Shown: piece after piece, positions 1-64,000 of the stretch
Layout: each line of letters starts with the position of its first letter
Position numbering within the stretch: the stretch's first letter is position 1
Source of the DNA: Robertkochia marina
GTDB lineage: Bacteria > Bacteroidota > Bacteroidia > Flavobacteriales > Flavobacteriaceae
Assembly: GCF_004799345.1 (NCBI RefSeq)
Contig: NZ_SSMC01000002.1
Location: 310,001-374,000 of the forward strand
Reading direction: 5' to 3'
DNA: 64,000 nucleotides
Program-made: the position numbers and the translations under genes
Notes under the pieces: generated by a model
What the model saw: the letters and a program-made list of their open reading frames with translations, nothing else
The model's database searches: none
What the model was told of the DNA's origin: nothing

Positions 1-133
1 CCTGGTCAATACCCAGGCACATCTTCCCGTTTACCATAAAAATAAGGCCTCCCATCATCTTTTTTTCTTCAATGAGGTTTCCTCCCTGAAGTCGGGTTCG
101 AATGCGTTCTGCAAGGTATTCACTGTACGCCAT
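1..133 (-). CDS. TfoX/Sxy N-terminal-domain protein (partial)
   Basis: Only the first 44 codons lie in the window; the gene runs off the left edge. The ATG at 131-133 starts a protein whose early part contains KMMGGLIFMVNGKMCLGI, typical of the TfoX/Sxy N-terminal domain (a small alpha/beta fold; in Haemophilus and E. coli Sxy promotes competence gene expression, but most Bacteroidota members are uncharacterised single-domain proteins). It starts two bases after the stop of the upstream acetyltransferase gene, so the two are probably cotranscribed. The function cannot be narrowed further from this fragment. Confidence 0.75.
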   Translation of the reverse strand, partial: MAYSEYLAERIRTRLQGGNLIEEKKMMGGLIFMVNGKMCLGIDQ

Positions 134-135
134 TA

Positions 136-705
136 TTAACTTGTTTCGTTTTGATCGTTCCAGTCCCAGAGTATAAGGTACCAGGAATCCGTTTGATCAT
201 AATAATTTAAGATGGTCTTAAATCCCGTTTTCTCATGAGCTCTTAAAGAACGCTGATTGCTTGCTGATACTTCAGTAATAAAGTGATCAAAATACGGGGA
301 ATAGTATTTTCTGTGTTCATTGTATAGGGCGTAGAACAGGCCGGTACCCCGGTACTTTTCAGCAATACAGATCTGCCCCATAATATAATAGTTACTCTTA
401 CCCAGGTTACTTCCTTTATACTCCAAATTGTTAATTCGCTCGAACATCTCCTCTAAAACAGGAATGCGATCCTTTAAGTCGGGCGTCATGGAAAGGGCAT
501 ATCCCACCACTTCCTCCCCATCAAGGGCAATAATGTGGTTCAGGCGGTTATTCATTTCCTCCAAAACCTTACAATCGTGTCGGACAGTTAAAAACCCTTG
601 TTCCTTCTGAACTTCATCCGATAGTACTTCCCTGAGATTTTTGGATTGCAGGTCCAGGATACCTTCAAGGTGGGCTTTTGTATGTGCCTTACAGATACGT
701 ATCAA
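136..705 (-). CDS. GNAT-family N-acetyltransferase
   Basis: This 189-residue protein has the acetyl-CoA binding motif A of the GNAT fold around residues 110-125 (ICIAEKYRGTGLFYALY, with the R-G-x-G-x pyrophosphate loop), followed by a motif B-like stretch SNQRSLRAHEKTGF, in which the H-E-K-x-G-F ending is common in the family. No substrate can be assigned. The frame opens after a TGA and has no early ATG, so a TTG at 703-705 giving MIRI.. is the likely start. The stop of the acetamidase-like gene lies 25 bases upstream, and the TfoX-like gene follows by two bases, suggesting one transcript of three unrelated housekeeping genes. Confidence 0.8.
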   Translation of the reverse strand: MIRICKAHTKAHLEGILDLQSKNLREVLSDEVQKEQGFLTVRHDCKVLEEMNNRLNHIIALDGEEVVGYALSMTPDLKDRIPVLEEMFERINNLEYKGSNLGKSNYYIMGQICIAEKYRGTGLFYALYNEHRKYYSPYFDHFITEVSASNQRSLRAHEKTGFKTILNYYDQTDSWYLILWDWNDQNETS

Positions 706-730
706 AATAAGATCAGGTTCTCAGGTTAGG

Positions 731-1783
731 CTAGTGGTTGTTAAAGATATCTTTTGGCATATGCATGGTTACCAGCATATTCGGCATGTCTACCACCTCT
801 GCGATCTTCAGGTCGCCTGCCAGCGAACACAGGGCATAGGCTTCCTCCTGAGAGAGTCCCTTTTCGGTCATCAGGTATTCCACCATATACAGATTGGCCT
901 TTTTGGCAGCCTCATCAATGGTTGTCGCAAAGCCGGTTGTGGCATAGTAGGAGTCTGTTTCGTACTGAGGTTCCTGAATACTGCGGCCTTTGATCAGTTC
1001 GATCTGGTAAACCACTCGTAAAGGCACTTCGATGGCAGTACCGCATACTTCCCCCAGGCCCTGAACGGCGTGACCGTCTCCAATAGAGAAAAGCCCACCC
1101 TCTACAAATACCGGGAAATACATGATAGTGCCTTCGGTCATATTCGGATCGTCCATATTCCCGCCATTGGCCCTTGGAGGAATGGTAGACAGCATTTCGG
1201 CGGTATCAGGGGCCACACCCATAACTCCCGGGAAGGGATTGAGTTTAAGTGAGATGTTTTCATTGAAGGCAACGGTAGCCTTATTCGAGCTGAGGTCATA
1301 GACTTTAAGGTATTTACTATCCAGGGTATCGGCAAGAAAACCAAACCCGGGCAAGATGGCGTTCCAACCCCAATCTCCCAATTCGATCGTATGAAGGGTC
1401 ACCTTCAGGATATCGCCCGGAACAGCATCTTCTACATAAACAGGACCTGTAAGCGGATGAATAGGATCAAAGCTCAGAGAGTCAAGGGCTTCGAGGGTAG
1501 ATTGCAGTGAAAACTGCTCATCGCTGGCATCTTCGGTAAAAGCCTCTATAACAGCACCGGAAGCTACCTTAAGCACCGGAGGAATAGCGCTGCTGAATTT
1601 ACTATGTGTTTGATCTTTGGTCAGGGTGTGGGTTATGGTAAGAGTATCCGGTTCTTCTGCTGCAGAAGGTGAAGCCGTGGCTTTTGATGGATTGTTGTTC
1701 TCGCCGCAGGAAATCAGAAGACATGCTAAGAGAACCGGGATGTATAAAGAAGTAAAACTTAAAGAGCGTAAGGTAAAGATCAT
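731..1783 (-). CDS. Acetamidase/formamidase-family lipoprotein
   Basis: The protein belongs to the acetamidase/formamidase family (FmdA_AmdA), which hydrolyses short amides to ammonia and an acid. Family signatures include PLTGPVYVEDAVPGDILKV, GVMGVAPDT and the GGNMDD metal-site loop, then GDGHAVQGLGEVCGTAIE. An ATG at 1781-1783 gives a clean lipoprotein signal (hydrophobic stretch ending LLISCGEN, lipobox Cys). A TTG-type start 51 bases upstream would add a basic extension in front of it and seems less likely. A lipid-anchored, periplasm-facing acetamidase is typical of Bacteroidota homologues. The physiological substrate is unknown. Confidence 0.85.
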   Translation of the reverse strand: MIFTLRSLSFTSLYIPVLLACLLISCGENNNPSKATASPSAAEEPDTLTITHTLTKDQTHSKFSSAIPPVLKVASGAVIEAFTEDASDEQFSLQSTLEALDSLSFDPIHPLTGPVYVEDAVPGDILKVTLHTIELGDWGWNAILPGFGFLADTLDSKYLKVYDLSSNKATVAFNENISLKLNPFPGVMGVAPDTAEMLSTIPPRANGGNMDDPNMTEGTIMYFPVFVEGGLFSIGDGHAVQGLGEVCGTAIEVPLRVVYQIELIKGRSIQEPQYETDSYYATTGFATTIDEAAKKANLYMVEYLMTEKGLSQEEAYALCSLAGDLKIAEVVDMPNMLVTMHMPKDIFNNH

Positions 1784-2003
1784 GATGGTAATGCGATTAA
1801 TTTTGGTTGCGATCCAAGACCGAAACAGGTTCATTAAAGAGTGAATTTAATTAATTTCCTGTAAGAAAACCCTAAAAACCGGTGTTTCCGAATATTTACA
1901 GGGTGGTTTTTAGCGCTGAGGTAACCAACTGAAACACTAACAAATATCATAATTTCTCTCTTTCATGTAGTGTATCTTTAAGACAATATAAAAGAACTAC
2001 TTC

Positions 2004-2606
2004 ATGAAAACTGCATCTTTAAAGACATTGGATCTGTCTGTGCCCGTGTGGGACCAAACCTTTGTTGTGGCTCCACTCGTTGTTGTGGGGACCCGTGAAG
2101 GCGATCGTTATGATATGGCACCTAAGCATATGGTCACCCCGCTTGGGTTCGATAATTTCTTCGGTTTTGTGTGTACTCCCGATCACAGCACCTATCATAA
2201 CGCGATCAAGCAAAAAGGATTTACGGTAAGTTTTCCCAAACCAGACGGGTTAACGGCTACAGCGCTTACGGCTTCTCCCCGGAGTAAGGGAATCTCTAAG
2301 ATAAAACCGGTTATAGATGCCTTGCCCACCGTGAAGGCAGAGAGGGTTGATGCCCTTCTCCTGGAAGATGCCTATTTACAGCTGGAATGCTCTCTTTTTA
2401 AGATCATTGATGGGTTTGGACGAAACAGCCTGATCACCGGGACTATTAAAGCGGCCTATATTGATCCGGCCTACAGACGTGAATCTGACCTTGATGAGCA
2501 GGAACAATTAAGAGAATCAGGGTTACTCACCTATATTGCCCCCGGCCGCTTTACGGTAATCAAGGACACCTATAATTTTCCTTATCCAAAAGATTTCAGA
2601 AGATGA
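2004..2606 (+). CDS. Flavin reductase-like FMN-binding protein
   Basis: A 200-residue protein of the flavin reductase-like split-barrel fold. The opening region (FVVAPLVVVGTREGDRYDMAPKH) and GFVCTPDHSTYHN fit the FMN-binding part of this family. The family supplies reduced flavin to partner monooxygenases or has unknown roles; no partner monooxygenase is adjacent. The last four bases overlap the start of the M20 peptidase gene (ATGA), so the two are translationally coupled, with the DUF1611 gene third in the same operon. A weak TATCTTTA match to the Bacteroidota -7 box lies near 1973. Confidence 0.82.
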   Translation: MKTASLKTLDLSVPVWDQTFVVAPLVVVGTREGDRYDMAPKHMVTPLGFDNFFGFVCTPDHSTYHNAIKQKGFTVSFPKPDGLTATALTASPRSKGISKIKPVIDALPTVKAERVDALLLEDAYLQLECSLFKIIDGFGRNSLITGTIKAAYIDPAYRRESDLDEQEQLRESGLLTYIAPGRFTVIKDTYNFPYPKDFRR

Positions 2607-3775
2607 AAGGAAACGTCCATACAGCAGAGGAGGTGATGGATGTTCTGAGATCAGAATCAGAAGCCATATACGATACCCTGGAAACTCTGGTGTATATGGA
2701 ATCTCCTTCAAGTAACCGGGACGCCTTGCGCGGTATTATCAATTACCTGGACAAGACTCTTAAGAAAATGGGGTATTATACGTTTAATTACCCGGGAAAG
2801 AATACCGGCGGATTGTTATATGCCCGGCCCAAAAATAGAGAGAAGCAACAGCCCATTCAATTGATGATCGGACATTGTGATACCGTGTGGAAGAAGAATA
2901 CCCTCAGGTCAATGCCGTATAGGGAAGGGGAGAAAAAAATTTCCGGACCGGGAGCTTATGATATGAAAGCAGGAATAACCCAGATCATATACACGCTTAA
3001 AACCCTGCAGTACCTCGGGCATACCCCGGAGGTTTTGCCTGTGGTGCTTATCAATACCGATGAAGAGATAGGGAGTGTTGAATCAAAAAGGATCATCAGA
3101 CGTCTGGCAAGAATTGCTGAAAGGGCTTTTGTCATGGAGCCTCCTTTGGGCTTGGAAGGAAAATTAAAAACAGAAAGAAAAGGAGTAGGCCGATTTACCC
3201 TGACCGTTAAGGGAAGGGCAGCCCATGCAGGATTGGATCCTGAAAAAGGGATCAATGCCATTGTAGAGCTTTCTCACCAGATACAAAAACTCTATGCCAT
3301 GAATGATCCTGAGAGAGGACTAACGGTCAATGTAGGGATGATCAGTGGAGGGGTTTCTCCTAATGTGGTGGCTCCTGAAAGTAGTGCGGTAATCGATGTC
3401 AGGGTGAATAATAAGGAGGATGGTAAATGGATTACCCGTAAGATCATGAACCTCAAGCCCGACCTTCCGGATTGTGAACTTGAAATTACCGGGGGTATTG
3501 GAAGAGCTCCAATGGAATCGAATTCGCGTAATCGCGCCTTATGGGAAATGGCGCAGCAAAAGGGAGCCCAACTGGGGCTTTCCCTGGAAAGCGGAAAGGC
3601 CGGAGGAGGATCTGATGGTAATATAACCAGTGAGTTTACGGCCACCCTTGACGGATTGGGAACTCCCGGAGATGGTGCCCATGCCGATCATGAATATATT
3701 CTGAAGGAATCCCTTATTGAAAGAACAGCTTTGTTGACCCTTTTGGTCATGGAACCCTCTGTTAAAATGAATTGA
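2603..3775 (+). CDS. M20-family metallopeptidase (glutamate carboxypeptidase-like)
   Basis: A 390-residue M20 peptidase. The metal site is visible: MIGHCDTVW (His91, catalytic Asp93), GPGAYDMKAG (bridging Asp), NTDEEIGS (catalytic Glu and metal Glu near 154-155), FVMEPP and a C-terminal GAHADHEYI histidine near 363. The dimerisation domain has AHAGLDPEKG. The pattern is closest to the CPG2/glutamate carboxypeptidase branch, which removes C-terminal Glu from peptides or folates. There is no signal peptide, so it is cytoplasmic. It is coupled by overlap to the flavin reductase upstream and DUF1611 downstream; a role in recovering amino acids from peptides, perhaps with D-glutamate, is an inference from that neighbour. 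Confidence 0.88.
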   Translation: MKGNVHTAEEVMDVLRSESEAIYDTLETLVYMESPSSNRDALRGIINYLDKTLKKMGYYTFNYPGKNTGGLLYARPKNREKQQPIQLMIGHCDTVWKKNTLRSMPYREGEKKISGPGAYDMKAGITQIIYTLKTLQYLGHTPEVLPVVLINTDEEIGSVESKRIIRRLARIAERAFVMEPPLGLEGKLKTERKGVGRFTLTVKGRAAHAGLDPEKGINAIVELSHQIQKLYAMNDPERGLTVNVGMISGGVSPNVVAPESSAVIDVRVNNKEDGKWITRKIMNLKPDLPDCELEITGGIGRAPMESNSRNRALWEMAQQKGAQLGLSLESGKAGGGSDGNITSEFTATLDGLGTPGDGAHADHEYILKESLIERTALLTLLVMEPSVKMN

Positions 3776-4797
3776 TGAGACCAAGCAGCTACATCTTCAC
3801 AACCCTGACCAGGATCTCAGATCTTGAAGCCCACCCTTTTGAGGTGAAAAAGCTTCATAAAGATCGTTGGGCCTCCGGAGATTATGTGGTTTCCCGAATT
3901 ACGGGAATAGGCAGTTCTACCTCAAAACTGGAACTTCCCAACGGTCGTATGCGCGGGGTAATAGGTGGAGAACTCGTGGTTGGCGCATTAGGGGTTCGGC
4001 ATGCTACCCTCGAGGCTACAGGTACCTGGAAAGAGGTGCAGGAAGACGGTGAGATGCATATGCTTTCCGGGGGTGGACTCATGGGAAAGCTGACCTCCAA
4101 GTCAATGTTTATTCCTGAAATGATTCCGATCAGATATGAGGGACACGTTATGCGGGGTAATGAGAAATGTACCATGGGGCAATTCGTGACCCCTTGTAAG
4201 GAAAGAGATTATATGATTCCAACGGTATTATTTATAGGAACCTCCATGAGTGCAGGAAAGACCACCTCGGCCCGGATTGTCACCTCCCTGCTTACAAGGG
4301 CAGGCTATAAGGTGTTGGGGGCTAAGATCACCGGAACCGGACGCTTTCGGGATATCCTCGCTGTGAAAGATGTAGGAGCGGTGGAGGTCTATGATTTTGT
4401 AGATGCAGGGCTGCCTACCACGGTATGTGATCCGGAATTATACCGGGAAAAGCTAAAACATATGCTGAGCTGTATGGCTGCTTCCAGGGCCGATGTGGCC
4501 GTGGTAGAGATCGGGGCATCGCCCCTGGAGCCCTATAACGGAGATCTGGCTTATGAAGGTATCAAAGAACAGGTAAAGTGCTGTATTCTCAGTGCCTCCG
4601 ATCCTTATGCGGTCTACGGGCTTATGGCCGCCTTTGAGGTAAAGCCCGACCTGGTAACCGGCATATCTGCAAATACCCTGGGCGGACAAGAGATGGTGGA
4701 AACCTTGTGTGGGGTGCCGGCCATGAATTTATTGGAGCAAAGTTCCATACCCCGTTTAAAAAGCCTGTTGCGACAGAAGCTGGGGGTGAAGGTGTAG
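3775..4797 (+). CDS. DUF1611 family P-loop protein (DgcN-like)
   Basis: A 340-residue DUF1611 protein: an N-terminal Rossmann-like half, then a P-loop half with Walker A IGTSMSAGKTT around residues 154-163. Known relatives include DgcN, an N-acetyltransferase acting on D-glutamate, usually paired with the racemase DgcA; no racemase is visible here. The frame could open at a TTG at 3772, but the ATG at 3775 overlapping the peptidase stop (TGATG) is the better start. It is third in an operon with a flavin reductase and an M20 peptidase, a grouping compatible with metabolism of N-acyl or peptide-bound glutamate. Activity is inferred only from the family. Confidence 0.82.
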   Translation: MRPSSYIFTTLTRISDLEAHPFEVKKLHKDRWASGDYVVSRITGIGSSTSKLELPNGRMRGVIGGELVVGALGVRHATLEATGTWKEVQEDGEMHMLSGGGLMGKLTSKSMFIPEMIPIRYEGHVMRGNEKCTMGQFVTPCKERDYMIPTVLFIGTSMSAGKTTSARIVTSLLTRAGYKVLGAKITGTGRFRDILAVKDVGAVEVYDFVDAGLPTTVCDPELYREKLKHMLSCMAASRADVAVVEIGASPLEPYNGDLAYEGIKEQVKCCILSASDPYAVYGLMAAFEVKPDLVTGISANTLGGQEMVETLCGVPAMNLLEQSSIPRLKSLLRQKLGVKV

Positions 4798-4803
4798 AGG
4801 GGA

Positions 4804-4895
4804 GTAGTCCCGCTGGAGCGGGATTAATTCCCAATGCTTGTTGTGATTCACGGGAAAGGCTCTCACAACAAGTTGGTCATTAAAGAGTAGAGAGT
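4804..4895 (+). repeat. Structured 3'-UTR repeat, family B, copy 1
   Basis: The element begins 7 bases after the DUF1611 stop, in the same orientation. It contains a hairpin TCCCGCTggAGCGGGA, a link ATTAATTCCCAAT, a second hairpin with arms TTGTTGTGA and TCACAACAA, and the tail GTTGGTCATTAAAGAGT. A second copy lies at 13389-13480 in reverse orientation, just after metY. The stems are kept although the bases differ (TTTTGTGA/TCACAAAA in the other copy), which indicates selection on RNA or cruciform structure. Confidence 0.7.
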
Positions 4896-4945
4896 AAGAA
4901 AGAAACAAAATACTATAAAATAAAAACCAATTAAAAACTACAATT

Positions 4946-5107
4946 ATGAATTCTAAAACATCAGAAAACAAACGACACCTTTTAACAGGGTTTGTAATGA
5001 TCTCCTTAGGGTTGATCATAGCAGGAGTATTACAGGATCAGTATGCCACCGTAGGTATTCTTTTAATGGCTTTGGGCGGATTATTTATGATCCCAAAGAT
5101 GCATTAA
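4946..5107 (+). CDS. Small two-helix membrane protein
   Basis: A 53-residue open frame starting ATG AAT TCT. It has a short basic N-terminus (NKRH), a first hydrophobic segment (about residues 13-29, TGFVMISLGLIIAGV) and a second (36-50, VGILLMALGGLFMIP). It is a paralogue of the 60-residue protein 64 bases downstream: both share the pattern G-[FI]-V-x-I-S-L-G-[LV]-I and [ML]-A-x-G-G-L-x-[MF]-I. The shared pattern makes a real gene likely despite the size. Function unknown; probably an inner-membrane protein. Confidence 0.6.
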   Translation: MNSKTSENKRHLLTGFVMISLGLIIAGVLQDQYATVGILLMALGGLFMIPKMH

Positions 5108-5171
5108 TGAAAGTATTCTAAAGCGTAGCATTTCAGTTTATGTCTTTTAAAATCGTTATAAAATTAACAAG

Positions 5172-5354
5172 ATGAATCCACCGGAGGAACAATATCGCAG
5201 GTATGTATTTTTTGGCATCGTCCTAATTTCTCTGGGCGTCATATTCAATACAACTTTAGATAACCTCTCCGGTTCGCTGGGTACGGTTCTCATTGCCTTT
5301 GGTGGACTCCTCTTTATTGTAGGCATGAAGAAGAAAAGAGACGCTTCGAAGTGA
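5172..5354 (+). CDS. Small two-helix membrane protein, paralogue of the preceding gene
   Basis: A 60-residue protein with two hydrophobic segments (about residues 11-26 and 36-51) and a basic tail ending KKKRDASK. The motif GIVLISLGVIF matches GFVMISLGLII of the 53-residue protein immediately upstream, and VLIAFGGLLFI matches LLMALGGLFMI, so the two arose by tandem duplication. Positive charges at both ends suggest both termini are cytoplasmic. No known domain is recognised. Confidence 0.65.
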   Translation: MNPPEEQYRRYVFFGIVLISLGVIFNTTLDNLSGSLGTVLIAFGGLLFIVGMKKKRDASK

Positions 5355-5391
5355 GGTTCATTTGAGGCGTAAATAAGAGAGAATGTCGCCA

Positions 5392-5915
5392 ATGAACACA
5401 ATTATCTTAACACATTTTATTTTTCAAAGTTTTTGGAGAAGGAGTGTACTCTTTTTCCTGTTGGGATTGTTGTTTCCTTTCTTTTGGGTATAGGCCCAGG
5501 AGTTCACTTATAATGGTCAAGATTTTATCAGGGTATATGATCTTAACGGACAAAAGATCGGAAAGGGTAAATTGGTAAAAGGCAACTCTTCAACGCTTGA
5601 ATTATACCATGAAAAGCGGTCGGTTTTGATCCCGCTGAAAAAAAAGGAAAGGTCAAAACCAAACACTCCGCATGGCATAACACTCTTGTAGGAATGGGGG
5701 GCGGAGCTGTGGTTGCCGGCACCCTGATGGCCGTTGATGATGATGTGGATTTTTGGGGAGGCTGCGGGCAGGCATTTGTCGCCGGGGCTATTGTGGGTAG
5801 CGTCGCAGGAGGTATTTTGGGTGCCATCACGGCAATTTTTAAGAACCCAAAGGTTTATCACAACCAAGGTGATCCGGAAAAGTTCAGGGAGTTTCTCACC
5901 ATCATGAATCAATAG
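5392..5915 (+). pseudogene. Decayed gene for a secreted glycine-zipper protein
   Basis: An ATG at 5392 opens a signal peptide-like stretch (SVLFFLLGLLFPFFWV), but a TAG at 5491-5493 interrupts it exactly before AQEFTYNGQDF, where signal cleavage would be expected. Reading continues in frame through VYDLNGQKIGKGKL to about 5640, after which the homologous-looking continuation (EKKGKVKTKHSAWHNTLVG) is in another frame. The end of the gene, to the TAG at 5913-5915, has a Gly-rich helix pair (GMGGGAVVAGTL and FVAGAIVGSVAGGILGAI) like glycine-zipper membrane proteins. One nonsense and one frameshift change are needed; sequencing error at the poly-A near 5638 could explain only the second. Confidence 0.6.
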
Positions 5916-6011
5916 TATTTGAAAATTCTGAGCATAAAGAGAATGGTTAGCTGAGTACCGGCATATCCCTAATGCCAATATCTTATATTTGCAGACAGGA
6001 AATAAACGGGT

Positions 6012-7097
6012 ATGGATCTTCAGGACACTAAAAATTCACTTCACGCAGATATCGTAATTATAGGTGCCGGACTCACCGGGTTAACCCTGAATTATCTCCT
6101 GAGATCAGAAGGATTGAAGGTCGTGGTTGTAGAAGCCCGTGATCGGGTAGGAGGGCGTATTCATACACTTCATAAAAAAGGGGAGCCTACGGTGGAAATG
6201 GGGGCTACCTGGTTTGGCTCCAAACACATTCACCTGGTATCCCTATTGAAGGAACTGGGACTTGGATGGTTTCCACAAAGACTGGGTAAAACCGCTATTT
6301 ATGAGTATATGTCAACCAGTCCGCCCCAATTAGTAACCTTGCCCGATAACGACGAACCCAGCTTCAGGATCAAAGGAGGTACTTCTGAACTAATCAAAGC
6401 ACTGAACACCTGCCTTTCAAGTGACCAACTACTTCTGAGTACCAGGGTAACCGCAATTAATGATAATGGGGATCACCTCGTTGTTCAAACCGATTCAGGT
6501 ACCATCAAGGCTGTCAGGGTAGTATCAACCCTACCGCCAAATCTTTTCCAAAGCAAGATCGCTACTTCTCCCGGACTCCCTGAAAGGTTGCTTGAACTCA
6601 TGCAGCAAACCCACACGTGGATGGGCGAGTCGATCAAATTCGCCCTCACCTTTAAAGAACCTTTTTGGAGAAATGCAGGCACCAGTGGTACGGTATTCAG
6701 CAATACCGGTCCGGTTACAGAAATGTACGATCACGCCGATTTTAATGATGAGTATTTTGCGCTGAAAGGATTTCTTAATGGAGCCTATCATTCGGTAAAT
6801 AAAGAAGAACGATTGAAGATCATACTCGGGCAATTAGAGAAATACTATGGAGCAAGAGTAAGGGAGTATATAAATTTTCATGAAGTGGTTTGGGCACATG
6901 AACCCTTTACCTATGCCCCTTATGAAGGTCATATTTTTCCGCATCAGCATAACGGTCATGAACAATTCAGGCAGCCGTTCATGGAGGGCAGGTTATATCT
7001 GGCAGGTTCAGAAACGGCCCCTGACTTCCCCGGGTATATGGATGGGGCGGTAGCAAGTGCGCAATTCGTAGCAAGACAACTTAGAAAAGAGCTGTGA
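6012..7097 (+). CDS. FAD-dependent amine oxidase (monoamine oxidase-like)
   Basis: A 361-residue flavoprotein of the amine oxidase family. The dinucleotide-binding motif IVIIGAGLTGLTLNYLL and the GG motif EARDRVGGRIHT lie within the first 55 residues; the C-terminus has the second FAD contact, LYLAGSETAPDFPGYMDGAV, typical of monoamine oxidases. At 361 residues it is shorter than the usual 430-500, with a compact substrate domain. No signal peptide. Such enzymes oxidise primary or secondary amines to imines with release of hydrogen peroxide; the substrate cannot be read from the sequence. It appears monocistronic. Confidence 0.85.
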   Translation: MDLQDTKNSLHADIVIIGAGLTGLTLNYLLRSEGLKVVVVEARDRVGGRIHTLHKKGEPTVEMGATWFGSKHIHLVSLLKELGLGWFPQRLGKTAIYEYMSTSPPQLVTLPDNDEPSFRIKGGTSELIKALNTCLSSDQLLLSTRVTAINDNGDHLVVQTDSGTIKAVRVVSTLPPNLFQSKIATSPGLPERLLELMQQTHTWMGESIKFALTFKEPFWRNAGTSGTVFSNTGPVTEMYDHADFNDEYFALKGFLNGAYHSVNKEERLKIILGQLEKYYGARVREYINFHEVVWAHEPFTYAPYEGHIFPHQHNGHEQFRQPFMEGRLYLAGSETAPDFPGYMDGAVASAQFVARQLRKEL

Positions 7098-7289
7098 TAA
7101 TGAAAAATGATTCCCCGGTGTATTGAAATTCAAGCTATTTGTTTTAATTTCACATGACTAGTTATAAGAGGTTCAGGCACTTATCATTGGTGTATTAATT
7201 GTTATTGCTTTTTTCTGAGCCTTGTTAATATCCCTGGAACCACTCCAGCCGCTATTTAATGAAACCGTTGTATAACCAAGTTTCATGGA

Positions 7290-9578
7290 ATGAGCCGTAA
7301 TCGAAAAACCATCCGTATTGTTGTGATCACCCTTCTCGGGGTGTTGCTGCTTGTTCTGATGCTATTGCCATTACTGATAAAAAATTATATCATAAAAAAC
7401 AGTGAGGAGCTTATTGGCAGGCAGGTATATATGGAGAAGCTTCGTATAAATTACTTCACCAGCACGCTAAGCATTTATGATTTTATCATGTATGAAGCAG
7501 ACGGGGAAGAAACCTTTTTCACCTTTGATACCCTGATCGTGAATGCCGAACCTTATAAATACATAAGTAAAACCATCTCAATTGATCAATTCTATTTGGA
7601 AGGCCTGAATCTGAACCTGAAAAAACGTAATTCGGCCTATAACTTTGATGATCTTGTAAAGTACCATACTGCTACGGATACAACAGGTTCAGATTCCGGA
7701 GAAGGAGATGAAGAGGAAGTGTTTAAATACCAATTATCTGAGCTGGAATTAAAAGACGCCTCGGTGAAATTTGAAGATGGAGATGTTAATGAAACAACTT
7801 CCATGGAAGACCTGGGTTTTTATGTGCCCTATATAGAGTGGAACCAGGAAGACGATAGTGAGGCTGATATCGAACTGAAATTCTCAGAAGGCGGTACGTT
7901 ACGCTCCTCTTTTGCATACCATCCACAAACCGGCGATTTTGAAGGAGGCGTTGAACTCGAAGGCTTACAACTGCAACCCTTTTATAAATACGCTGCAGAA
8001 TATGCCAATATTAAAGATCTTAAGGGGGTGGTCAATACGACTATTAATCTTACAGGAAATGATAAAAGCCCGGAAAGATCATTGATCTCGGGAAATATCG
8101 AGGTGAATGACTTTATCATGACCGATGAGGAAAATGAAAAGTTTTTCGGCAGTGAAAAGGTGACCTGTTTGCTGGAGGAGATCAATTATCACGAGCAGGC
8201 CTTTATCCTTTCTGAGCTCCGTATAGAAGAGCCCTATATAAAGTTCCAGTTGGATTCGGCCTCCAATAATCTGTTCCGTATTTTTAATATTACCCCTGAA
8301 ACAGCTGAATCTTCTGCAGATGCTGTTGATACTGCAGAAAGCGGAAAAAAGGAAAGCTCCGCTGAGGTTGCAGATGCTGCCTCCGCTGATTCCTTATCCG
8401 GAAAGAGCACAGATGCGATCTACTACGCCCTCAAAAAGGTAAAAGTAGATAAGGGGGTACTGGATTATACAGATAATCTTACCGGGCAGCCTTTCGAATA
8501 CCACCTTAGTGAGATCATGATAGATACCGACAGCATATACAGTGATAGTGATTGGATAGATATCTTATCTGAAATGCTGTTAAATGAAAGAGGCACCCTG
8601 AAGTCTAAACTCGGGTTTAACCCGCAAAACCCCATGGACCTCGATATAGATATAGCCATCAAAGATTTTGTTTTGGCCGATCTTAATATTTATTCAACGC
8701 ACTACACAGGTCACTCTATCCTCAATGGTGATATGTTCTATTTTACCAATTCAAAAATTGAAAAGGGACAGATCACCAGTGAAAACAACCTCCTGATCAA
8801 GGATGTTTCTGTGGAAAATTTGAAAGGCGGACTATGGTCTTTACCCCTAAAGCTTGCCGTGTTCCTACTGAAGGATAAAAACGGAGACATTGAACTGGAT
8901 GTGCCCGTGAGAGGTGATCTCAATAACCCGGAGGTGGATGTTTGGAAGCTGATTGGTACGACCCTTAAAAAAAAGATCTTTAATGTGACCGATAACCCGG
9001 CCAGAAGCCTTGCTAAACTGGTTGATGCCGAACCCGAAGACCTCGAGGCTTTGGTTCTCAACTACCCGGACACGGCGTTAACAGATGAACATAAAAGGCA
9101 ATTAGACCTTATTCTTGAGCTTGAAAAAAAGAAAGAAGGATTGAGCATCGTCCTGAATTATGTATTCGATGAAGATCTGATGCGGGATTCTCTTTTCTAC
9201 AACACAGATTCTACATCAATAGGAGGAGTCATAGGGGACACATCGACTGTTGCAGCTACTCAAGCGGAGTTGAATGTAAACAAACCGGATTCTGAATCCT
9301 TGCAAATGGGAGCAATGGTGAATGAGTATTCCGATTATCAGAATTTAGATACCCTGCTCCTGGACTATGGCAATAAACTAAAAACAAAAATAGAAGGCTA
9401 CCTGACAGAAAAAGAGGCTTCCACCAACATGACCATAGAAATAGCTGAACTCAGTGATCCTGCCAATGTAGGTACTACTCCTCAGTTTAAAGTGAAGTAT
9501 GATGTAGGTGAATCTAAAGAAGAGGAACCTGCAAAACAGACCGCCAGGAACAATGAGGATAGTTCGGAGGAACAGTAG
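7290..9578 (+). CDS. AsmA-like / DUF748 envelope protein
   Basis: A 762-residue protein with one N-terminal membrane anchor (about residues 8-30, IRIVVITLLGVLLLVLMLLPLL) followed by a long periplasmic region of repeated beta-rich segments (for example LIVNAEPYKYISKTISIDQFYLEGLNL). DUF748/AsmA-type proteins are thought to bridge inner and outer membrane and act in lipid transport or outer-membrane homeostasis. Residues about 345-375 are an Ala/Ser/Asp-rich low-complexity linker. The C-terminal part (LAKLVDAEPEDLEALVL..) resembles the end domain of DUF748 proteins, and the tail is acidic. Single gene, no clear operon. Confidence 0.75.
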   Translation: MSRNRKTIRIVVITLLGVLLLVLMLLPLLIKNYIIKNSEELIGRQVYMEKLRINYFTSTLSIYDFIMYEADGEETFFTFDTLIVNAEPYKYISKTISIDQFYLEGLNLNLKKRNSAYNFDDLVKYHTATDTTGSDSGEGDEEEVFKYQLSELELKDASVKFEDGDVNETTSMEDLGFYVPYIEWNQEDDSEADIELKFSEGGTLRSSFAYHPQTGDFEGGVELEGLQLQPFYKYAAEYANIKDLKGVVNTTINLTGNDKSPERSLISGNIEVNDFIMTDEENEKFFGSEKVTCLLEEINYHEQAFILSELRIEEPYIKFQLDSASNNLFRIFNITPETAESSADAVDTAESGKKESSAEVADAASADSLSGKSTDAIYYALKKVKVDKGVLDYTDNLTGQPFEYHLSEIMIDTDSIYSDSDWIDILSEMLLNERGTLKSKLGFNPQNPMDLDIDIAIKDFVLADLNIYSTHYTGHSILNGDMFYFTNSKIEKGQITSENNLLIKDVSVENLKGGLWSLPLKLAVFLLKDKNGDIELDVPVRGDLNNPEVDVWKLIGTTLKKKIFNVTDNPARSLAKLVDAEPEDLEALVLNYPDTALTDEHKRQLDLILELEKKKEGLSIVLNYVFDEDLMRDSLFYNTDSTSIGGVIGDTSTVAATQAELNVNKPDSESLQMGAMVNEYSDYQNLDTLLLDYGNKLKTKIEGYLTEKEASTNMTIEIAELSDPANVGTTPQFKVKYDVGESKEEEPAKQTARNNEDSSEEQ

Positions 9579-9687
9579 TCAAACCTGGTGGCTACCCTGA
9601 ATCGAACCACCATACCTTCATGAAGGCATATAATGAAACTATATCCCCATTATTTAAACGAAGTTTCCAGGCGAATGAATCCGGTTA

Positions 9688-10275
9688 TTAAAGCTTTGCA
9701 ACCTTCCACTTACCTGATTCGTCCTTAAAGGCTACCAACCCGGACGACACTATTTTTGAGACCATCTCAGGCTGTTTGTACTTCTTAGCATCGAGCAGCA
9801 CCCCCTTATGAGCGGTGAGGTATTTTAGTTCGTCTCCCTGGGTGTTGATAAGAACCTCATCAAAATTCCTGTCAATGATCTCCTTGTTCAGGTATTGGTT
9901 AGTACCTCTTACCTGTTCTTCCATTTTGAGTACAATGGCATACCCATCCTTAAAAGCAGTTGCATTCAGGTATATGGGTTCGATCACGATTTCACCACTG
10001 GTATCTATATACCCGTAATAAGGAATACCTTCTTTGGTCTGTTGGATAAGGCATCGGCCTTCTTTGAATTCAGGAGCTTTTTCTCCGGTTACCAGATCGT
10101 CACGATAATCAATAACCAGGGCGCCCTCCTGATCGATAAATGCCCACTTTCCGTCTTTTTCAACAGAAATAAGGCCGTCTGAAAGTTCTCCCACGGCAGC
10201 AAGTCCGCTATGCTCCTGTGCTGAAAGTATGAGCGTAAAAACTCCCGAAAGAAGAAATAATAAGAGCTTTTTCAT
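9688..10275 (-). CDS. Secreted WG-repeat protein
   Basis: A 195-residue protein with a Sec signal peptide (MKKLLLFLLSGVFTLILSAQ, cleavage after SAQ). The mature part has WG repeats: LISVEKDGKWAFIDQEGALVI, YYGYIDTSGEIVIEPIY and a final FKDESGKWKVAKL. WG repeats form beta-propeller-like or solenoid structures in surface proteins of Bacteroidota; no enzymatic function is known. It is convergent with the AsmA-like gene. The 109-base gap between them carries a GGTGG/CCACC hairpin and a CCTTCATGAAGG palindrome that could limit read-through. Confidence 0.75.
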   Translation of the reverse strand: MKKLLLFLLSGVFTLILSAQEHSGLAAVGELSDGLISVEKDGKWAFIDQEGALVIDYRDDLVTGEKAPEFKEGRCLIQQTKEGIPYYGYIDTSGEIVIEPIYLNATAFKDGYAIVLKMEEQVRGTNQYLNKEIIDRNFDEVLINTQGDELKYLTAHKGVLLDAKKYKQPEMVSKIVSSGLVAFKDESGKWKVAKL

Positions 10276-10516
10276 TTTAATACGTTTTACGGTTCAGATT
10301 AAATGTAGCAGACTTGGTGGTAAAATTAAATGACGCACATCATCTTTGTTATTTATCTATAATTTAAGCAATTAAAACCTCGCGCTTCCTGCGAATCAGG
10401 GTGGGTAGATATCCATGAACCCTCCAAAGATTTGACCTCCCAGATTTCCTTAAATGTTAATATTTTATTAATTTTATAGGACAACCATAACACCCCGGGT
10501 GTTTAAAACCAATAAG

Positions 10517-11014
10517 ATGTTACTAAGAATAGTGATGGCCTGCTTTGTCAGCCTTTCTATCCTTGCTTGTGGGAACAGCGGAGAGGATGCCATCAAAACC
10601 ACCGGAGAAGCTGAAATAACAGAAGATTTTATTGCTATGGAGCGTACAGAAGTGAAAGCTGTTTTTGACGAGACCTTCTGTAAAATGGAGAATAAAACAT
10701 CTTTAAAACTGAATATTTGCCGCTCGTATAAAAAGCAGCTCAAGTCATCAGGAAAATGCCGGGATCATTCTGTAGGTAAAAAAAGAATTCAGGATCCTGA
10801 GATCTCTGCAGATAATCTTGTGAACATTGACTACAGCCCGGACGACCTAAGGATCGATATTTTTGATGACCTGGCTGTGGTAAAATATGTAGCCGTGCTG
10901 CATGCTGAACTCAATAACCAAACCGGACAACTAAGCAGTGCCGGTACCATGGAATTCGTCAAGGAAGACGGTCAATGGAAAATGGTTCATGAGCATCTAT
11001 TGGCAAAGAAGTGA
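10517..11014 (+). CDS. Lipoprotein with NTF2/SnoaL-like features
   Basis: The frame opens with GTG at 10499, but the ATG at 10517 gives a proper lipoprotein signal (MLLRIVMACFVSLSILACGN, lipobox Cys about residue 18). The mature protein of about 145 residues ends in a segment typical of NTF2/SnoaL-like folds (IDIFDDLAVVKYVAVLHAEL, then GTMEFVKEDGQWKMVHEHL). It is probably lipid-anchored in the periplasm or outer membrane; no catalytic residues can be named. The stop codon lies inside the first unit of a heptamer repeat array (11011-11066), so the array directly abuts the gene end. Confidence 0.65.
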   Translation: MLLRIVMACFVSLSILACGNSGEDAIKTTGEAEITEDFIAMERTEVKAVFDETFCKMENKTSLKLNICRSYKKQLKSSGKCRDHSVGKKRIQDPEISADNLVNIDYSPDDLRIDIFDDLAVVKYVAVLHAELNNQTGQLSSAGTMEFVKEDGQWKMVHEHLLAKK

Positions 11015-11066
11015 CAGGTAACAGGTGACAGGTAACAAGTTACAAGTGACAGGTGACAAGTTATAT
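11011..11066 (+). repeat. Heptamer tandem array, consensus GTRACAR
   Basis: Eight consecutive 7-base units: GTGACAG, GTAACAG, GTGACAG, GTAACAA, GTTACAA, GTGACAG, GTGACAA, GTTATAT. The first overlaps the stop codon of the upstream lipoprotein gene. The same words in reverse orientation recur at 54606-54650 and 56319-56341. Confidence 0.75.
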
Positions 11067-11143
11067 AGGGAGGAGCCCTGATTACCTCCTCGAATTAATA
11101 AAAGGTTTGTGAGCCCGGAATGAAATCTCCATTACCTAACTTT

Positions 11144-11227
11144 CTACCATCTACCATCTACCATCTACCATCTACCATCTACCATCTACCATCTACCATC
11201 TACCATCTACCATCTACCATCTACCAT
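11144..11227 (+). repeat. Heptamer tandem array, 12 perfect CTACCAT units
   Basis: Twelve exact, uninterrupted copies of CTACCAT occupy 84 bases, followed by degenerate ATTCATC words. Because 7 is coprime with 3, all three frames stay open, so the apparent reading frame of LPSTIYH repeats across it is an artefact. Perfect identity of all units suggests recent expansion by slippage and probable length variation between strains. Confidence 0.9.
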
Positions 11228-11242
11228 TCATCATTCATCATC

Positions 11243-11320
11243 CATTGCATACACCGCAGCCTTGGCGAAGGTGTATTATTCACCATTCATTGCATACACC
11301 GTAGCCTTGGCGAAGGTGTA
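11243..11320 (+). repeat. Two direct 33-bp repeats in a gene-free stretch
   Basis: A 33-base word starting CATTGCATACACCG and ending GGCGAAGGTGTA occurs at 11243-11275 and again at 11288-11320, with one mismatch (C/T). Each copy has TACACC and GGTGTA at its ends, giving a weak dyad. No gene is visible between 11067 and 11419; the stretch is made of this repeat, the neighbouring heptamers and a few unassigned bases. Confidence 0.7.
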
Positions 11321-11419
11321 CCATCCATCACGCCTTCGTCGTTATGAATTCCTGCAGCCTGTTCTGTTTCCCTGCGGTCGCATTCCAGACGCAGTCATTC
11401 ATAATTCATCATTTCCGAC

Positions 11420-12754
11420 TTACGACTCCCTAACAATCGCCTCCATTTTTTTAATACAGGTATCCACCTCTTCTTCGGTATTAATCACGCAAGGGGTGAG
11501 TCGGGCGTAAGACACCCGATAAGGAGAGGCACTGGCAATGATTCCATGTTGATGAAATTTCTTTACCAAAGTAACGGCATCCATGCCCTCGATCTGCATA
11601 CAATTGATTCCTGCAGAAAGTTCAGGGTTCATAGGGGTAAGTATATCAACCCCCTTGATGGCTTCTAACCCTTCTTTTAGTTGGGTGTTCAGTGCCGTTG
11701 TGCGTTGGTGTACCTTGTCTCTTCCCATTTCCATTTGAAAATCGAAGGCGGCATTCAAGGCCCAACGATGGTCAAAGGCATGAAAGCCTCCGGGGGTGAT
11801 CACTTCGTTAAAGGTAGGTTTAGCAGAGCTTTCAAACCCTAACCAGGTTTCGTAAGCGTATTGTGAAAAAGGAGGGATGGTAGGTCGCACAAAATCCCAG
11901 GCAGAACGTCTTGCATACAGAATACCGGTACCTCGTGGCCCGAAGATCCACTTATGGGTGCCGGCAGAAAAGAAGTCACAGCCCATGGCACTGATGTCTT
12001 CATCCTGGTTTCCAAAGCCGTGTACCCCGTCTACCGCAAAATAGATACGGTTACTTTCGTCTCTTGATCTGTTTGCTTCTTCGATAACATCGGCAATGGC
12101 ACGAATGGGGAGCTTCACCCCGGTACAACTATGTACCCAGGTTACCATGACCACACGAGTTTTATCAGTGATAGCCCTGGCAATATTTTCAGTGACCTCT
12201 GCAACCGTAACGGTCCTTGGATCCTGGTATTCGTCGATCTTTCTGTAACTCGCTCCGCTCTTCTCGCAGGCAAACTCTATAGACTTGTCGGTTACATAAT
12301 GATCATGGGTGGTTTGTATGATCTCATCTCCCGGTTTTAATTTCATGCCGTTAAACAGGAGGGAGGTGCCCATGGTGGTGCTGTCGGTGAGCGCGATCTC
12401 TTCCGGATCAACATTCATATATGCACCTGCAGCCTTGGTGACCACCTTCTCGGCCGTCATAAAATGTTCTTCCCAATAAGTGGCGGGGTTTGCGTTATAA
12501 GCCTTGCGATGTTTCTCAATAGCTTCAGCTACCGGGGCGGGGTGGGAGGCCAGCAGCATCTGGGCCATTTGAATATGTTCATGGTCAAGCATGAATTGAG
12601 ATCGCACCCATTGCCATGAATTATTATGAATACCTCCTTCAACAGAGGGTATTTTATGTTGATTCTCAGTTTTAAAAGCATGGAGTGTGGAGGGAAACAT
12701 GGAGGCCATTCCGAGGGTGAGTCCGGAGGCACCGATAAACTTACGTCTGTCCAT
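11420..12754 (-). CDS. PLP-dependent aminotransferase class V-fold protein with Tat signal
   Basis: A 444-residue fold-type I PLP enzyme of the aminotransferase class V group (isopenicillin N epimerase / cysteine desulfurase-like). The PLP lysine is in FFSAGTHKWIFGPRGTG; upstream are LTDSTTMGTS (phosphate-binding region), VMVTWVHSCTGVKLPI and FAVDGVHGFGN (the Asp that contacts the pyridine nitrogen). The N-terminus MDRRKFIGASGLTLGMAS is a twin-arginine-type signal, so the folded cofactor-loaded enzyme is probably exported. The substrate is not predictable. It appears monocistronic; its 3' end lies beside the heptamer-rich region. Confidence 0.85.
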   Translation of the reverse strand: MDRRKFIGASGLTLGMASMFPSTLHAFKTENQHKIPSVEGGIHNNSWQWVRSQFMLDHEHIQMAQMLLASHPAPVAEAIEKHRKAYNANPATYWEEHFMTAEKVVTKAAGAYMNVDPEEIALTDSTTMGTSLLFNGMKLKPGDEIIQTTHDHYVTDKSIEFACEKSGASYRKIDEYQDPRTVTVAEVTENIARAITDKTRVVMVTWVHSCTGVKLPIRAIADVIEEANRSRDESNRIYFAVDGVHGFGNQDEDISAMGCDFFSAGTHKWIFGPRGTGILYARRSAWDFVRPTIPPFSQYAYETWLGFESSAKPTFNEVITPGGFHAFDHRWALNAAFDFQMEMGRDKVHQRTTALNTQLKEGLEAIKGVDILTPMNPELSAGINCMQIEGMDAVTLVKKFHQHGIIASASPYRVSYARLTPCVINTEEEVDTCIKKMEAIVRES

Positions 12755-13006
12755 TGTGAATATGGTTTGGTGGTTACCTCCTCAAGGTAGTTCAAAAAAA
12801 TGATTCAATCTGCGGTTAAGTAGCTGAAAAACAGTATTTAAAGTTTGATTTTGAGCCATGACACACTCAATCTAAAGAGACGAACACCTATTTTTTATAG
12901 GATATAATCTATGAAAATCCGATGAAATGCACATATGAAAGATAAAATACTGAAAATCAACAATTTATTGCTGTTTTTATACAAGATGTGAGGTATTCTT
13001 CGGGCG

Positions 13007-13228
13007 TATATTTGCATCGTTGAAATTTTGAAAGGCAGTTGATCGGGAAGGCTAAAACGCTTCTCGCATTTTGAATCCCGCATCACTCTAAAATATCACT
13101 TATCCTACTTGAGACCGGTAGGAGGTTCCTGCCCCCTTTGGAACCTACTCAACGTCTCTAATTAAAGTTGACAATCAGTTTTTTTAAGTTATGTGTTTTA
13201 GGCCACCCTGAGGGGTGGCTTTTTTTTG
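13007..13228 (+). ncRNA. Candidate stand-alone structured RNA with own promoter and terminator
   Basis: A perfect Bacteroidota -7 box (TATATTTG, 13007-13014) is followed by about 190 bases with no credible open frame and then an intrinsic terminator (13202-13228). Within it, around 13109-13156, GAGAC...GTCTC encloses an internal loop and a 7-bp inner stem AGGTTCC/GGAACCT with a C-rich loop. No plus-strand gene follows, so this is not an obvious leader. Size and layout fit a small RNA such as a 6S-type or other housekeeping RNA, but I cannot match it to a known family; no good -33 TTG box is seen. Confidence 0.45.
13202..13228 (+). terminator. Intrinsic terminator of the candidate RNA
   Basis: GCCACCCTGAGGGGTGGC forms a 7-8 bp GC-rich stem followed by eight T on the plus strand. 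There is no T-run on the other side, so it acts on plus-strand transcripts. Confidence 0.8.
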
Positions 13229-13280
13229 TTGGCGGGCGAAGAAGCGAAGAAGTAAAGAAGCGAAGAAGGAATGAGGAGTT

Positions 13281-13333
13281 AAAAATGTACAGTGGACATT
13301 TTTAGCGAATGGGCCAGGTGGCGCGGTGGCAGG
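13281..13333 (+). repeat. Structured dispersed repeat, family A, copy 1
   Basis: A two-hairpin element: AAAATGT...ACATTTTT, then TAGCGAATGGGCCA...TGGCAGG. Three further copies lie at 54488, 56202 and 56405, all on the plus strand. The first stem here is AATGT/ACATT, where the others have AAGGTC/GACCTT, so paired bases changed together. Confidence 0.65.
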
Positions 13334-13388
13334 CAAAGGAGTGGAGAACCCGGTTAAACTGCAGATTGCAAACTGAAAAATTCAACCG

Positions 13389-13480
13389 ACTCCCCACTCT
13401 TTAATGACCAACGTTTTGTGAGAATCCAATGGGTGAATCACAAAAAGTATTGGGAATTAATCCCGCTTTAGCGGGACGAC
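13389..13480 (-). repeat. Structured 3'-UTR repeat, family B, copy 2
   Basis: Read on the minus strand, this starts 31 bases after the metY stop and carries the same order of parts as the copy at 4804: TCCCGCTaaAGCGGGA hairpin, ATTAATTCCCAAT, a TTTTGTGA...TCACAAAA hairpin and GTTGGTCATTAAAGAGT. Both copies lie directly downstream of, and colinear with, a gene. A short degenerate octamer stretch (13484-13526) sits between it and the end of metY. Confidence 0.7.
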
Positions 13481-13511
13481 TCTTTATCTACCTACCTGTC
13501 TATTCACCTAC

Positions 13512-14828
13512 CTATTTACCCGTCTGGCTCCCAACCACAACAGACCTCTTCTTTGAGATCAGATCGAATACCTGTTTCAGGTCGGCTTTCAGATCTTCAA
13601 TGTCCTCGAGTCCAACCGATAGTCGTATCAGATCTTTGGTGACTCCTGTCAATACCTGGTCTTCATCGTTCAATTGTTGGTGGGTGGTACTGGCGGGATG
13701 TATGATCAGCGATTTCGTATCTCCTATATTGGCGAGCAGGGAGAACACTTGTGTTTTATCGGCTATGATCTTTGCGGCCTCATACCCGCCTTTTACTCCA
13801 AAGGTAACGATCCCGCTTTGTCCTTCGGGTAAATAACGCTTTGCAAGGTCGTAAAATGGGCTATGCTCCAGTCCGGGGTAGTTAACCCAGCTAACCTCCG
13901 GTTGTTGTTGCAACCATTTGGCCAATTCTAAAGCATTTTGGCTGTGTTTCTTGATCCGTAGCTCCAGGGTTTCCAGTCCCTGGATGATCTGAAAAGCGTT
14001 AAACGGACTTAAGGCGCTTCCGTAATCGCGTAAGCCTTCAATACGCACCTTTGCTATAAAGGCGGCTTCCCTCAGGGCTTCGCTGTACACCAGGCCGTGA
14101 TACCCGGGCGAGGGCTCCGTAAATTCAGGGAATTTCCCGTTAGTCCAGTCAAAGGTACCGGCGTCAATAATAACGCCTCCGAGGGCAGTTCCGTTTCCGT
14201 TAATGTATTTGGTCAGGGAGTGGATCACCAGGTTAGCCCCGTGTTCAATAGGATTTAAAAGGTAGGGGGTGGCCACTGTATTATCTACAATAAGGGGTAC
14301 CCGGTTACTTTTCGCCTGCCTGGAAATAGCTTCAATATCCAGAACATCCAACTTTGGGTTACCCAGAGATTCAATAAAAAATGCCCTGGTATTTTCCTGT
14401 GTGGCTTTATCAAAGTTTTCCGGATCTGAGGGATCAACAAAGGTGGTGGTGATACCATGTCGGGGCAGGGTTACACTCAGTAAATTAAACGTACCTCCAT
14501 AGAGGCTGCTGGAAGCCACGATATGATCGCCTGCCTTAAGCAAGGTGAGCAGGGTAGTGGTAATGGCTGCGGTTCCTGAGGAAGTGACCACGGCCGCAAT
14601 ACCATTTTCAAGGGCAGCCAGTCGCTGCTCAAGGATGTCGTTGGTGGGGTTGTTGATACGGGTGTAAATGTTTCCCGTTTCAGCCAGTGAAAAAAGGTTG
14701 GCCGCATGATCAGAATCCTTAAAAACATAGGCGGTTGACTGATAAATAGGAACCGCGCGGGTTCCTCCGTTTGCGGTTACATCGTGTCCGGCATGCAACG
14801 CTTTGGTTGCGAATTTTTGTGTACTCAT
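13512..14828 (-). CDS. metY: O-acetylhomoserine sulfhydrylase
   Basis: A 438-residue Cys/Met-metabolism PLP enzyme of the O-acetylhomoserine (thiol)-lyase type, which makes homocysteine from O-acetylhomoserine and sulfide in the cytoplasm. Recognisable parts are the N-terminal FATKALHAGHDVTANGGTRA, PIYQSTAYVF, YTRINNPTND, TSSGTAAITT and the PLP lysine in IHSLTKYINGNGTALGG. The length is typical of MetY (about 430) and longer than MetB/MetC (about 380), which favours this assignment. A SAM-I riboswitch lies 122 bases upstream on the same strand, so expression should fall when S-adenosylmethionine is plentiful. No second methionine gene follows; the final codons run into a degenerate octamer array. 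Confidence 0.9.
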   Translation of the reverse strand: MSTQKFATKALHAGHDVTANGGTRAVPIYQSTAYVFKDSDHAANLFSLAETGNIYTRINNPTNDILEQRLAALENGIAAVVTSSGTAAITTTLLTLLKAGDHIVASSSLYGGTFNLLSVTLPRHGITTTFVDPSDPENFDKATQENTRAFFIESLGNPKLDVLDIEAISRQAKSNRVPLIVDNTVATPYLLNPIEHGANLVIHSLTKYINGNGTALGGVIIDAGTFDWTNGKFPEFTEPSPGYHGLVYSEALREAAFIAKVRIEGLRDYGSALSPFNAFQIIQGLETLELRIKKHSQNALELAKWLQQQPEVSWVNYPGLEHSPFYDLAKRYLPEGQSGIVTFGVKGGYEAAKIIADKTQVFSLLANIGDTKSLIIHPASTTHQQLNDEDQVLTGVTKDLIRLSVGLEDIEDLKADLKQVFDLISKKRSVVVGSQTGK

Positions 14829-14950
14829 TTTTCTTTTTTTTTGAGTTCATAAATGATTTAAACCCAAAGTCAAATAAGCTTCGGCAGAAGCATACTTAAT
14901 AGAAAAATGTTATAAAGAAATACATAACAGCAGGGGCGCTGTTACGGTTG

Positions 14951-15059
14951 GTTATCTATCTGAGATGATCAATCACCTCATGTAGAATGTAGCACCTTCT
15001 TACAGGGTAAGGGTTGCTAAGGCTTCGCAGGGTCTATTCCCTCCACCTTTCTTGATAAC
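14951..15059 (-). promoter_or_regulatory. SAM-I (S-box) riboswitch
   Basis: Read on the minus strand, the element begins GTTATCAAGAAAGGTGGAGG and continues with the conserved P2/P3 features (GGGA..CCCTGCGAAGCC, then TTAGCAACCC) and the AAGGTGCTACA of P4/J4. The closing helix P1 is GTTATC with GATAAC at 14951-14956. This matches the S-box consensus (ATCAAGAGAGGTGGAGGGA...GCAACC...AAGGTGCTA). It lies in the leader of metY. An AATATTTG box near 15090 on the same strand is a plausible -7 element. Confidence 0.93.
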
Positions 15060-15173
15060 ATTTCAGTAAGTCTTTGAACTTTGTGAGCACAAATATTTTG
15101 AATTAAATATTTAATATCCAAGGATTTTTGCAAATAAATATATAATTCCTATCGGATTAGTAGAGTTTAATGG

Positions 15174-15310
15174 GTAACAGGTAGGCAGGTAAACAGGTAG
15201 ATAGGTAGATAGGTAAGTAGGTAGGCAGGTAACCATGCCTTCGGCTTGGCGGGCAGGTGACAGGTAGGCGGGTAGGCGGGTAGGCGGGTAGACAGGTAGA
15301 CAAGTAAGCA
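15174..15310 (+). repeat. Degenerate octamer tandem array, GTAGGCAG-like
   Basis: Units of eight bases (GTAGGCAG, GTAAACAG, GTAGATAG, GTAGATAG, GTAAGTAG, GTAGGCAG), an interruption near 15230-15250 containing GCCTTCGGCTTGGCGGG, then GTAGGCGG three times and GTAGACAG, GTAGACAA, GTAAGCAG. No gene is present between the metY riboswitch and 15786. The same octamer family appears in degenerate reverse form at 13484-13526. Confidence 0.75.
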
Positions 15311-15514
15311 GAAGGCCGAATGGTTATTAAACATTCAGTGAACCTTTAATAGTGAGGAGCCAGCTGACGAGAAGGTATATTTTTCAGTAAAGACAGATAG
15401 GGATTTCTTAAACTAGGTCAAAGGGAGATCCAGAGTAAAATTCAGGAGATCGCCACGGCCATTACATGGCCTACCACTGACGGATTTAAATTTGGTTGAA
15501 AAAAATATAAAATG

Positions 15515-15655
15515 TGGCTCCCCACCCTGGAAAGGGAGGGGTGGATCAGGGTGAAACCCTGAGACGGGGCGGGTTGATTCAGGTAATGTTCATATACAAC
15601 CCCTTCCCCTCTTGCTTATAGCAAGAGTACCTTCCCCTGACCAAGGGAAGGAGCC
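15515..15655. repeat. REP-like GC-rich palindromic stretch
   Basis: Gene-free DNA with several nested palindromes, including CCCCACCCTGGAAAGGGAGG and CAGGGTGAAACCCTG, then CCCCTTCCCC and CCAAGGGAAGGAG. It resembles the CCCCTCCTTT..AAGGAGGGG modules at 54464-54484, 56170-56196 and 56506-56526, and probably belongs to a dispersed REP-type family. Confidence 0.45.
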
Positions 15656-15738
15656 CAATATTAATATAACTAATCCGTCATCATTCTACACAAGAAATCT
15701 AATTTCAGCGGTCTCGCGAAGACGAATAATTTTAACTT

Positions 15739-15773
<35 letters not shown>

Positions 15774-15786
15774 CGTACCCCGTACC

Positions 15787-17031
15787 TTATACCCCGATCT
15801 TCTCCACCACTCCCAAAGCAGCGCGTTCTCCTGATAACATGGCCGCATTTAAGGAGCCATTGAGCAGGTAGTCTCCTGCGAGAAATATAGTGGTGGTTAA
15901 TTGTGTCTCAGAAGGAAGCATTTCATACTGCAAACCGTTCAACTTTGGCAATGCCTTGGGGATCCTGTAGTGTTTCAGACATCTCATGGTTTCTATGCCA
16001 CAAAGATCCTTTAGTTCTTTTTGCACAGCGGCGATCAGGTCTTCCCGGGAAAGATGGTGTTTCTTTACAATCGTTACTGATAACAACTCATTTTCGCCCC
16101 TGGTGGTTGATGGCAGATTGGTATGATAACAGATGTTGTTGATAAGTGTTTTGGGTTCCGGAATGAGTCCGATCAGCGGTTTTTCAATAACTTTTTCAGC
16201 AGTTTCAAAATAGAGGGTGTCACAGGCAACCCATTCACATTCCTGGTCATTCAGGTTCGGAACCAATTTCCCGGGTTCAGTGGCAATGATGGTGTAATCA
16301 CTTTCCAAAGTAACGCCATCCTCAAGATGTATTTCTCCATCACTAACTGACCTTACCTTAGCGTTAAATTCAAAGCGGGTGTTTTTCAGTCGTTCCTTTA
16401 ATTGATTTGGGATGGCTTGCATACCCGCCCGTGGCAGGGCCGCATACCCCTCGCCGAACATCTTGTAAACGAACTCGAACATTCTGCTTGAAGTTTGCAG
16501 TTCGGGTTCCAGGAATATACCCCCGAAAAACGGCCGGAAGAATTGATCGATCATGTTATTAGAAAAACCGAAATCCTGCAGGTATTGCAGGGTGGTCTTT
16601 TCCGGTTGCTCGAAGATGCTTTGCAGGTCCCGGCTTTTTAGAAGGTTGTTGAGCTTTAGAACCTTTAGTTTATCAGTGAAAGATCCAATGCCTGAAAAAA
16701 GAGTGGGGAGCAGTAAATTAAAATCCCTAAGCGCATCTCCCAGGATCTTTTTTTGTCCGTTTTTGAAAATCACAGCGCCGGGGAGAATTTTTTGAAGCTC
16801 CAGTGCTTTTAGGTCTAAATATTTTTGCGCCGAAGGGTAGGCCGTTAGCAACACCTGGAAGCCGTGATCCAGTTGATATCCCCCTACGATGTCAGTTTTA
16901 ACTCTTCCTCCAACCCTGTGGGTGGCTTCCAGGATCACCGGATGAAAACCACGTTCCTCAAGTACAATCGCCGCAGTGAGTCCGCTGATCCCGGCCCCGA
17001 TAATATGAATTTTTTGATCTTTCTTTTCCAT
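15787..17031 (-). CDS. NAD(P)/FAD-dependent oxidoreductase (protoporphyrinogen oxidase / desaturase-like)
   Basis: A 414-residue flavoprotein with N-terminal IHIIGAGISGLTAAIVLEE and the GG motif EATHRVGGRVKTD, so FAD is bound at the amino end. The middle (DFGFSNNMIDQFFRPFFGGIFLEPEL) is characteristic of the amine-oxidase / phytoene desaturase-like group of oxidoreductases common in Bacteroidota, and the C-terminus (IFLAGDYLLNGSLNAAMLSGERAA) is the second FAD contact. The substrate is unknown; a desaturase or isomerase role is possible from the family but no carotenoid gene is adjacent. No signal peptide. Confidence 0.78.
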   Translation of the reverse strand: MEKKDQKIHIIGAGISGLTAAIVLEERGFHPVILEATHRVGGRVKTDIVGGYQLDHGFQVLLTAYPSAQKYLDLKALELQKILPGAVIFKNGQKKILGDALRDFNLLLPTLFSGIGSFTDKLKVLKLNNLLKSRDLQSIFEQPEKTTLQYLQDFGFSNNMIDQFFRPFFGGIFLEPELQTSSRMFEFVYKMFGEGYAALPRAGMQAIPNQLKERLKNTRFEFNAKVRSVSDGEIHLEDGVTLESDYTIIATEPGKLVPNLNDQECEWVACDTLYFETAEKVIEKPLIGLIPEPKTLINNICYHTNLPSTTRGENELLSVTIVKKHHLSREDLIAAVQKELKDLCGIETMRCLKHYRIPKALPKLNGLQYEMLPSETQLTTTIFLAGDYLLNGSLNAAMLSGERAALGVVEKIGV

Positions 17032-17239
17032 AAATAATTGATAGCAATGCTGGTATACCTCAATACGAATTTACTGGATTTATTGCTGCTAACTGCCACA
17101 TTTAAAGCTATTCATAATAAAGAAGTCTTTATCTGAACAGTCTGATAGCGGCTGGTAAGAAGCTGTTAACCGGGGAATTAAAGAATCACTGGATGTAAGG
17201 GTTATCAATCAAATTAGAAGGATAGGGTTCCTTTTCAGA

Positions 17240-17848
17240 TTACTGATCAACCTGATACCCAAGTTTTGCCAGTTGCTCTTTAGTTAAATACAGCATGTTC
17301 ACATCAAGGGTGATGATGTTTTCAGGTGCATCCAGGGAATCGGTGGGTACCGTCGCAACAGCTTCCAGTACGTCAAGCCCTTTAATGACCTGCCCGAAAA
17401 TGGTATAATTTCCGTCCAGCCTGGGAATGCCTTCTTTGTCATGAACAATATAGAACTGGCAGCCTGCCGATAACTTATCGGGGTTGTCATCACGTCCTGC
17501 GCCTACAGCCCCATAAATATGCTTTAGGTTGTCATTGAATTCGGGTTCGATCAGGTAGGGAGAATCGCTGAATCCTTCCGGGGTATCCGGACAGCCCCCT
17601 TGCACCACAAAATCTTTGATCACTCGGTTAAAGCTCAGGGAATCCCAATAATTCTCCTGTGCGAGTTTTATAAAATGATCCTTATGATTCGGGGTTTCGT
17701 CATGAAGCCAAATAAGCATTTCCCCTTTCTCGGTAAGGATCTGCCCAATAGGATAGTTTTCGTCTTGTCCTTTTGTAAGCGTTCCTGAAAGGAGGATTCC
17801 TGTTCCAAGAGTCAGACAGAAGCTCATGGCAATGTATAGTGTTTTCAA
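17240..17848 (-). CDS. Cyclophilin-type peptidyl-prolyl cis-trans isomerase
   Basis: A 202-residue cyclophilin with an N-terminal signal or anchor segment (LYIAMSFCLTLGTGILLSG), so it probably works in the periplasm. The fold is recognised by LSFNRVIKDFVVQGGCP (the active-site arginine and FxxQGG), SAGCQFYIVHD and GNYTIFGQVIKGLDVLEAV. The family catalyses proline isomerisation and assists envelope protein folding. It is preceded on the same strand by the FAD oxidoreductase region but is separated by 208 bases, so it is probably its own transcript. Confidence 0.88.
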   Translation of the reverse strand: MKTLYIAMSFCLTLGTGILLSGTLTKGQDENYPIGQILTEKGEMLIWLHDETPNHKDHFIKLAQENYWDSLSFNRVIKDFVVQGGCPDTPEGFSDSPYLIEPEFNDNLKHIYGAVGAGRDDNPDKLSAGCQFYIVHDKEGIPRLDGNYTIFGQVIKGLDVLEAVATVPTDSLDAPENIITLDVNMLYLTKEQLAKLGYQVDQ

Positions 17849-18369
17849 GTGGTTGATGGTTTATAGGTTCGACTGTTGTTATGATTTCCTTCCCAAGATA
17901 GGAAATAAGTGGTAATCGCTATACGTGCATATATCCGAACCTCCGGTTTCATCCGCCGCAACTTTTGTGAAGACGGGAATCCTGGCTCATGCAATATGTA
18001 TTTTTTGACCTTTTTTCAATGACTAAATACTAGTTGGTCACATCATAGTTTCATCGGATTCATTGTTTATAAAGTTGTCTTAAACGAATAACTACTATTA
18101 GATCATAATACATCATTTCCTCACAAGTATCGACTATTTACTTATATTTAAGGATAGAAAGTGACATTTAGTGCTCTCTCATTGAGCAGTTTGAATCTAT
18201 TTTTGTTGAATTAATCTTTAAATATTCTACAGTAATAATTGCTGTTTTAAGCATTCTTTGATAGCCTTGCATCTATAAAAGGACCAACCTTCATATGCGC
18301 CTCCTGGTAAGGGCTTTAAAACAAGTTATAATAGGCCATTTCAAGGCATTCAAATTAAACCAACCAAAT
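17849..18369. other. Gene-free intergenic stretch
   Basis: This 521-base AT-rich stretch separates the divergent cyclophilin and iminopeptidase genes. I see no RNA signature, repeat or credible coding frame. The in-frame extension of the downstream gene from 18295 is rejected because the lipoprotein signal begins at 18370. Confidence 0.6.
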
Positions 18370-19341
18370 ATGAAAACGATAATTAATTCTTTGAAATATT
18401 TCGCAATAATCAGCGTCACAATCCTGTTTATGTCATGTCAGTCCTCTGAAAAAACAAAACATGAACCCATTCCGACAGGAGAAGGGAAGTTAAAGGTTGA
18501 GGGAGGAAATATCTGGTATAAGGTAACCGGAGACGGACAGGACACTCCTTTGGTGTTATTACACGGTGGGCCGGGATACTCCAGCTTCTATCTGAAACCT
18601 CTGGAGGAATTAGGAAAAGATCGGCAGGTAATACGCTATGACCAATTAGGAGCAGGGAAATCAGATATGGTTACAGATAGCAGCCTGTTTACTGTAGATC
18701 ATTTTGTAGATGAACTGGAGACCCTAAGAACCCATCTTAAGGTCGAAAAATGGCATGTGTTAGGGCACTCATGGGGAAGTATCCTGGCATTGGAATATTT
18801 TAAAAAATATCCGGATCATGTGACCTCCCTGATTTTTGGAAGTCCCTGTCTGGATCTGAAGTTATGGGAACAAAGTACGAATGAATTGCTTCTAACATTA
18901 CCGGATTCATTGCTGACTGCCGTTCACAGGGCCGATTCAACCGGAGTATATGATGATCCACTTTATGAAAAAGCCATCAATACATTCTACGATAAGTACC
19001 TATGGGGGCAGGACCCAGTGTTGGAAGAATTGGATAGTATGGTGAGTACTGCTAATCCGGCAGTTTATACCTATATGTGGGGTCCAAGCGAATTCAGTAT
19101 CACAGGGACACTTAAGAATTATAATGGATTAAAGAATATGGAGGAAACAGATCTTCCGGTGCTTTTCACAGTGGGGGAGTTTGATGAAATTAAACCGTCT
19201 TATGTTCAGGATATGGCTGCACACTTCAAAAACTCCAAAGTGAAGGTGTTTTCCAACTCCAGTCACCTGACGACCTGGGATGCAAGGGAACAAAATATCC
19301 AGGTGGTGAAAGAGTTCCTGGAACAGCAGGAGGTTCAATAG
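18370..19341 (+). CDS. Alpha/beta hydrolase lipoprotein, proline iminopeptidase family (S33)
   Basis: The start is placed at ATG 18370, which begins a lipoprotein signal ending LFMSCQSS; an in-frame ATG at 18295 would add 25 residues ahead of it. The oxyanion motif LLHGGPGYSSF, the nucleophile elbow VLGHSWGSILALEY (Ser), an acid in FTVGEFDEIKP and the histidine in SNSSHLTTWD complete the catalytic set. S33 proline iminopeptidases release N-terminal proline from short peptides; here the enzyme should be lipid-anchored outside the cytoplasm. Length (323 residues) is normal for the family. Confidence 0.85.
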   Translation: MKTIINSLKYFAIISVTILFMSCQSSEKTKHEPIPTGEGKLKVEGGNIWYKVTGDGQDTPLVLLHGGPGYSSFYLKPLEELGKDRQVIRYDQLGAGKSDMVTDSSLFTVDHFVDELETLRTHLKVEKWHVLGHSWGSILALEYFKKYPDHVTSLIFGSPCLDLKLWEQSTNELLLTLPDSLLTAVHRADSTGVYDDPLYEKAINTFYDKYLWGQDPVLEELDSMVSTANPAVYTYMWGPSEFSITGTLKNYNGLKNMEETDLPVLFTVGEFDEIKPSYVQDMAAHFKNSKVKVFSNSSHLTTWDAREQNIQVVKEFLEQQEVQ

Positions 19342-19489
19342 CAGAGTCATTCCGGATGACAAATCCTTTTTCTGATAGGGGTCTTTAAATACATGGAAAG
19401 AATTAATTAAAACATCAAGAAAAAGAGTCTAATAAAGACTGTTCTGATTTTTGTAATTTTCCAAAAGAAATAATCACATTCATAACACC

Positions 19490-21139
19490 ATGAAAAAACT
19501 GATCCTGACCGGTATAATACTGAGTCTTGTTGCCTGCCAAACGAATAAGGGCGAACAAAAAAGCGATGATACAGCCAATGATACCATAGCGATGAATCCT
19601 ATTCAACAAAAAGTAGATGAATTTGCCGAATTTACCCTGACCACCGATGTCTCGGTGCTGAGTGAAAAAGAAAAGCAGATGCTGCCCCTGCTCATTGAGG
19701 CCGCACAGATCATGGATAAATTATTTTGGAAGGAGGCTTATGGAAGTAAAGATTCCTTAATGGCCGAACTAGGTCCGGCACAAAAGGCTTTTGCTGAGAT
19801 CAATTATGGTCCCTGGGAGCGGCTGAATGACGACAAACCCTTTGTTGAAGGGGTAGGGCCCAAGCCTGAGGGTGCACAATTTTATCCGGAAGATATGACC
19901 AAGGAAGAATTTGAAGCCTGGGACAACCCGGATAAAGCAAACGCCTATTCTTTTGTGAGAAGAGATGAGAATGGCGAGCTCTACCTGCAGCCCTATCACG
20001 AGGCTTTTAAGGAAGAAGTAAGCAGGGCTGCCGAACTGTTGAGACAAGCCGCTGAACTGGCCGAAGAGGAAGGGCTCAAAAAGTATTTAACCCTAAGAGC
20101 TGATGCATTAGAGAATGATGAGTACCTGGAGTCTGATATGGCCTGGATGGATATGAAAAATAATTCCATTGATGTTGTAATAGGCCCTATTGAAAATTAC
20201 GAAGACAAGCTTTATAATTACCGTAACGCCCATGAGGCTTATGTGCTTATCAAGGATAAATCCTGGAGCGAGCGTTTAGAGAAATACGCTTCCTTCTTGC
20301 CTGAATTGCAAAAAGGATTACCGGTTGATGCTCCTTATAAAAAGGAAATGCCCGGAACCTCTTCTCAATTGAACGCCTATGACGTGATCTATTATGCAGG
20401 AGATTGTAATGCCGGAAGTAAGACCATAGCCATCAACCTGCCGAATGATGAGCGGGTACAGCTGGAAAAAGGGTCCAGAAGGTTGCAGTTAAAGAACGCT
20501 ATGCAGGCCAAATTTGATAAGATCCTGGAGCCGATCTCCGAGGTGCTGGTAGCAGAAGAGCAGCGTAAACATATTACCTTCGACGCCTTTTTTGCGAATA
20601 CCATGTTTCATGAGGTAGCCCACGGCCTGGGCATTAAAAACACCATTAATGGCAGCGGTACTGTCCGCGAAGCATTGAAAGAAAAAGGATCAGCCCTGGA
20701 AGAAGGGAAGGCAGACATTCTTGGGTTGTACATGGTTACCAAGTTGCACGAGATGGGAGAGATAGAAGGGGAGCTTATGGACTATTATGTGACCTTTATG
20801 GCCGGTATTTTCCGTTCGGTACGGTTTGGAGCGGCCAGTGCTCACGGACAGGCGAATATGGTTCGGTTTAACTATTTCCAGGAAATGGATGCCTTTAGTT
20901 TTGATGAGGCTACCGGACAGTATGCGGTGAACTTTGAAAACTTCCAGCAGGCTATGAATTCTCTCTCAGAGAAAATTCTAACCCTTCAGGGCGATGGTGA
21001 TTACGATGGGGTTACCCGGCTGTTTGAAGACATGGGACATGTTAGCCCTGAATTGCAGAATGCCCTTGACAGGGTATCGGAGGCCGGTATCCCCAGAGAT
21101 ATTGTCTTTGAGCAGGGTACCGATGTTTTAGGGTTGTAA
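19490..21139 (+). CDS. M49-like (dipeptidyl peptidase III-type) zinc peptidase lipoprotein
   Basis: A 549-residue lipoprotein (MKKLILTGIILSLVACQT, lipobox Cys) with a zinc site FHEVAHGLG near residue 380 and, about 35 residues later, ALEEGKADILGLY. The second motif matches the EECRAD helix of family M49, which supplies the third zinc ligand. Family M49 normally has a six-residue HELLGH motif; here it is the five-residue HEVAH, as in some bacterial relatives. DPP III enzymes remove dipeptides from peptide N-termini. The gene ends 22 bases before a strong terminator, and the iminopeptidase gene upstream suggests a shared role in extracytoplasmic peptide breakdown. Confidence 0.78.
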   Translation: MKKLILTGIILSLVACQTNKGEQKSDDTANDTIAMNPIQQKVDEFAEFTLTTDVSVLSEKEKQMLPLLIEAAQIMDKLFWKEAYGSKDSLMAELGPAQKAFAEINYGPWERLNDDKPFVEGVGPKPEGAQFYPEDMTKEEFEAWDNPDKANAYSFVRRDENGELYLQPYHEAFKEEVSRAAELLRQAAELAEEEGLKKYLTLRADALENDEYLESDMAWMDMKNNSIDVVIGPIENYEDKLYNYRNAHEAYVLIKDKSWSERLEKYASFLPELQKGLPVDAPYKKEMPGTSSQLNAYDVIYYAGDCNAGSKTIAINLPNDERVQLEKGSRRLQLKNAMQAKFDKILEPISEVLVAEEQRKHITFDAFFANTMFHEVAHGLGIKNTINGSGTVREALKEKGSALEEGKADILGLYMVTKLHEMGEIEGELMDYYVTFMAGIFRSVRFGAASAHGQANMVRFNYFQEMDAFSFDEATGQYAVNFENFQQAMNSLSEKILTLQGDGDYDGVTRLFEDMGHVSPELQNALDRVSEAGIPRDIVFEQGTDVLGL

Positions 21140-21161
21140 GAAAAAGGCAGATAATAAATTC

Positions 21162-21193
21162 AAAAGCCGGTTCTTTAGGGAACCGGCTTTTTT
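21162..21193 (+). terminator. Intrinsic terminator after the M49-like gene
   Basis: AAAAGCCGGTT and AACCGGCTTTTTT pair around the loop CTTTAGGG. The T-run on the plus strand fits termination of the upstream lipoprotein gene; the A-run on the left makes it potentially bidirectional. Confidence 0.9.
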
Positions 21194-21378
21194 ATGAAAC
21201 GCTCTTTGATTAGGTAGAATGTATTTTATATGCAGGTTTAAACAGAATTTTCAATTCCAGCCGGAAAGGTGAATGCCTGGTAGAGATAACCTTATAAATT
21301 TTCATGATATTATTTTAAGACGATCCCTGTAACAACTCAACAGGTAAATCGTTGTAATGGCAAACCCATCTATACAAT

Positions 21379-21819
21379 ATGAGTTCAGATAAGATTAAGC
21401 ATACCCCCTTAACCAACACCAGGGTCGATATTAAGATCAAACTGGCATTGCTGTGGACTTCCCTGATGTTTCTCTATATCTATGCCGATTATTTTCGGTT
21501 GATGACGCCGGAGAAGCTGGATAACATGATGAACCTCCAAACGCCTATGGGACCAACGACCCCGGAACTACTGGTTATATTCTCCGGAATTTTGATCATT
21601 CCGGCGCTGATGATCGTTCTTTCTATAATGCTCCCGGCAAAGATTAACAAATGGATGAACATGGTTGTAGCCACGATCTATGCGTCTATGTCGGTCATGA
21701 TCATAAGCTCAAGTATGGGAGTTGAATGGCAAAACTTCTTTGTGCTCTTTAATGTGGTAGAACTTTTGGTTTTCACCATGATTGTTGTCCAGGCCTGGAA
21801 ATGGCCGAGAAACAAATAA
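21379..21819 (+). CDS. Four-helix membrane protein (DUF6326-like)
   Basis: A 146-residue protein with four hydrophobic segments: about 24-42 (KLALLWTSLMFLYIYADYF), 68-86, 94-113 and 119-137. The first segment pattern, with an aromatic-Asp (YADYF) near its end, resembles the DUF6326 family of small Bacteroidota membrane proteins; I am moderately sure of that name. It is 15 bases upstream of a DUF4386 gene, and the two are likely cotranscribed. Function unknown. Confidence 0.6.
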   Translation: MSSDKIKHTPLTNTRVDIKIKLALLWTSLMFLYIYADYFRLMTPEKLDNMMNLQTPMGPTTPELLVIFSGILIIPALMIVLSIMLPAKINKWMNMVVATIYASMSVMIISSSMGVEWQNFFVLFNVVELLVFTMIVVQAWKWPRNK

Positions 21820-21834
21820 TTGTAAACAATATAA

Positions 21835-22521
21835 ATGTATATGAGCGAAAATCACTCTCAATTAGTTAAGTCAGCGCGGATTACAGGAATTTGGTATTTA
21901 CTATTGGCGATCTCTGGAGTGCTCGGATTTATGGTGGTACATCCCCAGGTATTTGTGTCAGGTGACCCGGAAGCGACGCTTACCAATTTGATCGATCAGG
22001 AATCCACAGCCAGGTTACGACTTTTACTGGAATTTGCGATTGTTGTATCTCAGGCGCTTACCGCCGTATGGTTTTATAAACTATTTAAAGATGAGGACCA
22101 ATGGGCCTCCTGGGTCATGGGTACTTGGGGAATGACCAATGCTGTAGTCATAATGATAAGTGCCATTGCCATGGCCTCTGCTATTAGCATTGCAAATGCT
22201 TCAATGCCTGCCCTGGAAGACAAGGTGGTGATCATTCAGGTATTACAGTATATCATATCAAATGCCTGGGGAATAGGAGGACTTTTCTTCGGACTCTGGC
22301 TTTTTCCCATGGGGTACCTGGCGATCAAATCGAAAAGAATGCCTGTTTGGCTGGGTAGAGTGATACTCCTCGGCGGGTTGGGGTATCTGGTGAGTACCGT
22401 GGTACGTTATTCAGGTATTGACTTTTCATATAACAGATTTCTGATCCTTCCCGCAACCATCGGCGAATTCTGGATGATAGGCTATTTATTATTTGTTGGG
22501 GTTAGAAATGATAAGAATTAA
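21835..22521 (+). CDS. DUF4386 family membrane protein
   Basis: A 228-residue protein with six or so membrane segments. The opening SARITGIWYLLLAISGVLGF and the following extracytoplasmic loop with DPEATLTNLIDQESTARLR are typical of DUF4386. The last segments end with FWMIGYLLFVGVRND. Two ATG codons (21835 and 21841) are possible starts. DUF4386 proteins are common, uncharacterised membrane proteins. It lies directly after the DUF6326-like gene. Confidence 0.8.
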   Translation: MYMSENHSQLVKSARITGIWYLLLAISGVLGFMVVHPQVFVSGDPEATLTNLIDQESTARLRLLLEFAIVVSQALTAVWFYKLFKDEDQWASWVMGTWGMTNAVVIMISAIAMASAISIANASMPALEDKVVIIQVLQYIISNAWGIGGLFFGLWLFPMGYLAIKSKRMPVWLGRVILLGGLGYLVSTVVRYSGIDFSYNRFLILPATIGEFWMIGYLLFVGVRNDKN

Positions 22522-22549
22522 GATCACTCCATTTTTCTGATTATTCTAG

Positions 22550-22759
22550 TTATAAACAATATGACATCCCAATAAGATAGTTACCCGGCTTTTCAATTTT
22601 TGCGCCAATTGTAAACCTTACGCTGTATGTGCTCCCGGGAATTTCTCTAATAGCTTTCATAGAACTATTAGAGGTAGTTTCCTGGCATGTTGTAAAATCG
22701 GTCTTCAGGATCTGCGAATTAAAAGGAAGTTCCTGGGTATGGTTTTGATAATAAAGAGG
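22550..22759 (-). pseudogene. Possible 3' remnant of a secreted-protein gene
   Basis: On the minus strand 70 codons are open without a start codon, bounded upstream by a TAA, and end in GAKIEKPGNYLIGMSYCL. The composition (SVRFTIGAKIEKPGNYLIG) looks like the beta-rich end of a surface protein. It fills most of an otherwise gene-free 339-base gap. No family is recognised and it may be chance. Confidence 0.3.
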
Positions 22760-22825
22760 TTATGTTGGTTTTAAGACACCGATGCAATCGATGAGTTTAT
22801 CATAAATTTTCTATACTTAAATTAT

Positions 22826-22859
22826 TTTGTTTAACTTTGTGTCAAAATTGTTAAACAAA
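22826..22859 (+). promoter_or_regulatory. Promoter and 10-bp inverted repeat (operator candidate) of crtW
   Basis: TTTGTTTAAC (22826-22835) and GTTAAACAAA (22850-22859) form a perfect 10-bp inverted repeat with a 14-base spacer. A perfect -7 box TAACTTTG (22832-22839) overlaps the left arm, and the right arm ends one base before the ATG at 22861. A protein bound here would cover both promoter and translation start. Confidence 0.6.
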
Positions 22860-22860
22860 A

Positions 22861-23565
22861 ATGACTCGCAAGAAAAGAGAAATCCTTTTCAAGCCCCTTG
22901 ATCCTTTTGGGATTATTATTGCCACCGGTATTGTGGTAGCGTGGTTCTTATGTTTGTACTACCTTTTACAATGGGAGATTTCCATTTACAGTCCGGCTTT
23001 ATACTTCGGCATTCTCTTACAGGCGCACTTATATACAGGAGTATTTATAACCTCTCATGATGCCATGCATGGTACCGTTACAAAGAATGGGGCTATCAAT
23101 ACCTTTTTCGGCCGGCTGACCTCCATGCTTTTTGCTTTTAATTCATACGATCAGCTTATCCGTAAACATCATATGCATCACCGGCATGTGGCTTCTGAGG
23201 AAGATCCTGATTTTCACGAATCAGGCAATTTCTGGACATGGTATTGGAATTTTCTAAAGAATTATATTACCCTGAAGCAGCTCATCCTTATTACCGTAAC
23301 CTTTCAGGTATTACTGCTTGTTTTCCCGATAGAGAATATTATTCTGTTTTGGGTTGTGCCCAGCGTTTTGTCAACATTTCAACTCTTCTATTTCGGAACA
23401 TACATCCCACATCGTACTGGTCACCACAGCGAGAACAAGTACAAATCGGGAACCTTGAAGAAAAATCACCTCTGGGCTTTTCTAAGCTGTTATTTTTTTG
23501 GTTACCATTATGAACATCACGATGCCCCCGGGGTACCCTGGTGGCGATTGTGGCAGATGAAATGA
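22861..23565 (+). CDS. crtW: Beta-carotene ketolase (CrtW-type)
   Basis: A 234-residue membrane di-iron oxygenase. The histidine clusters of CrtW are present: SHDAMHG (His66, His70), RKHHMHHRHV (His103-109), TYIPHRTGHH and GYHYEHHDAPGVPWWRL (His216-220). The last motif, with PWWRL, is specific to CrtW-type ketolases rather than general fatty-acid desaturases. The enzyme adds 4-keto groups to beta-ionone rings, giving canthaxanthin- or astaxanthin-type pigments. No other carotenoid genes adjoin it; it appears to be a single-gene unit under its own promoter with an overlapping inverted repeat. Confidence 0.87.
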   Translation: MTRKKREILFKPLDPFGIIIATGIVVAWFLCLYYLLQWEISIYSPALYFGILLQAHLYTGVFITSHDAMHGTVTKNGAINTFFGRLTSMLFAFNSYDQLIRKHHMHHRHVASEEDPDFHESGNFWTWYWNFLKNYITLKQLILITVTFQVLLLVFPIENIILFWVVPSVLSTFQLFYFGTYIPHRTGHHSENKYKSGTLKKNHLWAFLSCYFFGYHYEHHDAPGVPWWRLWQMK

Positions 23566-23795
23566 TTATTCATTTTACAAGGAGCCTCCTTGTCATTTAA
23601 CAACAATTTTACATAGGACCTTACCTAGGTCTTTCACTATGCACACCTTGGTATTTTAATTATCATTTTTTGGATACCAGTCCTTCTTTACAGACTTTTC
23701 CTTAAGGTTCTGTTGATGTCTTGTTTCTTTTGATTGTTTTCAATTTTTCATAACTAAAAATTGTAGCTTTTTTCTTATCTTAAGGGGGTTAAACC

Positions 23796-23894
23796 ATGAA
23801 TAAAAGTCAATTTTTCAAATTTATAGCGGTCTGCTTGCTTTGCATTGGCATCGTTACACTGCTGGTGCTTTTATTCAGGCATTTGTTCAACTAA
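23796..23894 (+). CDS. Tiny single-helix membrane protein
   Basis: A 32-residue frame (MNKSQFFKFIAVCLLCIG.. ending FRHLFN) with one hydrophobic segment flanked by lysines and an arginine, preceded by AAGGGGG, an unusually good ribosome binding site for this phylum. It ends 11 bases before the DUF2892 gene, suggesting an operon of two small membrane proteins. No family is recognised; real coding status is probable but not certain. Confidence 0.5.
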   Translation: MNKSQFFKFIAVCLLCIGIVTLLVLLFRHLFN

Positions 23895-23905
23895 ACTCTA
23901 TTATC

Positions 23906-24118
23906 ATGAAAAAAAACATGGGATCTTTAGACCGTTCGTTAAGAATACTTGTGGCTATTGTGATCGGGTATCTGTATTATGCCGGTACCTTAAGCGGTAC
24001 TCTTGGTATTGTGCTCCTGGTGCTGGCCGTAGTATTCGCTCTGACCAGTTTCATAGGTTTTTGTCCGCTTTACCTGCCCTTTGGTATTTCTACCTGTAAG
24101 ACCAAAGAAGGAAAGTAG
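23906..24118 (+). CDS. DUF2892 (YgaP-like) inner-membrane protein
   Basis: A 70-residue protein starting MKKNMGSLDRSLR, with two hydrophobic helices and the DUF2892 ending GFCPLYLPFGISTC. The family covers the membrane part of YgaP-like rhodanese proteins and many free-standing forms; the paired cysteines of CPLYxxFGxxTC are conserved, but their role is not established. A longer frame reaches back to 23840, but the MGS(L/I)DR start is the conserved one. It is followed closely by a terminator. Confidence 0.82.
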   Translation: MKKNMGSLDRSLRILVAIVIGYLYYAGTLSGTLGIVLLVLAVVFALTSFIGFCPLYLPFGISTCKTKEGK

Positions 24119-24150
24119 ATCACTTTAATAAAATCATTGGTATTCATGAT

Positions 24151-24178
24151 AAAAGACTCCCATAAGGAGTCTTTTTTT
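24151..24178 (+). terminator. Intrinsic terminator after DUF2892 gene
   Basis: AAAAGACTCC and GGAGTCTTTTTTT pair around the loop CATAA, with a long T-run on the plus strand. Confidence 0.9.
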
Positions 24179-24180
24179 AA

Positions 24181-24780
24181 TATGAAAAGCATTTAAAAAT
24201 CCACTGATATTCAATCCATAATGATGGTTCTAAACCATGTTTAAAAGCGAAGAAATCCATCAAAACTCATAAAGTCGATAATACTGTTCACTTCCTTCCT
24301 ATGAAGTGAAATTAAACGTATTAATTTAGAATTCAAGGACCTTCTTAGATACTTTCTAACCATTTGAGACTTTAAGAGGGTGCCCTTTGGAATTTAGTGT
24401 CTCCCGGCATTCATCTATTGATAGCTCACTCACAAACTTCAACACCTATCGTTCCTTGAAATGAGCTTTAATGCATAATAGCTAACGTCAGGATAGCTTT
24501 TTAACTAAGTGGTGATAATTCATTGTTAAAGGTATTTTCTTACCCGAATAGAGACCGCAGCTGGTCAATTTATTTCTCCCGGCATTGCAATGTTGAGTAT
24601 AACTAACAGGCTGATAAATAAGAGAACACACAGGCATTCAGCAGTTTATTTATTATACTTTTTATTTATATTTAAGCAGATTTTACCTACAATTTAAATG
24701 CTGTGTGCTTTAAGTGTTTGGTAATTAGTTGTTTGTGTAAAAAATGTAATACTGTTCCCGGAGCAAATGCACACTGAGAG
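24181..24780. other. Gene-free intergenic stretch
   Basis: About 600 AT-rich bases with no credible coding frame, RNA signature or tandem array. The word CTCCCGGCATT occurs twice (near 24402 and 24577), which I cannot explain. Confidence 0.55.
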
Positions 24781-24788
24781 TAGTTTTG
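24781..24788 (+). promoter_or_regulatory. Predicted -7 box of the outer-membrane protein operon
   Basis: TAGTTTTG fits the Bacteroidota -7 consensus TAnnTTTG exactly and lies 19 bases upstream of the start codon at 24808. No clear -33 TTG is seen. Confidence 0.5.
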
Positions 24789-24807
24789 TTTAATTTGATC
24801 GGCTTAT

Positions 24808-26037
24808 ATGAGAAATTATTGGTTTATATTCTTAATGTTTCTAATCATACCTCCAGCGGGTGTGTATGCTCAAAAGAAGCATGAGCAAGGATACTTAATA
24901 ACTAAAGAAGGGGATACAATAACAGGTACCCTAAAACGGCAGACGATTCCTGAAAGTTACAAAGCCTGTGTTTTTGTATCAGGGAATACCGAGCGCACCT
25001 ACTTACCCCATGAGTTAAATGGGTATGGCTATGATCAGGGTGCTAATTTCAGTTCTCAGCTTATCGATAACTTTTTTGCTGAGACTCTTGTCATCGGAAG
25101 GTTAAACCTCTACCGTATTTTTGATACCTTTTATATAACGAAAGACGGGCAGCTGTATCGTCTCGATAATATCCCGGAAAATACCTTGAGGAACCTGGAT
25201 AAAACCAATGGTAAAAGGAAGGGGTGGAGGGATATAGTTTCTCAGCTTATATCAGATTGCCTTCCAGAGCCTGAAAAAGAGGTTGAAAGCCTTGGATATA
25301 TGGAAAATCACCTTGTCGAGCTCGTTACCAAATACAATACATGTCAAGGTTGGGAGTACACTGAATATAAAGAAGATCTTCCATGGATAAAATTCAATTT
25401 TGGGCTGCTCACGGGTGTTAACAGTACTTCTATAAGGAATAACCCGGAAGAAGGAGATGGAATTGTTTATATGGACGAATCGTATACCTCAGTGAATCCG
25501 GCGTTCGGAATTTTGGCTTCAGCGACCTTCCCCAGAACTACCGCAAAAAGAATGTCTTTGGATGGAGAGCTTCATTTTTCACGCTCAAGTTTTACGACCA
25601 ATACACTGGATCTCGTTTCAAATGCCACCACTACCTTACATCAGGAATACATCAGAAGTGAAATAGACCTTACTACGCTTTCCTTACCGGTTTCCGTTAA
25701 ATATACCATACCCTTTAATGCTACAGGTCTTTTCTTTCAGGGAGGTCTGAACGTAGAATTCAATATTAAAAATGATGGGAAGCAGCGCGTGGAGAGGAGT
25801 ACCTCAGGATTTTATGAAACAGACCGGTTTGAAGTATACAATACGTATTACGAGGAGATTGCTATTGCAGGTAACAACTACCTGGGGCCTTGGGGCGGCT
25901 TGGGCCTTCAGCGCAATTTTACACAGTTTAATGCTGGGATGACCGTTAGGTACTACTATTTGTTCCGTATGGATCATAACAATATTGCCACCCCCGAGTT
26001 TAACCGAATCACCCTTAATCTAATTGTACAGCTGTGA
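24808..26037 (+). CDS. Outer-membrane beta-barrel protein with N-terminal domain
   Basis: A 409-residue protein with a Sec signal (MRNYWFIFLMFLIIPPAGVYAQ). Residues about 25-190 form a non-barrel domain starting GYLITKEGDTITGTLK, common in Bacteroidota proteins with an extracytoplasmic N-terminal module. From about 195 (WIKFNFGLLTGVN) alternating hydrophobic strands follow, ending NRITLNLIVQL, so the C-terminal half is probably an outer-membrane beta-barrel of the porin-family type. The next gene overlaps it by one base (TGATG), so both are one operon. Ligand unknown. Confidence 0.7.
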   Translation: MRNYWFIFLMFLIIPPAGVYAQKKHEQGYLITKEGDTITGTLKRQTIPESYKACVFVSGNTERTYLPHELNGYGYDQGANFSSQLIDNFFAETLVIGRLNLYRIFDTFYITKDGQLYRLDNIPENTLRNLDKTNGKRKGWRDIVSQLISDCLPEPEKEVESLGYMENHLVELVTKYNTCQGWEYTEYKEDLPWIKFNFGLLTGVNSTSIRNNPEEGDGIVYMDESYTSVNPAFGILASATFPRTTAKRMSLDGELHFSRSSFTTNTLDLVSNATTTLHQEYIRSEIDLTTLSLPVSVKYTIPFNATGLFFQGGLNVEFNIKNDGKQRVERSTSGFYETDRFEVYNTYYEEIAIAGNNYLGPWGGLGLQRNFTQFNAGMTVRYYYLFRMDHNNIATPEFNRITLNLIVQL

Positions 26038-28067
26038 TGAGAACATTTATTAAACGTAGTTCACTGATCCTTTTATGTGTAATTATCATCTCATGCGAAT
26101 CGGAAGAAGTGATCAGCCGGAAATGGCCGGGGTTAACCACTTTGCCGGTTACAGAGATCACCCCTGAAGGGGTTACTTTCAATGCCGAGATCTTTGACCG
26201 TGGCGATTTTGAAATGGAAAATTATGGGTTTGAGTGGTATGTAACAGACAATAAGAATACTAAGCACCATAGTTCAGATCTGATTAAAACGGGAAATGTT
26301 TCCGGGGATTTCTTTTCACAAAGAGTGGAGGTTACCCTGGAGAAGGATGTTTCTTATATAGTACGAGCTCGTATGCAGACCAAAGATTTTGTTATCTACG
26401 GAGAGGAAGTGTTGTTTAAGAGCCTGGGCAGTAACGGCCCCCAGCTTAAGCAATTCTTTCCGCAATCCGGATCTTTGGGAGATACCATCACCATTGTTGG
26501 CGAATATTTCGGAACCCGTGATACCAGGGCAGGAGTTTATTTTGGCGATTTGCCAGCACCTATTTTGAAAAAAACATCTGATACTATTTGGGCAACCGTA
26601 CCCACCGAGCTTAATAATGAAACCTCTGTCTTAAATGTTGCTGTATCGGGTAATGCAACAGCTTTTAAAGATAATTTCACTCTGTTGAAACCTGTGATCG
26701 AATCGGTAACCCCTTTAGAGATTGCTTTAGGGGATACCCTGCTAGTTAATGGAGTTCATTTTGGTGAAGATATAGATGAATTATCAGTTACCTTGGAGTC
26801 TGAAGGTAGATCTGTCATCCCTGAATTCGTGGAGGTTTCGGATGATCAACTCAAATTAGTCCTACCACCGGATTTTCCTTTGAAGACTGCCCGGGTGGTT
26901 ATAGGTAAAAATAATTTTAAGGTTGTTAGTGAACAGACGTTCACCATTGCAGACCCTGTGATCCTTTCCTTTATGCCGGTTACAGCTGTAACAGGAGGTG
27001 TTTTAACCATTACCGGCAATAATTTCAGTCCACTCTCATCAAGTAATCTTGTTCGGGTGGATGGTTTTCATGCTGAGGTTATAAGTGCATCTGCAAAAGA
27101 AATAAAGGTGAATATCCCTTCTCAGGAGGATCATATCTATTCAGGCAGACAAGTAAATGTGGAGGTGGAAGTATTGTCAGCATCCGTACAGGCTCAAAGT
27201 TCTCTTCAATTGGTTGATAAATGGTTCCGACTGGCTGATCTGCCCTTGAATTATTCTTGGGGAGCAGTGACCATTAATGGGGAAGTTTTTGCATTTTTTG
27301 ATGTAGATCTTTATAAATACGAACCGGCCACCGGTCAGTGGACCTGGTTAACCTCTTTTCCTGATACCTTTAGACAAGATCCAGCTGTTTTTGCCGTAGG
27401 AGAAAAGATCTATGTGGGAGGAGGAGATAGCCAACCTTTTAATGGTGGGTCTTTCAGATCTGTGAAGGACTTTTGGGAATATGACCCGGTATCTGGTCAA
27501 TGGGGTCAGATCGCAGATTTTCCCGGTACTCCAAGGGCCAGAACTCTCAATTTTTCTCTGGATAACCAAGGATACGTAGGCGCTGGGAGAGATGATTATG
27601 GTCGATCTTATAGTGATATTTGGAAATACGATCCAATTTCGGATTCATGGTCGGGGGTAGCACCTTATCCAACTGAAATTAGCGGTATATGGGATGTGTC
27701 CCATGCCGAATTAAATGGTAGCATCTATGCAGGTTATGGAAGAGTTAATTACACTTTTTCGGTGAATAAGGTGTTTAAATACGATAATTTACTGGATAGC
27801 TGGTCACAGATACAAAATTACCCGGCAGAGGTAGATCTAAGTATTGAGGGGGGAGGATTGTTTAGCCTGGGGAATGAAATTTTCTTTGGCTATTACAAAA
27901 ACGGCGAAGAATTATGGAGTTTTAATGGGAGTGCCTGGAACCAAAGGCAAGGTCATAAGGCAGCTCGGTTATTTGGATTTTCTTTTGAGATAGATAATAT
28001 AGCTTACTTTGGCGGAGGAAATTTGGGAGAAGAACTCTGGATCTTTGATGATTCACAGTCCAACTAA
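26037..28067 (+). CDS. Surface lipoprotein with IPT/TIG domains and kelch propeller
   Basis: The start is ATG 26037, overlapping the previous stop; a GTG one codon earlier is also possible. A lipoprotein signal (LILLCVIIISCES) is followed by a fibronectin-like segment (to about 135), then three IPT/TIG immunoglobulin-like domains (IDs by FFPQSGSLGDTITIVGEYFG, VTPLEIALGDTLLVNGVHFG and FMPVTAVTGGVLTITGNNFS). From about 400 kelch repeats form a propeller (GGGDSQPFNGGS..DFWEYDPVSGQW, SDIWKYDPISDSW, NKVFKYDNLLDSW). The 676-residue protein is probably displayed on the cell surface and binds a ligand together with the upstream barrel protein. Confidence 0.82.
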   Translation: MRTFIKRSSLILLCVIIISCESEEVISRKWPGLTTLPVTEITPEGVTFNAEIFDRGDFEMENYGFEWYVTDNKNTKHHSSDLIKTGNVSGDFFSQRVEVTLEKDVSYIVRARMQTKDFVIYGEEVLFKSLGSNGPQLKQFFPQSGSLGDTITIVGEYFGTRDTRAGVYFGDLPAPILKKTSDTIWATVPTELNNETSVLNVAVSGNATAFKDNFTLLKPVIESVTPLEIALGDTLLVNGVHFGEDIDELSVTLESEGRSVIPEFVEVSDDQLKLVLPPDFPLKTARVVIGKNNFKVVSEQTFTIADPVILSFMPVTAVTGGVLTITGNNFSPLSSSNLVRVDGFHAEVISASAKEIKVNIPSQEDHIYSGRQVNVEVEVLSASVQAQSSLQLVDKWFRLADLPLNYSWGAVTINGEVFAFFDVDLYKYEPATGQWTWLTSFPDTFRQDPAVFAVGEKIYVGGGDSQPFNGGSFRSVKDFWEYDPVSGQWGQIADFPGTPRARTLNFSLDNQGYVGAGRDDYGRSYSDIWKYDPISDSWSGVAPYPTEISGIWDVSHAELNGSIYAGYGRVNYTFSVNKVFKYDNLLDSWSQIQNYPAEVDLSIEGGGLFSLGNEIFFGYYKNGEELWSFNGSAWNQRQGHKAARLFGFSFEIDNIAYFGGGNLGEELWIFDDSQSN

Positions 28068-28138
28068 CAAGATATAGTGAATGATACTTACAACTACCAA
28101 ATTTGTTTATCAAATAGTACCCGGAAAAATCATCAGTA

Positions 28139-29323
28139 TCAAGTGGTAACCTGCTTGAGATCCATCTTTTTGGCATTAAACTTTTTAAAGTTATAGCTCC
28201 AGTATATTTTAAAGAGTTGAAAACCAATCTGGGCAGAATCTTTCATGGAGAGTTTTGAACCGTCTGCGTGAATCCAACGTTTCAGGGGTTGTTCGCAGAT
28301 CATTTCCTGTGCCTGGTGTTTTCCGAAGTATTTTTTCATTCTCATAAATATTTCTACATCGAATAACCATCTTGTTAAAAAAGGTGAGCTAAAGGCAACC
28401 GGGATGAGTTCTTTTCTCATGATTTTTGCCCCGCACTGGGTATCTTTGAATGGCATTCCCAATATAGTCGTGATTAAGAGATTAATGCTCATACTGATGA
28501 TCTTACGTGCACTTTCTTTGGTAATCATGGCGCCCATTCTTGAGATTCTTGAACCGTTAACGATTTGAAAATCGGTCGTTTCTATGGTCTTTACTAAATC
28601 CTCAAAATCCTGAAAGTCTGTAGACAGATCTGCATCCAGGAAACCAATATAATCCAGGTCCTGGAATTGAGACATATAGATAAGTCCTTGTCTTACGGCT
28701 TCAGCCTTGCCGCCATTTTTTTCGCAATTGAATATGCTAATGTGATCTTCTCTGCCGTTGCGTAAATTTTGAAGTACCGTTAGCGTATTATCAGTGCTTC
28801 CATCATTTACAAAACAAAGATGATACCCGGAGTTTTTCTCAATGAAACCGATAAACTCTTCAGATTTCAACCTTTTTTCTTCATTATAACAGGGTATCAC
28901 CACTCCGACACAATGGTTTAAAATTATACTGTTTGTAGTTACTTCCGGGATACACTTTTCATGATTACAACCAATGAGTCTGGCAACCCTGGCAGTAATC
29001 TCATCGAGACTTAGCGGCTTTTTCATAAAATCCTGGATACCTATTTCATAGGCTTCGACAATGAGTTGATCATCGGTATTTCCTGATAAGACCATGATAG
29101 GGGTGTTATCTCCCAGGTCTTTTCTGATACTTCTCACAATTTCCAGGCCGTTTGATGGGGCCATATTAATATCAATGATCAAAAGATCCGGTTGATAACT
29201 TTTAAACAGTGATAGCGCGTTTTGCGCATCCGTGGTAGTTTTAACTTCATAACCTCTTTCCTTCAGCCTCTTTTCCAGGGGAAGTAATACTAACTGTTGG
29301 TCATCTACTGCTAAAATTTTCAT
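28139..29323 (-). CDS. Response-regulator receiver fused to GT2 glycosyltransferase
   Basis: A 394-residue fusion. Residues 1-118 are a receiver domain: acidic pair VDDQ, phosphorylatable Asp51 in LLIIDINMAP, a Ser in VLSGN and Lys in FMKKPLS. Residues about 140-375 are a GT2 enzyme of the dolichyl-phosphate glucosyl/mannosyltransferase-like type: VVIPCYNEEKRL, FVNDGSTDNTL, FLDADLSTDF (DxD metal site), GSRISRMGA and the DTQCGAKIM motif. The ATG at 29323 is preferred to a TTG at 29350. Phosphorylation could directly gate sugar transfer, which is rare. It is divergent from the membrane-protein operon at 29499. Confidence 0.88.
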   Translation of the reverse strand: MKILAVDDQQLVLLPLEKRLKERGYEVKTTTDAQNALSLFKSYQPDLLIIDINMAPSNGLEIVRSIRKDLGDNTPIMVLSGNTDDQLIVEAYEIGIQDFMKKPLSLDEITARVARLIGCNHEKCIPEVTTNSIILNHCVGVVIPCYNEEKRLKSEEFIGFIEKNSGYHLCFVNDGSTDNTLTVLQNLRNGREDHISIFNCEKNGGKAEAVRQGLIYMSQFQDLDYIGFLDADLSTDFQDFEDLVKTIETTDFQIVNGSRISRMGAMITKESARKIISMSINLLITTILGMPFKDTQCGAKIMRKELIPVAFSSPFLTRWLFDVEIFMRMKKYFGKHQAQEMICEQPLKRWIHADGSKLSMKDSAQIGFQLFKIYWSYNFKKFNAKKMDLKQVTT

Positions 29324-29404
29324 GATCGTTGCGTTTAAAATTCTTTTCAAAATTATCTTGAACCCGCCTTCGATTTCTGAGATTTAGACAAAGCGACTCT
29401 TTCT

Positions 29405-29424
29405 TTTCGGTGAATGGTACTTTG
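29405..29424 (+). promoter_or_regulatory. Candidate regulator site, motif copy 1
   Basis: TTTTCGGTGAATGGTACTTT in the divergent region between the receiver-GT2 gene and the operon at 29499. It matches the motif TCGRYGRATGGTMA shared with sites at 38330, 42103, 46591, 46612 and 46944. Confidence 0.45.
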
Positions 29425-29498
29425 CTTACGTTCAGCGGGTTGTTGGTGTGGTATAGGCTTTTTATTTTTATTTTATAGAAATTTCTGTCTTTAACGCC

Positions 29499-32400
29499 AT
29501 GAAAGAAACCACCAATAAGTACTTGATTGCTGCCCTTATCATCGGTGTGGTATTCCATTCTACAGCCCTTTTCTATACTCTCGAAAACACCTATGATGCA
29601 TTGATTCATCTGTTCTTTGCAGAACATTATGCCAACAGCTGGTTTGAGCCCTGGAATTACAAATGGTATACAGGCTTTACCGTAATGGGTTATCCGCCGC
29701 TGGTGCATCAGGTAATAGCCTTATTCTCTTTTGTTGGTGGCCTGAAGTTTGGAATGTTTTTCACCGCCATTATTGCGGTTATACTTTTTATTACAGGGGT
29801 CTACCGGTTCAGCCTGCTGATTACCGCAAACAGAAAAGCCGCCGGATATGCAGCATTACTTGCCGTGTTTTCTTCTTCGTTTTTAGAGACCTTGCATATT
29901 TTTGGTCAGTTGCCCAGTATCATCGGGATTTCAATTTTAATGCATGCACTCCCGGAGATCTATTTGTTTATAAAGACAGGTAAAAAACGGTTTTACTTTA
30001 GAGCGATTTCACTTATTGCTGTGACGGTAACCTCTCATCATGTGACCCCCATTTTCGGAATGGTATTTTTTATTTTCCCGTTGATCGGGATGGTAGTTAT
30101 GGACGTGTCATCGGAGAAAGTATCGGGTTATAACAAGGTAAACTTTAAAGTATTTCTGAAAACCTTTTTACAGCTATTTAAACGTATTGTGTTTTTCGGA
30201 GTATCCTCCCTGATGACCATTGTAATCTGTATTCTGCCTTATTGGGTAAACACAAAAAAGAACCCTATAACCCAGGTACCCATACCCCACGGAAGCCGGG
30301 ACAGCTTCTTGGAGGTCACCTCTTCAGGACTGGTGTTTTTTGTTATACCCTGGGGTATTTTATTTTTTCTGTTTCCGTATTTCTTTTACCGGTATTATTC
30401 AAAACGATATTTGTTTTTTGGATTGTCATTCTCTATGCTATTTATTTTAGGTACCGGGGGCACTACCCCCATACCAAGGTTATTGCTTGGAGATACCGCA
30501 TTTAATATTCTTACCCTAGACAGATTTACCCTGTGGGGCTCAATTATGGTGCTGCCTTTATTCGGAGAGTTTGCGTACAGGTTTGCTGAAGTTGATCTTA
30601 AACAGCGAATTCAGGAAAAATTTGGGGCCGTGTATCACAGGGTGATCGCCGCTCTGTTGGTGGGGGTATTTATTTTTTTAGCGGTGTTTACCCTAAGCCT
30701 GGGGTATTTCAGACCTATGCAGCCACAAAGTATAAAAATGTTACCCATTATTAATTTTCTGAATCAGGATGAGCATGATCGCTGGCGGTTTCTTACCCTC
30801 GGTTTTGGAGACCAAATGGCATGGTTATCAGCCCAAACCAGGGCTCTTACGGTAGATGGCAATTATCATTCGGCAAGAAGACTTCCTGAATTAACCACCC
30901 GGGCAGTAGAACGACTTGAGAATTCCAAGTTCAGGGGGATAGAAGGAATAGGGTCGCTGCAACAATTTCTTGCAGTTCCGGAAAAGTATAACCTGAAGTA
31001 TATCTTCTCTAATGATAAATTTTATGATCCCTTATTATATTTTAGTGGCTGGCAGCGTTTACAGCAATTGGAGAACGGGATCATGGTTTGGGAAAAACTT
31101 AATGTGCCCCCCATGTCAGGCATCATGGAAAAACAGGATGTGGCGCTGTACCTGAAGGTGATGTGGGGTACTATCCCGGTTCTGACCATTCTTATAGCGT
31201 TCTTTATGAATTTACATTTGATCTGGTTTAATGCCTTAAAAACTGGTAATCCGGAACGTCCCGAATTTTTAAAGTTTACAACGCACTATAACAGGTTTCG
31301 TCCGCTTCTACTAACCTTTAACCAGGTTTATGGATTCTTACTGGCTGGAGTAATTGTGATATCTCTTTATTTTATTTACTTCAATAATTCTGATCAGGTT
31401 TCTGAAGAAAATGTATTGCAGGCCTATTATGATGCCATCGATTTTAAGGAGTTTGAAAGAGCACATTCTTACCTTGTGCCACAGGGAGGTAAAACCATAG
31501 CTCAATTCATGCTGGAGGTCTCAGTGAGTGATGGTATTCTCAGCTCTTATGCAAAAATGGATAGTATTCATGTAGAAATTAATAAAATTAATGATACGGT
31601 TTCCATGGCTAACGTCTTTACCTCCTGGGTAACCCCTTTAGACAAAATTGACAAAGAATTTGATCACCGATTAAATAAAATAAGGGGGAAATGGTATATA
31701 GTGCCCACTGAAACAGATACGGATATTCCTGTTAACCAGTTATTTTCTCAAAGTCAGACAAAATTTTTTAATCACGGCCGCAGAAGGATTACTACCCAAC
31801 AAACCTATCATGAAGACGTATTAAAACAGCCGGTATTAGAGGTGCTTTCTGCCAAATTGGTTAAACTGAACGGGCGCTACGCTATCGTTGGCGAGATACA
31901 GAATGTAGACCATGTACCTGCAGATATAGTTATTAAAGGAACCTTGTACGACCAGGATGACAATGCTTTGGCTACCTATAGCGCAAGGCAGGTTCTCAAA
32001 CATAAATTAATGCCGAAGGAAATCAGTAGTTTCCGGGTCGATTTTGAGGGTATTGCATGGCTGGATAGAGAAGCAACCATTCAGGAAACTTTTGATCCGA
32101 ATCAATTCACCCCTATTGAACTGGATGCCGAACCGGTAAAGTTTAACCTGCAATGCGCTGGGAATGTGGCCACGACAGACCTGTATAAAAATGTTACCCT
32201 TAATCAGCTGGAGGTTGAAAACAAACACATTACAGGGAGATTGTTTAATTACGGAGTGGAAGAGGTTACCATACCCCAGTTAATATATTCGTATTTTAAT
32301 GCAAAATATGAATTACTTTGGGTAGATCATCAATACCTTCAGGACGGGATCAGGGTACAACGAAAGCAAAGGTTTGAAAGAAAGCCGGAAAACCTTGAGA

Positions 32401-32588
32401 AACTACTGGTCATCAATACATCGATGGAAAATGTTTATGTGAATGGCCTGCCTAATAAAGCCATCGCCGGGAAGGTTATACCTTTCAGAGTTCCCGAACA
32501 TAGAAGAGGAGGGCTACAGGAAATTTCGGGCTCAGGGTTTACATTCTTAAAGATAGAATTGAATAATTATATAGGAAATCCGAAATGA
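29499..32588 (+). CDS. GT-C-like polytopic membrane protein with periplasmic domain
   Basis: A 1029-residue protein. The N-terminal half has about eleven membrane helices; the first extracytoplasmic loop carries TYDALIHLFFAEHYANSW and a GYPPLVHQ motif, as in GT-C fold glycosyltransferases and the PTPS-related membrane family. Two more helices lie near 548-570 and 607-630. Residues 640-1029 are a soluble beta-rich region, probably periplasmic, with an NTF2-like part at the start (VLQAYYDAIDFKEFERAHSYLV). It is first in a plus-strand operon with a secreted protein and a glycoside hydrolase. A role as membrane glycosyltransferase in surface polysaccharide assembly is inferred. Confidence 0.6.
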   Translation: MKETTNKYLIAALIIGVVFHSTALFYTLENTYDALIHLFFAEHYANSWFEPWNYKWYTGFTVMGYPPLVHQVIALFSFVGGLKFGMFFTAIIAVILFITGVYRFSLLITANRKAAGYAALLAVFSSSFLETLHIFGQLPSIIGISILMHALPEIYLFIKTGKKRFYFRAISLIAVTVTSHHVTPIFGMVFFIFPLIGMVVMDVSSEKVSGYNKVNFKVFLKTFLQLFKRIVFFGVSSLMTIVICILPYWVNTKKNPITQVPIPHGSRDSFLEVTSSGLVFFVIPWGILFFLFPYFFYRYYSKRYLFFGLSFSMLFILGTGGTTPIPRLLLGDTAFNILTLDRFTLWGSIMVLPLFGEFAYRFAEVDLKQRIQEKFGAVYHRVIAALLVGVFIFLAVFTLSLGYFRPMQPQSIKMLPIINFLNQDEHDRWRFLTLGFGDQMAWLSAQTRALTVDGNYHSARRLPELTTRAVERLENSKFRGIEGIGSLQQFLAVPEKYNLKYIFSNDKFYDPLLYFSGWQRLQQLENGIMVWEKLNVPPMSGIMEKQDVALYLKVMWGTIPVLTILIAFFMNLHLIWFNALKTGNPERPEFLKFTTHYNRFRPLLLTFNQVYGFLLAGVIVISLYFIYFNNSDQVSEENVLQAYYDAIDFKEFERAHSYLVPQGGKTIAQFMLEVSVSDGILSSYAKMDSIHVEINKINDTVSMANVFTSWVTPLDKIDKEFDHRLNKIRGKWYIVPTETDTDIPVNQLFSQSQTKFFNHGRRRITTQQTYHEDVLKQPVLEVLSAKLVKLNGRYAIVGEIQNVDHVPADIVIKGTLYDQDDNALATYSARQVLKHKLMPKEISSFRVDFEGIAWLDREATIQETFDPNQFTPIELDAEPVKFNLQCAGNVATTDLYKNVTLNQLEVENKHITGRLFNYGVEEVTIPQLIYSYFNAKYELLWVDHQYLQDGIRVQRKQRFERKPENLEKLLVINTSMENVYVNGLPNKAIAGKVIPFRVPEHRRGGLQEISGSGFTFLKIELNNYIGNPK

Positions 32589-33802
32589 TGAAGACGTACC
32601 TGATACTAATGAGTTGTCTTTTATTTCTAATGATTCCGGGAACAGATCAAACAGAATTTCATACTCCGGATACCAATAGCCGGGAAGAAATTAATGCAGG
32701 CGATGACCTTAAACTGGTATTTGAAAACATTGAAGCAGATTCCAGACTAATGGTAAGCAGCGCGTACGCCAAAACCATTCTTTCTCCTGTATTGGAGGGA
32801 GGAAAGTATGTTTTTGAATTTCCCCATTTCATTTCTCATAAGGCCGGAATGCTGAGCTGGAGACTTTTTAATAGTAGTGCAGATCAATTTGGAGAAGTTT
32901 ATATATCGCCAGGAGAAAAACCAGAGTATATTGAAAATTACCTGGGCCCCAGGAGTATTCAGGCTGGAGGGACCGATTATTCCATGCTGGTTAGTATTCC
33001 TACCGATAGCTTTGACAACCCTTTAATGGATGGAGTTAAGGTAGAGATTTCAGAATTCTTTAATGACGTATTAAAGAAGGAAGAGCTGGTAATGAATCAC
33101 ATGCTGGTTTGGAAACGAGTTATCTCCAAAAGACAAACTGGAAGCATCTTTATTGCCAGTTCTGTTGACTCCGTACACAGTAAGGAAATGATAAGCGAGG
33201 TGTATCCTTCATTGCCAACAGATTTCAATATTGAAATACAAAGAGTGCATACCTATGCAGATGGAAATCAGGTAACTGAAATAAAGACTTCAACCATTCG
33301 TGATGCCTTTGAAAACATTGTAAGTGACGGTACTTCGGTAGAATTCTTAATAGCAGATTCAGATAATAATCTCCGCAAAACCTATGGCAATACTATAGAT
33401 GGAGTGGCAAGGGCCCAATTACTTCATCCGGAAAAACCTGATAGCTGGGTGATCTCAGCGAGGATACCCGGTATGGCTTTGAGTAATAAAGTAGAGATCA
33501 CCTATGATCCCGTCATAAAGGATTTCGAAGTTCGTGCTGACCCGGATCATAAAAAGATAAGGGTGGGGCCACTAACCAGTTTCCTTGGACAATTTGTGCC
33601 TGATGGCACAGAGGTTTTGCTGGAGGTAGGCGATAATGATGGATCGCTGTATTACAAATACCGACTGCCCAGTAAAGCAGGCATGGTCACTTTCAAAATT
33701 CCTGAAGATTTGAGTTTAAGCGATTCTTATATCTTTACTATTAAATCTCTTGGGGTTACTAAAATCTTTTCATTAAAGCCAAATGCAGCAAATCATCAAT
33801 AG
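32585..33802 (+). CDS. Secreted protein of unknown function in the polysaccharide operon
   Basis: A 405-residue protein with a signal peptide (MMKTYLILMSCLLFLMIPG). The start overlaps the preceding stop (ATGA), and there are two adjacent ATG codons. The mature part is beta-rich; SDGTSVEFLIADSDNNLRKTYG followed by TIDGVARAQLLHP resembles a bacterial Ig-like (Big-1 type) domain, and a similar block recurs at FVPDGTEVLLEVGDNDGSLYY. No catalytic motif is visible. It is translationally coupled on both sides, so it probably acts with the GT-C-like protein and the glycoside hydrolase, perhaps as a structural or polysaccharide-binding partner. Confidence 0.6.
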   Translation: MMKTYLILMSCLLFLMIPGTDQTEFHTPDTNSREEINAGDDLKLVFENIEADSRLMVSSAYAKTILSPVLEGGKYVFEFPHFISHKAGMLSWRLFNSSADQFGEVYISPGEKPEYIENYLGPRSIQAGGTDYSMLVSIPTDSFDNPLMDGVKVEISEFFNDVLKKEELVMNHMLVWKRVISKRQTGSIFIASSVDSVHSKEMISEVYPSLPTDFNIEIQRVHTYADGNQVTEIKTSTIRDAFENIVSDGTSVEFLIADSDNNLRKTYGNTIDGVARAQLLHPEKPDSWVISARIPGMALSNKVEITYDPVIKDFEVRADPDHKKIRVGPLTSFLGQFVPDGTEVLLEVGDNDGSLYYKYRLPSKAGMVTFKIPEDLSLSDSYIFTIKSLGVTKIFSLKPNAANHQ

Positions 33803-35333
33803 AAACCTATATCGTGCCATACTTATTATTAGTTTCATAGGGGTTAATGCCCTGGCGGTAATTGGTATTAGTTCGGTATGGGGATATTTAAACTCAGGAT
33901 CAGACCGCACGGCGATGCTTCATACTGAAATTAACAGCAGGCAACTCTACTTACCCGAGGTTACATGGGATACCACTGCTTATGAAGGAAGGCCCATGGA
34001 ATTTCAAAATTTACAAGAGATTGAAAAGGATTATTTGAATTCCTGGTATGTAAAGAACCTGGCGTTGCAAAGCAATAAGAGCTTTGGAATTAATGATTAT
34101 TATACCGATAGTGCAAGAGTTCATATTTACAAGCTTATCGACTACAACAAAGCCGCAGGTGTTCGTTTTAACTTCACCACTATTGAGCATCATCCTAAGC
34201 TTCAATTTTATAGTGCAGACGGACAGATGGTGGTTTTTAATGATAATGATGTCGTTGAATATTCGGAAAGCCTGGAGCATAACAAAATTCAGCTGCGGAC
34301 TTCAGATACGGCTTCCTACCGGGTAATGATGCTTCTGGAAGATGGCTTCTGGAGAGTACGGCATCTGCAAAAATTGCAGCAAACTATCAAAGAGAAACCC
34401 ATGGATAGTAGTTTAGACCCGGACAATGCAGAAAATACACAAGATACGGCACGGGAACTGCATAATATAAAAGGTATTAATTATTATCCTAAAGATTCGC
34501 CCTGGGATATGTTTGGAGATGAATTTAATGCAGCAATTATAGAAAAAGACCTGATCCTGATTAAGAACTCCGGCTTGAATACCATTAGAATATTTATTCC
34601 ATATGAAGATTTTGGCGCTGAACATGTGAAGAAGCAAAAACTGGAAAAACTCGATACGGTACTCAACCTTGCGACGAAAAATCAATTAAAAGTAATGGTT
34701 ACTTTATTCGATTTTTACGGTGACTATTCCATTTTAAACTGGACCCTGACTCACGAGCATTTACGTCAAATTGTGTCCAGGTTTAAAGATCACCCTGCAC
34801 TTTTGGGATGGGACGTTAAAAATGAACCGGATCTGGATTTTAAAAGCAGGGGTAAAGAAATGGTGTTGAACTGGCTTAAAACGGTGATTCAACAAGTAAA
34901 AAAGGCAGATCCAAAACACCCGGTAACCATTGGCTGGGCACATCCGGAAAATGCCGTATTATTACAAGAGGAGCTTGATCTGGTTAGTTTTCATTTTTAC
35001 AGGGATATAGAAGAATTAAAAATGGCCTATGACGAGCTGAAAAAAAAGGTGAACAAACCTTTAATGCTTGGAGAATTTGGCAGGTCGTCTTACCGTGGTT
35101 TCTGGAATCCATTCGGTTATGATCAGGATGATCAGGCTAAGTATCATAAGGAGATGCAGGAGTTTCTTCACAACGAAGGCATTGCCTTTTTATCCTGGAC
35201 CTTATATGATTTTAAAGAAGTGCCGGCGGGGGTCGTAGGTAGGTTGCCCTGGCGAAAGGCCAAACAGAAGAATTTCGGATTTATAGATCAGCGCGGAAAG
35301 AAAAAGAAGTCTTATAGCCACATTGCTCAATAA
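33783..35333 (+). CDS. Membrane-anchored GH5-like glycoside hydrolase
   Basis: A 516-residue protein with an N-terminal membrane anchor (about 9-30, AILIISFIGVNALAVIGISSV), an NTF2-like segment to about 210 and a TIM-barrel glycoside hydrolase to the end. The barrel shows IKGINYYPKDSPWDMFG, LNTIRIFIPY, LLGWDVKNEPDL (acid/base Glu) and KPLMLGEFGRSS (nucleophile Glu), then FLSWTLYDF. The pattern is that of clan A enzymes near GH5. It overlaps the preceding gene by 20 bases. In synthase-type polysaccharide systems a periplasmic hydrolase commonly trims the polymer; this is the likely role here. A bidirectional terminator follows. Confidence 0.75.
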   Translation: MQQIINRNLYRAILIISFIGVNALAVIGISSVWGYLNSGSDRTAMLHTEINSRQLYLPEVTWDTTAYEGRPMEFQNLQEIEKDYLNSWYVKNLALQSNKSFGINDYYTDSARVHIYKLIDYNKAAGVRFNFTTIEHHPKLQFYSADGQMVVFNDNDVVEYSESLEHNKIQLRTSDTASYRVMMLLEDGFWRVRHLQKLQQTIKEKPMDSSLDPDNAENTQDTARELHNIKGINYYPKDSPWDMFGDEFNAAIIEKDLILIKNSGLNTIRIFIPYEDFGAEHVKKQKLEKLDTVLNLATKNQLKVMVTLFDFYGDYSILNWTLTHEHLRQIVSRFKDHPALLGWDVKNEPDLDFKSRGKEMVLNWLKTVIQQVKKADPKHPVTIGWAHPENAVLLQEELDLVSFHFYRDIEELKMAYDELKKKVNKPLMLGEFGRSSYRGFWNPFGYDQDDQAKYHKEMQEFLHNEGIAFLSWTLYDFKEVPAGVVGRLPWRKAKQKNFGFIDQRGKKKKSYSHIAQ

Positions 35334-35361
35334 AAAAGGCAGTGTTTTAAACACTGCCTTT
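35332..35361. terminator. Bidirectional intrinsic terminator
   Basis: AGGCAGTGTTT and AAACACTGCCT form an 11-bp stem between convergent genes, with A and T runs on both sides, so it can terminate the GH operon and the opposing GT4 operon. Confidence 0.88.
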
Positions 35362-35378
35362 ACAACACTAACCAATAA

Positions 35379-36584
35379 TTAACCAACATTCACAAAATCA
35401 TATCGTTTTTTGACTCCCTCCAATTTTTTGAACTCATCCAGGTAGATCTGGGTAATTTTTTCCATAGGAAGACTACAGGCTGCTTTATAGTTGGCTTCTC
35501 CTATGTGCTGTCTGTAGGTATCGTCTTCAATAATTCGTTTCAGCGCCTGGGCAAGTGATCCTGCATCTTCGGGCTCGAAGAATTCTCCTGTATACCCCTC
35601 TTCTTCAATCAAAAGGGATAGATCTCCAAGATTTGGCATTACCACGGCCTTTCCATAACTACCTGCCTGATGCAATACCCCTGAACTTCCGGTGGTCGAT
35701 GTATACGGAAAGACTACCACAGCACTCTCTCCGAAAATTTTTGGAACATCTTCTTCCGCTACGTACCCGGTAAAGGTTAATTGCTCGACATATTGATATT
35801 TTTCCATCATTGTAGCCAGGTAACCCGGTGTGTTCGGACTGTCGGTACCGGCAATGACGATCTCGAGCTCTTCTTTGCTTGATGCTCTGAGTTTTTCCAC
35901 TGCTTCGATGAGCACCTCCACTTTTTTATAGGTACCAAATTTTCCAAATGCCATAATTTTTTTAGGCCCTTTTGGAAGTGTAAAGGAGGGTTCGGGAGGT
36001 GTTTCAAATGACCCATGTGGAATCTGCATCACATTTGATACCTGATATTTATTTTTGATTACATCAACATATTTCCCGATGGTGAGCGCTACAACATCAG
36101 CCTGAAGGATTACTTTGGTCAATAAGGTTCCTATAGTATTAAATAGTTTTTGTAACCACTTGTTTTCAGTAAAACCCGCATTACCAAGATCTACAGTTTC
36201 GAGAATGTTATGCAATAAAACGATGGTAGGTATGCCCTTTAGTCTGAAGAGAAGTGGTAAAAACAGCCCCAAGGCTGCAGGTATTTTTTTGTCTCCAAAC
36301 TTCATGAACTGAAGGTTAAAAAGTATAGCATCAGGTTTAGAATGCATCAGGTTTTTATAAATGCTAAAGATATTTTTGTAGCTGTTAAACCTCCAGCTGT
36401 CCTTTACCGTTACCTTGCAATCGGAAGTATCAAAATCAATTTCCTTTGGGGTATCGGTATGATCTGTTATTAAAATAAGTTCATCTATTTCTTCCTTTTG
36501 AGCAAAGTGTTTTGCAAGGTGATATCCGTACTCATTCAATGTTACTTTGCTGGGGGGGAATGCTGTTACAAGTGCGAGTTTCAT
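35379..36584 (-). CDS. GT4-family glycosyltransferase
   Basis: A 401-residue GT-B glycosyltransferase. The N-terminal half starts MKLALVTAFPPSKVTLNEYGYHL; the C-terminal half has IMAFGKFGTYKKVEVLIEAVEKL, then FTGYVAEEDVPKIFGESAVV and the donor-binding region STTGSSGVLHQAGSYGKAVVMPN with the Glu-rich loop after it. It is a soluble retaining transferase using a nucleotide sugar. It is the last gene of a minus-strand operon after a STAS protein and a flippase, so it probably builds the polymer that the flippase moves. Confidence 0.83.
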   Translation of the reverse strand: MKLALVTAFPPSKVTLNEYGYHLAKHFAQKEEIDELILITDHTDTPKEIDFDTSDCKVTVKDSWRFNSYKNIFSIYKNLMHSKPDAILFNLQFMKFGDKKIPAALGLFLPLLFRLKGIPTIVLLHNILETVDLGNAGFTENKWLQKLFNTIGTLLTKVILQADVVALTIGKYVDVIKNKYQVSNVMQIPHGSFETPPEPSFTLPKGPKKIMAFGKFGTYKKVEVLIEAVEKLRASSKEELEIVIAGTDSPNTPGYLATMMEKYQYVEQLTFTGYVAEEDVPKIFGESAVVVFPYTSTTGSSGVLHQAGSYGKAVVMPNLGDLSLLIEEEGYTGEFFEPEDAGSLAQALKRIIEDDTYRQHIGEANYKAACSLPMEKITQIYLDEFKKLEGVKKRYDFVNVG

Positions 36585-36651
36585 AATTTCTGCTTTTTTA
36601 AATTAGAATTCAATGGTTAAAAAGGAAGTGAGATAACTCCGATTTCTTTTT

Positions 36652-37926
36652 TTAATGATGGTCAAAGTGTGAATAGGATTGCTTTATGGGAAAAGGATTG
36701 TTTTTGTAGAGGAAGTAACCGGTTTGAAGTATTAACAGAACCCCCATTACAAAAATCTGGGCCTCTACTACGGCTTCTAGACTGGAATGTTCAACAGCGA
36801 TTACAGTTAATTGTAATACACCGAATATAGCTGAAATGATTACCGGTAAATATTTATCTAATGACAGAAAGTAATAGACAAATACGTTGGCCAGGGCAAA
36901 CAGGGAACTTGCAAGAGCATATTTCCATAGTATACCAGCGACTTCCATATAGGCGCTTCCAAATAATATCTCTATAATCAGTCTTGGAAATAGTACATTT
37001 ATCAGGACTACTGAGACAACCAGGATACTGATCATTCCCAGATATTTTCCAAATACCTTCTGAGTGTTCTTTCCCTCTTTCTGTCTTTTAACCACCTCGG
37101 GTAAGAGCAGCATAACGAACATCCAGGCTACAAAGTAAACGGCACGTCCGATCAGAGCCATAGACGAATACAAACCTGCGGAGTGGGCGTCAAAGAAATG
37201 TTTAACCAGCAAGATATCGCCGTTATTTATCAGTACCTGTGAAAGCTCATAAAAGGCAGTTACCATCATAAACTTTTTCAGATGAGACAGTTCTTTACTG
37301 TTTATATCGGGAAGAAGGTTAGCGCGAATCTTTTTGTACGGTAGCATTCCGGGAAGGAGGGAAATTAAAATACCCAGTGATACCAGTTCTGAACTTTGAA
37401 AAGGTAAGATAAGGATGAAGGCAAGGGTTAAAAACAGCCTGCTGAACATTTCTCCCTGGTAGGTTATAGAGAGCTTGATAAATTCTTGTTTCCCCTGAAA
37501 ATAACCCCTGTTTACACTCATTAAAAAATAAATAGGAACACCCATACCGAAGATTCTGAACATATGGGCCGAGGAGGTGTTGAACCACTCCTGTAAGTTA
37601 CCGGCAAGGATGATTATAAACACCCCAAGGAATGAACCCACCAACAGACTCCATTTTCTTGAATACCTCAGAAGTGTATCCTTCTTCTTATTATTAAAAC
37701 TCCCTGTAAATTTAGCCACGCTTAATTGCAAAGTCATTGCCATGAAAGAAAGAATGAGGAGAAAAGTTACAAGGATGGCTGCGTCGGCAAATGCCTCAGG
37801 CCCCAGAATTCTACCCAGTAACAGATTGTAGATGTAGTTGCCTGCATTCACGATCAGAGCACTAAGCATAAACACCTGGCTGCCCTTTATTTCAATTTTG
37901 GTATATGGAATTTGTAAGGTGGTCAT
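36652..37926 (-). CDS. Wzx/MATE-type polysaccharide flippase-like protein
   Basis: A 424-residue protein with about twelve membrane helices. The opening KGSQVFMLSALIVNAGNYIYNLLLGRILGPEAFADAAIL and the MSVNRGYFQGKQEFIKLS loop are typical of the oligosaccharide flippase / MOP superfamily. The length is normal. It lies between the STAS gene (55 bases upstream) and the GT4 gene (67 bases downstream) on the minus strand. It may flip lipid-linked units, or act with the GT4 enzyme as PelG does with PelF; the sequence alone does not decide. Confidence 0.8.
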   Translation of the reverse strand: MTTLQIPYTKIEIKGSQVFMLSALIVNAGNYIYNLLLGRILGPEAFADAAILVTFLLILSFMAMTLQLSVAKFTGSFNNKKKDTLLRYSRKWSLLVGSFLGVFIIILAGNLQEWFNTSSAHMFRIFGMGVPIYFLMSVNRGYFQGKQEFIKLSITYQGEMFSRLFLTLAFILILPFQSSELVSLGILISLLPGMLPYKKIRANLLPDINSKELSHLKKFMMVTAFYELSQVLINNGDILLVKHFFDAHSAGLYSSMALIGRAVYFVAWMFVMLLLPEVVKRQKEGKNTQKVFGKYLGMISILVVSVVLINVLFPRLIIEILFGSAYMEVAGILWKYALASSLFALANVFVYYFLSLDKYLPVIISAIFGVLQLTVIAVEHSSLEAVVEAQIFVMGVLLILQTGYFLYKNNPFPIKQSYSHFDHH

Positions 37927-37980
37927 GGCTGTAATGGATTTAAATACATATTATTTTTCAGTTCTGATTGACTGATAAGG

Positions 37981-38256
37981 CTATAGCCCTGCCGCCTTAA
38001 GAACTTTACAGACTTTTCGATTACTTTTTCCCAGAAATTCTATGAACTTCCCGTTTCGGGTCGCATAGGAAATTAAGGACCTCAGATCACCAATACTTCC
38101 TGTATCCAGAGTCTCAAGATGACCCAGATTGATCCTGATGTGCTTCTTGATTTGGAGCACTGCCTCAAAATGTTTTCTGAGTTGATAGGCATTTGATGCC
38201 AAAAGATTTCCATTTACTTCAAAAATTCCGTTAACTTCAGTTATTCTAAGTGCCAT
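37981..38256 (-). CDS. STAS-domain protein (anti-sigma antagonist-like)
   Basis: A 91-residue single STAS domain: FEVNGNLLASNAYQLRKHFE, IRINLGHLETLDTGSIGDL and RNGKFIEFLGKSNRKVCKVL. The loop LDTGSIGDL contains the Thr/Ser position that partner kinases phosphorylate in SpoIIAA-like proteins. No cognate anti-sigma kinase is in the window. As first gene of the flippase/GT4 operon it may regulate that machinery directly, as STAS-like proteins do in some transport and polysaccharide systems. Confidence 0.8.
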   Translation of the reverse strand: MALRITEVNGIFEVNGNLLASNAYQLRKHFEAVLQIKKHIRINLGHLETLDTGSIGDLRSLISYATRNGKFIEFLGKSNRKVCKVLKAAGL

Positions 38257-38323
38257 GATGATAGTATTTTAGATCATTCAACGACGCTAATTTCTTGTAT
38301 TTCTCAATGAACAATCCGTCTCC

Positions 38324-38343
38324 TTCGACGGATGGACAATTGG
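38324..38343 (+). promoter_or_regulatory. Candidate regulator site, motif copy 2
   Basis: TTCGACGGATGGACAATTGG in the divergent region between the STAS operon and the TPR-barrel gene. It matches the shared motif with one core difference (GGATGGACA). A hairpin ATCCGTC..GACGGAT overlaps it. Confidence 0.4.
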
Positions 38344-38405
38344 TGTAGATGAAATATGGCGAATGTGGTTTTAACTTGTAAATCAGAAACCAAACCCTTT
38401 AAAGC

Positions 38406-40460
38406 ATGAAAACTCAATTTTATATTCTGACAATTATTCTTGCTCTTTTTAGTATACAAGCCAGTGCTCAGGATATGGAAAAAGGCTTCGGGTTTCTTGA
38501 AAATGGCGAATTCGAAAAGGCCGAAGCCTTCTTTGAAATAATTTTGAAAGATTTTCCAGAAAACAAAACTGCCAGGTTGTGTTATTCCCGGGCTGTTGGA
38601 CTTAGCGGCGACCCTGCTCAGGCGTTAGAACTATTTAATGACCTCTTAAAGGATTATCCTGAAGACGTTGAGGTAAAACTCAATTATGCAGAAGCCCTGC
38701 TATGGAATAAGGAGTATGAAAAAGCAAAACCATACTATCAGGATTTAGTTTCAAAATATCCGGAAAATTTTGGGGCTGTTCTGGGTTATGCCAATACCTT
38801 GAGTAATTTAAAAGAATACCAGTTGGCACTGGAGGCGGTAAACCGGGCACTGGAAATCTCTCCGGAGAATACAAATGCGTTGGTTTCCAGGAAATACATC
38901 CGATTAGGTTATGCCAATCATTACCTTCTGCAACGGCGGTATCAAAGTGCCATAGGTTTACTGGATGAAAATCTTCTGGATTTCCCCGGAGATCAGGAGA
39001 CGCTTCTTGCCAAAGCCAATATCTATCTGAATAAAAAGGATGGAACTGCCGCTAAGGAAGTTTATGAATTGATGGCGATATCTTTAAATGACAGTATTCA
39101 GGCCTTTAATGGTATGGCATTGGCGGCACATGTTGAAGGAAAGGAACAACAAGCCCTGGGGTATGCTGAATTAGCCTATAACTTAATAAGTGAAACGGAA
39201 GACTCTCTCAGAATACTAGAGACGAAAGAACGTTATGTACAGGCTTTAACCTGGAACGGAAAATACAGGCAGGCCGAAAAACTTCTTTTACAAATGGAGA
39301 ATGAATATGGTCCTGAAGTTCGAATTCTTGCCCTAAAAGCCAGTTTAGGCATGTATACCGGAGATTTTCAGTACAGTGTGGAGCAATATCGTAAAATCCT
39401 GGAAATAGATTCAACCTCGTTTGATGGCAACCTGGGTATTGCAAATGCTTATTTTGCCAGAGGAGAGGCCGGGATGGCCAAAATGGCTGCCGACAGAACC
39501 CTTATTTTTTATGAAAATCAACAGGATGCAGAACAATTCCTTAAAAAACTGGAAAAGCAATATGCTCCATTTCTGCAACAAAACATAAGTTATACCATCG
39601 ATAATGGAGACAATGAAGCGATTGCCATGGCAACTGGATTGCGTTTTCCGGTTTCTTCAAATTTAGAAATTTCCGGGGCATATAGATACAGGGAAACTAA
39701 AAACGCTACGAATGGATTGGAGGCGACTTCCAATCAATTTGATCTGGGGATAATGTACCGTTTATCGCCGGTTCTCAGATTAAAAGCGGTAGGCGGATTG
39801 GTCAATGCAAACTCGGTTACAAACAACTATAGTAATCTGGTAGGAGAAGTTTCTGCTGCCATTAAACCATTTATAAGAAATGACCTGGAAATAGGATATC
39901 GCAGAGCTCTGCAGGATTTTAATGCGGAGCTTCTTATTAGTCAGATTACGGAAAATCACCTATTTCTTAATAACAATTATTCTACATCCTATGGCTTGGG
40001 CTGGTATGTGCAGTACATGTACACAAAACAGAGTGATGAAAACACAAGAAATTTATTATTTACTTCTGTTTATTATAACTTTCTTAAAAAGCCCTTACTT
40101 AAAGTCGGTTTAAATTATCAATATATCGGGTTTGATTTACAGCGCCCCGAGCTATACTTTAGTCCTGAAAAATTTCAGGTCACCGAAATCTTCACCGACT
40201 TCTTAAACAATGATCCCAATGCCGATTTTAATTATAATTTCACCGCGGCTGCAGGATACCAGTTTATCGAAGATGATTCTAAACAATTCACCTACCGGCT
40301 AAAGGGAAGGGTAGGATACCAGATTGGCCAAAGGTTCCTGTTTAGTATTTATGGAAATCATTCCAATATTGCTTCTGCCACTGCCGCAGGATTTACCTTC
40401 ACAGAAATTGGAATTAACCTTAGATGGCAAATAACTAAAACTCCGGTTTTTAAATTTTAA
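38406..40460 (+). CDS. TPR protein with C-terminal outer-membrane barrel (YaiO/PelB-like export pore)
   Basis: A 684-residue protein with a signal peptide (MKTQFYILTIILALFSIQASAQ). Residues about 25-385 are tetratricopeptide repeats (GFLENGEFEKAEAFFEIIL, FPENKTARLCYSRAVGLSGD, YPENFGAVLGYANTLSNLKE and others). From about 393 (QQNISYTIDNGDNEAIAMA) alternating strands form a predicted beta-barrel ending in ITKTPVFKF, with the terminal Phe used for barrel insertion. This TPR-plus-barrel plan is that of polysaccharide export pores such as PelB, PgaA, AlgE/K and of YaiO. It is the likely secretion channel of the neighbouring polysaccharide genes, from which it is divergently transcribed. Confidence 0.8.
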   Translation: MKTQFYILTIILALFSIQASAQDMEKGFGFLENGEFEKAEAFFEIILKDFPENKTARLCYSRAVGLSGDPAQALELFNDLLKDYPEDVEVKLNYAEALLWNKEYEKAKPYYQDLVSKYPENFGAVLGYANTLSNLKEYQLALEAVNRALEISPENTNALVSRKYIRLGYANHYLLQRRYQSAIGLLDENLLDFPGDQETLLAKANIYLNKKDGTAAKEVYELMAISLNDSIQAFNGMALAAHVEGKEQQALGYAELAYNLISETEDSLRILETKERYVQALTWNGKYRQAEKLLLQMENEYGPEVRILALKASLGMYTGDFQYSVEQYRKILEIDSTSFDGNLGIANAYFARGEAGMAKMAADRTLIFYENQQDAEQFLKKLEKQYAPFLQQNISYTIDNGDNEAIAMATGLRFPVSSNLEISGAYRYRETKNATNGLEATSNQFDLGIMYRLSPVLRLKAVGGLVNANSVTNNYSNLVGEVSAAIKPFIRNDLEIGYRRALQDFNAELLISQITENHLFLNNNYSTSYGLGWYVQYMYTKQSDENTRNLLFTSVYYNFLKKPLLKVGLNYQYIGFDLQRPELYFSPEKFQVTEIFTDFLNNDPNADFNYNFTAAAGYQFIEDDSKQFTYRLKGRVGYQIGQRFLFSIYGNHSNIASATAAGFTFTEIGINLRWQITKTPVFKF

Positions 40461-40931
40461 AACTCCGGTATATTAATAGTTCCGCCAACGGCTTTCAAGA
40501 AGGGTTTACGAAAGTTTTAAACAACATACCGCTGTAGGTTGCTGCTTGGCTACTATTTTGTATCGAGATCCTTAATGCAGTAGGAATAGCAATTTTGATT
40601 GTCAAATGAGGCTTTATGGGTTTATATTGAAGCGCTCAAAAAGGGTATATTTTGAGTAGTTAATGAGGGATCATTCCATATGAATTACCTGTAAATTGAT
40701 GGAACATTCGTTGAGCTATCACGAATAGGGTTGCCCTTCTCATTCAGAAACTTGATTCTTTCACCTTAAAGCGAGGGGAACCTAAAAATCAGAAAGCCCG
40801 GAAAATTCCGGGCTTTGAAAGCAAAGTATCTCCATGTATAATTGTAAAACAATTAAAATAAGGGAACCTCTTTGAGATATCTCTGCGCGATAGTTATTTG
40901 TTCTTCAATTAGAACTTAAACGAATCCTGTA
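40461..40931. other. Intergenic stretch between TPR-barrel gene and manC
   Basis: A 471-base gap between convergent genes. The only supported feature is the terminator at 40793-40816; the rest shows no coding frame or repeat. Confidence 0.6.
40793..40816. terminator. Bidirectional intrinsic terminator
   Basis: AAAGCCCGG and CCGGGCTTT pair around AAAATT. Short T-runs on both strands suit the convergent genes on either side. Confidence 0.75.
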
Positions 40932-42011
40932 TTACCCCAGGTGTAACCCGTGGGTACTCATGACATTTTGCCTGATCTGTTTGATCTCCTGTTCTTTATT
41001 TTTAGGGATGATTAAGAGAACCTCCTGGTTTTCCAGGATCATATAATCCCGGAGACCTTCTATATAGACTACTTTTTTGTTTTCGGTCCTGATAATATTC
41101 CCTTTTGCCTCGTTTGGTATAAACCTGCTATTGATTACGGTATTATGGTCTATATCATGCGGAAGCTCATCTTGAAGTGATCCCCAGGTTCCCAGGTCAT
41201 TCCATGAGAAACCTGCTGGTATAACTTTAATATGTTTTGACTTTTCAATAATTCCAAAATCTATAGAAATATTCTCTGCCAGGTGGTAATTAGCGATCAG
41301 AAAGCTTTTTTCCTTTACCGTATTAAAGACATTTCTACCTTTTGAAAACAAGCTGAACATCTCTGGAAGGTAGGTTTTAAATTTGGCTAATATTGAGGAG
41401 GTCTTCCAGACGAAGATACCACTGTTCCAAAGATAATTTCCGGAATAAATGAACCTCTGTGCCGTTCTGAAATCAGGCTTTTCGGTAAAGCGAATGGCAT
41501 TAAAAATGGTTCGGGTCTCATCAGGCTGATATTCAATATAACCATAACCCGTGTTGGGGAAGCAGGGGCGTACGCCAAAGGTGAACAGACTTTGGTTATC
41601 TTCAGAGGCCTGCAATGCCATTTTCATGTCCTTTTGAAAATTTGCTTCAGTTTGAATCCAATGGTCACTGGGAGCAACCAACATGCGGGCAGCAGCATCT
41701 CTCTTAAATATTTTCATGGCTGCAAGAAGAATACAGGGGGCAGTGTTCCTCATAACAGGTTCCATAACGATCTGCTCCGGGGTTACCTCAGGCAATTGCT
41801 CTTTAACAAGACTTTCATAAATCTCATTGGTTAGAATATAAATGTTGGATGGGGGTATGAACCTCGAAAGTCGGTTGTAGGTAGTCTGGATCAGGGTTTT
41901 TCCACAACCCAGAATATCTTGAAACTGTTTGGGGTTTGTCTGTTTGCTTACCGGCCAGAATCTGCTTCCTACCCCTCCGGCCATGATGACGGCATAATCG
42001 TGATTTTTCAT
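40932..42011 (-). CDS. manC: Mannose-1-phosphate guanylyltransferase
   Basis: A 359-residue nucleotidyltransferase making GDP-mannose from mannose-1-phosphate and GTP. The signature is IMAGGVGSRFWPVSKQTNPK followed by QF; further marks are the sugar-binding region FGVRPCFPNTGYGYIEY, the FTEKPD motif, and NSGIFVWKTSSI. It lacks the C-terminal isomerase domain of bifunctional ManC/AlgA, and a separate manA lies 5 kb away. GDP-mannose is the probable donor for the adjacent polysaccharide genes. The upstream region holds motif copy 3. Confidence 0.92.
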   Translation of the reverse strand: MKNHDYAVIMAGGVGSRFWPVSKQTNPKQFQDILGCGKTLIQTTYNRLSRFIPPSNIYILTNEIYESLVKEQLPEVTPEQIVMEPVMRNTAPCILLAAMKIFKRDAAARMLVAPSDHWIQTEANFQKDMKMALQASEDNQSLFTFGVRPCFPNTGYGYIEYQPDETRTIFNAIRFTEKPDFRTAQRFIYSGNYLWNSGIFVWKTSSILAKFKTYLPEMFSLFSKGRNVFNTVKEKSFLIANYHLAENISIDFGIIEKSKHIKVIPAGFSWNDLGTWGSLQDELPHDIDHNTVINSRFIPNEAKGNIIRTENKKVVYIEGLRDYMILENQEVLLIIPKNKEQEIKQIRQNVMSTHGLHLG

Positions 42012-42073
42012 GGTTCCATTATTTAAAATATCTGAGGTAAAGGTAGCAGGAGAAGAACAAGGATATAGTCATT

Positions 42074-42114
42074 ACTCGACTAATACCCATATCAGTATTG
42101 GTGGATGGTAAACA
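42074..42114 (+). promoter_or_regulatory. Candidate regulator site, motif copy 3
   Basis: The core GGATGGTAAA is at 42103-42112, 92 bases upstream of manC. A weaker half TCGACTAATACC lies 22 bases to the left, giving the two-turn spacing expected of LytTR direct repeats. Confidence 0.45.
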
Positions 42115-42130
42115 AATTAAGATGAACGGT

Positions 42131-42835
42131 TTACAGGAGGTTAAGCCTTTTCATGAGTTCAGGACGATTACTTCGGCTAACGGGCACTACATCCTTTTCT
42201 ATTAAGACACTATTATCTTCTATATCTATGATATGTTTAGTATTGATAACGAAAGATCTGTGCACTTTAAGAAAAAGGTCGTCCGGAAGTTTATCGGTGA
42301 TTTTCTTCAGCGTTGAGTGTACAATATAGTTTTTGTCAAAGGTTTTAATCTGAATGTAATCTCCTTTCGCCTGGACCAGATAGATACTGGGAATGTCAAT
42401 TTTAATAAGCCTGCGGTCTATATTCACATAAAGATCATTCTCCGTTTTAGTGATTTCACCATCGGAGCCTTTTGCTTTCACTGATTTTTTTGACAAGGCT
42501 TTCTGCACTGCTTTGTCAAAGCGATCCTGGGTGATGGGTTTTACCAGGTAATCTACAATACATTCATACTCAAAAGCTTCTATGGCGAAGTTCCTGTCGG
42601 AGGTAGTCAGAATTACATTTGGAGGAGTTTTCAGGGTTTGGATCAGGTCGAATCCTGTGAATTCAGGCATATGAATATCTAAAAAGATCAGATCTGTAGA
42701 CTGTTGATTCAGGTATTTGATTGCCTGGATAGCATTGGAAAACCGTTCTTCAAGTTCAACATGAGGATTCTTCTCAATAAGTTCTTCAATGATTACTCTT
42801 GCGGTTTCTTCATCATCAATGACTAAACATTTCAT
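42131..42835 (-). CDS. LytTR-family response regulator
   Basis: A 234-residue regulator. The receiver domain covers 1-118 (VIDDEE acidic cluster, phosphorylation Asp53 in LIFLDIHMPEFTG, Thr/Ser in ILTTSD, Lys in YLVKPI). Residues about 130-234 are a LytTR DNA-binding domain (VNIDRRLIKIDIPSIYLVQA, THSTLKKITDKLP-type core, FLKVHRSFVINTKHI). It is the last gene of the H-NOX operon and so the probable transcriptional output of the relay. LytTR proteins bind paired direct repeats about two turns apart, as seen upstream of this same operon. Confidence 0.9.
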   Translation of the reverse strand: MKCLVIDDEETARVIIEELIEKNPHVELEERFSNAIQAIKYLNQQSTDLIFLDIHMPEFTGFDLIQTLKTPPNVILTTSDRNFAIEAFEYECIVDYLVKPITQDRFDKAVQKALSKKSVKAKGSDGEITKTENDLYVNIDRRLIKIDIPSIYLVQAKGDYIQIKTFDKNYIVHSTLKKITDKLPDDLFLKVHRSFVINTKHIIDIEDNSVLIEKDVVPVSRSNRPELMKRLNLL

Positions 42836-42846
42836 GTATAGATAAT

Positions 42847-43167
42847 TTAGGTCTGCTCTATAAATGTAAGCATTCCCTGAAGAATTTCCTCAAATTCCTG
42901 CTGGCCGTTATTGATGCCTTCTTTTAATTCCTTTTCATAGATTTCTGCCAGGGCATAGTTTTGCTCCATTCCTAAAATACTTATTTTGTGTTTTAGTTTA
43001 TGCACCACAGAGGAGGCCTCTTTGAAATTGTTTTTTTCAATACAGTGCTTAAATGCAAGCAATTCCTGGGGTAACTCTTTTTTGATCACCTCAAAAATTT
43101 TGTATTCAAATACTTTATCCCCTCCGGAAAGTTGATGAATATAAGATAGGTTCGGGTGATCTTTCAT
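42847..43167 (-). CDS. Histidine phosphotransfer (Hpt) protein
   Basis: A 106-residue protein started at ATG 43165-43167, one base after the kinase stop; the longer frame into the kinase gene is rejected. The phosphorylatable histidine is in SSVVHKLKHKISILGM, the usual HKLKG region of Hpt domains with K-H in place of K-G. The four-helix pattern is visible. It would carry phosphate from the PAS kinase to one or both response regulators encoded in the same operon. The two receivers in the operon make a branched relay possible. Confidence 0.85.
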   Translation of the reverse strand: MKDHPNLSYIHQLSGGDKVFEYKIFEVIKKELPQELLAFKHCIEKNNFKEASSVVHKLKHKISILGMEQNYALAEIYEKELKEGINNGQQEFEEILQGMLTFIEQT

Positions 43168-43168
43168 T

Positions 43169-45544
43169 TTAGTTGTTTTGTCGTATACTAAAGAAAAAGG
43201 TGGTGCCTTCACCAGGGGTGCTTTCCAGCCAAACCCTGCCATCATAAAGATCCACAATTTTTTTCACGATACTGAGTCCTATCCCTGAAGATTTGTTAGC
43301 ATTGTTATTAGCAGAACTGAAGATCTTAAATATCTTATCGTGATATGCTTTAGGTATCCCGCAACCGTTGTCGCTGATGTGAAAAATATATTCCTTGTCA
43401 TTTTTTTCAACGCCAATAGTAACCAAACCTTTTGGCTTATCAATATAGTTTACGGCATTACTGATCAGGTTTTGGAAAAGTTGCTGTATGCGGGTTGAAT
43501 CAGCGTAAATAACGGGCAGGTGGTGTACAATTTGAACCTCGATATGATCCGGAATATAAATCATGGAAATAATATCCATTACCAGTTGGTGAGTGTCTAT
43601 TCGTTCTCTCCTCAGGTTCTTCGCTTCAATACTGGAATATTTAAGGATGTTTTCTATAAGGTGGTCCATTTGTTCTACCTTGCTTTCCATCAGTTCAATG
43701 TTCTTTAAGCTACCACTTCCTAATTTATCCCTGAAATCTTCTTTCGTCCAGGAAAGCAAAGCCGAAATATTTCGCAATGGTGATTTCAGGTCGTGAGAAA
43801 CAATATGTGCGTAATCGTTTAATTGTTCATTCCTGATTTCCAGGTCTTCAAGCAATTCATTTTTTTTAGCCTCCAGTTGCTTCTGTTCCGTAATATCCAG
43901 GTGGATACCAATAGACCCTATGATACGTCCATTGACATCATAATTTGGCCCTCCACTAACCAACCAATCTCTGATTTCCCCTTTTTTATTTCGAATTTTC
44001 ACCTCATAGGAATCATAAATTCCAGAGGTTCTGTTCTTATTTTTACCAGACAATACATCCTTAAACTCCTCAAGGAGTAAAAGGTCTGAAGCTTTTTTTC
44101 CCCGAAGCTCATCCAGGCTATACCCGCTCATGTCGCAAAAGCTTTGATTGGCAAAGAGCACACAATCTTCGTTATCAACCTCTATCAGGCCAAGATTCAT
44201 ATTGGCAATGATATTACTGTATTTATCCTTTTGAGCCTGTAAATTTTCTTTATACCGTTTTCTTAGGGTTACATCATCATAACTCCATAAATGTCCCTTA
44301 TATAGACCCTTTGAAAATATTGGAATATAACTTCGCTCATAGATCTTGCCATTGACCAGCCTTAGTTCCTCACTGATAACTGTTTTTCGTTCTTTAAGGA
44401 TAGTGGTTATTCTGCTGACAAAATTCTCAGGATCTGTAAAGTGGTGTTTTGATTCTTCTGCAGCCTGACTGCAATCGGCACCTTTCATGGCTTCCGGGGG
44501 AACAGGAATTCCGAACATTTCACAAAATCGCTGGTTGGTGATTTGTATTTTCCTGTTTTCATCCTCGAGAAGGATCCCGGTTTGCATGTTCATAATCAGC
44601 GTAGACATACGGTTTTCAGACTCCCTTAATTTCTCGTTGGCGAGTTTTTGTTCGGTAATATCTTCAATGGTAGCTACCTGGTATTCGATTTCCCCGGAGT
44701 AATCCCTCACCGCAGTTACCGAGGTTTTTGCCCAGAGAGTACTGCCTGATTTTTGAATGTAACGCTTCTCGGTTATAAAAGTATCCAGCTCACCTGTATA
44801 CAACTTTTTGATCATTTTCTCAGAGGTTTCCTGATCCTCAGGATGCGTGAGTTCTTTAACGGTCAGCTTTTTTAATACCTCTTCCTCATATCCGAGCATC
44901 TCGCACAAGGCTTGGTTCACCATCAGGAAGCCGGGTGCATCAGGGTCAATAAGACTCACTCCTATAGGGGAATTCTTGAAAATGATATCCAGTTGTTGCT
45001 TCTGCAGCTCCATTAATCTTTTCATCTTGGTTTCCTGGGTAATATCCCTTGCTATACCCTGGGCTGCAATAGGTTTTCCTTGCTTATTACGGATAATACT
45101 GGCGTTGATTTGCACATTTTTTTCATAGCCTCCTTTAGTGCGAATTACTGCTTTATAATTCTTGTATTGTCCTTTGGTATATAATTCCCTGAAGGCATTC
45201 ACTGTATAGTCCAGGTATTCTTTTTTCACCAGTTGCATCAGATTTACAGGCTCTTTCTTAACATCAAAGCCCAACAAATCTACTGCGGCATCATTCATTT
45301 TGATGACGTCGCCGGAAAGCTCCATCACTACATAGGCGTCATTGATATTTTCAAAAACTCCTTTGAGCTCTGAAGTTTTTCGGCTAAGTAACTCTTCCAG
45401 TTTAAGGTTGGATAGTTTTAATTCTTGTGAGAGTTGGTATAACTCCGAAGATTTTTCCTCTAAAATGGCTTCGGCCGCCTTTCTGGCAGCTTTCTCCCTC
45501 TTTAAGGCTCTTTCAAGAACTTCAATCCTGCTGGTTAGCTGCAT
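43169..45544 (-). CDS. Multi-PAS sensor histidine kinase
   Basis: A 791-residue cytoplasmic kinase without membrane helices. An N-terminal coiled coil (1-55) is followed by four PAS domains at about 55-170, 175-300, 305-430 and 435-555 (for example GVFENINDAYVVMELSG, IIFKNSPIGVSLIDPDAPG, NIIANMNLGLIEVDNEDC). The HisKA helix has HIVSHDLKSPLRN with the phosphorylated His; the HATPase has FQNLISNAVNY, ISDNGCGIP and SSGIGLSIVKKIV. There is no attached receiver, consistent with a separate Hpt and regulators. It follows H-NOX by one base and is the likely partner inhibited or activated by NO-bound H-NOX. Confidence 0.9.
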   Translation of the reverse strand: MQLTSRIEVLERALKREKAARKAAEAILEEKSSELYQLSQELKLSNLKLEELLSRKTSELKGVFENINDAYVVMELSGDVIKMNDAAVDLLGFDVKKEPVNLMQLVKKEYLDYTVNAFRELYTKGQYKNYKAVIRTKGGYEKNVQINASIIRNKQGKPIAAQGIARDITQETKMKRLMELQKQQLDIIFKNSPIGVSLIDPDAPGFLMVNQALCEMLGYEEEVLKKLTVKELTHPEDQETSEKMIKKLYTGELDTFITEKRYIQKSGSTLWAKTSVTAVRDYSGEIEYQVATIEDITEQKLANEKLRESENRMSTLIMNMQTGILLEDENRKIQITNQRFCEMFGIPVPPEAMKGADCSQAAEESKHHFTDPENFVSRITTILKERKTVISEELRLVNGKIYERSYIPIFSKGLYKGHLWSYDDVTLRKRYKENLQAQKDKYSNIIANMNLGLIEVDNEDCVLFANQSFCDMSGYSLDELRGKKASDLLLLEEFKDVLSGKNKNRTSGIYDSYEVKIRNKKGEIRDWLVSGGPNYDVNGRIIGSIGIHLDITEQKQLEAKKNELLEDLEIRNEQLNDYAHIVSHDLKSPLRNISALLSWTKEDFRDKLGSGSLKNIELMESKVEQMDHLIENILKYSSIEAKNLRRERIDTHQLVMDIISMIYIPDHIEVQIVHHLPVIYADSTRIQQLFQNLISNAVNYIDKPKGLVTIGVEKNDKEYIFHISDNGCGIPKAYHDKIFKIFSSANNNANKSSGIGLSIVKKIVDLYDGRVWLESTPGEGTTFFFSIRQNN

Positions 45545-45545
45545 A

Positions 45546-46085
45546 TTATTGTGTAACTATTTTAAACCGGACCTTACTTCCATCCGGGGCAAGTTTCTCC
45601 AGGTCAATTTGATATCCCGAATGGTAATGTTCAAAAGTTCTTTCCATGAGTCCTTTGGCAAACATGTACATCGAACGATCAGAATAATAGATCATTTCAA
45701 GGTAATTTTTTTGCAGATCTATGATCTGAAAGGTAGGCAGTTCTGCGCCGGGATAGATTTTTCGGACATGTACATGAATGTGGTTTTCAATGGAGGCGAG
45801 CATATCCAGAGGAGAGGAATACAGGTCGAAGATATCCTGATGGTGCGAGGTTAACACATCAAAGAAATACCGCCCATAGGCGTGTAAGAGAGCGTCTACC
45901 TCAAGACCGGTTTCTTTACTAAGATTGACAATGAGGTTTTGCATCTCCATAAAATCGTAGGTGCCAACAGAGGTATACACCCCCTCAGAAGGCAGCTCAG
46001 AATTTTCAATAATACTATCCAACACCTCAAGGCCGAATTCATTTTCGACCATTTCTAAGAATTCGGTAAAAACAATTCCTTTCAT
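45546..46085 (-). CDS. H-NOX heme nitric-oxide sensor
   Basis: A 179-residue H-NOX (HNOB) domain protein beginning MKGIVFTEFLEMVE. The proximal heme ligand is His104 in ENHIHVHVRKIYP (His102 is an alternative), and the heme-propionate motif YxSxR is Tyr133-Ser135-Arg137 (YYSDR). By alignment offset, the position of the distal tyrosine that stabilises O2 in the Thermoanaerobacter protein falls on Phe142, so selectivity for NO over O2 is expected. It overlaps the receiver gene by one base and precedes the kinase gene by one base. Confidence 0.9.
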   Translation of the reverse strand: MKGIVFTEFLEMVENEFGLEVLDSIIENSELPSEGVYTSVGTYDFMEMQNLIVNLSKETGLEVDALLHAYGRYFFDVLTSHHQDIFDLYSSPLDMLASIENHIHVHVRKIYPGAELPTFQIIDLQKNYLEMIYYSDRSMYMFAKGLMERTFEHYHSGYQIDLEKLAPDGSKVRFKIVTQ

Positions 46086-46498
46086 CAGGCTTTTATTAAT
46101 TCATTCATACTCCAGTATTCAAGCAGCGACTTTAGTTTTTCAACGTAGTCATTATATTTTAAAGACTTTATCATGTAACCGGCAATGCCTATTTTATAAC
46201 ACTCCAATACATCTTTTCTGTTGTTGGAAGTTGTTAAAATAATAGTGGGAATAAATTTTAACAGCTCATCGTCTTTTAATATCCTTAAAAAATCAATACC
46301 ATTCATAATGGGCATGTTAAGATCCAAAAGAATTAAATCCGGCAGGTTCTGCTTATCCTGAAGAAGTGTAAGGGCCTGCTGCCCGTCCCGGGCTTCAGTA
46401 ACAACATGTTTAATGTCAAGACTGTCTAAAGTCCGGTGAAGCTTCATGATTTCAATCTCATCATCCTCGATGAACAGTATATTTAATTTATTTCTCAT
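46085..46498 (-). CDS. Single-domain response regulator (CheY-like)
   Basis: A 137-residue stand-alone receiver: acidic EDDE at residues 11-14, phosphorylation site Asp59 in LILLDLNMPIMNG, Thr in ILTTSN, and Lys in GYMIKSL. It lacks an output domain, so it acts through protein contact or as a phosphate sink. It is first in the operon with H-NOX, kinase, Hpt and the LytTR regulator. The bacteriophytochrome-type receivers (Rcp1-like) have the same layout. Two motif copies (46591 and 46612) lie about 95-125 bases upstream. Confidence 0.9.
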   Translation of the reverse strand: MRNKLNILFIEDDEIEIMKLHRTLDSLDIKHVVTEARDGQQALTLLQDKQNLPDLILLDLNMPIMNGIDFLRILKDDELLKFIPTIILTTSNNRKDVLECYKIGIAGYMIKSLKYNDYVEKLKSLLEYWSMNELIKA

Positions 46499-46582
46499 AA
46501 CCTATATGCACTTTGGATCCAAGTACTCAAAAATCTAATAAAATTCTTGATTGGGTTCATATCTTCGTTCATAATGCGATCT

Positions 46583-46626
46583 GTGAAGGTGGATGGTCAA
46601 TAAGTGTCGACGAATGGTAATTTGAA
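46583..46626 (+). promoter_or_regulatory. Candidate regulator site, tandem motif copies 4 and 5
   Basis: GGTGGATGGTCAATAA (core at 46591) and TCGACGAATGGTAATTT (core at 46612) are direct repeats 21 bases apart, the classical LytTR spacing. They lie upstream of the H-NOX operon. Confidence 0.5.
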
Positions 46627-46654
46627 CCGTCTATTAATCCCTGGACCGACAAAT

Positions 46655-46756
46655 ATGTTAGATAAACTATTGGAAAGAACAGGGTCAAGACATTTGCAAG
46701 AATCCATAGAGCAGGGAAGGCCTTTGGAGTACATATTGCCATACAGCCTTTCGTAG
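46655..46756 (+). other. Short open frame in a 595-base intergenic stretch
   Basis: A 33-residue frame with a credible helical composition (LLERTGSRHLQESIEQGRP) lies in the gap between the H-NOX operon and manA. It may be the relic of the 3' end of a larger gene; I see no matching upstream part. The rest of 46499-47093 holds only the motif copies. Confidence 0.25.
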
Positions 46757-46940
46757 GTGATGATTTTTTGGGTTGCTATAAATCGCCCGTCTTAAAAGGA
46801 AATGTTTTACAAAAGAATCCAGCGGAATGCCTGCCTTCCGTTCCTCCATGGTTCCGGTCAAAAATGGATGGACTGAAGCTATCAAAATCTGTCGTCCGAA
46901 GGATGAACCTGCACGATTCAAAACGTTAAACAACAGTAGT

Positions 46941-46957
46941 TTACCATTCGCCGACAG
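46941..46957 (-). promoter_or_regulatory. Candidate regulator site, motif copy 6
   Basis: Read on the minus strand: TGTCGGCGAATGGTAAA, 137 bases upstream of manA. The core GAATGGTAA is identical to that of copy 5. Confidence 0.45.
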
Positions 46958-47093
46958 TAGTTCTACTATTTATCTAATTTCTCAATTATGTTGTTAGACT
47001 GCGAGATACTTTTATCTAACGAATCCATTACTTTCCTTAATTAATTGGAAGCTTTTGGTTTCGCAAGAAGACTAAAACTTAAAATTTTGAAAG

Positions 47094-48302
47094 ATGAACT
47101 CATTGAGAAGGGCATACGCACTAAATGGAAAAATTCAATCGTATGCATGGGGTGGTAAAGATTTTGTGCCGGAATTATTAGGGATTGAAAAAAATGGTAA
47201 TCCTTTTGCTGAATACTGGCTGGGAACTCATAGCAAAGGGCCTTCCCAACTTGTATTCCCTGAGGGGGAAATTGCCCTGCAAACTTATCTGAAGTCTTTA
47301 AAGAAAAATGCTGTTTCTGAATCAGAATTGAGTTTTTTATTCAAAGTTCTTGATGTCGAGCATATGCTTTCTATCCAGGTACATCCTTCCAAGGAGGCTG
47401 CAGTCAGCGGTTTTGATCAGGAAAATTCACAAGGGATTCCTCTTGACCATCCCCATAGGAATTTTAAGGATGCCAACCACAAACCTGAAATTATGGTGGC
47501 TCTGAGTGAGTTCTGGCTTCTTCACGGATTTATGCCTGCAGATGGTCTTTTAAAAAGAATGCGGGACGTTCCTGAATTCCATAGCCTGATTCCCGAATTA
47601 CTGTCGGGGGGACTTAAAGGGTTATACACAAAGGTGATGCATCAGCATGAAAAGGAACGAAATGCCATCCTCAGACCATTGCTTGACAGAATTATTCCAC
47701 AATATCAACGAGGTGAATTATCAAAACAATCTCCTCACTTCTGGGCAGCCAAGGCGGCCCTGCAATTCGGCAGTACCCGATCTGTTGATAAAGGAATCTA
47801 TTCTATTTACTTCTTTAATTTGGTGCAATTACAGCGGGGAGAGGCCATATACCAGGCTGCCGGGGTACCCCATGCTTACCTGAAGGGGCAGAATATTGAA
47901 TTAATGGCTAATTCAGATAATGTTCTTAGGGGTGGACTGACAACCAAGCATGTGGATGTTCCTGAACTTTTGAATCATATAAATTTTGAAGAGACCATAC
48001 CTTCGGTTTTAAGAGGGACTCTTCAGGCCGACCAAATGGAGCGCATATACCATTGTGAGGCCCCTGACTTTCAAATAAGCCGTATTGATCTCCCCTTGGG
48101 CAGGAGCTATAAATCAAAGGCGGTCGCTTGCGAAATTTTGCTGGTGATAAAAGGGGAGGTAGTGCTGAATGAGCCTTGTGGTCACCGAATGCAACTGAAA
48201 AAAGGAAAGTCGGTCTTCATTGGCGCAGAATGTGAATACGACCTAAGCGCATCTTCAGAGGCTATAGTATTTAAAGCTACCCGGGGGAAGACCAAGAGTT
48301 AA
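47094..48302 (+). CDS. manA: Mannose-6-phosphate isomerase, class I
   Basis: A 402-residue type I phosphomannose isomerase interconverting fructose-6-phosphate and mannose-6-phosphate, the entry step to GDP-mannose. Zinc ligands are in SIQVHPSKE (Gln, His), NHKPEIMVAL (Glu) and AAGVPHAYLKGQ (His); the conserved ELMANSDNVLRGGLTTKHVD contains the catalytic arginine. With manC at 40.9 kb it supplies GDP-mannose; the phosphomannomutase step is not in the window. Motif copy 6 upstream suggests shared control with the polysaccharide genes. Confidence 0.92.
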   Translation: MNSLRRAYALNGKIQSYAWGGKDFVPELLGIEKNGNPFAEYWLGTHSKGPSQLVFPEGEIALQTYLKSLKKNAVSESELSFLFKVLDVEHMLSIQVHPSKEAAVSGFDQENSQGIPLDHPHRNFKDANHKPEIMVALSEFWLLHGFMPADGLLKRMRDVPEFHSLIPELLSGGLKGLYTKVMHQHEKERNAILRPLLDRIIPQYQRGELSKQSPHFWAAKAALQFGSTRSVDKGIYSIYFFNLVQLQRGEAIYQAAGVPHAYLKGQNIELMANSDNVLRGGLTTKHVDVPELLNHINFEETIPSVLRGTLQADQMERIYHCEAPDFQISRIDLPLGRSYKSKAVACEILLVIKGEVVLNEPCGHRMQLKKGKSVFIGAECEYDLSASSEAIVFKATRGKTKS

Positions 48303-48591
48303 TAAAACAGCAGGTGGATGTTTATAGCGTATTCACCTGACGGTAGTCAGGGCGGAGCAGCTACGATGGCCATTAACGGGGTGGTTGGCCGAAGGCCGGG
48401 GTTGTCAAGTTCAAAACTAAATTATTTATTGATCGGGCTATTTGGTTTATATCACCTGATCCCAATGGAATTATGCATCCGGGGCAACAGGTCTTGTTAT
48501 TGCATGCCAATCAGAGTTATAGCAGCCTGACATCATATTCAGGAAAAATAACTATTTTTAATTCTAAGTAAGAAAAATCTGATATTGATAA

Positions 48592-49028
48592 ATGTTATTA
48601 CGACTAGTAAACACCTTTTCTCCTATTGAAATTGAAGGAGCATATGATGTGCATAGCTTTGAGGTTAAGAGAGTTGAAAACACAGACTATTTCGATACGC
48701 AAAGATGGAATCAGGTAGTAGTGAATCGAAGTTTGAATGCTACTTCAAATTATGGCCATGTATTGCTGGGTACTAGCAAAGGGAGCTTGTGACCTTTGAA
48801 CTTGATAGCATAAATCATATAAGGGTGACCTTTGTCAATGATTTCTCCATGTTTAGACAGGTCAACCTGCCAGACCAGGTGACTCACTTATTTGGATGGA
48901 TCAAACCGGAAAGGACTTGGCCAAAATGGTACTGAAAAAGAATAAAAGAGAATTAACGTTACATGAAAGGCCGTTCAAATTAATCATAGAGTCTGGCGAT
49001 GTCGAAAACCTGACAACAAGGAAATGAT
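48592..49028 (+). pseudogene. Possible decayed gene, unidentified
   Basis: In the 819-base gap after manA, three short open pieces in different frames read like one protein: FSPIEIEGAYDVHSFEVKRV.., then DSINHIRVTFVNDFSMFRQV, then KRELTLHERPFKLIIESGD ending at a TGA at 49025-49027. No start or family can be named. The remaining DNA (48303-48591) carries GGGGTGG..GGCCGAAGGCC words like those near 54550. Confidence 0.3.
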
Positions 49029-49121
49029 CGCTAAACCTCCGGAGCATTGGTTAATCAATATTCAGGTCATTGATGTATTTGTACTTCTGATTAAACTGTA
49101 AACCTAGCCTAATAAAACCTG

Positions 49122-51011
49122 ATGAAGAATTGTATTTTTTTCCTGCTCTTTTCCATTTCATTTCATGCATTAAGTCAGCAAGAGATTACCATTGAAAAGA
49201 AAGATTGTTTTCTTAAAGATTGCCAACAGTTCGAAGATTTTCCAAACGTTGAGTTCGGACACCTTACTGTGCCTGAAGATTACAATAAGCCTGGTGGTAA
49301 ATATATCCAGGTCGCTTTTAGCATCATTAAAAGTACAGCAGAACATCCTGAACCGGACCCTATACTGATCTTTAACGGGGGATGGGGATTGCCCGATATT
49401 CATCGAACCATGATACATATGCAAATGATGCCGGTGAAGAACAGGGATATCATTGTATATGATTATCGCGGTTCAGGATATTCAACCCCCAATCTATGCC
49501 CTGATCTGGGCAGGCAACAATGGGAATTGGTCAAACAAGATCTGAGTCCTAAGGAGATTAGCGATCAGCATAATAAGCAACTTTATTCTTGTTTTGAGGA
49601 ACTTAAAGAGCAGGGCATTGACTACCGCCTATACGGTACTGCAGTCAAGACTAAAGATGCTGTAATACTGATGGAACAGTTAGGTTATGAAGAAGTAAAT
49701 TTATTTGGTATCTCTAATGGAACCATGGGAATCCAGGGTTTTCTGCGTGCAGCTGAGGATTCTAAGGTTACGGTCAGATCTGTTTTCAGCGATTCTAATG
49801 TACCTATGGGAGATTATATGAATGGAGAGGGCTCACTGCATTACATGGATGTGTTAGAAAAAGTATTGGAGGCCTGTGCTGGAGATCCTGAGTGTGAACA
49901 GGCTTATCCAAATTTAAAGGAGCGATTTTACGCTTTTTTAGAAGCTTCCATGGATAATCCTTTGAAGGTAGAGGGTGAAGAAGCATTAATGCTTAATTAT
50001 TACGAGATCAATGGGGCTATTCATCGATTGTTGTATTCTGCTTCTAACTTCAAAGATATTCCGTTAGTGCTTGAGGCTTTTATGGCGTATGAACTTGATT
50101 TCTTTGAAATCTTGTTGCCAAGGTTCAAAAATATAATAGAAATGGTTAACGGAACCTCCATTATAAATTACACCTACGATTGGAAAGCAAGGCAGGCAAA
50201 ATTTACAGCAGAGTATAATGTTGTAAAGAAAAGCAACCCTGAGTTCACGATGCTCGATATGTTTGAAGATTTTTTCATGACCGACAACACCATTACTTAT
50301 AATCCGAGAGATACAATTCCGGTAACCAGTGATGTGCCGGCCCTGGTAGTGGCCGGAACTCATGACCCTATCACCCCTGCAAAATACAGTCGGGTGATGC
50401 ATGAGAGATACGTAAACAGCTTCTATTTTGAATACCCAAACGTAGGTCATGGGGCGTTTTCTACTCCTTGCGGGAGGAAGATGTTCAAAGATTTTATTGA
50501 ATCACCATCCAAGCGACCGGAAGCAGATTGTATTGCCGAACTGAAAGCCTCTCCCATAGAATTTACCAATTCAATTTATAAGAATTCAAAAGTAAATGTC
50601 CTGATTCGAGAAATTGCCTTAAAGCAAAATGCCCTCTGGATATGTCTTTTACTATTCCCATTCTTACTTAGCCTGATGTTCTTGTTCAAAGAATTGATCG
50701 GGGCGATTCGAAGAAAAGGATTTCAATCTGTGATGTTCCTGACCTCATTTTGTATACTGTTGTTTATTTCAGGGCTGGCCTATTATAGTTTTCAGACCAT
50801 GCAGGAGGGAGGGTTAACCTTACTGTTCGGCTTAGTACCCTCAGCTTTTTGGTTACCCTGGGTTTCACTGCTCATTTTGGCTTTGACCCTATACCTTATT
50901 TATGAAATTTTTCGTACCTCCAAATACAGTTTCTGGCAAACAGGGGTATTACTTTCATCGATAGTGGTTCTAATCACCGCCTTGACATTTGATATTTATC
51001 CTGTGTTATAA
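49122..51011 (+). CDS. Alpha/beta hydrolase (S33 tripeptidyl aminopeptidase-like) with C-terminal membrane bundle
   Basis: A 629-residue protein with a signal peptide (MKNCIFFLLFSISFHALSQQ). The hydrolase has LIFNGGWGLPD in the usual HGGPG position, DYRGSGYS, the nucleophile elbow LFGISNGTMG, the acid in VVAGTHDPITP and the base in NVGHGAFSTPCG, the ending typical of TAP-like C-terminal domains. Residues about 505-629 add four membrane helices, unusual for this family, which is normally soluble or lipid-anchored. It is likely an inner- or outer-facing membrane-tethered peptidase; the substrate is unknown. Confidence 0.75.
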   Translation: MKNCIFFLLFSISFHALSQQEITIEKKDCFLKDCQQFEDFPNVEFGHLTVPEDYNKPGGKYIQVAFSIIKSTAEHPEPDPILIFNGGWGLPDIHRTMIHMQMMPVKNRDIIVYDYRGSGYSTPNLCPDLGRQQWELVKQDLSPKEISDQHNKQLYSCFEELKEQGIDYRLYGTAVKTKDAVILMEQLGYEEVNLFGISNGTMGIQGFLRAAEDSKVTVRSVFSDSNVPMGDYMNGEGSLHYMDVLEKVLEACAGDPECEQAYPNLKERFYAFLEASMDNPLKVEGEEALMLNYYEINGAIHRLLYSASNFKDIPLVLEAFMAYELDFFEILLPRFKNIIEMVNGTSIINYTYDWKARQAKFTAEYNVVKKSNPEFTMLDMFEDFFMTDNTITYNPRDTIPVTSDVPALVVAGTHDPITPAKYSRVMHERYVNSFYFEYPNVGHGAFSTPCGRKMFKDFIESPSKRPEADCIAELKASPIEFTNSIYKNSKVNVLIREIALKQNALWICLLLFPFLLSLMFLFKELIGAIRRKGFQSVMFLTSFCILLFISGLAYYSFQTMQEGGLTLLFGLVPSAFWLPWVSLLILALTLYLIYEIFRTSKYSFWQTGVLLSSIVVLITALTFDIYPVL

Positions 51012-51182
51012 TTAACAGTAACAAGGTTAAGGTGCATTAAAGCTCTTGATTCCCCGAGAGCAGTTTCTTTTATCGACTTTGTTTTGGTTAAATTATACAC
51101 CCCTTGACCATGGGTATAGAGGACCGAATGGCTATTAGAATACACCCGTTTATTTTTTGAACGCCCGAAAAAAGAAACTACC

Positions 51183-51396
51183 TTTCTTACATCTTTTGCT
51201 CAGAACGCTGAAGTCTCTTGAAAAATACTATATCAAGCCTTTCAACCTGAATAAAGCAGAAGAAACGTACCTGAATACCCTGGAGGTACCAGTAGATTCA
51301 GGTGCACAATAGTATAGTAAAGTAACCGCTGTCGATGCCGAGGGAAATACCTCAGAGTTTGTGACCTTCCGGTTTTATGCACAGTATCATTGCTAA
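51183..51396 (+). pseudogene. Fibronectin-like gene remnant
   Basis: The translation SKVTAVDAEGNTSEFVTF, interrupted just before by a TAG after DSGAQ, is typical of the end of a fibronectin type III or similar domain of a secreted glycan-binding protein, and ends FYAQYHC and two stops. The upstream part (KYYIKPFNLNKAEETYLN) is in the same frame. No start is found. It lies 32 bases before GH16 and is probably a remnant of the same degradation locus. Confidence 0.5.
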
Positions 51397-51427
51397 TAAG
51401 AATTAAAAAACTTTTAAATACAATAGG

Positions 51428-52312
51428 ATGAAACAAGTACAAATCTTGATACGATCAATGCTTATCGGAATAGTCACAGTACAATTATCATGTAAAACCG
51501 AGTCCGGAAAAGGAGCTGAAGTTACAGTATCAACTGAAATTGCCACGGCCGATTCAACCTGGGAAGTTGATTTTTTCGATGATTTCAACTCATTTAATGA
51601 AGACCATTGGCAAGATCAGCGCATCTGGGTCAATAACGAGTTTCAATGCTATGTCCCCGAGGGCGAATATGGAACCCGAGAGGTAAGTGATGGTTCTTTA
51701 AAGCTCAAGGTTATTCGTTTAGAGGAAGAGTTACCTTGTGATAACCTAGATAAGCATGGGGAACAACACCCGGATACACGATATGTTTCCTCCAGGATCG
51801 TAACTAAGAACAGGCGTGAATTTGTTAAGGGAAAGTGGACAGCAAGACTTAAAATTCACAATAACGGGCAAGCCAGTATGTTTCCTGCCTGGTGGTTGTT
51901 GGGGGCTAAAAATAATGAATCGCCGGTACAAGAGGCCGATGAAAACATATGCTGGCCAATGACAGGTTCAGGAGAAATTGATATTTTCGAGCATCACGGT
52001 GATCACCATAAAGATCGTTTTACCACCGGAGCTATTAAAAGTGAAGGAGAGTGTGATAAAGGAGACTGGTGGAGTATGCGAAAGGATTTTCCCGCAACTC
52101 TTGATGAATATCACGAGTATTCTGTAGAGTGGGAAGGAAGTGACCTGGTGTATCGTTTGGATGGGGAAGAGATCTACAGAAACGAAGGTCAGGGCGATAA
52201 ATACCCTGAACCCATGTTCGCCATCCTGAATTTTGCCAAGATCACTGACAGCCCCATGGAAGGTACCTGGGTGATGGAAGTAGATTGGGTGAAACACGAA
52301 ACGTTAAAATAA
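51428..52312 (+). CDS. GH16 endo-beta-1,3-glucanase (laminarinase-type) lipoprotein
   Basis: A 294-residue GH16 enzyme. The lipoprotein signal ends VQLSCKT. The catalytic motif is SGEIDIFEHHG, with Glu183 as nucleophile, Asp185 and Glu188 as acid/base. Also present are FFDDFNSFNEDHW at the start of the domain, GKWTARLKI, FPAWWLLG and the closing WVMEVDWVKHE. It hydrolyses beta-1,3-(or mixed) glucan, laminarin being the likely marine substrate. It lies between a decayed fibronectin-like gene and a decayed GH30 gene, followed by a sugar porter, so it appears to be the surviving enzyme of a laminarin locus. Confidence 0.9.
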   Translation: MKQVQILIRSMLIGIVTVQLSCKTESGKGAEVTVSTEIATADSTWEVDFFDDFNSFNEDHWQDQRIWVNNEFQCYVPEGEYGTREVSDGSLKLKVIRLEEELPCDNLDKHGEQHPDTRYVSSRIVTKNRREFVKGKWTARLKIHNNGQASMFPAWWLLGAKNNESPVQEADENICWPMTGSGEIDIFEHHGDHHKDRFTTGAIKSEGECDKGDWWSMRKDFPATLDEYHEYSVEWEGSDLVYRLDGEEIYRNEGQGDKYPEPMFAILNFAKITDSPMEGTWVMEVDWVKHETLK

Positions 52313-52399
52313 TTCTTTCATCAAAATCCGGATCAGAATAAACTTTAAATGACCCTTTTCAACAGTGTTTTTGGTTCACTATTTTCATGTTTCTTGTGC

Positions 52400-52792
52400 C
52401 GAGTCTTGAACCAAAACAGCCAAGCCTGATTCCGCTTTGGGGTCTTACCGCAGAAAACGAACCGATGGCTGTACAACCCTGAGCCAAACCATGAAGGGAA
52501 CTTTTGTTTTGCTCCGATCCATGCCAATATTCAGGCCGATGAATTCATCTTTATGCCAACATATTATTATGTAGTCCGCTTTTCCAGGTATATACACCTG
52601 GGAGCCATCGGGTGAGTACAAACACCGGCAGAAGTAGCCTGAAAAGTACTACATTTGTGAATACCGATGGTAGCATGGTCACCGTTGTGATGAATGCAAC
52701 CGAACAAAATGATCAGCTATAAGCTGGTGGTGGGCAACAACGAATTAAACCTTCAGATCTCGGCCCATGCCATGCAAACCCTGGTCTACTAA
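52400..52792 (+). pseudogene. Decayed GH30 glycoside hydrolase
   Basis: Pieces of a GH30 (beta-1,6-glucanase / glucosylceramidase-like) protein lie in successive frames: IPLWGLTAENEPMAVQP (acid/base Glu of the NEP motif) then a stop; ADEFIFMPTYYYVVRFSRYI; in another frame SHRVSTNTGRSSLKSTTFVN through VVMNATEQ; in a third ISYKLVVGNNELNLQISAHA ending QTLVY at the TAA of 52790-52792. At least three frame changes and a large internal deletion are needed, so this is a genuine pseudogene. The order of pieces follows GH30 from the middle to the C-terminus. Confidence 0.78.
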
Positions 52793-52811
52793 CCAACTAA
52801 CCTTACTTACT

Positions 52812-54326
52812 ATGAATAAAGGGTATACTATTTTTATAAGCCTCGTTGTTGCCTTAGGAGGTTTTCTTCTCGGATTCGACAGTGCCGTAATTTCCGGTGC
52901 AGTGAATGGAATAACCACGTATTTTGAAATGTCAGACTGGGAACTGGGCTTTGCTGTGGGATGTGTAATCTTCGGTGCTATGGCCGGTAACATTTCGGCA
53001 GGTCCTCTGAGTGACCGCTTTGGCCGAAAAAAAATATTGATCGTTACCGCTATCTTGTTCACGGTTTCAGCCACCTGGTCGGCACTTGCCACCGGATATG
53101 TTGAGTTTGTGGTAGCCCGTATTATTGGGGGAGTGGGCATTGGAGGTGCCATTCTTATAGCACCGGTTTATATAGCCGAGATCGCGCCCCCGAAATTAAG
53201 GGGAAGCCTGGTGTCATTGAATCAGCTTAATATTGTAATAGGTATCTCCGTAGCCTATTTTTCCAATTACTTCCTTAAAGATATCCAAGGCGAGAGCTGG
53301 AGGTGGATGTTAGGTGTCGAGGCCATACCGGCCTTTATTTATTTTCTGGCCTTGTTCTCCGTACCAAGGAGTCCACGTTGGCTTATCCAGAGTCAAAATC
53401 TCAAAAAAGCCGCTGAAAAGATTTTGGTAAAGATTGGAGGGAAGGATTATGCCGATTTGACGCTTAGTGAGATAGAAAGAGGTATGGATAAGAAAGAGCG
53501 CAAGGGAACAATTTCCGACCTGCTCAGCCATCGTATGCGAACCATCATGATTATTGCCCTGGGAATTGCTTTCTTCCAGCAGATCACGGGGATCAATGCT
53601 ATTTTTTATTACGCCCCTACTATTTTTGAGCAGGCAGGCGGTAGTACCGACTCCTCTTTTTTGCAAGCGATCGTTGTAGGGTTAACCAACCTGGTATTTA
53701 CCCTTGTAGCCATCCGTTTGATCGATAAACTCGGAAGAAAACCCCTTTTAATTATTGGCACAGGGGCTATGGCCATTGCGTTATCTATGGCTACCTTTGC
53801 CTTTTATAAGGCCACCTATACCTTAACTCCTGAAGCCATTAGTCAGGTCAATTCAGAAGAAATCAGAACCTCGATAACCTCTCTGCAGGGAAATACATAC
53901 TCCTCTCAAAAGGACCTTACAAATGACCTTAAACCCTTGCTGTCTGAGGCCCAATTACAGGATTTTAAAAGGAATGAAGCTAAAAAGTTTATTTCCATCA
54001 ATGCCACTTTAGTGCTGATTGCTATTTTGCTGTATGTGGCTGCTTTTGCCATTTCTTTAGGTCCGGTGATGTGGACGCTGCTTTCAGAGATCTTTCCCGG
54101 AAATATTAAAGGGATTGCAATTTCAGTGGTGGGCTTCTTTAACTCCCTGGTGAGTTATACAGTTACCCAATTCTTTCCATGGGAACTTTCGAACCTGGGA
54201 CCTACCATTACTTTTGCTATTTATGCGGTCTTAGCGGTATTAGCCCTGTTGTTTGTGATGAGATATGTTATTGAAACAAAAGGAAAAAGCCTGGAAGAGA
54301 TAGAAGAATTACTATTTGTAAATTAA
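52812..54326 (+). CDS. MFS sugar porter (SP family)
   Basis: A 504-residue twelve-helix transporter. Sugar-porter marks are GGFLLGFDSAVISGA, GPLSDRFGRKKI, RIIGGVGIGGAILIAPVYIAE, PRSPRW, FFQQITGINAIFYYAPTIF and the C-terminal FFNSLVSY. The start is ATG 52812; an in-frame upstream ATG at 52767 lies inside the GH30 pseudogene. A charged insertion (about residues 345-400) between helices 9 and 10 lengthens the protein. Uptake of glucose or gluco-oligosaccharides released from laminarin is likely from the GH16/GH30 context. Confidence 0.88.
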   Translation: MNKGYTIFISLVVALGGFLLGFDSAVISGAVNGITTYFEMSDWELGFAVGCVIFGAMAGNISAGPLSDRFGRKKILIVTAILFTVSATWSALATGYVEFVVARIIGGVGIGGAILIAPVYIAEIAPPKLRGSLVSLNQLNIVIGISVAYFSNYFLKDIQGESWRWMLGVEAIPAFIYFLALFSVPRSPRWLIQSQNLKKAAEKILVKIGGKDYADLTLSEIERGMDKKERKGTISDLLSHRMRTIMIIALGIAFFQQITGINAIFYYAPTIFEQAGGSTDSSFLQAIVVGLTNLVFTLVAIRLIDKLGRKPLLIIGTGAMAIALSMATFAFYKATYTLTPEAISQVNSEEIRTSITSLQGNTYSSQKDLTNDLKPLLSEAQLQDFKRNEAKKFISINATLVLIAILLYVAAFAISLGPVMWTLLSEIFPGNIKGIAISVVGFFNSLVSYTVTQFFPWELSNLGPTITFAIYAVLAVLALLFVMRYVIETKGKSLEEIEELLFVN

Positions 54327-54354
54327 TTGGCTATTTCTAAAATATATTTTGAGG

Positions 54355-54383
54355 GTCCCACGAGAGAACGTGGGACTTTTTTT
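54355..54383 (+). terminator. Intrinsic terminator after the sugar porter
   Basis: GTCCCACG and CGTGGGAC pair around AGAGAA (with an extra A), followed by seven T on the plus strand. Confidence 0.9.
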
Positions 54384-54487
54384 GAGACAAAATTAAGAGA
54401 GGTAGAGCAAAGAAAACCGGTGGCTATCACTGCAGTTTATTTAGAAACTAAATTATTTCCCTCCTTTCTAAGGGGGCAGAGCGTTTA

Positions 54488-54540
54488 GAAAAGGTCCGGT
54501 GGACCTTTTTAGCGATAGAGCCAGCTGGAGCGATGGCAAG
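54488..54540 (+). repeat. Structured dispersed repeat, family A, copy 2
   Basis: AAAAGGTCCGGTGGACCTTTT hairpin is followed by TAGCGATAGAGCCA and TGGCAAG of the second hairpin. A CCCTCCTTTCTAAGGGGGC module precedes it (54464-54484), as in copy 3. This is in the 402-base gap before rhlE, which otherwise holds the heptamer array and GGCCGAAGGCC. Confidence 0.7.
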
Positions 54541-54605
54541 AAGGGTGGTGTGGTTCTCGGGTGGCCGAAGGCCGCCTTGCTCTACCGGAGGTTTTATGTA
54601 CTTTT

Positions 54606-54650
54606 CATGTCACTTGTCACTGGTCACTTGTCACCTGTTACCTGTAACTT
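54606..54650 (-). repeat. Heptamer tandem array, reverse orientation of GTRACAR
   Basis: Units TGTCACT, TGTCACT, GGTCACT, TGTCACC, TGTTACC, TGTAACT, the complement of the words at 11011-11066. A three-unit copy is at 56319-56341. It lies just upstream of rhlE. Confidence 0.65.
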
Positions 54651-54728
54651 CGGGGTTCAAAGGAAAAGCGTACCTTTACGGCCAATCGTGGGCCGTATTA
54701 TAAATGAAAGCCTGCACAATATACATTT

Positions 54729-56054
54729 ATGTCATTTACTTCCCTGGGGCTGTCTGAGTCCCTGCTTAAGGCGGTTCGCCAACAAGGATACTCTGAACCC
54801 TCACCCATACAACAAAAAGCTATTCCCCGTATTTTAGAAGGGAAAGATGTGCTGGCTTCTGCCCAGACAGGAACCGGTAAGACCGCTGGTTTCACCCTGC
54901 CTATGCTCCAATTGCTTTCACAATCTGCCTCCGGACGCCACCGTCCTGTCAGAGCACTGGTACTTACTCCGACCCGTGAATTGGCAGCCCAGGTAGAAGC
55001 GAGCGTGAAGCAATACGGAGCCTACCTTTCATTGAAATCAATGGTAATGTTTGGAGGCGTAGGTCAACACCCCCAGGTACAGGGATTAAAACGAGGGGTC
55101 GACGTACTTATCGCAACCCCGGGCCGACTTCTGGATCTGCATCAGCAAGGACTTTTGTCGCTTAGCCAGGTAGAAATTCTTGTACTGGACGAGGCAGACC
55201 GGATGTTGGATATGGGCTTTCTGAGGGATATTAAAAAGATCCTGGCTTTATTGCCTTCAAAACGACAGAACCTGTTGTTTTCTGCTACATTTTCTCCCGA
55301 GATCAAAGATCTGGCTCGAGGATTTATGCATCGCCCGGTATTGGTGGAAGCCACCCCTGAGAATACCACTGTGGAAGTCATTGAGCAAAAAGCATTTCTT
55401 ATTGATAAGCGAGCTAAACCGATCTTTTTGATCAATAAAATTAAAGAAGAGAACTGGAAGCAGGCCCTGGTGTTTACCAGGACCAAACACGGCGCCAACA
55501 AGTTGTGTAAAAAACTGGTTAATCAGGGCATTACAGCAGCCCCTATTCACGGTAATAAGAGTCAGACGGCCCGAACCATGGCGCTGGCTGATTTCAAGTC
55601 GGGGGCCATACGGGTGCTCGTTGCCACAGACATTGCTGCACGGGGATTAGATATACCGCTGTTGCCCCATGTAGTGAATTTTGAGCTTCCCAATGTCCCT
55701 GAAGACTATGTACACCGTATTGGTCGGACAGGACGTGCCGGAGCATCCGGAGAGGCCATTTCCCTGGTTGACGGAGAAGAAGTTGCTTTATTGAGAGCCA
55801 TAGAGAAATTCACCTCCCAGCGCATTCCCTCTAGCCGTATCGAAATAGATCCGAGTGAGCTTCCCGAACAGTCGGGAGAAAGATCTTCAGGAAGAACAGC
55901 ATCTTCTGCTTCCCGAGGCAGTCGAAATGACTCAGCAAGGACTGCCGGAACTTCATCATCTTCCCGCCCACGTAATCGTAAACCATCGTCATCAGATGGG
56001 GCAAAAGGCTCTAAGGGAAAAAGACGTTGGTATGGGAAGAACAAGAAGAAGTAG
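54729..56054 (+). CDS. rhlE: DEAD-box RNA helicase (RhlE-type)
   Basis: A 441-residue ATP-dependent RNA helicase. All core motifs are present: Q motif [11 protein letters not shown], Walker [35 protein letters not shown] in [22 protein letters not shown] and [10 protein letters not shown]. Residues about 380-441 are a Ser/Arg/Lys-rich tail (ending [13 protein letters not shown]) that gives non-specific RNA binding, as in RhlE. It acts in RNA remodelling, often ribosome assembly or cold adaptation. It is monocistronic and flanked on both sides by structured repeats. Confidence 0.92.
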
Positions 56055-56201
56055 ATAGGCTTTCTGGTGGGTTGTAGGCAAAGAAAACCGGAAGGCTGCT
56101 ACTACAGTTTATTACTTAACTAATTTATTCCTCTCCTTTTTAATCGGTTTACATTGAAATCGCAAATTACCCCCTCCTTTCTAAGGGGGCTGAGCGTAAA
56201 G

Positions 56202-56253
56202 AAAAGGTCCCGTGGACCTTTTTAGCGATAGAGCCAGCCGGCGCGCTGGCAAG
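56202..56253 (+). repeat. Structured dispersed repeat, family A, copy 3
   Basis: AAAAGGTCCCGTGGACCTTTT, then TAGCGATAGAGCCAGCCGGC and GCGCTGGCAAG. In this copy the second stem is GCCAGC/GCTGGC against GCCA/TGGC elsewhere, a compensated change. The CCCCCTCCTTTCTAAGGGGG module precedes it. Confidence 0.7.
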
Positions 56254-56404
56254 AAGTGCGGGGTGGTTCTGGGGTGTTTTTCACTGGACTTTAACGTCTT
56301 TCCATGATTCGATGTTACCCCTGTTACTTGTTACTTGTCACCTCCCGGGGATTACTCAAAATGCTCAGTATTTTCCGTGATCCCGGGAGGAGTACCAAGC
56401 GTTG

Positions 56405-56455
56405 AAAAAAGGTCTAGAAGACCTTTTTTGCGCAGGGGCCAGCTGGCGCGATGGC
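56405..56455 (+). repeat. Structured dispersed repeat, family A, copy 4
   Basis: AAAAAAGGTCT and AGACCTTTTTT form the first hairpin with only an AGA-type apex, then GCGCAGGGGCCAGCTGGCGC and GATGGC. It is followed at 56506-56547 by CCCCCTCCTTTGCAAGGAGG and a GGGCGGGGTGGTTGG segment. Confidence 0.65.
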
Positions 56456-56626
56456 GTAAAGAAAACCGGAGGCTGCGACCGTATTTTAATTTGGAAATGA
56501 ATTTACCCCCTCCTTTGCAAGGAGGGGTGCCCGTAGGGCGGGGTGGTTGGCTTAAAGCTGTAATACTTTCTGTTAATTTCGGGATTACTCGCCCTGCTTT
56601 GCAGGTCTCGTGATCCCGGAGGGGAG

Positions 56627-56880
56627 CCTTGCAAAGAAAACCCTCCCTGCTTCGCAGGGCTCGGCTTTTTTATGCCCGTTACGCTAACAAATATCAGTTT
56701 CGTATGGAATATCAGAGGGGTTTTTCGCTTCGCTCAAGAACCCAAACGGGGGGCCTTGCAAAGAAAACCGTTCCTGCTTTCGCAGGGCTCGGCTTTTTTA
56801 TGCCCAACCTTTCGCTGAAGCAAGCTTCGCTCAGGTATGGGCATAAAAAAACCGGAACGTTGCCGTTCCGGTTTTCTTTG
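56627..56880. repeat. Tandem hairpin cassette with terminator
   Basis: A 51-52 bp unit from CCTTGCAAAGAAAACC to CGGCTTTTTTATGCCC occurs at 56627-56677 and 56754-56805; each contains CCCTGC..GCAGGG-type hairpins. The second copy ends in GGCTTTTTTATGCCC (56791-56805), which pairs with GGGCATAAAAAAACC (56839-56853). The strong terminator AACCGGAACG..CGTTCCGGTT, with T-runs on both sides, spans 56845-56879. No gene exists between rhlE and 57637. Confidence 0.6.
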
Positions 56881-57295
56881 CGGAGAAAGAGGAACCCTCC
56901 CAAAATGTATTTTTTGTACTGGTAATAAGGGGGTCCAAGGATATTAGAATTGAACTCCCCCGAATTTTCCACTTTTAACAAAGATTAACATTTCAAATAT
57001 CTCTTTTATTGAAAATGAATTCAATTGAAATCTAAAATCACCGATTTGCCTTGAAGTAAGAACTATACTATTGCTAAAGATGGGTTGCAGTGCATAAAGC
57101 GTTAATGGTATGGTTAGCCTAAAGCTGACACATTAATGGATTAAAATTTCTTTATATAATGAATTTTCTTACTTTTGTTCAAATTTGCATCTGTTCGGAA
57201 AAAGGTATTCCATGCAAAATAATATTACAAAATTTGAACTCATTTAGGATAGAAATCTAAAGAATTTGACTTTTAACTATAGATTATAAAATAAA

Positions 57296-57322
57296 ACGGC
57301 CAAGGAAATAAACTTGGCCGTA
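57296..57322 (-). terminator. Minus-strand intrinsic terminator at the island edge
   Basis: On the minus strand CGGCCAAG, a TTTATTTC loop and CTTGGCCG are followed by TTTTATTTTAT. It ends 15 bases before the left inverted repeat. No minus-strand gene precedes it now, so it may be a relic. Confidence 0.6.
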
Positions 57323-57337
57323 TGAACAATATTACTC

Positions 57338-57394
57338 TCGCGAAGCATGGACTGAAACTTTGACAGTCCTTAATGTTCAAGGTAAATTTATATT
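57338..57394 (+). repeat. Left copy of the 57/58-bp inverted repeat
   Basis: Begins TCGCGAAGCATGGACTGAAA and ends TTTATATT. It matches the minus strand of 63486-63543 with two substitutions and one single-base gap. Inside is a hairpin GGACTG..CAGTCC and the imperfect dyad CCTTAATGTTCAAGG. Here no precursor gene follows; the next gene is the TlpA-like one, 243 bases away. Confidence 0.88.
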
Positions 57395-57637
57395 TTATTA
57401 TTTGATTTTAGAACAAGTAAAATAAAATTGTATCAGTTGTAAATCTAGATTGCATTATCAAGAGCTTAAACGCAATATTGTTTGGGAGAAAGAAACCCCT
57501 TATAACCGAACAATTAAAGCTTATATATAAGTGACAGGTTGTCTAAACAATAGAAAGGTTAAATCAATTACGTATTTATTGGAGAACGTTGTGAGTTATA
57601 TTACTCTTATTCTAACGATCATAAAATTGAAGAATTC

Positions 57638-59161
57638 ATGAAAATATTGAAAAATCCACTCCTTAAATTATTAGTTATATCATGTTTGTTTATTTCATGT
57701 GACAAACATAATACCTCACATTTGACAACAATCAAAGGTAATTTCCAAAATAAAATTAATAATAAGACTGTTTCTTTTTGTAGATTTTTTGATGATAATC
57801 CAGAACACTATTTTTTTAATTATGATTCTGTAATTGTAAATGAAAAATCATTTCAAAAGGAATTTGAACTTAGAGAAACCGGCATAATTACGATTTTAGG
57901 TAGCACTATAATCCCGAAAACTAAGATAATATGTGATCCTGGAGCTGAAATAAACTTTTTTGTTAGTAAAGATTCCTTAAATCGGAATCAAGTAATATTT
58001 AAAGGTAAAAACGCTAAGGGAAATACACTATTTCAAACCTCTAGCCTACGAAAGGTCAATTATTTTGCTGAACTTATTTATAAATTCAAAGATCTTCCAT
58101 CGAAACTGGTTATTGAAAACACTGAACGTATTAAGGATAGTCTTTTGAAACCCTTCAGAAAAATGAAAGATAACCATGAAATATCTCCTTCATTTTATGA
58201 TTTAGTGGAAAAAACGTCGGAAGCAAGTGTACTATCAGCAATGTTCCACATTTATGGGCGAATTTATGGAGAGGTAACACGCCAGAATGACAAAGAAATT
58301 TTACATTATTTTTTCACAAAATACGATCCATTTAGTGATAGGTATAAACGAATAGATATGTTATCTAGATCGGTAGTTTCAGAATACAAATGTATGCTAT
58401 TGCTAAATGGAGTATTGAAATCTAATATGAAGCCAACTGAGAATCTTGTTGGATTATGGGATGACAAGCTTAAGCATAACTCAATGGCACCAATTGAGAT
58501 ACAAAAGGTAATGAAATCTTTAACAATTATGGTTAACCGTTCATTTGAAGTTAATAATTTTCAGACAGATTATAGCGACTATATCATGTTTAAAAAATAC
58601 TTTCCTAAAAGTCCGTATATCGAAGTTTTTAAAGAAAAGTATTTCTCAGAAGATCAAATAATACTTAACCTAAAAGATAATCTTAAAGAGGTGAAACCCA
58701 CTTCAGCTATTTACACCGGATCTAAAAATGAATTAAAAGTAATTCAAATTCATGAAAAAAATAATATAGCTGATTTGGTTCGAAATCAATTTCCTAAGAA
58801 AACCGTTTTAGTTGATATGTGGGCAACTTGGTGTTCTCCATGTATAAAAGAATTTACGCATAAAAAAGAATTGAATTCTTTTTTGGTAGAAAACGGAGTT
58901 GAAATGTTATACGTGAGTATAGATAAAGAAAAATCTTATGAAAAATGGAAATCTGCAGTGATTGAACACGATTTAGTTGGAAACCATTTTTTTGCAACTG
59001 ACAATTTAACGGACTTTTTCCCAAAGGGTTCAGGAATATCCAAGAATATTACTATTCCGAGGTATTTGCTCTTTGATACAAATGGAAATATACTAGATGA
59101 CAATGTTCCCCGACCCAGTAGTGGTAAAACAGAACAAAAGTTATTGGAATTGTTAAATTGA
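57638..59161 (+). CDS. TlpA-like thioredoxin-fold lipoprotein
   Basis: A 507-residue lipoprotein (signal ending LFISCDKH). Residues about 25-365 are an alpha/beta region of the kind found in Bacteroidota TlpA/DUF4369-type proteins. The C-terminal thioredoxin domain has VDMWATWCSPCIKEF with Cys399 and Cys402, the cis-proline in ITIPRYLLFD and a closing helix. It is likely a periplasmic thiol-disulfide oxidoreductase. It lies, oriented outward, opposite a cysteine-rich peptide exporter, so action on the peptide's disulfides is a reasonable inference. The gene is very AT-rich, unlike DNA left of 56.9 kb. Confidence 0.78.
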   Translation: MKILKNPLLKLLVISCLFISCDKHNTSHLTTIKGNFQNKINNKTVSFCRFFDDNPEHYFFNYDSVIVNEKSFQKEFELRETGIITILGSTIIPKTKIICDPGAEINFFVSKDSLNRNQVIFKGKNAKGNTLFQTSSLRKVNYFAELIYKFKDLPSKLVIENTERIKDSLLKPFRKMKDNHEISPSFYDLVEKTSEASVLSAMFHIYGRIYGEVTRQNDKEILHYFFTKYDPFSDRYKRIDMLSRSVVSEYKCMLLLNGVLKSNMKPTENLVGLWDDKLKHNSMAPIEIQKVMKSLTIMVNRSFEVNNFQTDYSDYIMFKKYFPKSPYIEVFKEKYFSEDQIILNLKDNLKEVKPTSAIYTGSKNELKVIQIHEKNNIADLVRNQFPKKTVLVDMWATWCSPCIKEFTHKKELNSFLVENGVEMLYVSIDKEKSYEKWKSAVIEHDLVGNHFFATDNLTDFFPKGSGISKNITIPRYLLFDTNGNILDDNVPRPSSGKTEQKLLELLN

Positions 59162-59649
59162 ACTTTTAAGTATATTTTAATACCTATTTGCTTATAATTC
59201 AAAACACTCTCAACAATTTGATTAAAGAGTTATAAAAATCTTATTATACGAGTTATAATACTTTTATTATCAAAACTTTTTATTTTTCTTCATATGAATC
59301 CTTTCCAAATTTTTATCATTGCTCTTCCAGGTTCAATTATAATACACTCCAGATGATCAAGCCAAGGAATGAATTAGCTGTCAATAGGGCATTAAGTTCA
59401 TCAAACCTTAGTAGAAATCTAGAAGACGTCACCTGGAATTTTTTATTTAATTATAGACCAAAATATATTTTATTTTAGTCTAATAGGCGGAGAGTATTGC
59501 CAGGGGAGCTTTGGGGATAGACTTCAAAGATTTATTAGTCACACTAAATTAAACTTCGAATTGTTTTTTGAAAGTTATATTAAGACTAATCTGATTGAGA
59601 ACGAGTAAATGGCCTATTTATTAATTTGAGTTAATTCTAACATGGCTAA
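59162..59649. other. AT-rich intergenic stretch between convergent genes
   Basis: No gene or repeat can be supported. One open piece on the plus strand (about 59485-59607, including GSFGDRLQRFISHTKLNFEL, ending at a TAA) has protein-like composition and may be a relic, but it has no start or family. Confidence 0.4.
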
Positions 59650-60945
59650 TTAGTATTGAAATAGACTTTTCATTCTATAAAAAATTCTTTCTGCAACACT
59701 TAAATCTTCTGTGATTATCTCTGCAAGACCTAGCATTTCTTGGTCGTATCCAATATTTATACCATGCGAAGTTACGTTACCCTGAGGGAGGTTTATATAT
59801 ACTAGGTAATTACCATCTTTGTTCGGTGAAATAGCAATATTTAAAACTTTTCCAACTAAAATTCCATATTGCTGATATGGATAATTATTTAGTTTAATTA
59901 TTACCTTCTGGTTAGGTAATAATTTGCCTGAATTATTGGAAGGCACAGTTAATTTACCTACTAGTTCCTTATTATTTTTAGGTAAAATTGAAAAGATTAT
60001 ATCTCCTGATTTCACATTTTGATTTTTGGCCCAATATTCTTGAAAACTTACGGTTCCTCCAATAGTCGATTTAAGAAGATATTTATACTCCCAATCTTTA
60101 ATTTTGTTTTTAAGGATTTCAATTGAGTGGATTAAATTTTTGGAAATTCTATCCTGGCTTTCTCTTCTATTTATCTGAATATCAATTAATTTGTGATTTG
60201 CGTTTGAAATGGCTTCCTTCATTTGAGAAATTGTTATTGAAATTTGATTAATTTTTCTTTCCATTTGAATAAATTCCAACTCTCTTCTCTCGTAATCCAT
60301 TTTAGAAATAACTCCTTTATCCAGTAATGTTTTATGTCTTTGAAGGTTAATTTTTTCGAGGTTATATTCTCTTTTTTGTAATGATTTTAATCTTTCTTGA
60401 TAGGATAATTGCTTTTTTATTTCTTCTAAGCTTGTTTGTTGACTTTGTAATTGGTTAGCGAAAGGATTCAGATCTTTAAATAGTTTAAAGTCTGATATGC
60501 TTTTTTTAAAGGATATAAATTCATCCTCAATTTCTCCCAAACTTAACTTTGTAAGAGAATCAATTGCATCAAAGTTATTACTGGAATTAATGTCAATTTT
60601 ATATATAATTCTTTTCAATTTTAATACATGATCAGTATTTGCTGTATTTCGAATTATCCCTAACTTTTGATTTGGTGATATTTGCTCACCATTTTTAACA
60701 TATATTTTATCCAGTGGACCTGATTGTTTAGCTAAAACCTGTTCTATCGGGGTTGATGTTGAAATTACTACATTAGATTTAATTAAATCCGGATATTTTA
60801 TAATAAAGGATAATGTGAAAATTATAGTAAAAAATAAAAAGACAAGTGACATTCCCGATCTAATAATCCAGGAAGGTGGCTTAGTAAGGATTTCGCGTAC
60901 CTCTTCAGATCGTAATTTAAGATTATTTTTATTTTTCAATTTCAA
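59650..60945 (-). CDS. HlyD-family membrane-fusion subunit of peptide exporter
   Basis: A 431-residue adaptor protein: a cytoplasmic N-terminus, one membrane helix (about 32-52, GMSLVFLFFTIIFTLSFII), a lipoyl-like half (IEQVLAKQSGPLDKIYVKNG, EQISPNQKLGIIRN), long coiled coils (about 165-290, rich in Glu, Lys, Gln), and the second half with GTVSFQEYWAKNQNVKSGDI and VPSNNSGKLLPNQKVIIKLN. It is the periplasmic partner of the C39 ABC exporter, whose gene overlaps it by four bases. No outer-membrane channel is in the window; a genomic TolC-type protein is presumably used. Confidence 0.87.
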   Translation of the reverse strand: MKLKNKNNLKLRSEEVREILTKPPSWIIRSGMSLVFLFFTIIFTLSFIIKYPDLIKSNVVISTSTPIEQVLAKQSGPLDKIYVKNGEQISPNQKLGIIRNTANTDHVLKLKRIIYKIDINSSNNFDAIDSLTKLSLGEIEDEFISFKKSISDFKLFKDLNPFANQLQSQQTSLEEIKKQLSYQERLKSLQKREYNLEKINLQRHKTLLDKGVISKMDYERRELEFIQMERKINQISITISQMKEAISNANHKLIDIQINRRESQDRISKNLIHSIEILKNKIKDWEYKYLLKSTIGGTVSFQEYWAKNQNVKSGDIIFSILPKNNKELVGKLTVPSNNSGKLLPNQKVIIKLNNYPYQQYGILVGKVLNIAISPNKDGNYLVYINLPQGNVTSHGINIGYDQEMLGLAEIITEDLSVAERIFYRMKSLFQY

Positions 60946-63137
60946 TTTATTTTTTCTAGCTCTAATTGATTTTTAATTAAGTTAAAGTAAATACCATTTA
61001 AAGCTATCAATTCATTATGTACTCCTAATTCTTTAATTTTACCATCTTTCATAACGATTATTTGATCTGCATTCTTAACTGTACTCAACCTATGAGCTAT
61101 TATCACGACTGTTTTATTTCTAAAAAATAAGTTGAGATTATTCATTATAACTTTCTCATTTTTGGAATCTAATGCAGAAGTAGCCTCATCTAAAAATAAA
61201 ATGGAAGGATCTTTATAGATTGCTCTAGCGATCAATAAGCGTTGTTTTTGTCCAGTGCTAATTCCATTACCTTCGTTTCCTATCCTAGTATTGAAACCTT
61301 GAGGTAACATTTGTATGAAATTATAGATATTTGCATCTTTTGCTGCTTGTATTAACTTTTCTTGGTCGATAGAGTCTACTCCTACCGCTATATTATGAGC
61401 AATAGTATCATTAAAAATATACCCCTCTTGCATTACAACTCCGCAGTTTTCACGCCAAATTTTTGGGGAAATATTCTTTAAATCATTTTCCCCAAATAAA
61501 ATTTCCCCTTTTTGAGGAGCATAAAACTTCAACAATAATTTCATTAATGTTGTTTTTCCACTTCCACTTGATCCCACGATTGCAGTTATTTTATTGGCAG
61601 GGATTTCAATCGACAGGTTATTGATAACATTATTATCATTGCCTAAATATTTAAAAGAAACTTTATTTAAAACCAAATTTTGATCTTTTTGTATTTGCTT
61701 TATGTATTGCTTATTTGTGTCAACCTCATTTTCTATATCGTGGATTTCAGAAAGTCTTTCAAGACTTATTTTGGCATCTTGGTATGAACGAATAAATGTA
61801 ACCATTTGGCTTATGGGTGAATTTAATTGCCCTATTATGTATTGTATGGAGAGCATCATTCCTAGACTTATTGAACCTTCAATTACGAGCATTGCAGACG
61901 TAAATGTTATAATAATGTTCTTAAGCTCATTTATTATGGATGAACCAACACTTTGAGTTTGTTCTAGAGCTAAACTTTTAATAGAAATTTTGAATAATTT
62001 AGCTTGTAGAAATTCCCATTTCCAACGTTTTTGTTTTTCGGCATTATGCATTTTAATTTCTTGCATACCATTGATTATCTCAATTACAGTGCTTTGCTCT
62101 TGGCTTAATTCAAAAAATCTTTTGTAGTCCAATTCTTTTCTCTTTTTCAAGAAGTACATGACCCACATTATATATAAAGTACTACCAAGGAAAAATATAA
62201 GAAAAATGGACATGCTATAGTTTATGAGTACAATCCCAAAAACTATTAAATTAAACATAGAGAAAAGAGTGTTCAAAGTTGAGTTAGTTAATAATTTTTC
62301 GATTCTGCCATGGTCGTTAATTCTTTGCATAATATCTCCAGTCATTCTTGTATCGAAATATGCGATCGGTAAGTTCATTAATTTGATGAAGAAATCTGAA
62401 ACTAGAGAAATATTTATTCTTGTACTTAAATGTAGTAATATCCAACTTCTAAATATTTCGACACTGGTAATTCCTAGAAACAACATTAATTGAGCACAAA
62501 GAATAATGTAGATAAAATTTATATCTTGATTTTGTATACCGATATCAACAATACTTTGAGTTAAAAAAGGGAAAATTAATTGTAAGAGGCTCCCAATTGA
62601 TAAGCCTAGTATTAATTGAACAATTAATTTCTTATATCCTAATAGATATTTAAAAAGGAATTTGAGTGATTTATTTTGCGTTGTATCCCATTCTGCGTCT
62701 TTAAATTTTGTTGAAGTCTCCAGCAACAATGCGATTCCTTCTTTGGTATTATCATTAGAGTCCTCGCCTATCCAATTTGTTAGAAATTCTTTTTTATGAT
62801 ATTTAATTAATCCATAGGAAGGATCGGATATATAAACAGAATCTTTTTTTACTTTATAGACAACAACGAAATGGTTTCTCTTCCAATGAATAATTAATGG
62901 CAATGGGGCATGTGAAAGTTTTTCAAAATCTATTTTAACACCTATGCTTTTAAATCCGATTGCCTCAGCAGCATCACTTAATTTCATTAAGTTACTCCCT
63001 TCTCTGCTTGTTTCTGCTAAATCTCTGATTTCCTGGAGAGTGATAATCTTACCGTAATATTTTGAAATTATACGCAAGCATGTTGGTCCACAATCTTTGG
63101 AGTCAGGTTGTTTATAAAAGGGGAATCCGTTTAACAA
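60942..63137 (-). CDS. Peptidase C39-containing ABC exporter (PCAT)
   Basis: A 731-residue fusion of three modules. Residues 1-150 are a C39 leader peptidase with Gln10, Cys16 (KQPDSKDCGPTCL), His89 (RNHFVVVYKV) and Asp105 (YISDPSYG), which cuts after double glycine. Residues about 160-470 are the six-helix transporter domain. The ATPase has Walker A VGSSGSGKTTLM, the signature ISTGQKQRLLIARA (one change from LSGGQ), Walker B ILFLDEATSALD and the H-loop IIAHRLSTV. It processes and exports the adjacent double-glycine peptide. The gene begins 151 bases downstream of the peptide's stop. Confidence 0.93.
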   Translation of the reverse strand: MLNGFPFYKQPDSKDCGPTCLRIISKYYGKIITLQEIRDLAETSREGSNLMKLSDAAEAIGFKSIGVKIDFEKLSHAPLPLIIHWKRNHFVVVYKVKKDSVYISDPSYGLIKYHKKEFLTNWIGEDSNDNTKEGIALLLETSTKFKDAEWDTTQNKSLKFLFKYLLGYKKLIVQLILGLSIGSLLQLIFPFLTQSIVDIGIQNQDINFIYIILCAQLMLFLGITSVEIFRSWILLHLSTRINISLVSDFFIKLMNLPIAYFDTRMTGDIMQRINDHGRIEKLLTNSTLNTLFSMFNLIVFGIVLINYSMSIFLIFFLGSTLYIMWVMYFLKKRKELDYKRFFELSQEQSTVIEIINGMQEIKMHNAEKQKRWKWEFLQAKLFKISIKSLALEQTQSVGSSIINELKNIIITFTSAMLVIEGSISLGMMLSIQYIIGQLNSPISQMVTFIRSYQDAKISLERLSEIHDIENEVDTNKQYIKQIQKDQNLVLNKVSFKYLGNDNNVINNLSIEIPANKITAIVGSSGSGKTTLMKLLLKFYAPQKGEILFGENDLKNISPKIWRENCGVVMQEGYIFNDTIAHNIAVGVDSIDQEKLIQAAKDANIYNFIQMLPQGFNTRIGNEGNGISTGQKQRLLIARAIYKDPSILFLDEATSALDSKNEKVIMNNLNLFFRNKTVVIIAHRLSTVKNADQIIVMKDGKIKELGVHNELIALNGIYFNLIKNQLELEKIN

Positions 63138-63247
63138 TGTAGATTAATTTTAGAAGAGATTTTATTTAAATTCTTTTTAAATGAAATTTAAATTTTCAAT
63201 AGTTTGAATTTTTCAAAGATGAAATTATAGCCTTTCTCAAGGGATGA

Positions 63248-63276
63248 AAATACCTTGGAGGCAATAACCTCCAAGG
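63248..63276 (-). terminator. Intrinsic terminator after the precursor peptide gene
   Basis: On the minus strand CCTTGGAGG and CCTCCAAGG form a 9-bp stem around TTATTG, followed by TATTTTC. It ends the short transcript and should reduce read-through into the exporter genes, so the peptide would be made in excess. Confidence 0.8.
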
Positions 63277-63288
63277 CATAAGTTGAGA

Positions 63289-63468
63289 TTAATCACAGAA
63301 ATCGAAACACGCTTGAACGGAACTTGCGCATCCAATAACTTGGATTTGATCACTACCTGAACATGAACAAGGGATTCCACCACCTGGACATTGCCCATCT
63401 CCACCTAAAACAGTTTTCAATTGGTCTCTACTCAAAATTTCACTTGAGTTAAAATTTAAATTTCTCAT
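63289..63468 (-). CDS. Double-glycine leader precursor of a six-cysteine secreted peptide
   Basis: A 59-residue precursor. Residues 1-23 are a leader with the Bacteroidota natural-product pattern LSRDQLKTVLGG (Leu12, Leu17, Leu21, Gly22-Gly23). The 36-residue core (24-59) has six cysteines at 27, 34, 36, 47, 54 and 58 and two Gly-rich patches (DGQCPGGGIP and CSCSGSD). A C39 exporter, HlyD adaptor and two thiol oxidoreductase genes lie beside it. The core probably forms three disulfides; no radical-SAM, LanM or YcaO enzyme is seen, so cysteine bridging by oxidation is favoured over thioether formation. The right inverted repeat lies 17 bases upstream of the ATG. Whether it is an antibacterial peptide or signal is unknown. 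Confidence 0.85.
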   Translation of the reverse strand: MRNLNFNSSEILSRDQLKTVLGGDGQCPGGGIPCSCSGSDQIQVIGCASSVQACFDFCD

Positions 63469-63485
63469 AATAAAACAAAATATTT

Positions 63486-63543
63486 AATATAAATTTTGCC
63501 TTGAACATTAAGGACTGTCAAGGTTTCAGTCCATGCTTCGCGA
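63486..63543 (-). repeat. Right copy of the 57/58-bp inverted repeat (precursor leader region)
   Basis: Minus-strand reading starts TCGCGAAGCATGGACTGAAA and ends AAAATTTATATT, 17 bases before the precursor start. Hairpin GGACTG..CAGTCC and the dyad CCTTAATGTTCAAGG are conserved with the left copy. It lies between the stop of the thioredoxin-domain gene and the precursor. Confidence 0.88.
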
Positions 63544-63573
63544 AAGCAATTTCGTTAACCTAAAAAGGTGATT

Positions 63574-64000
63574 TTATACTAGTACATCTCTTAAATCCTC
63601 AATATTGTACTCACGTGGTAATTCATACCCATTTATAAAGATCGTAGGTGTATGGGTTATATTCTCGTCATTACACCATTTTTCCATGGCCATTATTTTA
63701 TCATGTTGTTCCTCCATCGAGCCTTTCATTGGGAATTTTTCAGCAAAATCCTCATAAGTGATATCTTTGGATGAATACCAGGTATTAAGTGATTTTTGAG
63801 TTAATTCTTCGTTTCCAGTAGAGGCAATATCCAAGAAATGACTAACAGGTTTTGTTTTAATATCATTTTCATTAGTTGTAGCATTGAAAATTACTTGTAA
63901 ACTAATTTTCCCATTATTTATCAATTCCTCCAAAATTGGGTGAGCGTTTGAACAAGGCCCGCAATATGGATTACATACTTTAACTACATGGTATTTCGTA
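63574..64000 (-). CDS. Thioredoxin/DsbA-fold domain, likely of a VKOR-type thiol oxidase (partial)
   Basis: The frame is open to the right edge (the 5' end lies outside the window); 141 codons are visible. Near the edge is VKVCNPYCGPCSNAHPILEE, with the redox pair CGPC, followed by a DsbA-like helical region and THTPTIFINGYELPREYN, containing the cis-proline TPT-type loop. This order is typical of the C-terminal thioredoxin domain fused to vitamin K epoxide reductase (often also with a C39-like domain) in Bacteroidota peptide clusters. It probably oxidises cysteines in the periplasm. The VKOR part cannot be seen here. Confidence 0.72.
   Translation of the reverse strand, partial: TKYHVVKVCNPYCGPCSNAHPILEELINNGKISLQVIFNATTNENDIKTKPVSHFLDIASTGNEELTQKSLNTWYSSKDITYEDFAEKFPMKGSMEEQHDKIMAMEKWCNDENITHTPTIFINGYELPREYNIEDLRDVLV

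Follow-up and report, generated by a model that had tools for sequence, protein, structure and literature searches.

In IS200/IS605 elements, a guide sequence pairs with the cleavage site, and integron attC sites carry the R-box consensus RYYYAAC/GTTRRRY. The GTAG and CGTC superfamilies of REP sequences have an unpaired GTAG or CGTC tetranucleotide at one hairpin foot, as described in sections of PMC3733652, while the consulted sections of PMC6006769 treat the REP guide sequence and report that RAYT subclass 2.6 genes of Bacteroidetes are flanked by 'atypical secondary structures'. The repeat family described here, first seen in a 64,000-nucleotide stretch of the Robertkochia marina genome (the window), resembles REP/REPIN sequences (RAYT) in being short, palindromic, intergenic, multi-copy, patchy and non-coding, and in occurring singly or clustered. 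It differs from them in its greater length (76-81 nt for the half unit, about 130-240 bp for the full one), its two or three hairpins, its TC/TC internal loop, its conserved TTARTTC and TCAYTAA ends, and in neither bearing a GTAG or CGTC tag nor flanking Y1 genes. With the structures beside RAYT 2.6 genes it shares its occurrence in Bacteroidetes, its structured nature and copies elsewhere in the genome, but it was present at 2 of 61 Y1 loci, and the two are set apart by the description in those sections of PMC6006769, not by sequence.

Like MITEs, the element is non-coding, multi-copy, discrete in its ends and presumably moved in trans, but we found no parent IS and no clear target duplication, and it has internal stems in place of plain terminal inverted repeats. 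Its likeness to IS200/IS605 ends is a short hairpin-foot sequence that pairs with the element end (TTA/TAA, TCA/TGA, TAA/TTA), whereas its two-sided symmetric units in Omnitrophota, the lack of a transposase and the plain Watson-Crick pairing depart from that group. Flavo-1 RNA (RF01705) is likewise a structured element of Flavobacteria, but its Rfam model matched no copy searched and instead matched elsewhere (L173, 9834-9975). We also considered an integron attC site and set it aside, as we saw neither the R-box consensus nor a cassette array. No paper recognizable as describing this family was found in the PMC literature searched, and an earlier account in subscription papers or preprints is possible.

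The genome contains nine copies at E<=0.001, including the two on which the original prediction was based. The first, c1 (4808-4888, plus strand), begins 10 nt past the stop codon of an ORF at 3772-4797 (+) with a weak DUF1611 match below the cut-off, and the second, c2 (13396-13476, minus strand), begins 35 nt past the stop of an ORF at 13512-14828 (-) whose domain match is to a Cys/Met metabolism PLP enzyme. Over 94 nt they are 82% identical (E 1.7e-20 for the genome), a likeness far above chance expectation. Both copies were confirmed to be present and fold better than shuffled sequences (z -3.5 and -3.9). The fold consists of a GC hairpin (H1) followed by a long stem (H2), in which the base pairs TTAAT/ATTAA and CCAA/TTGG enclose a TC/TC internal loop. 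By fold and pair counts, H1 occupies 4808-4823 (+) in c1 (TCCCGC..GCGGGA) and 13461-13476 (-) in c2, and H2 of c1 spans 4824-4883 (+), reading TTAAT-TC-CCAA ... TTGG-TC-ATTAA around the inner stem CTTGTTGTGA/TCACAACAAG; H2 of c2 was placed by fold at 13401-13460 (-). The parts ATTAATTCCCAAT and GTTGGTCATTAA, which had been taken for unpaired, actually pair together as the base of this second stem. On the strand of the gene, neither H1 nor H2 of c1 and c2 is followed by the T-run that marks an intrinsic terminator. A third copy, belonging to subfamily B and recognized from an R2 match (E 2.5e-6), its sequence and its fold, lies at 11328-11406 (+), with an H1 region reading ATCACGCC.. and an H2 base of TGAAT/ATTCA. 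The base is TTAAT/ATTAA in two of the three other B copies, and TTAAT/ATTGA in the B copy L042.

The expectation of paired differences in the second stem held for just one pair between c1 and c2, in which both sides had changed in a compensatory way (G-C to T-A); another pair was broken. The covariation claim accordingly stands on the whole family and not on this pair. Among five copies of this genome, six pairs changed on both sides, a value reached in 1 of 500 shuffles. Across 48 copies (47 distinct), 94% of cells were paired and 16 pairs changed on both sides, giving 214 doubly changed cells where shuffles averaged 60.6; alignments fitted to a model favor structure, and slid controls gave at most 55 double-change cells. 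The predicted structured repeat family with covarying stems is borne out. Mismatches of the G.U and A.C types numbered 44 and 57 among 2024 cells (85 unique sequences among 87 aligned copies), and 9 and 10 in the Omnitrophota copies. Since G.U is not in excess of A.C, neither strand looks RNA-selected; tRNA stems in the same loci had 49 G.U, a one-sided control given that the tool never brackets A.C. The conserved ends of the aligned copies read TCCCGC and TCAYTAA. At the dnaJ site of Arenibacter, flanks were 98-100% identical and the element ends 100%, with the inner part at only 62-78%.

The family is dispersed across many marine bacteria, mostly next to gene ends, and its distribution was patchy. 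At E<=0.001 we counted 27 copies in G274, 36 in G063, 26 in G204, 12 in G017 and 7 in G184, and the highest copy number was 75, in one Arenibacter genome. A pattern search, which misses divergent forms, found the element in 21 of 299 genomes of the family, and the reversed control pattern in none. It was present in none of four genomes of the same genus: the site after the c1 gene was without it in G001, G003 and G004, and that after the c2 gene in G001 and G004. In c1, the left flank (4798-4807, +) is a simple GAGT-type repeat following the stop codon, and in G001 the equivalent place is taken up by a longer GAGT-type array, with the element absent. In G274, ten further units had the start (22-25) and end (221-228) of the query, delimiting discrete repeated units of about 200 bp with fixed ends, in which no gene was seen within the roughly 199 bp and around which no clear target-site duplication was found. 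Tandem arrays also occur. Nothing on plasmids matched the G274 unit. Three pattern matches in viruses were read as chance from their sequence and the lack of a full stem, and a stricter pattern gave none. In the genome scan, L262, L266 (a tRNA-like stretch), L293 and L305 were chance pattern matches with no model match.

Omnitrophota carry a family that is probably related. Its shared ends are in part a product of the search, because the genome scan used the pattern GCGGGATTARTTC..TCAYTAA, which matched at least 115 stretches, 80 of them considered here. At the rpoB-rpoC junction, a unit is present in G327 and missing from its relatives G325, G337 and G333, where the rpoB end nearly touches the rpoC start. 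Full units have inverted ends (TAAGTGA.. / ..TCATTAA) with T-N-A outer triplets on both sides. Of four full units identified by pattern, three were bordered by a directly repeated triplet (TAA/TAA in two units, TTA/TTA in one), and the fourth had differing triplets (TAA/TGA). The outer triplet was complementary to the inner one, with a Watson-Crick middle letter in 38 of the 41 rows that passed the inner-stem filter, one or two of which resemble chance matches. Copies matching the strict pattern were followed by a colinear gene in 20 of 21 cases, usually a few nucleotides from its start codon, a placement that looks almost regulatory and speaks against mobility.

We then considered positions relative to genes, called as the longest non-overlapping ORFs by script without a gene finder. 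In the tandem-joined set of 77 copies, a stop codon lay within 60 nt of 36 copies (17.5 expected) and a start codon was near 8 (21.8 expected). In 9 copies (1.35 expected) the right end adjoined the T-run of an intrinsic terminator that points towards the element, and in none did the left end. Instead of randomly placed copies without stem conservation, we found the anticipated nearness to stop codons together with paired, covarying stems. Within this genome, four of five close copies are colinear with their gene, beginning 10-48 nt past its stop codon. This part of the predicted colinearity did not extend family-wide, where the preceding gene was on the strand of the element in only 38 of the 86 copies, out of 87 aligned, that have neighbors on both sides. 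In four genera the element also occupies one and the same place, 51-53 nt past the stop codon of DUF4293, and its stems there differ yet remain paired, which may also point to a retained function; the stability of H2 and the position at gene ends are also compatible with a functional DNA or RNA element. The proposal of a conserved RNA element at the 3′ ends of mRNAs, acting as a stabilizer, terminator or regulatory target, draws on the stop-codon bias, the strong covariation, the colinear copies of this genome and the DUF4293 site. We nevertheless regard it as improbable, since orientation to the upstream gene is mixed and G.U intermediates on one strand are not in excess, while inner stems differ by 22-38% at the Arenibacter dnaJ site where flanks differ by 0-2%. 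Several copies stand behind a terminator, and a T-run directly before the element implies that the transcript of the neighboring gene should stop ahead of it. Rfam gave no match overlapping any copy, either on the window (gathering score) or on 15 loci (E<=10). Patchiness, high copy number, discrete ends and tandem arrays are typical of mobile DNA, and the element probably does not serve the c1 and c2 genes as an RNA signal.

A REP-like element mobilized by a Y1 (RAYT) transposase would fit the finding of Y1_Tnp genes in every element-bearing genome tested (this genome, 7 of 7 and 12 of 12) and the hairpin with a base-pairing triplet near its end, which resembles the guide/cleavage pairing of IS200/IS605. 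We consider this unlikely, if less so than the RNA reading, because a copy lay within 1.5 kb on either side of just 1 of 31 and 1 of 30 Y1 loci (the second set being 30 of 51 Y1 matches from a 12-genome search), which we judged close to chance; one is beside a Y1-HemF fusion gene and the other at a gene whose sequence reads as pyrR-like. Y1 genes inspected by eye bear other repeats, and the tags of the REP superfamilies were not seen. The inverted ends and matching T-N-A triplets of the full Omnitrophota units would suit a MITE moved by a DDE transposase that duplicates a 3-bp TNA target, but the unlike triplets of the fourth unit and the flavobacterial units without clear duplication weigh against it. 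Being complementary to the inner one, the outer triplet acts like a portion of the element itself. We hold a DDE origin to be as improbable as the RNA element. Slightly less probable still is a resident DNA element with a role in the chromosome at gene ends (protein or gyrase binding, or a replication or transcription barrier): the site common to four genera and the location behind terminators favor it, but the element is missing from all four same-genus genomes and from 278 of 299 relatives in the pattern search, which misses divergent forms, and copy number ranges from none to 75.

Most likely, then, the family consists of DNA palindromes that are short, non-coding and mobile, REP/MITE-like and mobilized in trans. 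The recognized unit comprises H1, TTA(A/G)T-TC, a freely variable inner stem and TC-A(C/T)TAA, to which complete units add a left half (to about 200 bp in G274; in Omnitrophota, an inverted second stem across H1). We infer mobility in trans, a single-strand intermediate and arm re-copying. An enzyme encoded elsewhere would recognize the conserved ends of the folded single strand, and copies would be inserted next to the ends of genes, in many cases following a terminator T-run. Against this reading, no transposase was found, and clustering of 971 neighbor ORFs gave no shared gene that might encode the enzyme. We propose that insertion may be tolerable because the element brings its own stop codons (TTAGTGA read inwards). 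Copies may be replaced or re-copied with complementary arms, so that the perfect pairing of inner stems would stem from this re-copying and not from a need of the mRNA for the fold. Only tentatively do we go further and suggest a new single-strand mobile palindrome in Flavobacteriaceae and Omnitrophota, whose inner hairpin-foot triplet pairs with the outer T-N-A (guide-to-site covariation TTA/TAA, TCA/TGA, TAA/TTA), whose units insert at stop codons and thereby supply the host gene with stops from the element itself, and whose inner stems are renewed arm from arm.

Strong paired-stem covariation is normally read as proof of a conserved RNA, and here it occurs on apparently mobile, patchy and strand-indifferent DNA. 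The family therefore makes a clear test of how DNA palindromes can be distinguished from RNA motifs, by A.C against G.U and by stem turnover against the flank. If the inner triplet is indeed a guide, these repeats would provide naturally occurring data on how guides direct insertion in elements other than IS200/IS605. With stop codons of its own, the repeat could insert even where essential genes are closely spaced, as at rpoB-rpoC and rpsL-rpsG.

The two copies of the repeat in the window, c1 (4808-4888, plus strand) and c2 (13396-13476, minus strand), showed 82% similarity across 94 nt. Both folded into a GC hairpin, H1 (TCCCGC-4-GCGGGA), immediately followed by a long stem, H2, whose base (TTAAT-TC-CCAA ... 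TTGG-TC-ATTAA) contains a TC/TC internal loop and carries a stacked inner stem of approximately 10 pairs. The conserved parts that the original prediction regarded as unpaired were located by fold and pair counts on opposite sides of the H2 base, i.e., paired. Comparison of the two copies showed one compensated pair and one broken pair. A third copy, from another subfamily, was identified at 11328-11406 by model match and sequence. The gene preceding c2, a Cys/Met-metabolism PLP gene (13512-14828), has a SAM riboswitch upstream (14949-15061, minus strand; 68.9 bits). The window also contained intergenic simple tandem repeats of TCTACCA, GGTA and GTGACAG types (11129-11261, 15165-15319, and 11006-11061), akin to arrays behind a DUF1611-like gene in relatives; a second dispersed family with palindromic parts, AAAAGGTCC..GGACCTTTTTAGCG (13282-13331, 54409-54563, 56081-56276, and 56407-56525); and a 105-nt inverted repeat (57325-57429 and 63452-63556; 78% complementary, 6 kb between).

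Covariance-type models built from 5 copies (R1) and, more broadly, from 48 copies (R2) were used to scan the genome and its relatives at E<=0.001. They detected 9 copies in the 3.58 Mb R. marina genome, and further copies were found in many other genomes. The structured repeat is real and wider than claimed. Five copies belonged to subfamily A and four to subfamily B, in which H1 reads ATCACGCC..GTGAT. Four of the five subfamily A copies start 10-48 nt past a stop codon, colinear with that gene, and the fifth lies 328 nt from the gene stop. None of the same-genus genomes searched (0/4) gave a match. Behind the c1 gene, relatives G001 and G003 carry simple-repeat arrays and G004 other sequence, with no element; behind the c2 gene, it is absent in G001 and G004. 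R. marina's own copies also lie within simple repeats.

Across Flavobacteriaceae, the pattern GCGGGATTARTTC..TCAYTAA was present in 21 of 299 genomes (reversed control, 0/299). Five pattern-positive genomes contained 36, 27, 26, 12, and 7 copies at E<=0.001, and Arenibacter sp. ARW7G5Y1 contained 75; hosts among the matches listed included Gelidibacter, Arenibacter, Dokdonia, Polaribacter, Aquimarina, Salegentibacter, and Hyunsoonleella. Tandem arrays occurred at loci L036 (4 copies, 110-nt spacing), L153 (6 copies, 91 nt), and L272 (5 copies, 120 nt). The complete unit in genome G274 spans approximately 199 bp, and its H1 is preceded by a left part, AGTAAATGATCCTCGG..; 10 further copies have both ends in common with it, and no target duplication was visible at these units. 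The H1 loop of L155-L164 and other G274 copies contains a separate repeat, GATACTGAAACAAGTTCAGCA, which also occurs next to a Y1 gene at G274:C1:544251.

The proposed covariation of the stems was upheld across the family. In the 47 distinct rows of a 48-copy alignment, 94.1% of cells were paired (73.5% in shuffles) and 214 had changed on both sides (60.6 in shuffles; at most 55 in slid versions). H1 and the element ends were conserved, and the inner stem varied freely. At the dnaJ site of three Arenibacter species, the 106 letters preceding the element were 98-100% identical and the element ends 100%, the inner part just 62-78%. Since the inner stem outpaces its flank, slow point-by-point compensation is unlikely, and replacement or re-copying of the palindrome fits. 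In four genera the element lies 51-53 nt past the DUF4293 stop, its stems differing among them yet staying paired; independent settling in a favoured spot, in-place replacement, or retained function are possible. The conserved non-coding DNA downstream of dnaJ (L304, L298, and L261; approximately 106 nt, terminator-ended), at 98-100% identity among Arenibacter species versus 84-92% for the dnaJ 3′ part, is possibly an RNA gene; neither L304 nor L298 had an Rfam match.

Selection on a transcript would be expected to tolerate G.U and purge A.C on the transcribed strand. Among 85 unique copies, we counted 1831 Watson-Crick, 44 G.U, and 57 A.C cells. Counting 31 Omnitrophota copies gave 222, 9, and 10, or 634, 20, and 26 with symmetric arm alignment. 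The aligning model scores G.U above A.C, a bias in favour of the RNA reading. As a control, 33 tRNAs from these loci had 674 Watson-Crick and 49 G.U cells; it is one-sided, given that the tRNA program never brackets A.C. Orientation was mixed, with the preceding gene on the element's strand in just 38 of 86 copies. The reading as an RNA element of the two genes was probably a misreading. The placement near stop codons did hold: among 77 copies (tandem ones joined), the nearest gene boundary was a stop codon within 60 nt in 36, versus 17.5 expected for positions drawn at random from the intergenic DNA of these loci, and a start codon within 60 nt in 8, versus 21.8. A terminator-like hairpin with T-run adjoined the right end of 9 of the 77 copies, where 1.35 were expected, and no left end; in the DUF4293 and dnaJ examples, the gene strand reads hairpin-TTTTTTTAGTGAAAC. 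Several opposite-strand genes terminate on the TAG of the element's TTAGTGA (nine-base overlaps).

About a dozen or more Omnitrophota records showed the same plan among the matches listed in the scan of named genomes, some with 2 or 3 copies per 8 kb, and five genomes reached via matching and neighbouring loci held 2-32 copies each at E<=0.001. Complete units are two-sided, with an inverted stem, H1, and a second stem. The next gene was colinear in 20 of 21 copies selected by strict pattern, its start codon 0-24 nt off in the 17 cases read. Pfam assigned nine such genes to RNA polymerase Rpb1 domains, ribosomal S7, S10, and L15-type proteins, ABC transporter, class-V aminotransferase, D-3-phosphoglycerate dehydrogenase, SecG, and AICARFT/IMPCHase. 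At the rpoB-rpoC junction, G327 carries a unit of approximately 150 bp that supplies the in-frame TAA ending rpoB; in G325, G337, and G333, rpoB passes almost straight into rpoC. Because the pattern used already included the shared ends, common descent of this family and the flavobacterial one is no more than likely.

In IS200/IS605 elements, a guide sequence pairs with the cleavage site. In 41 Omnitrophota copies, the middle letters of the inner and outer T-N-A triplets were T.A in 17, A.T in 11, C.G in 10, and others in 3 (Fisher p = 8e-7 for the subset with inner T/C and outer A/G). We prefer a putative mechanism in which the folded single strand would be recognised via its ends, the inner triplet pairing with the outer one as in those guides (guide sequences are described in PMC6006769). 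Y1_Tnp genes, encoding the transposase domain of RAYT and IS200/IS605 enzymes, were present in 20 of 20 genomes tested; the element lay near one in just 2 of 61 loci, and no other neighbour gene common to the loci was found. The units may instead be a DDE-type MITE, or may have a resident DNA function. One of the R. marina Y1 genes, G000:C3:127861 (L008, approximately 900-2200), has different and longer repeats on its flanks, and these contain GACGTC hairpins. In four genomes (G063, G274, G184, and G159), Y1_Tnp (IS200-like) and coproporphyrinogen III oxidase (HemF) domains share one frame of approximately 500 aa (L101 1474-2973, L094 1477-2961, L102, and L090; Pfam on two of them).

No earlier description of this family was found in the PMC literature searched. 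The family is well structured and broader than the original prediction, and is a variant of the REP/MITE kind. These findings support the view that its units are mobile or recently mobile DNA that keeps its folded arms.

Follow-up and report, generated by a model that had tools for sequence, protein, structure and literature searches.

The window analyzed here comprises 64,000 nucleotides of Robertkochia marina (bases 310001-374000 of contig 2 in a 3.58-Mb genome), and its last part holds an island of genes around a cysteine-rich peptide (Table 1). Read 5' to 3' on the minus strand, the order is a redox fusion gene, a gap of 106 nt, the precursor gene, the C39 ABC exporter gene, and the HlyD adaptor gene. 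The preliminary description of the window had listed the precursor, the exporter, the adaptor, a TlpA-like lipoprotein, and a thioredoxin-fold protein with a CGPC motif, and all were found where it had placed them. It had also predicted a VKOR domain beyond position 64000. The CGPC frame (63574-63999, minus strand) turned out to encode the C-terminus of a fusion protein of 528 aa, whose gene runs about 1.16 kb beyond the window, to the equivalent of 65160 (whole gene L002:1575-3161, minus strand), and the predicted VKOR domain was indeed present in the continued gene (Pfam, E 2e-13). The whole protein consists of a C39-like domain (residues 14-121; E 1.6e-12, 47.8 bits for a cut-off of 22), the VKOR domain (174-302), and a thioredoxin/DsbA-like domain (385-525; Thioredoxin_4, E 4e-6). 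In the exporter, the catalytic Cys, His, and Asp of the C39 domain are intact (DCGPTC, NHF, SDP).

Table 1. Features of the peptide island (positions in the window)
Feature	Position	Strand	Evidence or remark
3' part of C39-like-VKOR-DsbA/thioredoxin fusion	63574-64000	-	Pfam, AF2 model, fold matches
GG-leader precursor, 59 aa	63289-63468	-	ORF; homologous leaders at the same position adjoin related fusions
13-bp hairpin directly 3' of the precursor stop codon	63250-63279	-	-21.9 kcal/mol, z -5.5
Peptidase C39 ABC exporter, 731 aa	60942-63137	-	Peptidase_C39, E 3e-35
HlyD-family adaptor, 431 aa	59650-60945	-	Profile match; kept beside the exporter in related loci
TlpA/redoxin-like lipoprotein, 507 aa	57638-59161	+	Lipobox LFISC, WCSPC; convergent with the operon

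The GC content was 27-33% inside the island and about 40-49% in its flanks. In one genome of the same genus, the flanking genes are the same (DEAD-box helicase; NUDIX-PRS-NAMPT) and enclose a different gene. Besides the present genome, four genomes of the genus were examined, and none has the fusion. Taken together, these observations support the island status of the region. A 327-aa gene located upstream (L002:3502-4485) was considered as a further member and rejected, as a same-genus genome carries it beside a NUDIX gene without the island. No immunity gene was recognized in the island. Incidentally, we noticed that imperfect direct repeats flank the DEAD-box helicase gene on both sides (window positions 54409-54563, 56081-56276, and 56458-56525), one of 68 nt being present three times and one of 105 nt twice, at 90%.

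The precursor consists of a 23-aa leader, MRNLNFNSSEILSRDQLKTVLGG, which ends in LKTVLGG, and of a core of 36 residues with six Cys, DGQCPGGGIPCSCSGSDQIQVIGCASSVQACFDFCD. The leader matches the L-S-x-x-E-L-x-x-I-x-G-G type (LSRDQLKTVLGG; consensus over 66 relatives). The core contains four Asp and neither Lys nor Arg, giving a net charge of -4, and the predicted mature peptide of 36 residues has a computed monoisotopic mass of 3547.355 Da with three disulfides and of 3553.402 Da when reduced. The core had not been recognized at first sight, and it remained so after searches: no Pfam family matched the precursor, and NCBIfam models matched only below their cut-offs. One of these was TIGR04149, for rSAM-modified GG RiPPs (18.3 bits for a cut-off of 25); it was rejected, and the initial remark that a radical-SAM enzyme is lacking held good among the island ORFs. 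The other, NF047798, was discarded for its score under the cut-off. An AF2 model of the precursor showed a beta hairpin and a helix in the core, but its confidence was low (pLDDT 59, pTM 0.34) and it was not used for disulfide pairing.

A hairpin follows the precursor gene (Table 1); an Rfam search returned no known RNA. A fold with z < -3 was found downstream of 34 of 63 related precursors, compared with 5 of 126 control stretches. It is possible that the hairpin acts as an attenuator or as an mRNA end. An attenuator, which is only inferred, would fit with the production of more peptide than exporter mRNA.

Fusion cassettes in Bacteroidota and their peptides

Of 299 genomes of the family, 40 carried the fusion, as did 34 of 296 genomes sampled from the phylum. 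A similarity search with the fusion protein alone returned only two named loci (Winogradskyella and Aquimarina), and the comparison was therefore based on whole genomes. Where long flanks were available, a C39 ABC exporter and an HlyD gene were located nearby in 18 of 23 loci, and the exporter homologues beside fusions in related loci were 62-74% identical. We scanned for ORFs in which a GG leader of the bacteriocin type precedes a core of 12-100 residues. Such Cys-rich ORFs occurred within 1.5 kb downstream of the fusion in 42 of 57 loci, 62 ORFs in all, 60 of which had at least four Cys. The same scan gave a mean of 0.025 in dinucleotide shuffles and 0 on the antisense strand; under this strict pattern, 15 of the 57 loci had no downstream precursor. 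In related islands, the peptide frame is kept by position as well as by leader. The island belongs to a class of disulfide-peptide cassettes that is widespread and little described.

Of 20 other loci, 5 had a TlpA-like gene close to the fusion, where about 0.54 would be expected (p 2.5e-4); the expectation is a rough one, taken from the count in one genome. We include the lipoprotein as an accessory that a cassette can do without, and infer for it a role in handling thiols outside the cytoplasm.

Named species provide further examples of the same order. In Emticicia oligotrophica, the order was fusion, Cys-rich peptide, TlpA, and in Parabacteroides distasonis, it was fusion, Cys-rich peptide, DUF4369 protein, LanC-like protein, glycosyltransferases, C39 ABC. 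In loci L152 and L153 (Parabacteroides, Emticicia), the fusion is accompanied by genes for LanC-like proteins, glycosyltransferases, or lantibiotic dehydratases. The presence of further modifying enzymes suggests that some peptides carry other modifications in addition to disulfides. Two cassettes have decayed, L070 with an in-frame stop in the fusion and broken ABC/HlyD genes, and L068 with a fusion cut to 190 aa. A separate family of Cys-free GG-leader peptides was noticed in tandem upstream of the fusion, on the opposite strand (ten ORFs in L101, L103, and L108), with a leader ...LSKKEQKTVRGG and a core rich in G/N/P/S, such as ...PSRGNGKGSN.

Of 65 distinct peptides, 58 had an even number of Cys in the core (p 2e-11). 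Cys made up 13% of core residues, compared with a single Cys in 1684 leader residues. The leaders of 66 relatives yielded the class II type consensus L(S/T)(K/R)xE(Q/L)KxIxGG, and their identity was 0.68 among leaders of one locus and 0.47 when different loci were compared. The cores, in contrast, were 0.36 identical, compared with 0.35 for shuffled cores, and even neighbors in one locus did not exceed the shuffled level. When nine precursors were scanned, one alone reached a curated cut-off, and this was for a general bacteriocin leader model. The product had originally been read as a disulfide-bridged secreted peptide, and the even-Cys hypervariable cores, the VKOR domain, and the conserved frame all lend support to this reading, as far as sequence evidence goes.

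The role of this product is inferred. An antibacterial peptide is most likely, activity not having been shown. The acidity of the cores (related ones have an average net charge of -2) counts against it, since typical bacteriocins are cationic. A possibility was that the peptide is a cell-to-cell signal, or a secreted peptide binding metals or thiols, made by the same maturation machinery. Acidic, Cys-rich cores would suit such functions, some GG peptides that leave through C39 transporters are signals (ComC type), and one precursor had a sub-threshold ComC match. However, several precursors were seen per locus, and this, together with cores as unlike as shuffled ones within a locus, fits better with the diversification of a toxin; besides, no receptor kinase is adjacent in the island. 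We therefore regard a signaling or binding role as rather unlikely, without setting it aside.

Fold and predicted orientation of the fusion protein

The fusion was modeled with AF2 from 50 homologues (pLDDT 92.4, pTM 0.80). In structure comparison, residues 1-122 matched 6mpz, the C39 GG peptidase of a PCAT solved with its leader (Z 16.5, rmsd 2.4, 120 aligned, 22% identity). Residues 167-312 matched the VKOR of 4nv5 (Z 13.5), the Synechococcus VKOR-Trx, and residues 369-528 matched ScsC/DsbA (Z 17). The protein meets the features of the VKOR family, with a loop Cys pair and a CxxC in a four-helix core and a score above the Pfam cut-off. Six redox Cys were invariant in 57 fusions, namely, the two VKOR pairs (C205, C214, C286, and C289) and the CxxC of the thioredoxin domain. 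In contrast, the catalytic Cys and His of the C39-like domain are absent here, and neither was among the commonest residues at the aligned positions of the 57 homologues. C39-like domains of the HlyB type are catalytically dead docking domains. By analogy with HlyB, we infer that the dead domain of the fusion could bind a leader but not cut it in the C39 manner. It probably docks the GG leader, a function inferred from the fold only.

Canonical VKOR-Trx proteins of the 4nv5 type have five transmembrane helices, and the canonical control proteins begin just ahead of TM1. The fusion model had six, with an extra helix ahead of VKOR, which puts the N-terminal domain, the VKOR Cys loops, and the thioredoxin domain on one shared side of the membrane. 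The model itself gives no membrane orientation, and we turned to the distribution of charges. By alignment, Lys and Arg were more abundant on the Cys side than on the other side in all 57 fusions, with loop means of 4.2 (L12) and 2.1 (L34) on the Cys side versus 0.4 (L23) and 0.6 (L45). The pattern was reversed (1.5 and 0.3 versus 3.0 and 2.6; p 6e-10) in 17/17 canonical VKORs, which came from the same phylum search and lack a C39 domain. In an automatic loop parse, one of the 57 fusions showed the opposite sign; it agreed with the others by alignment, and a parse error is suspected. Positive residues were also numerous in the N-flank of the fusions and in the 20 residues after TM5 (5.2, versus 0.9 in 11 canonical Trx-bearing proteins; p 2e-7). 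These p-values overstate independence, as the sequences are related. By the positive-inside rule, positive charge on the Cys side means that the fused VKOR faces the cytoplasm. Thus, the fusion is predicted to be inverted, with the VKOR Cys, the thioredoxin domain, and the C39-like domain cytoplasmic, a prediction resting on this rule and on hydropathy.

Proposed maturation of the peptide

On this basis, we think it reasonably probable that the product of the island is a secreted, disulfide-bridged peptide resembling class II bacteriocins, served by an inverted oxidase of its own (dead C39, VKOR, and Trx) and an exporter. For the class as a whole, we incline toward a natural inverted, quinone-linked VKOR-thioredoxin with a leader-docking dead C39 domain, which would introduce disulfides into a large set of hypervariable Bacteroidota peptides while these still carry the leader in the cytoplasm; we would put this at only somewhat better than even. 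Cytoplasmic oxidation and the order of steps are inferred. The extra helix ahead of VKOR would flip the module toward the cytoplasm, where the C39-like domain would hold the GG leader of a fresh precursor without cutting it. The tethered thioredoxin domain would then oxidize the core Cys pairwise, electrons passing to VKOR and on to quinone. Next, the bridged precursor would be handed to the active C39 ABC exporter, cut after GG, and exported with HlyD and a TolC-like partner that would have to be encoded elsewhere. Outside, the TlpA-like lipoprotein may proofread or protect thiols. Passage of a bridged core through the exporter is conceivable, given that PCAT-type transporters handle peptides with rings, lanthipeptides among them.

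An alternative is that VKOR has its usual orientation, with its Cys and the thioredoxin domain in the periplasm, and that the peptide is oxidized after export. The C39-like domain would then be periplasmic too, as a relic or as a tether of the oxidase to the exporter. As far as is known, characterized bacterial VKOR-Trx enzymes work in the periplasm, and bacteroidetocins are described as being oxidized by thiol oxidoreductases encoded in their regions, with no compartment given in the available part of the source (PMC6671954). Nevertheless, this arrangement would require a 130-residue N-terminal domain without a signal peptide to cross the membrane, and would leave strongly positive flanks (the Cys loops and the post-TM5 linker) outside in every fusion, contrary to every canonical VKOR of the comparison. 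Moreover, the exporter cuts off the leader on the cytoplasmic side. Because no leader is left after this cut, a leader-binding fold on the oxidase fits with a cytoplasmic active side. Oxidation after export thus appears unlikely to us.

Nor do we give much weight to the idea that the fusion is a reductase or an isomerase, holding the precursor in a reduced or unscrambled state. Thioredoxin-fold proteins can run in either direction, and the fold search did return DsbG/DsbC/ScsC-type proteins, but the invariant VKOR Cys pairs and thioredoxin CxxC are the layout of a quinone-linked oxidase, which makes this idea quite improbable. That the precursor is a chance ORF beside an ordinary type I exporter unrelated to the redox protein, as the lack of a family match for the core might suggest, is statistically excluded: 62 ORFs matched where 0.025 were expected, and 60 of these had four or more Cys.

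The inverted leader-docking oxidase is the most surprising point, a prediction with good support from sequence but none from experiment. In bacteria, peptide disulfides are normally formed outside the reducing cytoplasm. If true, an oxidase that is guided by the leader and faces the cytoplasm would open a new route to cross-linked peptides, that is, a leader-directed disulfide synthase, and might serve as a tool for cytoplasmic disulfide formation. The fusion gene would also be a simple genomic marker, and thus a discovery handle for unexplored GG precursors.

Comparison with characterized systems

The N-terminal domain of the fusion has the same fold as the C39 and C39-like domains of PCAT1, ComA, and HlyB (6mpz, 3k8u, and 3zua); those domains sit on a transporter, whereas this one sits on a disulfide oxidase. 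With bacterial VKOR-Trx (4nv5) and the canonical VKORs of the phylum, the fusion shares the four-helix core, the loop Cys pair plus CxxC, and a linked DsbA-like domain, to which it adds the C39-like domain and the sixth helix, with the charge pattern reversed. Class IIa bacteriocins such as pediocin PA-1 combine a GG leader, a C39 exporter, a disulfide-bridged core, and a thioredoxin-like accessory protein. They are Gram-positive and without VKOR, whereas the core studied here lacks YGNGV and is acidic. The sublancin cluster, like the island, has its own disulfide oxidase (the Bdb oxidoreductases). It is extracytoplasmic and of the DsbA/DsbB type, with an S-glycosylated core, and there is no C39-VKOR fusion there.

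Inversion of VKOR itself was already known. Oxidation in two compartments has been described for the Aeropyrum pernix VKOR (Hibender 2017, cited in PMC12453122), and an inverted DsbB/VKOR has been described as well (Hatahet and Ruddock 2013, cited in PMC4460558). As far as these secondary mentions go, both cases are also directed to the cytoplasm, but they concern general protein oxidation in an archaeon or an engineered case, with no single peptide class and no leader-docking domain. The link to one peptide class via a leader-docking domain appears to be new. We found no paper on a C39-VKOR fusion in the open-access literature, which leaves out most subscription journals.

By gene content, cores not being compared, the nearest characterized system is that of the bacteroidetocins, class IIf bacteriocins of Bacteroidales, in whose regions deletion of the gene for the thiol oxidoreductase or for a 5-TM protein lowers toxin activity (PMC6671954). 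The two systems have in common the phylum Bacteroidota, a short Cys peptide with a GG leader, a thiol oxidoreductase gene, and a C39 ABC exporter. In bacteroidetocin regions, the 5-TM protein, of unknown function, and the thiol oxidoreductase have separate genes, whereas the island has one six-TM C39-like-VKOR-Trx fusion. Bacteroidetocin leaders are 15-16 aa, compared with 23 aa here, and the island further differs by its HlyD adaptor and acidic core. One Parabacteroides locus (L151:4974-6519) has two overlapping genes in place of a single fusion gene, one annotated as a C39 domain protein and the other as a thioredoxin domain protein, a form that perhaps resembles the split genes of bacteroidetocin regions.
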